Part shown: one piece after another, positions 1-28,708 of the stretch
Layout: each line of letters opens with the position of its first letter
Numbering within the stretch: the first letter of the stretch is position 1
Source of the DNA: a virus
Virus record (IMG/VR): IMGVR_UViG_3300043429_000394
Coordinates: 1-28,708 of that record
Direction: 5' to 3' (one strand)
Length of the DNA stretch: 28,708 bases
Translations under genes and position numbers: made by a program
Notes under the pieces: model-generated
Seen by the model: only the letters and a program-made list of their open reading frames with translations
Told to the model about the DNA's origin: nothing
The model's database searches: none

Positions 1-21
1 AAACTTATCCGCGTGGTGTAA
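1..21 (+). CDS. possible 3' end of an upstream + strand gene (partial)
   Basis: The first 21 bases read in frame as K-L-I-R-V-V followed by TAA. A GC-rich hairpin starts three bases later. Two other hairpins of the same design in this window also lie directly after stop codons, which suggests that a real upstream gene ends here. Six codons cannot identify a product, and the reading could be chance. Confidence 0.25.
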   Translation, partial: KLIRVV

Positions 22-24
22 GAT

Positions 25-42
25 TGGGGGCTAGAGCCCCCA
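25..42 (+). terminator. post-stop GC hairpin upstream of the primase gene
   Basis: TGGGGGC-TAGA-GCCCCCA forms a perfect 7-bp stem with a 4-base loop. No run of T follows, so it is not a textbook intrinsic terminator. It may weaken read-through or protect a 3' mRNA end. It belongs to the same type as the hairpins at 25010-25033 and 25534-25555. Confidence 0.45.
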
Positions 43-64
43 TTCCATAGAGCAGGGTAGGGAT

Positions 65-2926
65 ATGGACACAGTCGAGTTTCTGGGCAGAGTTCTGCCC
101 GACGAGGGATATTTAGTAGCAACCGTTATCAACCCGGATCGCCGTGCACAGAAGTCATACGAGACCGTAGATGCGCTGGCCAACGCAGTGATTCGGATCG
201 ACATCGCAGGTGGCAACGTCTACTACGCATTGTCGTCGTTCGTGGAAGCTGGGAACCGGAAGCAGGCCAACGTCCACAAGACCAAGTCACTCCTCATCGA
301 CATCGACTGCGGTGAAGACAAGCCCTTCGCCGACCAGCGGGAGGGTGCCAAGGCGCTCAAGGCGTTCCTCAAGGCAAGCGGTATGCCTGCCCCCATGGTT
401 GTGAACTCTGGCCGTGGTCTGCACGTGTACTGGCCAATGACTGAGGCGCTGTCTCCAATGGACTGGCAGCCTCTGGCGGACGGGCTGAAGGAGTGCGCCA
501 AGCACCATGAGTTCGAGATCGACCCTGCTGTCACAGCCGACAGCGCCCGAGTGCTGCGCCCGGTGGGCACTCACAACCCTAAGAACGGGGTCGAGGTCGC
601 ACTCATCAAGGACTGCCCGGACTACGATCCGGCCACGCTGCGCTCCATCCTGTCGTCCTACATCAAGCGGATGCCTGCACCCCGTGGCTTCGCCAAGGCA
701 GCACCGTCGAGCCTGACGGCTGCACTTTCCAGTGGGCAGGAGTATGAACCCGCCCGTGCGGACAAGGTGTTGGCAGGCTGCGGGCAGGTGCGTTGGGCGG
801 CGACCAACCAGCATGAGGTGGACGAGCCCTTCTGGTATGCGCTGATGGGTGTCGCTGCGTTCTGTGACGACGCCGAGGCGGTAGCGGTAGCTTGGTCAGA
901 CCAGCACCCGGACTTCGACTACAGCAAGACCGTCCTCAAGATCGAGCAGTGGAAGCGGCAGGCCACTGGCCCCACCACCTGTAAGAAGTTCAAGGACCTG
1001 CGCAATAGTGGGTGCAGCAAGTGCCCGTTCTCTGGTAAGATAACCAGCCCCGCCCAGATCGGCCGACAGTTGGCCGAGGCCGAGGGCCCCGCAGAAGATG
1101 TGCTGGACACGGTCGCTCATGAAGTGCCGCTGCCCAAAGGGTTCAAGCGCACCAAGGCTGGCGGACTTGCCCAGACCATCGACGACACCGACATCGAGGT
1201 GGTGCCGTTTGACATGTACCCCATCAGCTACGGGCGGGATGAAGCCCTCGGCTACGAGGTGGTCAGGTACCACTGGAAGCGCCCACACAAGGGCTGGCAG
1301 GAACTGAAGTTCCGGCAAGCCTACCTCGCCGACGGGAACCGGGAGTTCCCCACCGCCATCGCTGACCAAGGGATCGTGCTCCCGCACAAGGGTCTAACCG
1401 AGAGGTTCCAGCTAATGCTTCGCTCCTACATGGATGAACTCCGCAGGCTCAGAACAACTACCAACCTGTACACCACGCTGGGGTGGAAGGAAGACAACAC
1501 CGTCTTCGTGCTCGGCGAGAAGCAGGTGCGCAAGGATGAACAAGGGCAGGTCGTTATCGAGGATGTTGTGCTGTCGTCCGCGGTGCAGCGTGTCAGCAAC
1601 GGGATGTACGGGACCAAGGGTGACCACGAGAAGTGGCTCAAGATCACCAAGCTGATGGATGTGGCCGGGCTGAACGCACACATATTCGCCATGGGCGTGT
1701 CGATGTCGGCCCCCCTCTACCAGTTCACCGGCCTCAAGGGTGGTGTGCTGTCACTCTACGGACCGACGGGTAGCGGCAAGTCACTGGCCCAGCTGGCGAT
1801 GCAGTCTGTGTGGGGCAACCCTGTCGAACTCCACTACCAGTCCAAGTACACCCAGAACGCGCTGTTCATGCGCCTCTCGTTCTACAGCAACCTACCCATG
1901 ACGATCGACGAGACGACCATGATGCCCGACAAGGAGGTCGGCGACTTCATCTACGGCGTCACGCAGGGCCGGGACAAGAGCCGGCTCAATGCCAGAGTGG
2001 AGGAGCGTGACCCACGCACGTGGGCGGCGCCAGTGACCCTCTCGACCAACCGCCCCATGGGCGGCAAACTCTTGGCAGCCACGTTCGAGACAGACGCGCA
2101 GATGGCCCGGATGCTGGAACTCTCGCTGGATAGTTCGGACCTGTTCACCAAGAGCACCGATGTGGGGCGCAAGTTCTACAATACGATCACCCGCAACTAC
2201 GGTCATGTCGGAGTGTGGGTACTGGAGTGGCTGGTGGGTATAGGTGAGGTCGCTGCCACCAAGGTGATCGCCGACCACATGGTCGCCTTCGAGAAGAAGT
2301 ACAAGGTTCGGTTCAGTGGCGAGGAGCGGTACTGGGAAGTCATGATCGTACTGGCTGACCTGATGAACAAGATCGCCGTCGAGAATGGCTGGGTCGATTA
2401 CGACTACACTAAGGCCACGGAGTTCGCCTTGGTTCAAGCAGGGATGGTGCGGCGCAGCATCAGCGCAGCGAAGCTGGACGAGTTCGACCTGCTGTCCGAG
2501 TACCTGAACGAGATGCGCTCTGCCACCGTGGCGGTCACGCATGTGGACAACAACCCCAATGCCATCTACGACGAGACGCGCCTGCCGCGCGGCGAGGTGC
2601 GAGTGCGGTTCGATCTGTACCGCAAGAGTGCCGCAGCCAAGAACGACCGTGGTATCCTGCTGCTCGACAAGACCCACTTCCGCAAGTGGATGGCCAGCCG
2701 TGGTGGCGACTGGAAGAAGTTCACCGACACCCTTGAAGCGGAGAGCATCGACGCCACGCCCACCTCGAAGAAGGCCATGCTCGGCCGGAACCTGCCGGAA
2801 CTGCGACTGCCACAGACCTACGTGGTCGGGATCAACCTCGCGCACGACCGGCTCAAGGACCTGCTGGACAACGACGGCAGCGCACCCGACAGCCTGACCC
2901 TCGGGCAGCTGCGCGTGATACGCTAG
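65..2926 (+). CDS. primase-polymerase (AEP type) fused to DUF927-like helicase
   Basis: This 953-aa replication protein probably lays down primers and unwinds DNA at the phage fork. The N-terminal part has archaeo-eukaryotic primase signatures: a DxD metal pair (D79, D81), S115-G-R-G-L-H120, and a D159-SARVLRPVGTHN block that fits the third catalytic motif. Residues 239-320 hold four cysteines (C239, C306, C317, C320), probably a metal site. The C-terminal half has a Walker A motif GPTGSGKS (566-573), a Walker B-like MTIDE (612-616) and a sensor-like VTLSTNRP (657-664), as in DUF927/superfamily 3-like viral helicases. The ATG at 65 is preceded by AGGGTAGGGAT, a purine-rich but closely spaced ribosome-binding region. 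It is the only replication gene in the window and the only clearly phage-core gene on the + strand. The family assignment comes from motifs, without a database search. Confidence 0.88.
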   Translation: MDTVEFLGRVLPDEGYLVATVINPDRRAQKSYETVDALANAVIRIDIAGGNVYYALSSFVEAGNRKQANVHKTKSLLIDIDCGEDKPFADQREGAKALKAFLKASGMPAPMVVNSGRGLHVYWPMTEALSPMDWQPLADGLKECAKHHEFEIDPAVTADSARVLRPVGTHNPKNGVEVALIKDCPDYDPATLRSILSSYIKRMPAPRGFAKAAPSSLTAALSSGQEYEPARADKVLAGCGQVRWAATNQHEVDEPFWYALMGVAAFCDDAEAVAVAWSDQHPDFDYSKTVLKIEQWKRQATGPTTCKKFKDLRNSGCSKCPFSGKITSPAQIGRQLAEAEGPAEDVLDTVAHEVPLPKGFKRTKAGGLAQTIDDTDIEVVPFDMYPISYGRDEALGYEVVRYHWKRPHKGWQELKFRQAYLADGNREFPTAIADQGIVLPHKGLTERFQLMLRSYMDELRRLRTTTNLYTTLGWKEDNTVFVLGEKQVRKDEQGQVVIEDVVLSSAVQRVSNGMYGTKGDHEKWLKITKLMDVAGLNAHIFAMGVSMSAPLYQFTGLKGGVLSLYGPTGSGKSLAQLAMQSVWGNPVELHYQSKYTQNALFMRLSFYSNLPMTIDETTMMPDKEVGDFIYGVTQGRDKSRLNARVEERDPRTWAAPVTLSTNRPMGGKLLAATFETDAQMARMLELSLDSSDLFTKSTDVGRKFYNTITRNYGHVGVWVLEWLVGIGEVAATKVIADHMVAFEKKYKVRFSGEERYWEVMIVLADLMNKIAVENGWVDYDYTKATEFALVQAGMVRRSISAAKLDEFDLLSEYLNEMRSATVAVTHVDNNPNAIYDETRLPRGEVRVRFDLYRKSAAAKNDRGILLLDKTHFRKWMASRGGDWKKFTDTLEAESIDATPTSKKAMLGRNLPELRLPQTYVVGINLAHDRLKDLLDNDGSAPDSLTLGQLRVIR

Positions 2927-5900
2927 TTCTGCGACATCAGGTTGATCATACGCTGCAGGTCTTGTCGGGCAGTCTCCGGCGCGGACCTCAGCGTTCGATC
3001 CATAGCCGGACGGTCTGCCTCTTTCAGTGCCCGGCGCGAGTTCTTCACGAAGTTGTTGATCTCCAGCCCGGTGCCTCGGGCCCCGCGGTTCCATTCCTCG
3101 ACTTCCTGCTCGATCTCCCTAGCCCGAGCCGTGTCGCCTTCCTGCATGGCACGAATCCACCCAGTCCTATAGGCGGTGACCTGCTCCCGCCGGTAGTCTG
3201 TAATGAGTTTGGCCATCCCGATCATCTCGTACCGTTGCGATGCTACCTTCGGGTAGAAGCCCAGTATTCGGGCTATGATGATGCCGAGGCTCATGTCGGG
3301 CGACACCGTGTAACCGCGGCGATCGACTATCGCGCCGTTCTGCAGATACGTGTAGGCATCAGCGGCAGCCCGTACCATTGTGACGGGGGCCTCTCGTGCC
3401 ACATCCACCGCGTCTACGGTGGCCGTGAACGGGGCGCGGATTGCGTCTTTGGCGAATGTCACAGTGGACCCAATCATGCCAGCCGCTGGGCCGAAGATTT
3501 CCATAGCAGACCGCCACGGGTCTGTTCCAGCAATACCAAGGTTGGTCCCCGGGAGCATATTCCCAAGCGACGTCTTGGCAGCGATGTCGCCGGGTACGAA
3601 CTGGTTCACGAACCCGCCCAAGATTTGCGGCGACATACCGGGGAACACCTCGTCGATCATCATGGCGGCTTCATAGCGCGCGCCTTGCCACCCGGGTATC
3701 TTGAGCAGCTGCGCGATCGTATCGGCAACGTCTTCGAGGTCCTCGGCGAAGGGCAGACCGGTCAGACCTGTAAGTAGGAACAGCGATCCAAGCATGTACG
3801 CCTGACCTTTGCGGTCCATGTTGGCGAGGAGTTGCACGGAGGTGGTGATGAACACCTTGTACATATAGGCAAACGACTGGATGCCCGAGCGCCATGCTGG
3901 CGGGCGGGTCATGACTGCGTAGTCACCGAGCGTGTAGTCCAACGCTTGGAACGCGAACGCTACAGCCTGATCATGGGCCTCGGCATCGGTCCTGCCGGTA
4001 GCGCGTTGTCTTGCGTATTCCAGTCTGTATGCCGCGAGACCGGCTGTCTGGCGGGATGCCCGCTCCGTGACGTTGAAGGTCCACATCCATGCGTCGACGA
4101 ACTTCTGCGTGGCGCCGCGCGTGACGCGCCCGCGTGCTGTCCCGACCATCGAGTTGGTCTGCGCCGGTGTCAACTTACCGTCTAGGATGCCCTCTTTCAG
4201 GAAGCGCGCGTCGTTCGCCGATAGCCCATACTGTTTCTGCAGGGCTTTACTCACTTCGACGTCGGCAAAGAACTCCGCAGTGTCAAACTTCGAGTTGGTT
4301 ATGCTCGGCCCGCCGACATTTGCAGCAGCACGTAGCATTTCCCGGTTGACGTTGCCGAGGCCGAAGCCGCCACCGAACGCGGTCTTGCTGTTGTACGTCG
4401 CTAGGTAAGGTACGACGTTAGTTTGCAGCGCCAGAAAGTTCATGGCCCCGGTGGCCACAGAGCCACCTAGTTGGACAATGGCTGTGATGGCGCGGACCGA
4501 GGATACCCAAGGCTTGGCACCGAAATCAGACTCGTCGATGTTCTTGTTCCCCTCCAAGAAGGTGAGGGTCTTGGCAGCCTCGCCGTAGAGTTGATTGGCC
4601 TTGTTGGCCGGACCGCCCCGGGTCTCTTTTACCATGTAGGCGTAGGCTTCGTACTCACGCCGCGCATCGTCCTTGGCCGCGCGGGATACGGTGGAGTCGG
4701 CAGCCATGCTGTCGGCGCGGGCCTTCAGGGTTTCCAGCCAGTCACGCCCCGTCTGCGGGTCCTTGAGTTCAGCGTTCCACAACTCCCTCGTGGACTTCAT
4801 ACTACGGTCCATGAGTTCAGACAGCCCGACCCGGGTAGCCACTTTGGCGATGGTAGACGCACGACTTTCGATGTGACGCGACACTGCCATGATCGCGTCG
4901 GGGTCAGCGCCGGGTGTGAAGGCGCGCATAAGACGGTTACGCGCCGAACTGTTCTGCTGCGTCAGAGCCACGATGAGTTGCTCCAACTTCTGCGGTGTCA
5001 GGTTGATGTCGAACTGCCGGATACCGCGTAGGAACTCGTTGAGGTTGAGCTCGGGCGGAGCGGCTACGGTCTCCAGTGCGGTCTCGGGTACAGCCCGCAA
5101 AGTGGCGTTGCCCAGAACGTATTCTTGCTTGGCCTCGCTGTAGTACATGACCTCGAATGGCTGTTTCCCGAACGCCGAGTTGGCTTTGTCGGACATCTCG
5201 ACCGCTTCCGACAGCGAGTCGAACTGGGAGTACACCAGTTGCTCCCTGTATGCGTCTTTGACCTGCACCGGTTTGCCATCGACTATAACCTCGACACGCA
5301 TCTGGAAACGACCCTCACGCAGGATGGGCACATAACCTGTGAACAGCGTGCGCTTGGTGTAACTGTCTGCGTCTTGGTTGGCGATCTCCGCAGTAACAAT
5401 CTGCTTGACCTTGTCCTGCACAGCGAACTTGTCGTTGCTCAAGTCAAGCCGTTTCCGGAACGCTTTGAGTTTGGCGATGAGGTCGTCGGCAAGTTGGGCT
5501 TCCATAGCCGCAGGGATTGACCTGCGGACCTTTGCGGTCCCGCCGTCTTTTGCCTCCAGCAGGAAGTTGCGCTCGGTGGTGAGGAGCGTTCGCAGTGCGT
5601 CGAAGCGGTCTTCAGTCTCCCCGATAAGTGCAAAGTTAGCAGCACGCAGGATGTCGTTCGCGTAAGTTTGGTAGTCGGAGTCCAACTCCGCGCCACCATT
5701 TTTGCCGATGGTAACGTTGGCGGTGTACATGGAAGAGTATGTTTCGGCCAGCTTGACCAGTGCCGCCCGCTCGTCGGCATTAAGTTCTCGGTCCGGTACG
5801 GACTGCGCCAGCTTGCGGAACATGAGGTCCCGATTGTCAATCAGACTTTGGTAGTGCGCCTTGAGGAGTTCGAGTTCGACACCATCCATAGCGGCGCGAA

Positions 5901-8900
5901 TGGATTTGTAGCTACGCCACTCGATGCTTGTCTCGGTTAGTCCTTTGATGCCCGGGAACCGCTCCGTCTTCCTTACAGTCTTGCCACCCTCCTCGAACTC
6001 GACATTGTAGTCGAAGCCATCGCGCATATCCGCAAGCGAACGAGTACCGTTACTCTGGAGCCGCGCGATCTCTTCCGTGTCGGGGACGAGACGGTTACCG
6101 TCAATACGGAACAGCGGCACACGACCAAGGTCGCCGCCTACTTTGGCATAGTCCGCAGCCCCACGCCGCAGGCCAGCGATGAGCATACTACTGACGGTAC
6201 TGCGCTGGGCATTGGAGATACCGCCGAGGGTACCGTACACGGCGCGGCTAAGTGCGACGCGCATGAGTTCGTCGTACTTCCGTTTTGTCGACATCGAGAT
6301 GTCGCGCGCAAGTTTCAACTTCTCCTCCACGGCCATGGAGCCGGGGTTAATGCGCGAACGGAAGTAAGACAGACTGAGGAACTGCGCCTTGAAGCGGTCG
6401 AAGCCGTCGATTGTGTTGATGCCGCGCGCCTTTAGGAAGTCCCAAGCCTCTGTAAACGATGTCGGGTTCGCGCCCAACGTGTCACGCAAGAGGGCCACTT
6501 CGATGTTGACGTCCCGCAGAGATTTACCCGTGGAGAACCGGCCGGTGTCGCCAGAGGTTTCCACATTATGGAGACGTCGGCCCACGGCCTCGGCATCGAA
6601 GGTCACACCCTTACCATCACGCGCGTACCGGCGGGCTTGGTCTAGGAGGTAGCGCACCATCTCGTCGCCAGTGGTGATGCCCAGCTTGTTGAGCGCACCC
6701 TTGATGGCGTTCCAGATGCGGGCGACGATGCTCGTCTCCAGCGCAGCGGCGTAGTCCGACAAGTATTCTTCCACGGCCTCGGCCCGGGACATGCCCGGCC
6801 GGACCGCCATAGCGGCGTCGGCTGCACGCTGGACGCGACTGTCACCTGTGTACAACGCCTCCATCAGAGCGTCGAACTTCGGACCCGGCATGATGCCACG
6901 CAGGCCGTAGTGGCCCAGCGTCTCGTGGGCAAGGACGAAGCGAAGCTGTTGTTCCGTCCCGATCCGGTCGGAGAAGATGATGACTTGCCCATCACCAAAG
7001 GAGTATCCCATGGCGGCTGCAGTATCGAAGTCACCCTGCGGGCGGGCTGCCACTGCCCGGGCGTAAAGCTGCGGGTTCTTAGCCTTGAGGTCAGCTTGGT
7101 TGCGAACGACGGTGATCTTGGGTGCCCGCGCCAGCTTTGCTGCGAAGTTGCGCACCAGAAGCTGCACGCGACCGGGTGCAACCGGGGTGACCGGCCTGCC
7201 GTCAAGGTCCACAGCACCGTCGAGGGTGTTCCATGTGGCCAGAGAGAAGCCGCCGGGGGCACCGACGATCTGCCGCACCCCATCCACTCGCGCGAAGTTA
7301 GGATCACCGTTGGCCTTGGCGAAGGTCAGCAGGCCACGATCTCCGAAGCGAGCACCCGGGTCTTCCTTGCGCACCGCAGCAACCAGACGACGGAACTGAT
7401 CTTGCCACGTGCGGGTGACATCGCCGGGGGCAGCGTTGAAGTCTTCGATCATAAGCGTCAGCTGCGCAGTGGCAGTGTTGACGTCGGTCTTGGCGTTCAG
7501 GTCACCGGCCGCAACCTCGGGGCCCAGTTCAGCGAGGTAGTCCTTCACCCGGGCCCGGAGTTCAGGTGTCATGGATGGGTCGATCAGGGCGTCCTGCAAC
7601 CCACTGATCGCAGCGCGGCGGTCGAGCTTATCCGTGGAGGACTCAAGCACCGTGATGAAGTCGTTGATGTCGGCCTCAAGTTCTTCGACCACGCTCAGTT
7701 TGGTCGGCTCAGCCGCCGCTTCCTGCTCAGTATCTACGACGGCATCGGAGAGTTGACCCTGCGAGGCGAGTTCCGCCACGCGCGCGGCCGCATCGTCGGC
7801 CTTGATCCCTTCTCCGATAACGTCGCCAGTCTTGAGGAAAGTCCACGAACCGGCGAACTTGTCGCCGGTGTGCTTGATGCGAATGACGCGCCCATCTGAC
7901 AGCGTGACCACCCTGTGCGGCTCCGCACCGCGAGGCGACCGCTTGGTCGACTCGACAGTGACTGCCTCCGCCCGGGGGCGGGGCTTGCCCTTCTGGACCA
8001 CGACTTCCTTCGGTGCCTGCGCCTTGGGCTCAGCAGCTTTGCGCTGGACCTTGGCTTTGCCAGTGGGCTTGGGCGGCGTCGGCTCCGGCGGTGTGATCTC
8101 GGGTTCGGGCGCAGCCTGCAGGATCGTGGGTACATCCACGAGAGGGGCTGCCTTGCCCACCGGGCGGCGGTTGCGCAGCTTCTGGTACAACGCCTGATCA
8201 GCGGTGCCCCGCTGGACGGCAGCGACCCACTCGCGCTGCGCCTTGGGCGCAAGGTCACGGAGCGTGACACCACTCTGCTTGGCGCCATCCTGCGGGCGGA
8301 ACTGCTCCCACACCGTGTCGGCGTCGACGTAGGCTTTCTGCTCAGCCGTCAGCTGGTCATAGGCTGCCTGCTGCTCCGCGCTGTACATCGTGGCGCGCTG
8401 GGCTTCCCGCTGTGCGTAGGCTTCTTCGACCTGTGTGGCACGCTGCCGTGCCACCTCTTGTGCGGCCCGGGTCGCAGCCTCCTGCGCAGTGGTTTCTGCC
8501 ATCCGCTCTGCTTCGGCCTGCTGCCTTGCAGCCATAGCCGCGCGCAACCGGTCGGCCATAGCCCCCTGCGGGGGAGCGGGCAGGATGCCGGGACGCGGCG
8601 CAGCACCAACACGAAGTTGTGCGCCCGGAGTAACGGGAGCAGCGGCAGGAGCCGCGGCGGGGGCAGCGCCGGTGGGAGCGACACCTTCCGGGCCAGCAGT
8701 GAAGTCCGCCGCCCCAGCCCCGGGCGGGGGCAGTTGCGGTGCAGCAGCCGGAGCGCCAAGGGTGCGCAGGCGGGCAGCCTGCGGTGCAGCAGCCATGGTC
8801 TCCGGGGGCAGGACCTCACCCTCAAGCGTGACCGCACGCTCACCGCTCGGCACAGTGATGTTGCCAGCGGCACGATCTTCGGGGCGCAGGCCCCGAGTTG

Positions 8901-10326
8901 CACCCCGCATAAGCCCAACTTGCTGGAGTGTCAGCGGGCGGTTGGGATCAATTACCTGCTCGGGGCCCATCGGGGCCACAGGACGCGCACCGATAGTCTC
9001 AGCACCCGGGATGTACGGCAACGCAAGTGGTCCAGTTGCGGCTGGGACTTCAGGCTGCGCAGCTGAGGCTTCAGGCTCAACCCCTTGCTGGGTCAGGTCG
9101 ACCGGCTTGTCAGCCGGGAGTTCTTGCGGGCCGGGCGTGGCGCGTGCGCTGACCACACCACCGACACCACCACCAAGGATGGCACCCGCACCCATAGAGA
9201 CGAGGATGTCCTCGCCGTATTTCTCCGCGATCATCGGCGCGAGTAGCTTGAGATCGTTGACCGCCAGCGTGCTCCGCACTTCCGGGTCGAAGACCACGGA
9301 CTCAAGCAGCGTCTGGGTACCTTCCGTCAGGGCTTCAGTGAACCCGATGCGACCAGCGCCAATGGCTGCGTTCTTCAGTGCACCACGAGCGACCTGCCCA
9401 CCAACCTCGCCTGCCAGTCGGCGGAAGGCAGTGGAGAAGATCATCCCCGGGCCGAACGTATCCAGAAGCGTGTTGGCCACTGCACCGCCGACGATCTCGG
9501 TCTTAACCTTCGGGTCGGTTAGGTCGAAGCCGTTGCGCTCCGCCGCGTCGTAGAACGAGGACAGGTGCATGGGGAAGCTGGCACCAGTTGCACCAGCAGT
9601 AGCCCCGGCCGTAGCCATGGCAGCACCCGCACCCACAGCACGAAGCCCCGCACCGACAAGACCACCGGTCCCGATGATGGACACCAGAGTGGGGCCACTC
9701 TGGATGGAGGCGTCGACGACGCGCTCCCACATGGTGCTGTTCTCGGCGATCAGCGCCGACCGCAACTGTTCGTTCTCGGTCTGGCCAAAGGCTTCCTGCG
9801 CGAAGCCACGAATGGCGGGGCCAACCTCAGTTGCACCGGCCAGTTCAAGCCCAGCCCCCACGCCACCGATAAGCCCCTCGGCCGCCTGCCGAACACCCAG
9901 CCCCAGCAATTCACCAGTGGTCCGGCGCTCACCAAACGACTGCAGGTACCGCCCGTAGGACTCGGCCGTCAACGGCACGCCACCCGGCGGGGGCGGCGGC
10001 GCTTCTGCAAGAGGCGCTGCAAACGCAGACGCCGCATCGTCCCGGTTGAACAACCGACCACCGGAATAGAACTGGTCAGTCGCGGGGTAATAATACTGCT
10101 GCGCAGTCGTTGCAGGCGGGGCCGACAGGGCTTGTAGTGCACGCCTTGCAGTACCACCGGGCACCGCCCGTTCCCCTTGCACCGCAGTATCCGCGCGGTT
10201 GGGGGCAAGGTTACCAAGCCCGATGGAGTTAGACGGTGCGCCAGCGGCAATGCCGACAGGAGCCCGCAACCCGGCGTTCATGGAGTCGAACAGCGGGTTA
10301 GTGAAGGAGAGTCCGCGATCTGCCAT
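2923..10326 (-). CDS. giant polyvalent internal/ejection protein with zincin-like motif
   Basis: This 2467-aa product takes a quarter of the window and is the last gene of the late operon. Residues about 125-390 contain several Gly/Ala-rich hydrophobic stretches (near 150, 212-248 and 371-389) that could insert in membranes. Residues about 400-800 are Pro/Ala-rich, with an Ala/Gln/Glu/Arg-rich coiled coil near 589-680 and a Lys-rich linker near 752-790. LAHETLGHYGLRG (H1134, E1135, H1139) is a zinc-metallopeptidase-like motif of the kind found in phage polyvalent proteins. The C-terminal part (about 1950-2467) has a helical, partly hydrophobic region and an ILGFYPK block that resembles large-polyvalent-protein-associated (LPD38-like) ends. 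By size and place it corresponds to the internal proteins that podoviruses inject with their DNA. Peptidoglycan or membrane attack is inference. I saw no lysozyme or transglycosylase motif, and it does not look like an N4-type virion RNA polymerase. Confidence 0.8.
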   Translation of the reverse strand: MADRGLSFTNPLFDSMNAGLRAPVGIAAGAPSNSIGLGNLAPNRADTAVQGERAVPGGTARRALQALSAPPATTAQQYYYPATDQFYSGGRLFNRDDAASAFAAPLAEAPPPPPGGVPLTAESYGRYLQSFGERRTTGELLGLGVRQAAEGLIGGVGAGLELAGATEVGPAIRGFAQEAFGQTENEQLRSALIAENSTMWERVVDASIQSGPTLVSIIGTGGLVGAGLRAVGAGAAMATAGATAGATGASFPMHLSSFYDAAERNGFDLTDPKVKTEIVGGAVANTLLDTFGPGMIFSTAFRRLAGEVGGQVARGALKNAAIGAGRIGFTEALTEGTQTLLESVVFDPEVRSTLAVNDLKLLAPMIAEKYGEDILVSMGAGAILGGGVGGVVSARATPGPQELPADKPVDLTQQGVEPEASAAQPEVPAATGPLALPYIPGAETIGARPVAPMGPEQVIDPNRPLTLQQVGLMRGATRGLRPEDRAAGNITVPSGERAVTLEGEVLPPETMAAAPQAARLRTLGAPAAAPQLPPPGAGAADFTAGPEGVAPTGAAPAAAPAAAPVTPGAQLRVGAAPRPGILPAPPQGAMADRLRAAMAARQQAEAERMAETTAQEAATRAAQEVARQRATQVEEAYAQREAQRATMYSAEQQAAYDQLTAEQKAYVDADTVWEQFRPQDGAKQSGVTLRDLAPKAQREWVAAVQRGTADQALYQKLRNRRPVGKAAPLVDVPTILQAAPEPEITPPEPTPPKPTGKAKVQRKAAEPKAQAPKEVVVQKGKPRPRAEAVTVESTKRSPRGAEPHRVVTLSDGRVIRIKHTGDKFAGSWTFLKTGDVIGEGIKADDAAARVAELASQGQLSDAVVDTEQEAAAEPTKLSVVEELEADINDFITVLESSTDKLDRRAAISGLQDALIDPSMTPELRARVKDYLAELGPEVAAGDLNAKTDVNTATAQLTLMIEDFNAAPGDVTRTWQDQFRRLVAAVRKEDPGARFGDRGLLTFAKANGDPNFARVDGVRQIVGAPGGFSLATWNTLDGAVDLDGRPVTPVAPGRVQLLVRNFAAKLARAPKITVVRNQADLKAKNPQLYARAVAARPQGDFDTAAAMGYSFGDGQVIIFSDRIGTEQQLRFVLAHETLGHYGLRGIMPGPKFDALMEALYTGDSRVQRAADAAMAVRPGMSRAEAVEEYLSDYAAALETSIVARIWNAIKGALNKLGITTGDEMVRYLLDQARRYARDGKGVTFDAEAVGRRLHNVETSGDTGRFSTGKSLRDVNIEVALLRDTLGANPTSFTEAWDFLKARGINTIDGFDRFKAQFLSLSYFRSRINPGSMAVEEKLKLARDISMSTKRKYDELMRVALSRAVYGTLGGISNAQRSTVSSMLIAGLRRGAADYAKVGGDLGRVPLFRIDGNRLVPDTEEIARLQSNGTRSLADMRDGFDYNVEFEEGGKTVRKTERFPGIKGLTETSIEWRSYKSIRAAMDGVELELLKAHYQSLIDNRDLMFRKLAQSVPDRELNADERAALVKLAETYSSMYTANVTIGKNGGAELDSDYQTYANDILRAANFALIGETEDRFDALRTLLTTERNFLLEAKDGGTAKVRRSIPAAMEAQLADDLIAKLKAFRKRLDLSNDKFAVQDKVKQIVTAEIANQDADSYTKRTLFTGYVPILREGRFQMRVEVIVDGKPVQVKDAYREQLVYSQFDSLSEAVEMSDKANSAFGKQPFEVMYYSEAKQEYVLGNATLRAVPETALETVAAPPELNLNEFLRGIRQFDINLTPQKLEQLIVALTQQNSSARNRLMRAFTPGADPDAIMAVSRHIESRASTIAKVATRVGLSELMDRSMKSTRELWNAELKDPQTGRDWLETLKARADSMAADSTVSRAAKDDARREYEAYAYMVKETRGGPANKANQLYGEAAKTLTFLEGNKNIDESDFGAKPWVSSVRAITAIVQLGGSVATGAMNFLALQTNVVPYLATYNSKTAFGGGFGLGNVNREMLRAAANVGGPSITNSKFDTAEFFADVEVSKALQKQYGLSANDARFLKEGILDGKLTPAQTNSMVGTARGRVTRGATQKFVDAWMWTFNVTERASRQTAGLAAYRLEYARQRATGRTDAEAHDQAVAFAFQALDYTLGDYAVMTRPPAWRSGIQSFAYMYKVFITTSVQLLANMDRKGQAYMLGSLFLLTGLTGLPFAEDLEDVADTIAQLLKIPGWQGARYEAAMMIDEVFPGMSPQILGGFVNQFVPGDIAAKTSLGNMLPGTNLGIAGTDPWRSAMEIFGPAAGMIGSTVTFAKDAIRAPFTATVDAVDVAREAPVTMVRAAADAYTYLQNGAIVDRRGYTVSPDMSLGIIIARILGFYPKVASQRYEMIGMAKLITDYRREQVTAYRTGWIRAMQEGDTARAREIEQEVEEWNRGARGTGLEINNFVKNSRRALKEADRPAMDRTLRSAPETARQDLQRMINLMSQN

Positions 10327-10338
10327 GGTGGGGCCCTG

Positions 10339-11964
10339 TTACTGCGCTGGGACGAATGTCGGCTGGCTGCGCGGTGTGTCCGGGTTGGCCGCGTCAAATC
10401 TGGTGATGACCCCCAGCATTCGCCGGTTGGCCTTGTCATAGACAAGCACCTCCGAGGTGTTCTCGTCAACCTGAAGCTCGATGGCGTTCGGGTTCAGTTG
10501 GGCATCAAGGAGAGCCTTCTCCGCAGCAATGTCGGCGTCGACGCGCTTGAGCCATTCGTCATTAGCCGCCTTGTTCGCGTCGATCGCGGTCTGCTTGGCC
10601 ACGTCGATCTCAGCCTCGTACCGCAGCTTGTTGTACTCATCCGCCCGTGCGGCCTCGGCCTGCGCGAAGTTGGTATCAAGCAGCGACCGGGCCCAGTAGC
10701 CCACACTGTTCTCCCCGCCACCGGCGTCCTTCTTCATGGCCAGTTGGCCATCGACGTAGATGTCGTAACCACCTTCCGCGTTGGGTTGGATGCCGATGTT
10801 GCGGCCGAGTTGTTCGCTCAGAACCATGGTGAGGCGCTGCGGCGAGTTGAACTGCAGTTCCTGCAGGCCCTGCATACCCTGCAGGTAGTAGAGCGTTGAG
10901 TCCAACTCTTGGATTTTGCTGTACAGGTCGCGCACAGCGGCGTAGTCCCCATACTTCTCGTAGATTTGAGCAGCCTGAACATACTGTGCGCGCAGGTCCA
11001 TGGCCTGCTGCAACTCACGGCCCGGACGTCCGGGCTCCATGATGTACAGTTCGGCGTTGGGCGTGGGCTGCGCCTGCCCCGGAGGATTGGCTTCCACCTT
11101 GGCTGCCACGGATGCGTTCGGGTCTGCCTCGATCGCCCCCAACTGGGGGCCAAACGACAGCTGCGCCGTCGGCGCGGTGGGGTACTGCCCGATCGGGTAC
11201 TGCGCGGCCGCCACAGCGGCAGCAGGTGTTGTGGCCGCAACAGGCGCAGCAGGTGCGGCGGGTGCAGACGGAGAAGTCGTGGTGATTTCGCCGGACGGGC
11301 CAACATTCACAGTCGTGCCGAAGAACTCCCGCACGTTACTGAAGAACGGGCCCATATCGTACGACGTCCCCGAGGTACCACCACTGCGGTCCGGCGCCCG
11401 CGGAGGCTGGTAAATACCAGCGCGCGGGGGCGCAGTTTCCGTCGTAAGAACATCTTCGGCCGGACCCCCACGAGCCACGTCGGTACCGCCGCCGCCACGT
11501 ATACCGAACGAAAGGGGCACACTCGGGCGGGCACCTGCGGTCGGGGTAGTGGGACGTGCTGGCGCGGCCGGTGCAGCCTCAGGTGCTGCGGAGGGCGGGA
11601 GCATAGGAGTAGGGCCGCCAACAGAGATACGGGGGCCGAAGGTCTGGCCCGGAGGCACAGCCAGTCCGGGTGCGGAGGTGCTAACTGTGGCAAGCAACTC
11701 TTTGGATAGAGCCGCCTCACGTGCTCTGGCAGCGGCGGCAGCCGCAGCGGCGGCGGCACGCTGGCGTTTGGCTTCCTCGCGGTCCTCAGTCGCCCACTGC
11801 AGTTCGATGTCGCGCATCCGCATGGCTTGCGCAGTTTCATCCATGGCCTGCCGGGCCCGACGCTGGTCAAGTCGCAGCCCCACACCCTCTGCATAAGCCT
11901 GCGACATACCGCCGCCCGGAGCGCCGATACCACCGAGGACGCGGTTGCCGAATACTTGTGCCAT
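10339..11964 (-). CDS. putative internal virion protein (541 aa), coiled-coil and low-complexity
   Basis: The ATG at 11964 follows a strong AGGAGG ribosome-binding site. Residues about 30-90 are charged and helical and include an uninterrupted run of about ten alanines, followed by ARAREAALSKELL, suggesting a coiled coil. The middle (about 95-260) is Pro/Ala/Gly-rich. The C-terminal third is more globular, with conserved-looking segments such as LYIMEPGRPGRELQQAMDL and LDSTLYYLQGMQGLQELQF. It lies between the 304-aa hydrophobic protein and the giant polyvalent protein, in the place where T7-like phages keep internal core proteins. I do not recognise a catalytic motif. Its role as an ejection or portal-core protein is inferred from place and composition. 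Confidence 0.72.
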   Translation of the reverse strand: MAQVFGNRVLGGIGAPGGGMSQAYAEGVGLRLDQRRARQAMDETAQAMRMRDIELQWATEDREEAKRQRAAAAAAAAAARAREAALSKELLATVSTSAPGLAVPPGQTFGPRISVGGPTPMLPPSAAPEAAPAAPARPTTPTAGARPSVPLSFGIRGGGGTDVARGGPAEDVLTTETAPPRAGIYQPPRAPDRSGGTSGTSYDMGPFFSNVREFFGTTVNVGPSGEITTTSPSAPAAPAAPVAATTPAAAVAAAQYPIGQYPTAPTAQLSFGPQLGAIEADPNASVAAKVEANPPGQAQPTPNAELYIMEPGRPGRELQQAMDLRAQYVQAAQIYEKYGDYAAVRDLYSKIQELDSTLYYLQGMQGLQELQFNSPQRLTMVLSEQLGRNIGIQPNAEGGYDIYVDGQLAMKKDAGGGENSVGYWARSLLDTNFAQAEAARADEYNKLRYEAEIDVAKQTAIDANKAANDEWLKRVDADIAAEKALLDAQLNPNAIELQVDENTSEVLVYDKANRRMLGVITRFDAANPDTPRSQPTFVPAQ

Positions 11965-11976
11965 GGATGCCTCCTA

Positions 11977-12891
11977 TCAGGCGATGCTACCGTACATTTG
12001 CCCGAAACCGCCAGCCAAGTCACGTGCGTAGTCGGACCGACGCTTGTACAGGTCTTCGTAGATCGTCTTGTTGAGCTCCGACGCGCTGGTCGGGACGTTG
12101 GTCGGCAGCGCCGAGAGTCCGGCAGCCGTGGCCTGCGCGGCACGAGCCTGTTCGCCAGTGACAGCGGCAGTACCCACACGGGCGCCTTCGATGGCAGCGC
12201 GACGGCGCTCAGCTTCACGCATACCCGGGCGCTCGGACAGACCTGAGGTGCGCTCCTGCTCCCGCAGTCCGCGCTGGGTGGCCATCTGCGCGGTGGCAAA
12301 TGCCTGCTCGGGGTTAGCCTCACCCTGCTGCAGCAACGACCGGGCTGCATCCAGACGCTCGTTGAACACACCGCGCTCAGTCGCGGCGATCTCGGCGTTG
12401 TCCAACAGGTTCTGCCGCTCGACCTCGGTAAGGTCCTGCGGAGCTTTGCCGAACATGGACATGGCCAGCGGGGCAAGGTTGGCGAGGTTAAGTCCAGAGA
12501 AAAGCCCGCCCGCAGCGGGGGCGGCTGCAGCAGTGGTAAGACCAGCGGCGGCGGCAGGAGCAGCCGCAGCACCAGCAGTGCCAGCTGCGCCCGCAGCAGG
12601 GGCAGCGCCACGGAACAACCCGCCAAAGAGACCCCCGCCACCAGCCCCACCGGCAGCCCTAGCGGCACCGATGCCGGCACCCAGACCACCAATCGCCGCA
12701 CCGATCAGGGGGTTAACCCCAGCTGCAGCCGCACCCAGACCACCGATGCCAGCACCCACAAGCGCCGTGCCGATGGTGCCAGAGATGCCGATCATACCCG
12801 CGATGGGAGCCGCAATGAAGGGAGCCGCGATCATGGCCACCGCGCCAACTACCCGCTTAACGCCTTTCCAGATTTTGGACAGGAACCCCAT
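11977..12891 (-). CDS. putative internal virion protein with Gly/Ala-rich membrane segments (304 aa)
   Basis: The start ATG shares one base with the stop of the preceding gene (TAATG), so translation is probably coupled. The first 20 residues are basic and amphipathic (MGFLSKIWKGVKRVVGAV). About 70 residues of Gly/Ala/Ile-rich hydrophobic sequence follow, then an Ala-rich linker, then a charged helical second half (from about residue 150) with many Glu, Arg and Gln. This membrane-seeking front and helical back resembles small internal proteins of podoviruses that help form the DNA channel across the cell envelope, such as T7 gp14 in role. That comparison is by architecture, not by recognised homology. 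Confidence 0.7.
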   Translation of the reverse strand: MGFLSKIWKGVKRVVGAVAMIAAPFIAAPIAGMIGISGTIGTALVGAGIGGLGAAAAGVNPLIGAAIGGLGAGIGAARAAGGAGGGGLFGGLFRGAAPAAGAAGTAGAAAAPAAAAGLTTAAAAPAAGGLFSGLNLANLAPLAMSMFGKAPQDLTEVERQNLLDNAEIAATERGVFNERLDAARSLLQQGEANPEQAFATAQMATQRGLREQERTSGLSERPGMREAERRRAAIEGARVGTAAVTGEQARAAQATAAGLSALPTNVPTSASELNKTIYEDLYKRRSDYARDLAGGFGQMYGSIA

Positions 12892-14330
12892 TACGATTCT
12901 CCTTCGTCGCTCATGCTGCTGGTGCTGCCACCGTTACCGTTCATATCCACGCCGCGCGCCTTGGCAATCAGCTTGTCGAAGTGGTTGGTCCCCAGTTTGC
13001 GGGTAACGTCGGCCGGGATGACGTACTCGCCCTCATGGGCGTTGATCGGGATCGACCCGTCCGGGTTCGAGCTCTTGGCGGGCAGCGCGCCACCCTTCTT
13101 CATCGACATCTGCGGCGACTGCCCGGCCGACATCGGCGCGGGGGTAGTGGGTTGGCCACCACCCATGGTCTTACCGATGATGTAGAGCACGATCAGGAAG
13201 CCTTGGTCATACTCTTCGCCGACCTCCTCGGCATCCAGCATCCCTTGACGGATCAGCACCTGCCGCAGCTGCGGCCACATCTCCGGGTTCTGCAGCGCCG
13301 TCGTGGCAATCTGAACAAACATGTTCAGGCTCTGGGCGTCGACTTCGCCAGAAGCCATGGATTCCTCAACCTGTGCCCTGATCTGCTGCACCTGCTGCGG
13401 GTTCTGCTGCATGAACTGCTGCGCCTGCTGGTCGATCGCGGCGAAGTTAAGGGGGCGTCCCTGCTGACCGGGAGGAGCGACACCAACCACCGGGGCTCCG
13501 CCCTGTTGGGCGAGGTTCATAGCCATCGGGGAAGTCATCGGCCGCTGGGGCACACCGCCCGGGCCAACCATCCCGCCTGCAGCGTAGGACTGCGTGGGCA
13601 TAGCCAACATGCGCGCCAGCGCAGGTGGCAGATCAAGCGATGCCGTGGACGGACGCTGCGGTACACCGCCCTTGCCGACATAGCCACCGGCTTCATAGGT
13701 CGGGACTCGCGAACGCTCTGCGTTGCGGCGGCTGACTTCCTCACCGCTCAGCCCGTCGTCCTCACCCTGATTGCCGCTGTCGATGGATGTGGCGGGGGGT
13801 GTAGCCACGGCTGGTAGTTCGGGTGTAAGAGCCGCAACCAGTGTCGAACTGCCGCCGTCGCTGGGGGTACCGGGCGCACCCAGTCCTGCAAAGTAGTTCG
13901 GCCCCGGCGTGGGGGCTTGCCGCTGTGCGGCCGCCCCCGGACCGCCGCCGTTAATCATATCGGTCAAACCAGTGTAACCACCGGTGAGATTGGCAAACAT
14001 AGAGCCGCCGCCGGTGTCGCCACCTGTCTGACTTCCGACCCTAAGGCCCGCAACACTGGAAATTTTACCACCAGACATCGGGTCAGGCAGACCAAAAGAC
14101 CCAGTGCCGCCAGTGTTGCGTGGTCCGGTGCTGTAGTCGCCCCGGGCGATCTGCGCTTCCACGGTCCCCTTCAGGTGGGAGGGGATTGGGGTGCCTTCTT
14201 TTTGATACGCATCGACGGCGTACCGTGCAGCGCCTTCCCGGTTGCGCTCGATCTGCGCAACTTTCTGCGGGTCAGTGACTACCCTGCCATTGACCGTGAC
14301 ACTCTTGGTCGTTGTTGGTCCCTTTGCCAT
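12891..14330 (-). CDS. putative virion structural/internal protein with two GGVPQRP repeats (479 aa)
   Basis: The ATG follows a GAGGAG ribosome-binding site that overlaps the end of the 115-aa gene. The first half is rich in Gly, Thr and Pro and looks flexible. Two near-copies of one module occur, GGYVGKGGVPQRP and GGMVGPGGVPQRP. A Gln-rich helical segment follows (QQAQQFMQQNPQQVQQIR) and then a compact helical domain. Near the C-terminus is INAHEGEYVIPADVTRKLG, a block I associate with structural proteins of short-tailed aquatic phages. It is the first of four consecutive genes that probably encode the internal core or ejectosome. No enzymatic motif is visible and the exact role is unknown. 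Confidence 0.7.
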   Translation of the reverse strand: MAKGPTTTKSVTVNGRVVTDPQKVAQIERNREGAARYAVDAYQKEGTPIPSHLKGTVEAQIARGDYSTGPRNTGGTGSFGLPDPMSGGKISSVAGLRVGSQTGGDTGGGSMFANLTGGYTGLTDMINGGGPGAAAQRQAPTPGPNYFAGLGAPGTPSDGGSSTLVAALTPELPAVATPPATSIDSGNQGEDDGLSGEEVSRRNAERSRVPTYEAGGYVGKGGVPQRPSTASLDLPPALARMLAMPTQSYAAGGMVGPGGVPQRPMTSPMAMNLAQQGGAPVVGVAPPGQQGRPLNFAAIDQQAQQFMQQNPQQVQQIRAQVEESMASGEVDAQSLNMFVQIATTALQNPEMWPQLRQVLIRQGMLDAEEVGEEYDQGFLIVLYIIGKTMGGGQPTTPAPMSAGQSPQMSMKKGGALPAKSSNPDGSIPINAHEGEYVIPADVTRKLGTNHFDKLIAKARGVDMNGNGGSTSSMSDEGES

Positions 14331-14332
14331 GG

Positions 14333-14680
14333 TCAGCTCCTCAGCTGCGAGATCAGAGTGTTAACCGCCGCGCGCAGCTGGGCGACATCACTCGTTAGTA
14401 GTTGCACATCGCGCACCAGCGCTTGGTAGTCTGCCAGAGACGGCACTTGCGCGCCGCTAATTGTGAACCCAGCCCCTACGGCAGAGACTGACCGTATCGT
14501 AGGTTCGGGTGCACTCGCGATGGTTATAGCAGATTTTACCACGGCGCGGCTAGAGGAGTCCTGTTCGCCACGAGTGCCGACTAGGAGCTCTATGTTCTGC
14601 TTCATTGCGTTAAGGATGCGGTATTGCCATTCCTCTACGCCGACCTGCGGCAGACTGGGTATACCTGTAAAGCGTGTCAT
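14333..14680 (-). CDS. small tail-associated structural protein (115 aa)
   Basis: The start overlaps the stop of the nozzle-like gene by one base (TGATG). The N-terminus reads IPSLPQVGVEEWQYRILNAM followed by KQNIELLVGTRGEQ, a pattern I associate with short proteins near tail genes of aquatic podoviruses. The C-terminal third (DYQALVRDVQLLTSDVAQLR) has heptad spacing and probably forms a coiled coil. It may be a trimeric connector or a chaperone for the neighbouring tail protein. No domain is firmly recognised. Confidence 0.65.
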   Translation of the reverse strand: MTRFTGIPSLPQVGVEEWQYRILNAMKQNIELLVGTRGEQDSSSRAVVKSAITIASAPEPTIRSVSAVGAGFTISGAQVPSLADYQALVRDVQLLTSDVAQLRAAVNTLISQLRS

Positions 14681-17121
14681 CAGGACCCTTTCAGCGAAGT
14701 GGGTGTCTCACCAAGGTGGACAGCGCGGACGCGGACAGTACCGCTAATCTCGACCTCGTAGGTGTCAGTCTTGTATCCGGCAGGCAGACGGAACACGTCG
14801 CTATCGGCACGCGTGGTCGTCAGGACCAATGAGCGGTTGGCGTACAATTTGAAAGTAACCGGCTCGACCACGTCCCACGTAACGTCGGCCGTAATCCACG
14901 TGGAGTCCCATTCACTCCACACCGGAGACACAGTCACACCGGTGTAGTCAGCAACCACGCGCGCTGCGCCCATATTAAACGGCTCTTGCGACACGAAGAC
15001 CTTGGACTTCCACGTGTAGTCCGAGTTGGGCTGCGCCGGGTCATCCCATAGGACAATATCGCCATCGGTGCCGGTCACGTAGTAAAGCGACCCGGTCAGC
15101 GGATCGAACCATGTAGCCGTGAAGGTGATATTGTAGGTGATGAAGTCGCCCGGATTCTGACCGTCTTGACTGCGGCGGTAGAAGAATGACCCGGTGCTGT
15201 GTGAGCCAAAGTAAAGGCTGTCATAGAACACAGCGGTGATAGTAGACGGATCAAGGGCGGCGTTCCACGTGTCTGGACTATGCGCCGGGGCCGTAACAAT
15301 CTGCACCCCGCCGGTGAAAGAGGCCAAGGCCAGCCCCTCATGGGTGGAATACATAACACCCACATCGGTCTGGACGATGCTGCGCTTGCTGAGGCACGGA
15401 TAGTTAGTGGAGTACCGGCTGACCGAGAGCACTGCGGGGTCAGACCCCGAGATGACGTAAGGGTACCCTTCAGTCATGACCAGCAGGTCGCTGCCCAGCG
15501 CCACCAGCCCGACGATGTTGTATTCCAACGAAATCTTGTACTTCTCCGGCCACGCATGGAACCTATTGGGTTCTGTGAAGTAGACGTCGTTGCCCGTGAA
15601 ACCAACCATCAGGTTGTTCTGGATAACCGTCAGGCCCTGCAGGTCCGCGGGCGGTGCGTCGAACTCGCTGGAGTCCAGTATGGTGGTCAGGCTGCGGTAG
15701 TTGAAGTCGTCGGTGAAGTTGTAGGACCCATCACCCCAATACCGTGCGGCATCCGTCGGGGGGTTTTCCGCCACGTCGTAGTAGACCGTGCCAGTGGCAG
15801 CGGTCGTAGCCGTATCAGCGCCTGCCTGCGCATAGGTTATAGTGAACTGATCTGGGATAGTGGCCACCACCCCGCCCGTGATGTCGAAACCGGCCACGCT
15901 ACAGCCCGAGAGTTTGAACCGGTCGTCCTTAATGAACTTGTGCTGTTCAGAGAACTTGAGTGTCACAACCCCCGAGGTACGGCTTACAGAGGCAATGCCC
16001 TGCGGGAACCACAGGGTAGCCAGCCGGAAGTAATCAGCCTCCGCCGCGTCCGCAGTGGTAGCTAGGGTACGATAAAGCCTGATGCCACGGATGAAGTTGT
16101 CGCCCGCCGGGCGGGCAGTGGGCAGACCAGAGATCGTGACGATCTGTCCTTCTTTGATGAAGATAGCACTCGACGGTTCGGACCCGATCGACTCCTCGTC
16201 CCACGGGGTGTACCACGTGTAGAGGTAGGTGCGTGCCTGCACCAACCCACCAAGATCAACCTTGCCTTCGGAACTGGTAGTGGTAGCCACCTGCGCCCCG
16301 GGGGAGAAGTACGTGATCGTCGTCGGGTTGATGACCGTCACCGTCGTAGTGATGTTGAGATCGCGAATGTCCCAACGGCAGTTGCTTGAAGCGATCGTAC
16401 CCGAGACCGTGTCAGTCACGGTGAAGGTGTTGGTTCCGGTAACGGTCACAGTGTAAGAGTTTGTGGTCGCACCACCAGACGTGAACTCGATGTAGATACG
16501 GGTACCTGTTACCAGACCGTGGTTGTTAATCGTCACCGTGATGGTATTCAGGGCCCGAGTATAGGTACCCGTACGGTAGGAAAAACCGGAGATGGTGGCG
16601 AGTGCGCCGTCTTTGAGATTGTGCGCCGTACTTGTCGTAAGCGTGACGTTGCCACCGCCGTCGCGGGCGAAGGAGGCCGACGTCAAGGACGAGAACGTGG
16701 TGGGCGTAGCGATCGGCTGCGCGGTCGGCAGCGGCAGCCCTAGATTGTAGTACCCACCGGCGGACGGATACGGCGCTGCACCAGAAGTGGCCATCGCGTA
16801 GGTGCTAACCTTGGGCGCACCGTCGCCCGTGTAGTAGAACCGTTGTTCGCCCAACTCGTCTGCGGCAGGGGTGGCGATGTCGATCTCATTGGCCCACGTC
16901 AGCCACTTGCGTTCGGAAGTCACCGGATCGCGCAGCGCGTAGAGTGTTCGGATCGTGCCTGTGCGACTCGCCGCAGCGGCCACGACAGGCGTCGGGGTAG
17001 GAATAAGATCGCCGGAGTATAGTTTAACGCCCTGCGCAGTCTGCGCAGCGGTGCCCGGAAGTAGTTCGGGTGCCACACGTGGGAGCGTGCCCCTAAACTC
17101 GGCGATCTTAGTCGTGGTCAC
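14680..17121 (-). CDS. tail nozzle / tubular protein B-like tail protein (813 aa)
   Basis: The start chosen is GTG at 17121, which forms a GTGA overlap with the stop of the 33-aa gene; an upstream in-frame ATG at 17163 would run through that gene. The opening KIAEFRGTLPRVAPELLP and the aromatic, beta-rich body are typical of large podovirus tail-tube or nozzle proteins, comparable in role to T7 gp12 or P22 gp10. Segments such as QGLTVIQNNLMVGFTGNDVY and VALGSDLLVMTEGYPYVISG look like beta-propeller blades. Three shorter modules built around an H-x-x-x-x-G/D pattern lie at H167, H201 and H394. The protein probably forms the distal tail tube below the adaptors. It is separated from the adaptor genes by the fibre and lysis genes. 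Confidence 0.75.
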   Translation of the reverse strand: MTTTKIAEFRGTLPRVAPELLPGTAAQTAQGVKLYSGDLIPTPTPVVAAAASRTGTIRTLYALRDPVTSERKWLTWANEIDIATPAADELGEQRFYYTGDGAPKVSTYAMATSGAAPYPSAGGYYNLGLPLPTAQPIATPTTFSSLTSASFARDGGGNVTLTTSTAHNLKDGALATISGFSYRTGTYTRALNTITVTINNHGLVTGTRIYIEFTSGGATTNSYTVTVTGTNTFTVTDTVSGTIASSNCRWDIRDLNITTTVTVINPTTITYFSPGAQVATTTSSEGKVDLGGLVQARTYLYTWYTPWDEESIGSEPSSAIFIKEGQIVTISGLPTARPAGDNFIRGIRLYRTLATTADAAEADYFRLATLWFPQGIASVSRTSGVVTLKFSEQHKFIKDDRFKLSGCSVAGFDITGGVVATIPDQFTITYAQAGADTATTAATGTVYYDVAENPPTDAARYWGDGSYNFTDDFNYRSLTTILDSSEFDAPPADLQGLTVIQNNLMVGFTGNDVYFTEPNRFHAWPEKYKISLEYNIVGLVALGSDLLVMTEGYPYVISGSDPAVLSVSRYSTNYPCLSKRSIVQTDVGVMYSTHEGLALASFTGGVQIVTAPAHSPDTWNAALDPSTITAVFYDSLYFGSHSTGSFFYRRSQDGQNPGDFITYNITFTATWFDPLTGSLYYVTGTDGDIVLWDDPAQPNSDYTWKSKVFVSQEPFNMGAARVVADYTGVTVSPVWSEWDSTWITADVTWDVVEPVTFKLYANRSLVLTTTRADSDVFRLPAGYKTDTYEVEISGTVRVRAVHLGETPTSLKGS

Positions 17122-17219
17122 TTCTTGGTGGCCTTCTTCATGCACTTGCCCATGGCAGCGCATTTCTTAGGTGCAGGGCACCCCGGGCAGGGGGTGAACT
17201 TCGGAGCCGGTTTCTTCAT
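17118..17219 (-). CDS. 33-aa Cys-rich basic peptide
   Basis: A very short frame runs from ATG at 17219 (ATGA overlap with the o-spanin stop) to TGA at 17118 (GTGA overlap with the next start). It encodes a Lys-rich peptide with four cysteines (C11, C14, C20, C26) in the order CPGCPAPKKC...GKC. Perfect coupling on both sides and the spaced cysteines argue that it is translated. Four cysteines could bind zinc. I recall similar small Cys/Lys peptides in environmental phages but cannot name a family. Its function is unknown. Confidence 0.62.
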   Translation of the reverse strand: MKKPAPKFTPCPGCPAPKKCAAMGKCMKKATKK

Positions 17220-17419
17220 TTGCAGAACTCCATCCGCTTCTCGTTGTGCGACGTTACACCCGCCAACAGCGAGGGATCATTCGCTGCCAACCAGTCTACC
17301 ACGTTGTCGCTGCCGTAGTATAGCGTTTCAGTCCAGTCGCACTCACTTGTCGTTGACGCCACGCACCCAGCGACGGCTACGAGACTTGAGAGACTCGCTA
17401 TCCAGAGCTTCGACCTCAT
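17216..17419 (-). CDS. outer-membrane lipoprotein spanin (o-spanin, Rz1-like)
   Basis: The 67-aa product starts at an ATG preceded by AGGAGATCGAGA. The N-terminus is a lipoprotein signal: a basic start, a hydrophobic stretch (LWIASLSSLVAVAG) and lipobox VAG-C19. The mature part is about 49 residues, including SHNEKRMEFC at the end. The gene begins inside the i-spanin gene in another frame and runs past its end, the usual nested Rz/Rz1 layout. The product would sit in the outer membrane and pair with the i-spanin to fuse inner and outer membranes in the last step of lysis. A longer frame with an ATG at 17446 exists, but it lacks the good ribosome-binding site and spoils the signal peptide. Confidence 0.75.
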   Translation of the reverse strand: MRSKLWIASLSSLVAVAGCVASTTSECDWTETLYYGSDNVVDWLAANDPSLLAGVTSHNEKRMEFCK

Positions 17420-17582
17420 TCTCGATCTCCTCTGCGCGTCGAACAACCCTCAGGGACCGCTCGACGGTGGCCAGTTTGATGTCAGCCTGCGCCGATCTTC
17501 TGCCACCAAACCAGCTTGTTGCCAGCGAGAGAGCATGAAGAACCGGCCGCAGGAGGGCGGAGAAAAACGCCTGCCAGATCAT
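17343..17582 (-). CDS. inner-membrane spanin (i-spanin, Rz-like)
   Basis: This 79-aa protein starts at ATG 17582, overlapping the holin stop as ATGA. Residues about 3-25 are hydrophobic and would anchor it in the inner membrane (FFSALLRPVLHALSLATSWF). Residues about 34-66 are charged and alpha-helical with heptad spacing (LRVVRRAEEIENEVEALDSE). This anchor plus periplasmic coiled coil is the i-spanin plan. The identity rests on architecture and on the o-spanin gene that overlaps its 3' end by 77 bases. A longer in-frame start at 17612 would overlap the holin gene more deeply and is less likely. Confidence 0.7.
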   Translation of the reverse strand: MIWQAFFSALLRPVLHALSLATSWFGGRRSAQADIKLATVERSLRVVRRAEEIENEVEALDSESLKSRSRRWVRGVNDK

Positions 17583-17749
17583 TCTTTGGCGCGCTTGGAG
17601 TAGATCGACCATAGCGCGGCAGCCAGCGTAGCTGCAGCGCCGCCGACGGTCGCAACGGTTTCGGCGTCAGTAACGCCCTGACCCACAAAGTACCCGCCGA
17701 GGGCGGCAACGATGGCGCGAACGACGCCTGCGATCTGATCACCAGTCAT
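17579..17749 (-). CDS. holin (Pam3-gp28-like)
   Basis: A 56-aa membrane protein starts at ATG 17749 behind a clear AGGAG site. The sequence begins MTGDQIAGVVRAIVAALGGY and ends with LWSIYSKRAKE. There are two hydrophobic segments (about 7-24 and 32-50) joined by a short turn with TDAET, and a basic tail. This matches small two-helix holins; I associate the wording with the Pam3-gp28 holin family. It would permeabilise the inner membrane and release the endolysin at the lysis time. Its ribosome-binding site directly abuts the stop of the endolysin C-terminal remnant, which suggests that the two genes were once adjacent. Confidence 0.8.
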   Translation of the reverse strand: MTGDQIAGVVRAIVAALGGYFVGQGVTDAETVATVGGAAATLAAALWSIYSKRAKE

Positions 17750-17758
17750 GGCAGTCTC

Positions 17759-17848
17759 CTATTTTGCCGGATAGACCCGGCGGTCCAGTTCCCAGTGCGG
17801 TGGACGGTTTGAGTTTGCATTTTCCACCTCACGCAATATGATGGCTGC
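17759..17848 (-). pseudogene. orphan 3' end of an M15 endolysin gene (remnant)
   Basis: The longest open stretch ending at TAG (17761-17759) begins after an in-frame TGA and has no ATG or GTG start. Its last residues read NRPPHWELDRRVYPAK. They align with the end of the intact endolysin, KDGPHWELSWKAYPA: PHWEL and YPA are identical at the same spacing, and the shared His is the last zinc ligand of M15 peptidases. The TAG runs into the AGGAG of the holin. This is best read as the former endolysin C-terminus, cut off by the HNH gene insertion. The DNA match to the intact copy is only partial, so it is not a fresh target-site duplication. Confidence 0.6.
17815..17842 (+). promoter_or_regulatory. 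candidate sigma70-type promoter for the HNH gene
   Basis: TTGCAT (17815-17820) lies 16 bases before TATGAT (17837-17842). The -10 box matches the consensus at five of six positions and the -35 box at three of six. The gene start is 24 bases further on, with AGGAG between (17851-17855). An HNH gene running against the late operon would need such a promoter. Confidence 0.35.
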
Positions 17849-17865
17849 TCAGGAGTAGCGCCAAC

Positions 17866-18405
17866 ATGACCCAGATTACGCGAATTTGCTTTCGTTGCAA
17901 AACGGAAAAGCCAGCGACTCTTGAGTTCTTCTACAGAGACTCGGCAAGACCGCTAGGGGTATCTTATGAGTGCAAAACATGCCTATCCATCAGGAAAAAG
18001 GGAAGAGATCGCCGCAAGGAGCGATGGTCAAACATGACCGTAGACCAGCGGGAAAAGAAAAAAGCACTGGCGCAGAAATACGCGAAAACGAACAGGGGGA
18101 GGGCCATTTACCTTCGGAAAGCATACCAAAGAATAGACGCCTGCGATCTGTCTACGGATGAAGTCATGGCGCTAATCGCTCAACCGTGCGTTCACTGTGG
18201 AACAACGGATAATCCTCGCGGGCTTGACAGGATAGACAACAAGCTCCCCCACATTAAGGGGAACGTTGCACCTGCGTGTGCGCCGTGCAACTTCGCGCGC
18301 GGAGATAGGTTTTCATTTGCAGAGATGCAGAAAATTGGCGCGGTCATCCGAGAGATCATGCAGGATAGGCTTTCCAACTCAACTCCCAATGCGGACCGTC
18401 CTTGA
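17866..18405 (+). CDS. HNH endonuclease (homing-type, free-standing)
   Basis: This 179-aa protein has an N-terminal zinc-ribbon-like module (C8-x2-C11 and C36-x2-C39), a basic helical linker, and a C-terminal HNH fold (C108-x2-C111, then GLDRIDN at 119-125, N133, and C138-x2-C141-N142). Such enzymes cut related phage genomes that lack the gene and spread by repair. It is on the opposite strand from the lysis genes around it. It is visibly richer in A and T than its neighbours, starts behind AGGAG, and its last 50 bases overlap the 3' end of the endolysin gene in antisense. All this marks it as an invader between endolysin and holin. Confidence 0.85.
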   Translation: MTQITRICFRCKTEKPATLEFFYRDSARPLGVSYECKTCLSIRKKGRDRRKERWSNMTVDQREKKKALAQKYAKTNRGRAIYLRKAYQRIDACDLSTDEVMALIAQPCVHCGTTDNPRGLDRIDNKLPHIKGNVAPACAPCNFARGDRFSFAEMQKIGAVIREIMQDRLSNSTPNADRP

Positions 18406-18769
18406 ACCGCCAATCACCTCCCCATACGATGGCGACGTCTTCCTTGTCTGCGGCAGCCTTAATCACGACAGCCAGCTTGTGATACAGCGGCCACGCATAC
18501 ATCTCTTCCGACTCGACCTTGCCGTCCTTGTCGATGTCCACATAAGGCACGAGGTCCACGGCATGGCCCGTCAGGTGGCGGCTGTTCAGGGTCTTCGATG
18601 CGCCGATTCGGACAAGCTCCCGCTGCCGCTCAATGGTGCGTAGGCCCTCGGTGATGATGAACGGGAACGGGGCGTCCTGCAGTGCACGGTCCATGACTCG
18701 GCGGAGCTCGGGGCGAACGCCTTGCAGGTTCTTTAGGCTCCGCTGGTCCCACTGCCGCATGTCAGCCAC
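18356..18769 (-). CDS. endolysin, M15 family L-Ala-D-Glu / D-Ala-D-Ala type peptidase
   Basis: This 137-aa peptidase would cleave peptide stems of peptidoglycan. The zinc site is visible: SRHLTGHAVD supplies H65 and D72, and GPHWEL supplies H127. WGGDW (116-120) and the TEGLRT segment with R44 also fit the M15 (VanY/T5-endolysin) fold. Between D72 and the last helix lies DIDKDGKVESEE (78-89), which has the spacing of an EF-hand calcium loop. No signal peptide is present, so it relies on the holin. The start is GTG 18769 (8-base overlap with the previous gene) or ATG 18760; neither has a strong ribosome-binding site. The last 50 bases overlap the HNH gene on the other strand. Confidence 0.9.
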   Translation of the reverse strand: MADMRQWDQRSLKNLQGVRPELRRVMDRALQDAPFPFIITEGLRTIERQRELVRIGASKTLNSRHLTGHAVDLVPYVDIDKDGKVESEEMYAWPLYHKLAVVIKAAADKEDVAIVWGGDWRFKDGPHWELSWKAYPA

Positions 18770-19055
18770 CAGTGGTCTTGATGATGTAGGTCATGCCCGC
18801 GCCAACGATGAGCCAGAAGCCCTTGTCGATTATGTGGTAGACGACGCCACGCTTGGTAGAGGTCTTCTCGACTTCAGCAAGGCGCTCGTCGATTTCCGAC
18901 TGCGCCTCGTCGTACCGATCCATGCGCTTAAACAGCGTCACCATCCGCTCCTCAATCCGCGCCATCGCAGTCACGACTTTAGTCAACTCGTCGATCTTGT
19001 CTCCGAGTTTGTCGAGGTTCTTTTCGATGCGGTCGAAACGCTGGTCGTCGGCCAC
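18762..19055 (-). CDS. coiled-coil membrane protein, possible holin partner/antiholin (97 aa)
   Basis: The start is GTG at 19055 behind CAGGAG with a six-base spacer, one base after the previous stop. Residues about 3-60 are a long charged heptad helix (RFDRIEKNLDKLGDKIDELT, then RIEERMVTLFKRMDRYDEAQ). Residues about 78-93 are a single hydrophobic segment (FWLIVGAGMTYII) near the C-terminus. This plan resembles XhlA-like lysis accessory proteins. With the endolysin next in the operon, it may modulate the holin or act as a second one. An upstream in-frame ATG at 19217 would lie inside the 145-aa gene and is rejected. Confidence 0.6.
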   Translation of the reverse strand: MADDQRFDRIEKNLDKLGDKIDELTKVVTAMARIEERMVTLFKRMDRYDEAQSEIDERLAEVEKTSTKRGVVYHIIDKGFWLIVGAGMTYIIKTTGG

Positions 19056-19056
19056 G

Positions 19057-19494
19057 TTAAACTCCTGCGTAGGTCTGGAAGAAGGCGTCGATTTCGGTGG
19101 CGGTCTTGCCTGCGGCGGTGCCCATGGCGGCCACCAGCGGGTCGCTGCGGAGAACTTCCGACGGGCGCAGGGCGCGGACCTTAGCGGGGAACTGCTGCTC
19201 CACAGGGAGGCCGTCAATGACAGTCAGAATCGCGAACGGCAGTGTTCCGGCCAGCCACGCGTCCGCCTCGGCCTCAGTTATCCACTGTTCGGTCACGAGA
19301 CCGATCAGAAGCTGGGCGAAGGAGATGGATTGCGGGACGGGCGGGGGCGGAGGTGCGACCGCAACCCAATCCAGACCATCCCAGTCATAAAACTGCCCCG
19401 GCTTTTGCGGGACGACGGTGGCCCCGCTTGGAGTTGGAACTGGCTCAATAGCCTCAAAGTAGTTGCCGTTCGCGTCGATGAAGAAACTATGCAT
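19057..19494 (-). CDS. tail-fibre-region protein of unknown function (145 aa)
   Basis: The ATG overlaps the preceding stop as TGATG. The N-terminus resembles tail-fibre accessory or assembly proteins (FFIDANGNYFEAI...), followed by a proline run (PPPPPVP). A helical domain contains LVTEQWITEAEADAWLAGTL and EQQFPAKVRALRPS. I recognise this second block as recurring in phage genomes downstream of fibre genes, but I know of no assigned function. It could be a fibre chaperone or a small tail component. It is the last gene before the lysis cassette. Confidence 0.6.
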   Translation of the reverse strand: MHSFFIDANGNYFEAIEPVPTPSGATVVPQKPGQFYDWDGLDWVAVAPPPPPVPQSISFAQLLIGLVTEQWITEAEADAWLAGTLPFAILTVIDGLPVEQQFPAKVRALRPSEVLRSDPLVAAMGTAAGKTATEIDAFFQTYAGV

Positions 19495-19922
19495 CAGCGA
19501 AGCTCCGAAAATATCTGCGGGGCGGACACCGTCACCCTATAGTAATAGTTCGGCGGGATGATCGCGGATGAGTGTCCATAGTCGGCGGCGTCGTTGGCAT
19601 CGACCGTAATCCAAGTAACGTTATCGACTGACACCTGAACAGCTGAGCCTGAACCACCCGTCTTAACGGCGATCTGGATCGGCTTTCCCGTCGTGTTTTG
19701 GTAGCTGACACCTGCAGTCCTCGTTACGGTTTGCCATGTCTGGCCAAGCCCAACGGCTTCTGTGGCAATTGCCTGCGCCACCCGCAGCGGCGTCATCTGG
19801 GTCGTGTTGTCGGTGCCAGCCTCGGCCTGCGCCTGAGAGGACAGCGCCACCGTGACGCCATTCACTGTTGCGGTGTTGCCGCCAGCACCATCGACAAATG
19901 CGTTTGCTTTGACCGTGCTCAT
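19494..19922 (-). CDS. small tail-fibre-like protein (142 aa)
   Basis: The ATG at 19922 follows a GAGGG site. Residues about 30-55 read SSQAQAEAGTDNTTQMTPLR followed by VAQAI, a motif typical of phage tail-fibre shafts. The rest is beta-rich with many Thr, Val and Ser, including a segment like SVDNVTWITVDANDAADYGH. It probably forms a short trimeric fibre or a fibre tip. It lies in a row of fibre-related genes and its stop overlaps the next start (TGATG). Confidence 0.6.
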   Translation of the reverse strand: MSTVKANAFVDGAGGNTATVNGVTVALSSQAQAEAGTDNTTQMTPLRVAQAIATEAVGLGQTWQTVTRTAGVSYQNTTGKPIQIAVKTGGSGSAVQVSVDNVTWITVDANDAADYGHSSAIIPPNYYYRVTVSAPQIFSELR

Positions 19923-19924
19923 GA

Positions 19925-20560
19925 TCAGCCCTCGTACATGACTGTGAAGGAACCGCTGTCGTAAGTGTCGATGCCGCCAACGGTGGTAAACCTAAAACGA
20001 TCAAGAGCACCAGACAGCGTCACTCGTCCAGTTCCAACCGGGCCACGAATGCCCGTATTGTCAGACAGAATACTGTCGATGAACCAAGTATTCCCAGAGG
20101 CGTTGATCAACTTGATTGTGCCGTCATAGACATATGTAGCATTGCTGTCGTTATCGACGGTGAACCCGTTTGTGGACACACTACCGGCCCCTGTCCCCGC
20201 ATTACGACAGTTAAGGCAAGAGGAAACGTATCCTGTGGTTTGCACAGAACCCGAGCCGATCTGTAGCAGCTTGTTTGACGTTCCGTTAGTGGAAGCAGAT
20301 GACACAAATATAGTCACACGCTTGACCCACGACGGTATACCCGTGAAGTCGGTTGTCGCCCCGGTGATGCTACCCCCAGACACCAACGTCAACGCGCCGC
20401 CGTTGATCGTCTTGTTCGTCAGCGTCTGCGTGGCATCGGTACCGACCAGCGTAGTGGTGGCATCCGGCAGGCTGATCGTGCGGTTCGTGTTCGTGTTCGG
20501 GCTTTCGACGATGACCGTCCCGGTGCCGGAAGCATTGCCGCGTATGGTTAGGTTCGACAT
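19925..20560 (-). CDS. tail fibre protein with C-terminal head domain (211 aa)
   Basis: The start is ATG at 20560, overlapping the stop of the 310-aa fibre gene as TGATG; a longer in-frame start at 20743 would run deep into that gene. The front carries fibre-shaft motifs (TRTISLPDATTTLVG-like, then DATQTLTNKTINGG). The second half, starting GIPSWVKRVTIFVSSASTNG and ending DRFRFTTVGGIDTYDSGSFT, resembles a beta-sandwich domain I have often seen at the end of phage tail fibres. It probably contacts the host surface. Three cysteines in the middle (CLNCRN and nearby) are unusual for a fibre head. Confidence 0.68.
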   Translation of the reverse strand: MSNLTIRGNASGTGTVIVESPNTNTNRTISLPDATTTLVGTDATQTLTNKTINGGALTLVSGGSITGATTDFTGIPSWVKRVTIFVSSASTNGTSNKLLQIGSGSVQTTGYVSSCLNCRNAGTGAGSVSTNGFTVDNDSNATYVYDGTIKLINASGNTWFIDSILSDNTGIRGPVGTGRVTLSGALDRFRFTTVGGIDTYDSGSFTVMYEG

Positions 20561-21492
20561 CAGACCACCGTCCAGACTTCGCCGTCGCCCACCGTGACGG
20601 TGACGCCGGAATTGATTGTGATAGGCCCTGCGCTCATCGCGTTGGTGCCGTTGGTGATGGTATAGTTTGTCGTGACGGTCTGGCCGTTTTCGTAAAACAC
20701 GCGATCCGGGCCACCGCCCGTGGCACCACCCACGCCGCCCCACGCGGAGCCGTTGTAGCCCTCAAACACATTGAGTGTGCTGTTGAAGCGGAAATATCCA
20801 GCAAGCGGCGAACCGTCGCGCTCGGCCGTCGTCCCCGCCGGAAGCACCGCCGCCCCAGTTGCGGACGTGCGCCCAGTCTTGGCGTCAAGCTGCGTCTGGA
20901 TCGCGCTCGTCACGCCGTCGACATACCCGAGCTCGGTCGCTGTCAGCGTGCCGGGAATACCATCTAACACGTTCAATTCAGCCGTGGTCGCCGTCACGCC
21001 GTCTAGGATGTTCAGTTCAGCCGTGGTCGCCGTCACGCCGTCTAGGATGTTCAGTTCAGCAGTGGAGAGCGTGGCTCCGTCTAGGATGTTCAGTTCGGCC
21101 GTGCTCAGCAACGCCCCGTCTAGGATGTTGATCTCCGCCGCGGAAGCAGTGACGCTGAACTGCGCCAAGTCCACCGTGTCGGCAGCATCTTGTGCGGCGT
21201 CCAGAACGCTGGCAGCAGTAACCCGCATCTCGATGGTAGACCCAGCAGCAAAGGTCCGTGCCGTCGTACCCTCGGCGCCGCGTGTTGCAGTCAGCGTGTC
21301 CGTCGCCCGGGCAGTGACCCGCACGATCTCGTAGTTGCCAGCCGCGTCCTCGATGGTGGCATAGAAGTACTCACCCGCGCCAAGCGCCGGGAACCGCGCG
21401 CCGTGGCCGACGGGCAGGAGGATGGTCGTGCTACCAGACAACACCTCCGTGCGGAGCGATGACCGGACGTTGTTGCTTAGTTTGACTACCAT
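20560..21492 (-). CDS. tail fibre protein with 13-residue shaft repeats (310 aa)
   Basis: The ATG follows GTGAGGATAAG. The first 110 residues form a beta-rich attachment domain (STTILLPVGHGARFPALGAG; TARATDTLTATRGAEGTTAR). Residues about 119-184 are five tandem 13-residue units around AELNILDG, a fibre-shaft repeat that would wind into a trimeric stalk. The C-terminal third (AGYFRFNSTLNVFEGYNGSA) is a small domain commonly seen near fibre ends. It heads the fibre gene group and is followed by a second fibre gene in TGATG overlap, so the two proteins may form one composite appendage. Confidence 0.72.
   Translation of the reverse strand: MVVKLSNNVRSSLRTEVLSGSTTILLPVGHGARFPALGAGEYFYATIEDAAGNYEIVRVTARATDTLTATRGAEGTTARTFAAGSTIEMRVTAASVLDAAQDAADTVDLAQFSVTASAAEINILDGALLSTAELNILDGATLSTAELNILDGVTATTAELNILDGVTATTAELNVLDGIPGTLTATELGYVDGVTSAIQTQLDAKTGRTSATGAAVLPAGTTAERDGSPLAGYFRFNSTLNVFEGYNGSAWGGVGGATGGGPDRVFYENGQTVTTNYTITNGTNAMSAGPITINSGVTVTVGDGEVWTVV
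20942..21136. repeat. five 39-bp tandem repeats in the fibre gene
   Basis: Five adjoining 39-base units start at 20942, 20981, 21020, 21059 and 21098. The units at 20981 and 21020 are identical at every base; the others differ mainly in the part encoding the variable residues. Each unit keeps a core encoding AELNILDG. The repeats are in frame, so unit gain or loss would change the fibre stalk length without breaking the gene. Confidence 0.85.
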
Positions 21493-21499
21493 CTTATCC

Positions 21500-22270
21500 T
21501 CACGCGAACTTCGGGAACTGGGCAGTGACAGTGCCGCGGGTGTTCATCAGGTTAGCCCGGGCCCGGCGCTCCGTCAGTGTAAACAGCGCCTGCTTGGCAT
21601 GGTAGGAGGCCAACTCGCGGTCAGTCCACGACACACCGGGCATAACCAGAAGGTGCTGCAGCGCGGAATGCACAATCGGTTCTTCCAGTTCATTCAGGAT
21701 CGTTTGGTCCATGCCCGCCGCAGTCCGCGTCGGCTTGAGCGCGTAGAACATCCGCACCATGTACGTGTCCTCGCCATCGGGTAGCGGCAGTATGATGTAC
21801 CGATCGGGCGTCAACTGTGTTACCGACCGCGGCTGCGCGGCCGTAGCAACGATCGCGGGGGGCAGGACAAACTCAGAGCCCGGGTTGAATTCGGTCTCGT
21901 CGTAGACATCTGACCCGGTGTAACTGGGCGGAGTAAGGCTCCAAACGACTGACGGGTCTTCCCCGCTGTATATGTCCGCCCATTCAGGATAGCTATCTAG
22001 TGCCTGCTCTAGCGTCAGTACTTCGAGCGGGCTGTCGTTAACCGACACGCGGAAAACCACGTGAACCTCGGTATCCAAAGGCTTCTGGTACTCGTAGTCG
22101 AATACCCCGGGCAGCAGTTGGAACTTGGGCTGGGCGTAGCGCCATGCCAGTGTGCGCTCACAGACACGGATTGCTGCGTCGCGGATGTGCTGCACAGCCA
22201 GCGGCTGCGGGCAGCCGGGCACCGACGGCAGCACCTTAGGCAGTACGTCTGTAAACGCGCGCGTAGGCAT
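21500..22270 (-). CDS. putative neck/adaptor structural protein (256 aa)
   Basis: The start shares a base with the previous stop (TGATG). Segments such as LAVQHIRDAAIRVCERTLAW and PKFQLLPGVFDYEYQKPLDT fit a family of conserved proteins found beside head-tail adaptor genes in short-tailed aquatic phages. The sequence has an N-terminal helical part and a beta-rich middle (DRYIILPLPDGEDTYMVRMF) followed by C-terminal helices. It is probably part of the connector ring between portal and tail, but I have no firm family name. Confidence 0.65.
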   Translation of the reverse strand: MPTRAFTDVLPKVLPSVPGCPQPLAVQHIRDAAIRVCERTLAWRYAQPKFQLLPGVFDYEYQKPLDTEVHVVFRVSVNDSPLEVLTLEQALDSYPEWADIYSGEDPSVVWSLTPPSYTGSDVYDETEFNPGSEFVLPPAIVATAAQPRSVTQLTPDRYIILPLPDGEDTYMVRMFYALKPTRTAAGMDQTILNELEEPIVHSALQHLLVMPGVSWTDRELASYHAKQALFTLTERRARANLMNTRGTVTAQFPKFA

Positions 22271-22914
22271 CAGATCACCTCACCCTTATCCATCCCGGCG
22301 TTCTTCGTATCGGTCACCTTGCGGCTCTGGAGGTTTGTCCCGAGTTGCTGCACAAAGCTGTCGTAGAATAGTTTGGCACGGCCAGACTGGACATGCTCGT
22401 CGTCGATCGACTCGGCGAGGAACACAACACCGTCAACCAGAGCGGGGAAGTACACGTCTGATATGAAGCCTATCGTACCGGTCAGTAGGTAATCCGGCGG
22501 GCTCTTCGTGTATTCACCAACAAGTACTACCCCCGCCGCGGGGCGGGGGTAGAGGAAGAACCGGTCAGGATTCTTCACATGGCGCATGAAGTTTACCGGC
22601 TGCCCGGCGGCTTCCTGCATCCAATTCGGGTAGTTACGGTTCATAGTCTCGCGATCAACCTCGTTGATTGCGGCACCGTTCTTTACTTGGAAGATGTCCA
22701 GCAGGCGCACAGCGTCAGCAGGCAGTGACTGCACTGCAGAACCTGCAGTGGTCGAAATATCCACGATCTCAGAGAAGAGGTCGGGGCGCAGAATGGCCAT
22801 GCGCTTGAGCGTCTGGTTGACATAACCGAGCAGCACCGCGTCGCTGTAGCGATACGGTAGCCCCTCGTCTTGTACGATGCGCCGAACCTCGACTATGACA
22901 TCAGCTGGTGTCAT
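22270..22914 (-). CDS. head-tail adaptor (DUF6682/gp6-like, 214 aa)
   Basis: The start overlaps the stop of the 82-aa gene (ATGA). The N-terminus is a helical adaptor fold (ADVIVEVRRIVQDEGLPYRY...LLGYVNQTLKRM), as in proteins that dock under the portal. The middle block (VRLLDIFQVKNGAAINEVDR; NYPNWM) and the FLYPRPAAG segment fit the phage adaptor family I know as DUF6682. It would form the first ring below the portal. A perfect 11-bp inverted repeat lies inside the gene at 22527-22552. Confidence 0.7.
   Translation of the reverse strand: MTPADVIVEVRRIVQDEGLPYRYSDAVLLGYVNQTLKRMAILRPDLFSEIVDISTTAGSAVQSLPADAVRLLDIFQVKNGAAINEVDRETMNRNYPNWMQEAAGQPVNFMRHVKNPDRFFLYPRPAAGVVLVGEYTKSPPDYLLTGTIGFISDVYFPALVDGVVFLAESIDDEHVQSGRAKLFYDSFVQQLGTNLQSRKVTDTKNAGMDKGEVI
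22527..22552. repeat. perfect 11-bp inverted repeat within the adaptor gene
   Basis: CTACCCCCGCC at 22527-22537 is matched by its exact reverse complement at 22542-22552, with four bases between. RNA from either strand would fold into a very stable hairpin. The codons spell YPRPAAGVV, so coding constraint alone does not force the symmetry. Confidence 0.8.
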
Positions 22915-23159
22915 TCAGGCAAGTTCCTCGATGCGTCTGCCGACAGTTCTGGCGAACTATACACAGGCTCAGTCAGGTTGTCATCAGCCACGAGCTCGAT
23001 CTTCTTGGTACGCCGTTTGGCTTTCTCCATCACTACCGGTGGGGCGAACCGCTCCGGGAATGCTTCTTCCTCAGTGACTTCCTCGCATAGAGAGTTCTTG
23101 GCAAGGATAGGATGCCACTCATAGATGAATCCGTCGTTCTTGTTGCGCAGGTACCGCAT
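22911..23159 (-). CDS. small conserved head-region protein (82 aa)
   Basis: The start is ATG 23159, overlapping the previous stop as TGATG behind a GGAAAGGGAAGAAG site; a GTG one codon upstream is also possible. The sequence opens with YLRNKNDGFIYEWHPILAKN, then a Glu-rich stretch (EEVTEEEAFPERF) and a basic patch (KAKRRTKK). I recall this opening as recurring in phages next to adaptor genes. Its function is unknown; a role in head completion is inferred from place. Confidence 0.65.
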   Translation of the reverse strand: MRYLRNKNDGFIYEWHPILAKNSLCEEVTEEEAFPERFAPPVVMEKAKRRTKKIELVADDNLTEPVYSSPELSADASRNLPE

Positions 23160-23338
23160 CACTTCTTCCCTTTCCTAGACATCCCTGCCTCGCTGAGCGC
23201 GATGGCGATGGCTTGTTTCCGGCTCTTCACACCCGGGGCTTTCTTAGGTCCCTTCGGGTCTACGCCGCCGTGCAAAGTACCGCGCTTGTACTCCCCCATA
23301 ACCTTGGCGACTTTGTCTTTCTGTGCTCTGGTCGGCAT
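23159..23338 (-). CDS. small basic protein, DUF6496-like (59 aa)
   Basis: This frame starts at ATG 23338, one base after the previous stop, behind AAGAGGAAATGAC. The product is Lys/Arg-rich. It has KVMGEYKRGTLHGG near the start and VKSRKQAIAIALSEAGMSRK near the end, which I recognise as DUF6496 hallmarks. Family function is unknown. The positive charge and the position among head genes make DNA contact inside the capsid a reasonable guess. Confidence 0.7.
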   Translation of the reverse strand: MPTRAQKDKVAKVMGEYKRGTLHGGVDPKGPKKAPGVKSRKQAIAIALSEAGMSRKGKK

Positions 23339-23339
23339 G

Positions 23340-23570
23340 TCATTTCCTCTTCCCTGATGGTGTTACCGGCCATGACTTACGGGCCGAACTGGTCTTCTTG
23401 GCAGCCATGGAGCGTTTCTCCCCGGCGGACATCTTAGCAGCTGCGGCAGCCGGACGGCAGGCAGGATAGGCGCGCGAGGACTTCTCAGACCCGGAGCGCC
23501 CACACTCCTTGCCGGTCTTGACGTCGACCCACTTCTCGCCGAACCACTTGCCCAGACCGCCTTTGCTCAT
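23340..23570 (-). CDS. small basic protein, DUF5872-like (76 aa)
   Basis: The start ATG 23570 overlaps the previous stop (ATGA). The sequence begins GGLGKWFGEKWVDVKTGKEC, continues GRSGSEK...YPACRP with two spaced cysteines, and ends in a Lys/Ala/Ser-rich tail (ARKSWPVTPSGKRK). The first half matches my memory of DUF5872, a family of unknown function found in phages and other viruses. The Ala/Lys tail resembles DNA-binding tails. It belongs to a block of four basic small proteins. Confidence 0.7.
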   Translation of the reverse strand: MSKGGLGKWFGEKWVDVKTGKECGRSGSEKSSRAYPACRPAAAAAKMSAGEKRSMAAKKTSSARKSWPVTPSGKRK

Positions 23571-23746
23571 TTCTTCTTCACCCGGTTATCCGGACCGCTC
23601 CACTCGCCGCCGCGCTTCTTGTACTCCTTGGATGCCCATGCGTTGGCATAGGCGCTGGGGTACACGTCAAACTTGGCCTTGGCCTCTGACTTGACCTTGG
23701 ACCACAGAGACGGGTTGGTCGGTTTGGGGGAGCCGGACTTCACCAT
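23567..23746 (-). CDS. small basic protein (59 aa)
   Basis: The frame runs from ATG 23746 to TGA 23567, overlapping the previous gene by seven bases and the next by four. It encodes a Lys-rich protein with LWSKVKSEAKAKFDVYPSAY, WASKEYKKRGGEWS and a VKKK end. The FDVYPSAYAN segment recurs in small environmental-phage proteins I have seen, without a named function. No strong ribosome-binding site is present, so translation probably depends on the upstream gene. Confidence 0.68.
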   Translation of the reverse strand: MVKSGSPKPTNPSLWSKVKSEAKAKFDVYPSAYANAWASKEYKKRGGEWSGPDNRVKKK

Positions 23747-24021
23747 TTTACTTTATGGCTCCAGTACCGTGCCGACAGTTTGTCCGGGTTGGCGTCCTGC
23801 GCGTTGTGGCGGGCATAGTAAGACCGCTTGCGGGCCTTGTCTTTCTCGGTCTTAGGGTTGTCACCTGCGCCCGTGACCCCCTGCTGACCAAACCGAATGG
23901 TCTTGACCTGATCGCCGCTCTTAGCGACGACGACATGGCTCTTGGTCGGGTGGCTGGGCGTACGCTTGGGCTTGTTGTATCCAGCGACACCAGCGCGCTC
24001 GAGGCGAGGGTCCTTAACCAT
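23740..24021 (-). CDS. conserved basic protein (93 aa)
   Basis: The start is ATG 24021, sharing one base with the previous stop (TAATG) and preceded by GAGAGGA. A longer in-frame start at 24132 would lie wholly in the fibre-like gene and gives an unnatural Cys/His-rich leader, so it is rejected. The protein reads DPRLERAGVAGYNKPKRTPS near the start, KTIRFGQQGV in the middle and YWSHKVKW at the end. I recognise this as a widespread small protein of aquatic viruses with no assigned role. It is strongly basic and opens the four-gene basic block. Confidence 0.7.
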   Translation of the reverse strand: MVKDPRLERAGVAGYNKPKRTPSHPTKSHVVVAKSGDQVKTIRFGQQGVTGAGDNPKTEKDKARKRSYYARHNAQDANPDKLSARYWSHKVKW

Positions 24022-24992
24022 TACGCGATCCTCTCGGCGATGATGATGGCGGACGGGATAGCGGGGATAGCAGGCGGGCCCGCAGCAGCAGCAGTGTGGT
24101 CGATGGTAACAGCGGTGTTCTCCGGAAGCCACATTACTTGGATGTACTGCCCCGCCGTCACTGTGACGTAGAAGATGATCTGGAAGAAGGTGTTGCCGCC
24201 ATCCGTCGCCTTGGGCACCGTGACCTTAGTAGCAGACCTGTCGATGTTCGTGCCGTTGAGTGCCAGCCAGACAGTGGTGTCATGGTCGGCGGTGTCGGAG
24301 TTGGCAAGCTGTAGGTTCGGAGCGACCATGTAGGTCCCCGCCGCAGCGAAGGTCAGACGCGTCAGGTTGGTCCCGTCGGTGACCATGGTAATACCCGCAC
24401 CACTGATCTCGGTGGTGCCGAACTTAACCGCGGTCGCAGCAGAGGTGCTGCCAGTCTGGTCAGTGATATCGGAGAAGGAGGCGAAGGCCCGGCCGGTGAC
24501 CGTGCTGAAGGGCACCTTCCCACTAAGGATATCAACGTTGGTGATGTTCACCTCGCCCGTACCCTTGGGCGTGATGTTGATGTCGATGTTGGTGTCGGTG
24601 CCGTCGGCGCCAAGCGTGTTGCCGTTGAGATTGACCCCCGCTGCCGCGGCGCTGGTGGCCAGCGTCGTCGCCTCGACGAGCGTCATGCCGGAGAAGGACC
24701 CGGAGAAAGTCACCCCCGAGATCGTCCCGCCCGTGATGTTGGCATTCCCGATGACGACCGCGCCAGTCCCGTTTGGACTTAGTACAAGGTTTCCGTCCGT
24801 GTTCGTAGTTGACACAGTGTTGCCGTCTAGGCGGATGTTATCCACCTCAACACTCGCGGTGCCGACTTTCATTGCGGTGGCCACGCCAGCCCCACTGTAG
24901 ACGGTCTTGGCCGTGGCTTCCGGCCCGCCGTCAACATGTAGCAGCTGCTGGAAGCTATCCTTAGCCTTTACGTTCGTCAGGTTTGTCGCCAT
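24021..24992 (-). CDS. fibre-like virion protein with C-terminal beta-sandwich (323 aa)
   Basis: The ATG follows AGAGGTGGG. Residues about 45-90 (IRLDGNTVSTTNTDGNLVLS; PNGTG) and about 130-150 repeat the fibre-type pattern DGTDTNIDINITPKGTGEVN, typical of beta-helical fibre shafts. The C-terminal third (FAAAGTYMVAPNLQLANSDT; FFQIIFYVTVTAGQYIQVMW) looks like a C1q/TNF-like jelly-roll domain. It sits among head genes rather than with the tail-fibre block, so it may be a head or neck fibre. Its receptor or exact place on the virion cannot be told from the sequence. Confidence 0.68.
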   Translation of the reverse strand: MATNLTNVKAKDSFQQLLHVDGGPEATAKTVYSGAGVATAMKVGTASVEVDNIRLDGNTVSTTNTDGNLVLSPNGTGAVVIGNANITGGTISGVTFSGSFSGMTLVEATTLATSAAAAGVNLNGNTLGADGTDTNIDINITPKGTGEVNITNVDILSGKVPFSTVTGRAFASFSDITDQTGSTSAATAVKFGTTEISGAGITMVTDGTNLTRLTFAAAGTYMVAPNLQLANSDTADHDTTVWLALNGTNIDRSATKVTVPKATDGGNTFFQIIFYVTVTAGQYIQVMWLPENTAVTIDHTAAAAGPPAIPAIPSAIIIAERIA

Positions 24993-25009
24993 AGCCCACC
25001 TCTTCGTGT

Positions 25010-25033
25010 AGTGGGGGCCTCGCAGCCCCCACT
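25010..25033 (-). terminator. post-stop GC hairpin after the 158-aa gene
   Basis: AGTGGGGGC and GCCCCCACT form a perfect 9-bp stem with a 6-base loop, starting four bases after the TAA of the 158-aa gene. No U-run follows, so partial termination or mRNA end protection is more likely than full termination. Confidence 0.6.
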
Positions 25034-25037
25034 GTTG

Positions 25038-25514
25038 TTAGACAAGGACGTAGTCGAAGATCACGTCGATGTGCGTCGCCGTCGTGACGTTGCTGCCCGT
25101 CTTGCCGACAGTGATGGCCGTACCCGCGTCGTTTGCGGTGTAAGATGCGCCATCAGCAAGAACCGCCGCACCCGAACCACCATCGGTCAGCACCGTGCTC
25201 TGCGTCAGGCTGGCCTGCGCAAAGGCAACGAGCTTGCGAGAAGTGGTCGACGTGCCCAGCACATCAACCGTGGTCACTGCACCGGCAGCACCGCCGACGG
25301 CGATGGCCTTGCAGGCAACCATGCGGATCGCTTTGCCGGAGACGGCCGGTACCAGAGTAGCCCCGGCGTTCACTTCAGCGATCGTAAACCGCTGACGAAC
25401 GTTCAGAACTACACCGGTCGCAACGACGGGGCCTGCAACAGTCAGCGACTGCAGCGTGGCCCGACCGCTATTGATCGTGACATTGTCTTGCGAAATGCCA
25501 GTATAAACACCCAT
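25038..25514 (-). CDS. small capsid-proximal beta-rich protein (158 aa)
   Basis: A strong AGGAGG site precedes the ATG. The protein is rich in Thr, Val, Ala and Gly with alternating beta-strand patterns (VLNVRQRFTIAEVNAGATLV; AIRMVACKAIAVGG) and almost no charged helices. It is the second gene after the coat protein, in the usual place for head decoration or head-fibre proteins. It is flanked on both sides by GC hairpins, which suggests that its mRNA level is set separately. The decoration role is inferred from place and composition. Confidence 0.65.
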   Translation of the reverse strand: MGVYTGISQDNVTINSGRATLQSLTVAGPVVATGVVLNVRQRFTIAEVNAGATLVPAVSGKAIRMVACKAIAVGGAAGAVTTVDVLGTSTTSRKLVAFAQASLTQSTVLTDGGSGAAVLADGASYTANDAGTAITVGKTGSNVTTATHIDVIFDYVLV

Positions 25515-25533
25515 CTTATCCTCCTGAGTTGGA

Positions 25534-25555
25534 GGTAGGGGCCGAAGCCCCTACC
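25534..25555 (-). terminator. post-stop hairpin with UUCG tetraloop
   Basis: On the - strand a perfect 9-bp stem (GGTAGGGGC with GCCCCTACC) is closed by TTCG, giving the extra-stable C(UUCG)G tetraloop in RNA. It starts one base after the TAA of the 156-aa gene. No U-run follows; the next gene's AGGAGG comes soon after. It probably stabilises the capsid mRNA 3' end or gives partial termination. Confidence 0.7.
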
Positions 25556-25556
25556 A

Positions 25557-26027
25557 TTAGGCCGACGGGATCGTACCGAGATCGGCACCCATATTGATGA
25601 CCGACAGAGCAATCTTGACGCGTGCGACGTCAGTGTTGTTCGTGTCGATCGTCATCAGGATGTCGGTGTCCGCGGTCTGGTACCGAGCGCCGTTCGTCAC
25701 GCCAACCGTCGTACCGACGGCAGCGTTCAGATCGAAGTTCGCCGCGAACAGAGTGGTCGAACCGGACACACCGACGTCGATGGTAGCAGCGGCCCCTTCC
25801 GCGCGAACCAGCGTGAGCGCAGCAGCGACCACGTAGGAGCCCTTGGGGAGCACACCGATAACCAGCGTGTCGGTAGCAGCCAGTGCGGTAGCACCGGCAG
25901 CCGTGCGCGCAGCAGCGATCTTGCGGAAGTCGATGTCGATCTCCAGCACGCTCACGCGGTCGGTGTAGTTGGCGGTGAAGCCAGCCGAGTTCTTGTAGAA
26001 CCCGAGGGAGTCAGTATAGGCAACCAT
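25557..26027 (-). CDS. putative head decoration protein (156 aa)
   Basis: The gene lies directly after the coat protein and starts behind AAGGAGGG. The sequence is beta-rich with a repeating pattern (VLEIDIDFRKIAAARTAAGA; TLVIGVLPKGSYVVAAALTL; ATIDVGVSGSTTLFAANFDL). I associate the LPKGSYVVAA...TIDVG pattern with small capsid-adjacent proteins in aquatic phages, presumed to decorate the shell. A UUCG hairpin follows its stop. It has no visible enzymatic motif. Confidence 0.65.
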   Translation of the reverse strand: MVAYTDSLGFYKNSAGFTANYTDRVSVLEIDIDFRKIAAARTAAGATALAATDTLVIGVLPKGSYVVAAALTLVRAEGAAATIDVGVSGSTTLFAANFDLNAAVGTTVGVTNGARYQTADTDILMTIDTNNTDVARVKIALSVINMGADLGTIPSA

Positions 26028-26039
26028 TGTTGTCCCTCC

Positions 26040-26966
26040 TTATGCGAACTGGACGACGGCTTGCGTCAGAGCTTCCGGCTTCACAACCTTGTAGCCGTAC
26101 ACCTGCAGCCCGCGAACGATGTTGCCGAAGGTGGATTCCGCACGGAGCGTTTCCATCTCGGTCATCTGCGAGGCGAACGTGAAGCCCATTTTGTGACCTG
26201 CGATCAGCGAGGTCTTGCCGGACGAGACGTTCAGGTTGTGCGACACGTAGAGCGTGAAGCGGTCGATCATGCCGAGACGGCCGTTGCGGATCGGGGTGGT
26301 GCCGTCACCGGTCAGCGAAGCGTCCTTCAGTTCCGACTTCTTGATCAGACCAGCCATGCGGGCCGGGATGACGAGAAAGCGGTCCGACTCCGGCACGTTA
26401 GCTTCGTCCAGCACGGTGCCCATGTCGACGATCAGATCGACGACCGGGGTGGTGGAACCAGCGCCGTCCTTGGTCACGGTCAGCGGAGAGCCGGTCGTGC
26501 CGAGGTTGAAAGCCGCCGACTGCTGACCAGCAGTGGCGCCCTTGTTAGCAGCCGCGATGCCCGGGAGCAGATCGGTCAGCACACGCTGGTCGATCTTGAT
26601 CTTCATCTGCTCGGAGGCGTCCTTCGACCACATGTCCATCAGCTTGACGTCCGACTGGATGCGGTCGATGTCGTCTTCGACGCAAGCGAAGTAGTCGCCC
26701 TTGTCGATGACAAGCTGCAGCTTCGGAGCATCCGGGTTCTCAACGGTCAGGTTCTGACCCTTGACGTAGTCACGGATGGTGATGTTGGGCTGGGTACGGA
26801 TGTTGACCGTATCGCCCATGCGGCGGATTTCGCCTTCGTAGTCGGTGTTCGAGATCGCTGCGAGCACGGTGGCGTCGTAGAAGTTCTCGATGAGTTTGCC
26901 CGACCAGATTTCGGGGATGAAGTTCCCCGAGTAGTCCGGGCGGCCGGCGGAGACAGGATAGCCCAT
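26040..26966 (-). CDS. major capsid protein (308 aa, HK97-fold, P22-coat-like)
   Basis: The start chosen is ATG 26966, with AAAGGA six bases upstream; the longer frame from GTG 26981 would include that site. The N-terminus (FIPEIWSGKLIENFYDATVL) and the following GDTVNIRTQPNITIRDYVKG and VIDKGDYFACVEDDIDRIQS are typical of P22-like phage coat proteins. The central part (RFLVIPARMAGLIKKSELKD) and the end (IVRGLQVYGYKVVKPEAL) complete the pattern. It forms the icosahedral shell, together with the scaffold encoded just upstream. The length is normal for a coat protein without an inserted domain. Confidence 0.9.
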   Translation of the reverse strand: MGYPVSAGRPDYSGNFIPEIWSGKLIENFYDATVLAAISNTDYEGEIRRMGDTVNIRTQPNITIRDYVKGQNLTVENPDAPKLQLVIDKGDYFACVEDDIDRIQSDVKLMDMWSKDASEQMKIKIDQRVLTDLLPGIAAANKGATAGQQSAAFNLGTTGSPLTVTKDGAGSTTPVVDLIVDMGTVLDEANVPESDRFLVIPARMAGLIKKSELKDASLTGDGTTPIRNGRLGMIDRFTLYVSHNLNVSSGKTSLIAGHKMGFTFASQMTEMETLRAESTFGNIVRGLQVYGYKVVKPEALTQAVVQFA

Positions 26967-26991
26967 GTGGTGTCCTTTCACTTAGGCAGTT

Positions 26992-27978
26992 TTAGGTGAT
27001 ACGACCCTCTCGCTGTGCAGCGAAGATGTCGCGCTCGATCCGGTCACGCTCCTGCTCCCGACCTTTATACACACCACGACGAACATCGTCAAAGAACTTG
27101 GCGACGTCAGTGCGTGAGAATGACTTAACGTCGTTACCCACAGTAGTAGTCGCAGTAGTGCGACCACGCCCGGGGGCAATTTGACGTTCGAGTTGGGAAG
27201 CAGTTACGGTCCGAGTTTTCTGAGCAACAGAACCGCTATTCATAGACTGCCACGTCCGGAAGAAACCTGCGACTCGCTTCGCGTCGAGTTGTCCCTGCGC
27301 CGCATCGAGGTAGGTCTGACGGGTCATGCCCGACAGAGGATCAACCTCCAGCAGCCAGCTGTGAAAATCCTGATCGGCGTTAATCTCACGCCAGTCCGGG
27401 ACTTCCGCCGACAACTCCGACCAGAACATTTGCTCGGCGTTCAACGCCTGACGCTGGACCACGCCCTCGACCTTGGGGACGACGTTGGCCTGCAACTGCA
27501 TGACCATCTTTTCAAGTCGGGCGATCTGCTGGTTAGCCGCAGAGAGCTCCTCACGGGCAGCCCTCCGCATAACCTCGATAGAATCGCCGTACTCTTCCAC
27601 GTCCTTGTTGGTGATGAGCTTCTCCGCCGCAACCTGTGCAGGTGACTGCTGGGGAGCAGAGAGCGACGACAACAGCTGTTCTAGCTGCGTGACGCGTTGG
27701 CCCAGTTGATTGTTCTCTGCCCGGAGGCGAGTAGTGTCAGCGTTGTACATTCCCTGAAGGGACCGCCAGCGCTGTTCGTAGGTCTGTTCTTCCTTGGGGG
27801 TACCGGATCGCCCTTGCTCGGCGGGCGCCGGTTCAGCGACAACCTCACCCGCACCGTCGGCAGGCTCAGCCTCAAGGACATCAGTCCCCGCCGCGGCGGT
27901 GCCGGGCTCGGGGTTAAGGTCCTCATACAGCTTTGCAACAGCCTCGGACTGCTTGCGAATTTGTTCTGGAATAGCCAT
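26992..27978 (-). CDS. capsid scaffolding protein (328 aa)
   Basis: The ATG follows GAGAGGAG. The front is acidic and disordered (Glu/Ala/Pro-rich, residues about 15-65). A coiled coil comes next (YEQRWRSLQGMYNADTTRLR and AENNQLGQRVTQLEQLLSSL) and then a helical C-terminal part. The last 60 residues are basic (DVRRGVYKGREQERDRIERD), as expected for the coat-binding end of a scaffold. It stands directly before the coat gene. It would guide shell assembly and leave before DNA packaging. Confidence 0.85.
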   Translation of the reverse strand: MAIPEQIRKQSEAVAKLYEDLNPEPGTAAAGTDVLEAEPADGAGEVVAEPAPAEQGRSGTPKEEQTYEQRWRSLQGMYNADTTRLRAENNQLGQRVTQLEQLLSSLSAPQQSPAQVAAEKLITNKDVEEYGDSIEVMRRAAREELSAANQQIARLEKMVMQLQANVVPKVEGVVQRQALNAEQMFWSELSAEVPDWREINADQDFHSWLLEVDPLSGMTRQTYLDAAQGQLDAKRVAGFFRTWQSMNSGSVAQKTRTVTASQLERQIAPGRGRTTATTTVGNDVKSFSRTDVAKFFDDVRRGVYKGREQERDRIERDIFAAQREGRIT

Positions 27979-28010
27979 CGTGAACGCTCCTCTCGGGTGT
28001 GCGTGGTGGA

Positions 28011-28241
28011 TCAGCTGCCCCTACGGGGCTTTGCTGCTAAGTCAGGGGACTCGCTCATGAGCCGAAATAGCTCAGTCAGAACCTGACACCGCCCCTGTGC
28101 AAGTGTCACGTTCTGGGCTCCAACGCTGGGCAGCCGTTCAAGCTCAGACATCCGCCACTCTCCCATCCACTCTAGGAGGACTGGGTATTGACGGACGCTG
28201 TTGGCCAGCGCGTGGATGACTTCGGGGGTGGCCTGCTTCAC
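28011..28241 (-). CDS. small protein between portal and scaffold (76 aa)
   Basis: The start is GTG, joined to the portal stop as GTGA. The protein is helical and contains LEWMGEWRMSELERLPSV, then LAQGRCQVLTELFRLMSESP. Small genes at this position are common in short-tailed phages, without a proven role. It is probably a minor head-assembly factor. No motif decides its function. Confidence 0.6.
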   Translation of the reverse strand: MKQATPEVIHALANSVRQYPVLLEWMGEWRMSELERLPSVGAQNVTLAQGRCQVLTELFRLMSESPDLAAKPRRGS

Positions 28242-28708
28242 TGCGGCCCCCCGTTTATTAAGTTGGTCCCGCCAGCGGGTGCACCAGCGAGATCGGTATT
28301 CTCCATGGCGGGCTGACCGCCGCCGGGTGCGGGCATCTGCGACGCCGTAGCAGTACGCGCCTTCATCGCCAGCTTCTCGCGCGACGGAACGATGTCGTCG
28401 ACCGGCATCTGCAGGCCCTTAGCCACCTCGCGCAGCAGTGCTGCGCGGCCGTCGGTGCCGATGATGTTGATGTCGAACTCGTTTGCAGTCGCGTTAAGGA
28501 ACTCCACGCGGCGGACGTTGACCGTCTCCTTGACCGCGAGATTCACTGCCCCGCGCGCCACGACCTGTGCGTCGCCCTTAATGGACTCGTCTGGATCATA
28601 GCGCATGTTGTAAACAAACTGCCGGTGCACGATGGTCTTGAGCACGTCGTTGTCGATGTGCATCACCACCTGCCGGATGCCCTTGCCTGCCGAACCCATC
28701 AGCATGGA
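28238..28708 (-). CDS. portal protein, C-terminal part (5' end beyond the window)
   Basis: At least 155 residues are present; the frame is open to the window edge, so the first Met seen is internal. The segments VRRVEFLNATANEFDINIIG and GRAALLREVAKGLQMPVDDI, followed by VPSREKL, match the wing and crown-side C-terminus of podovirus-like portals. A disordered Gly/Pro/Ala tail follows. The portal is the dodecameric DNA gate of the head and the docking site of the adaptors. Its place before scaffold and coat genes supports the call. Confidence 0.8.
   Translation of the reverse strand, partial: SMLMGSAGKGIRQVVMHIDNDVLKTIVHRQFVYNMRYDPDESIKGDAQVVARGAVNLAVKETVNVRRVEFLNATANEFDINIIGTDGRAALLREVAKGLQMPVDDIVPSREKLAMKARTATASQMPAPGGGQPAMENTDLAGAPAGGTNLINGGPQ

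Follow-up and report, generated by a model that had tools for sequence, protein, structure and literature searches.

A nuclease gene inside a duplicated phage endolysin end: a probable homing element that brings a replacement end for the gene it invades

In the virus record analysed here, a nuclease gene is situated within the 3' end of an endolysin gene, and the coding sequence for the endolysin C-terminus is present on both sides of it. We consider it probable that this arrangement represents a selfish homing element which consists of a nuclease gene and a differently coded 3' end of the invaded gene; cleavage, homing, immunity and the activity of the hybrid endolysin are inferred. Empty and filled sites, replacement of the endolysin tail and recurrence of such elements at one place can be regarded as established from comparison of sequences, and the interpretation put forward in the original prediction, made without database searches, is supported at this level. 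Throughout the text, the window denotes the whole analysed stretch, a virus record of 28,708 nt (IMG/VR IMGVR_UViG_3300043429_000394).

Organisation of the interrupted lysis cassette

The lysis cassette is encoded on the minus strand, in the order 97-aa gene, M15 endolysin, holin-like gene and possible spanin genes. Its features are as follows:

18762-19055, minus strand: upstream lysis-cassette gene, 97 aa (called hemolysin in PHROGs, phrog_1193, E 3e-6)
18356-18769, minus strand: full open reading frame of the hybrid M15 endolysin, ending with KDGPHWELSWKAYPA and a stop
18410-18769, minus strand: native body of the M15 (L-Ala-D-Glu peptidase type) endolysin, codons 1-120, up to ...VWGGDW (96.1% match to the uninterrupted locus L002 from 18410)
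18356-18409, minus strand: replacement endolysin 3' end borne by the element, RFKDGPHWELSWKAYPA and a stop, with a D-G-P-H motif (outside the BLAST match to L002)
17802-18409: inserted element, 608 nt in place of 17 nt of the uninterrupted gene (joints from the L002 comparison)
17866-18405, plus strand: HNH / endonuclease VII-like nuclease gene, 179 aa (open reading frame, antisense to the lysis operon)
18356-18405: stretch of 50 nt coding on both strands, for the endolysin tail (minus) and the nuclease C-terminus (plus)
17814-17842, plus strand: promoter-like site TTTGCA-17-TATGAT before the nuclease gene (weak, 1 found against 0.5 expected from shuffles)
17759-17797, minus strand: orphaned remnant of the native endolysin 3' end, HWELDRRVYPAK and a stop
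17579-17749, minus strand: holin-like gene, 56 aa, next in the lysis cassette (best match phrog_37382, of unknown function, E 0.002)
17343-17612, minus strand: possible Rz-like spanin gene (phrog_1026, E 0.0084, weak)

The claim that the endolysin C-terminus occurs twice around the HNH gene holds at these coordinates, and the likeness of the two ends is beyond chance, since the local alignment score is 52 and none of 200 shuffled tails scored above 37. The nuclease frame (540 nt) fills most of the 608-nt insert, its stop is antisense to endolysin Phe-Lys codons, and the predicted antisense overlap with the endolysin 3' end (18356-18405) is exactly 50 nt long. The endolysin frame meets a stop within the insert; the arrangement is therefore not intein-like, as an intein would share its frame with the host coding sequence on either side. 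Downstream, the remnant frame (...NANSNRPPHWELDRRVYPAK and a stop) terminates at a TAG (17761-17759) which, as had been noticed, merges with the SD sequence of the holin-like gene (TAGGAGACTGCCATG). This frame had also been described as start-less, which is correct insofar as it contains no ATG, but TTG and GTG codons are present in frame. The nuclease gene is preceded by an SD-like AGGAG (17851-17855), and a promoter of its own is only weakly indicated. The identity of the 56-aa gene as a holin is plausible but weakly supported.

Several other features of the window were recorded. A terminator-like hairpin (18243-18264, minus strand) lies in the insert on the lysis-operon strand and, if real, could reduce expression of the holin from the endolysin transcript; seven terminator-like sites were counted on both strands of the region, against 1.9 expected. 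An exact 15-nt direct repeat, GACGCCTGCGATCTG, is found at 17723-17737 (antisense in the holin-like gene) and 18136-18150 (in the nuclease gene), with a roughly estimated chance of about 3 in 10,000 for one such stretch; it is reported for the window, not for L006 or L004. Outside the lysis region, a 310-aa open reading frame (20560-21492), perhaps of a tail fibre protein, has repeats of the type TAELNILDGVT and an internally repeated stretch at 20971-21129 with 85% identical copies (seen in comparison with contig L102, see below). A very long open reading frame of 2467 aa occupies 2923-10326 on the minus strand.

The endolysin matched phrog_465 (endolysin, E 5.4e-52), PF13539 (E 4.3e-10) and ChiX (PDB 5opz, E 8.3e-31), and the hybrid protein, complete up to YPA, aligned with ChiX to its last residue. 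According to the accessible part of one source, the zinc ligands and catalytic Asp of EndoT5 are H66, D73, H133 and D130, and the last zinc-ligand His of M15_C peptidases lies three residues after the catalytic Asp, as in the pairs D130/H133 of EndoT5 and D114/H117 of EndoRB49 (PMC10487532). The hybrid endolysin contains SRHLTGHAVD and DGPH and thus, by motif and spacing, the residues of an M15 L-Ala-D-Glu peptidase; the Asp-His spacing in D-G-P-H equals that of EndoT5 and EndoRB49. A phmmer alignment to EndoT5 (2mxz) paired the endolysin His with H121 and not with H133, which we take as a misalignment beyond the reliable part of the alignment; the equivalence to H133 rests on the D-x-x-H spacing and the ChiX alignment. 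Restoration of the zinc-ligand His, as originally proposed, is in agreement with this. Judged from these motifs, the stretch targeted in the endolysin gene contains the codons for D-G-P-H-W, with the catalytic Asp and the final zinc-ligand His.

The closest PHROG of the window nuclease was phrog_1035 (endonuclease VII, E 1.8e-20). No Pfam match was obtained at E up to 0.1, a PDB sequence search returned only a weak match to PacI (E 0.67), and structure prediction was poor (mean pLDDT 54).

Empty and filled sites in related phages

Endolysin relatives were collected from IMG/VR (the best 80 of 381 were kept), and the best 20 of those 80, 74-99% identical, were inspected singly. Fifteen of these 20 loci are nuclease-free at the site and run straight into the holin-like gene, which agrees with the proposal that endolysin and holin were once adjacent. 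The native end reads exactly DRRVYPAK in 12 of the 15, the very outcome that the original prediction had named as its check; as L011-L015 and L017 seem to be copies of one sequence, fewer than 12 of these loci are independent. The remaining uninterrupted ends are DRRVYPAKQE (L008), DRRVYPVK (L019) and NRRSYPA (L016). A nuclease is present at the site in four of the 20 (L001, L004, L006 and L010). The last locus, L020, is without such a nuclease, ends with QLSWKAYPK and continues into different downstream DNA; no second tail was found for it within 1,300 nt downstream. Its native end has 14 nt (TGGAAGGCATATCC) in common with the L004/L010 tail, a link to the origin of the new tail that is suggestive only. 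The pattern that would have refuted the prediction, i.e. a SWKAYPA end without a nuclease and with the remnant still there, was met in none of the best 20 loci.

In the comparison with L002, the nearest uninterrupted locus, the match of the window stops at 18410 (96.1%) and resumes at 17801 (94.8%), positions which correspond in BLAST to 4360 and 4378 of L002; 608 nt thus replace 17 nt, the codons between GGDW and PHWEL. As both flanks match the uninterrupted locus, it can be inferred that the SWKAYPA end came with the element (its donor was not identified), in line with the proposed entry of an HNH element together with a replacement C-terminus, and that the remnant is the native endolysin end. 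The DNA of the remnant equals the native end of L003 and is one base off that of L002. The presence or absence of the nuclease gene at its own target site varies among close relatives. As a separate observation, the interrupted L001/L102 and the uninterrupted L003 contigs bear the same sample number (3300043425), and the L003 endolysin is 90% identical to that of the window; interrupted and uninterrupted alleles may co-occur in this sample.

Altogether, three elements with two dissimilar nucleases occupy one place, namely those of the window, of L006 (antisense) and of L004/L010 (sense), and the inserts are known only in four contigs and the window record. L001 represents the phage of the window; its contig, L102 (14,760 nt), has the window-type arrangement with 99.93% identity over 12.4 kb. 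The antisense nuclease of L006 sits at the same site and is 75% identical in protein to that of the window, the replacement end reads PHWELDRKVYPA followed by a stop, and the net insert length, taken from alignment offsets, is the same as in the window (591 nt); the antisense overlap of 50 nt is common to the window, L001 and L006. The nuclease of L004/L010 is encoded in sense, with an ATG that shares nucleotides with the new endolysin stop (ATGA) and a frame that continues into the remnant (...KKEHWELDRRVYPAK and a stop). Between the window and L004-type nucleases, BLASTP detected only a 29-residue match (E 5e-4), while both types match phrog_1035. The right joint falls immediately 5' of the CAY-TGG (His-Trp) codons in the window and in all four contigs with inserts, and each of them retains an intact remnant CAYTGGGAACTGGACCGCCGGGTCTATCCGGCAAAAT. 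The position of the left joint varies: the window has it behind GGDW, L006 near the KDG codons and L004, by comparison with L005, behind HWQLD. Each of the three element types opens with an endolysin tail that can be read to a stop. As read from these sequences, the endolysin frame extends into the tail that the element carries and terminates in it, and the old tail persists ahead of the holin-like gene.

The statement that the two copies differ in DNA was confirmed as well: the window replacement and its own remnant are identical at 23 of 36 nt over 12 codons from Pro. The corresponding values are 27 of 36 nt for L006 and 19 of 33 nt for L004, and among the same degenerate residues different codons are used at 4/7 (window), 5/10 (L006) and 4/5 (L004) positions. 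Despite the differing DNA, the protein is kept in the tails (PHWEL or PHWQL ... YP). Replacement of the end is clearest in the window and L006. The DNA of L004 is identical to that of the uninterrupted L005 through ...HWQLD and only WKAYP with its stop differs, so the supplied end there may comprise just five codons; the remnants of L004 and L010 resemble L009, not L005. Codons also differ among natural uninterrupted ends of different lineages. Different codons therefore do not prove immunity, and the coding difference of the new ends may reflect lineage or a foreign donor, not selected immunity.

As for mobility, 2 differences separate L004 from L010 across the 564-nt block (4358-4921) of tail, nuclease and remnant. 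The left flank (4250-4357, 108 nt) contains 19 differences and the right flank (4922-4939) 11 differences and one indel. This might indicate transfer of the whole unit between lineages, which is suggestive but not conclusive: the two contigs show full identity over 5101-5600, too, with unrelated sequence in other parts, and since the genomes are mosaic in many places, a sharp common block is not unique to homing. In a tree of the endolysin 5' part (15 rows; the near copies L001, L012-L015 and L017 were left out), the insert label needs at least four gains or losses, and shuffled labels need 3.7 changes on average, i.e. the insert is no more clustered than chance. Both patchy gain and patchy loss of the insert are allowed by the tree. 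Moreover, L106 (contig 3300043450_000149) contains at 2677-3081 a divergent M15 endolysin with the window's type of end and a holin-like gene, free of a nuclease. Compared with L003, its endolysin body is 57% identical (206/360 columns, 2661-3020), and identity reaches 85-100% from the His-Trp codons on. From these values, a recombination joint near the same codons is possible; the shift may only mirror protein conservation, because a relative, L220, has a similar end.

Finally, we surveyed how widespread such duplications are. Gene-end duplication was found at 0/200 shuffles in 4/4 endolysin-linked nuclease loci and in 0/29 other nuclease loci (lowest 4/200 shuffles). The 29 loci consist of 16 (out of 18) IMG/VR loci with distantly related homologues of the L004 nuclease and of regions from 5/61 and 8/143 phage records, and they include probable copies with identical scores (e.g. 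L085-L089). A smaller locus set gave the same outcome. An earlier six-frame test was insensitive, finding the L006 pair and missing those of the window and L004, and was dropped. Among M15 endolysins, a second tail at 0/100 shuffles was detected in 6/170 rows, which represent the four known contigs; the 170 rows (the best 80 of 381, the best 80 of 428, and 11 more) count some contigs twice, and 161 of them have at least 600 nt downstream. A search for further IMG/VR relatives of the window nuclease found only the two known contigs. The nuclease profile found no such nuclease in L021-L080, and in L139-L228 only the two already known contigs matched. Among genome contigs, four endolysin relatives were found, and no second tail was noticed by eye in the first 700 nt downstream in the two closest (L124 and L125). 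Of 1,240 phage records with an M15 relative, one region was inspected for neighbouring genes; it has an endolysin followed by a holin and no annotated nuclease. Two kinds of candidates were rejected: the second tail of L189 (1/100 shuffles, without a nuclease of the profile) was read as chance, and weak nuclease-like open reading frames passing a crude motif filter in L019, L020, L025, L032, L039, L047, L058 and L059 were not confirmed by the nuclease profile.

Proposed mechanism and competing explanations

According to the model that we favour, the nuclease would cut or nick the uninterrupted endolysin gene of a co-infecting relative at the DGPHW codons, and repair of the break from the element-bearing copy would result in copying of the element into the gene. 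Because the element supplies the missing end, the invaded endolysin gene would stay functional and lysis would survive the insertion without splicing; splitting of the site and the different coding of the supplied end would make the element-bearing gene immune. As a further inference, the 50 nt used on opposite strands in the antisense form would couple the two ends, so that losing that of the nuclease entails losing that of the lysis enzyme. A broader proposal, namely that phages host a natural home-and-rescue class whose nucleases cut active-site codons of an essential gene and bring a recoded end for it, in which dissimilar nucleases have converged at one endolysin site and the antisense form locks nuclease and rescue tail against loss, is tentative, and we hold it with slightly less than even confidence.

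The insert might have arrived passively, by illegitimate recombination that brought a nuclease gene together with the endolysin end of a relative, with no active homing involved. Activity data are lacking, phage genomes are mosaic, and L106 provides a nuclease-free recombinant joint at the same codons, all of which is compatible with such an origin; nevertheless we find it unlikely, as a target site common to three elements with two dissimilar nuclease types and a whole unit common to L004 and L010 within diverged flanks argue against it. A chimeric contig or other assembly artefact could be suspected because the interrupted loci come from metagenomic virus contigs only. The recurrence of the arrangement in L102 argues against misassembly, and with other elements in three more contigs this suspicion is hardly credible.

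Phage group I introns often carry HNH open reading frames, and a self-splicing intron on the minus strand with the nuclease frame inside it, in antisense or in sense, has to be weighed too. Its 5' exon would end with ...KDG and its 3' exon would start with PHWELDRRVYPAK; by inspection, ...RFKDG joined to PHWELDRRVYPAK makes a good protein, and the endolysin-tail-like start of the intron would then be secondary or give alternative ends. Such a start, a readable tail with a stop in all three element types, is not needed by an intron, however, and with 540 of 608 nt taken by the nuclease frame little room is left for a normal core. Rfam searches of the window (17100-19500) and of the L004 and L006 element stretches were negative at E up to 5, as were those at gathering score in L004, L006 and L010; only chance-level matches to unrelated RNAs were returned, and no group I or II catalytic core was found. 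An intron, ranked behind an insertion from the beginning, therefore appears very improbable. Phage genes split around homing endonucleases are known from nrdA and topoisomerase, and by analogy with nrdA/mobE the remnant could be the working end, with two separate peptides that reassemble. This can scarcely be maintained, since the upstream endolysin is already complete to YPA, aligned to the last residue of ChiX, and the remnant encodes just a short peptide without an ATG.

Under the favoured model, homing with a supplied gene end, the elements suggest one source of endolysin tail diversity. Annotators should be aware that a nuclease next to a gene can both replace and duplicate the end of that gene. 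With occupied and empty alleles, two nuclease types and a short target at hand, avoidance of self-cutting and spread are directly testable.

Relation to known systems

Homing nucleases in essential genes usually need an intron, an intein or an intergenic gap, and supplying the gene end would be a third solution for phage nucleases in such genes. In the open-licence literature we met no phage case of such gene-end supply, only cases from fungal mitochondria. The prophage e14 and phage 21 integrate in icd and restore the 3' end of this gene, so there, too, the incoming DNA restores an end; they use an integrase and att sites, in contrast to the homing-type nuclease here.

The closest parallels are mobile endonuclease ORFs (mORFs) of fungal mitochondria, which form hybrid genes in atp6 of Allomyces macrogynus and in atp6, atp9, cox2 and nad3 of Glomus sp.; in Glomus atp6, DNA identity between the two ends is 63.5% and protein identity 91% (PMC3630166, accessible portion). 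As described there, the endonuclease ORF has entered an essential gene close to its 3' end, the gene is restored by a foreign C-terminus that differs in coding but is conserved in protein, and the native C-terminus is left downstream and resembles the end found in ORF-less relatives, all as in the phage elements. The fungal mORFs encode LAGLIDADG or GIY-YIG enzymes and are co-transcribed with the mitochondrial gene (PMC3630166, same portion), whereas the phage elements encode HNH/endonuclease VII-like enzymes in lysis genes of dsDNA phages, one type being antisense with 50 nt of double coding and the other having its start at ATGA and its in-frame end inside the remnant. Given the different nuclease families, the phage elements work like mORFs without being members by descent, and the likeness is, by this analogy, one of convergent design, not of membership. 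Duplicated gene ends (cob, atp6) beside endonuclease ORFs are also described in mitochondria of Endoconidiophora resinifera, there with GIY-YIG and LAGLIDADG enzymes and decayed ORFs, and without a worked-out mechanism (PMC6279837, in the excerpts available).

Among phage nucleases, the free-standing seg/mob enzymes of T4 similarly lie beside or within a conserved gene without need of an intron and target functionally critical codons; a supplied replacement end is not mentioned in the accessible text of the source (PMC2988022). HNH endonucleases of lactococcal Skunavirus have preferred sites, with distinct HNHs at the same location as observed here, and cause marker exclusion; in the available part of that report, insertion is given relative to core genes and tail replacement is not mentioned (PMC12724721). 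F-CphI of the DHHRN family is a phage homing endonuclease which has, like the nucleases here, CX2C pairs and an endonuclease VII-type core, and the first His of its DHDH centre is conserved in all members, as far as the source was accessible (PMC6083498). In GLDRIDN of the window and L006 nucleases, Arg stands in place of the invariant first His, and the DHDH criterion of this family is not met by these two.

In its design, the phage arrangement comes close to the home-and-rescue gene drives of engineers. In HomeR, as outlined in the accessible part of its description, a homing nuclease system likewise sits at the 3' end of the coding sequence of an essential gene and is accompanied by a recoded rescue (PMC7968924). 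HomeR is engineered, based on Cas9 and works in Drosophila, whereas the phage elements are natural and their homing is inferred.
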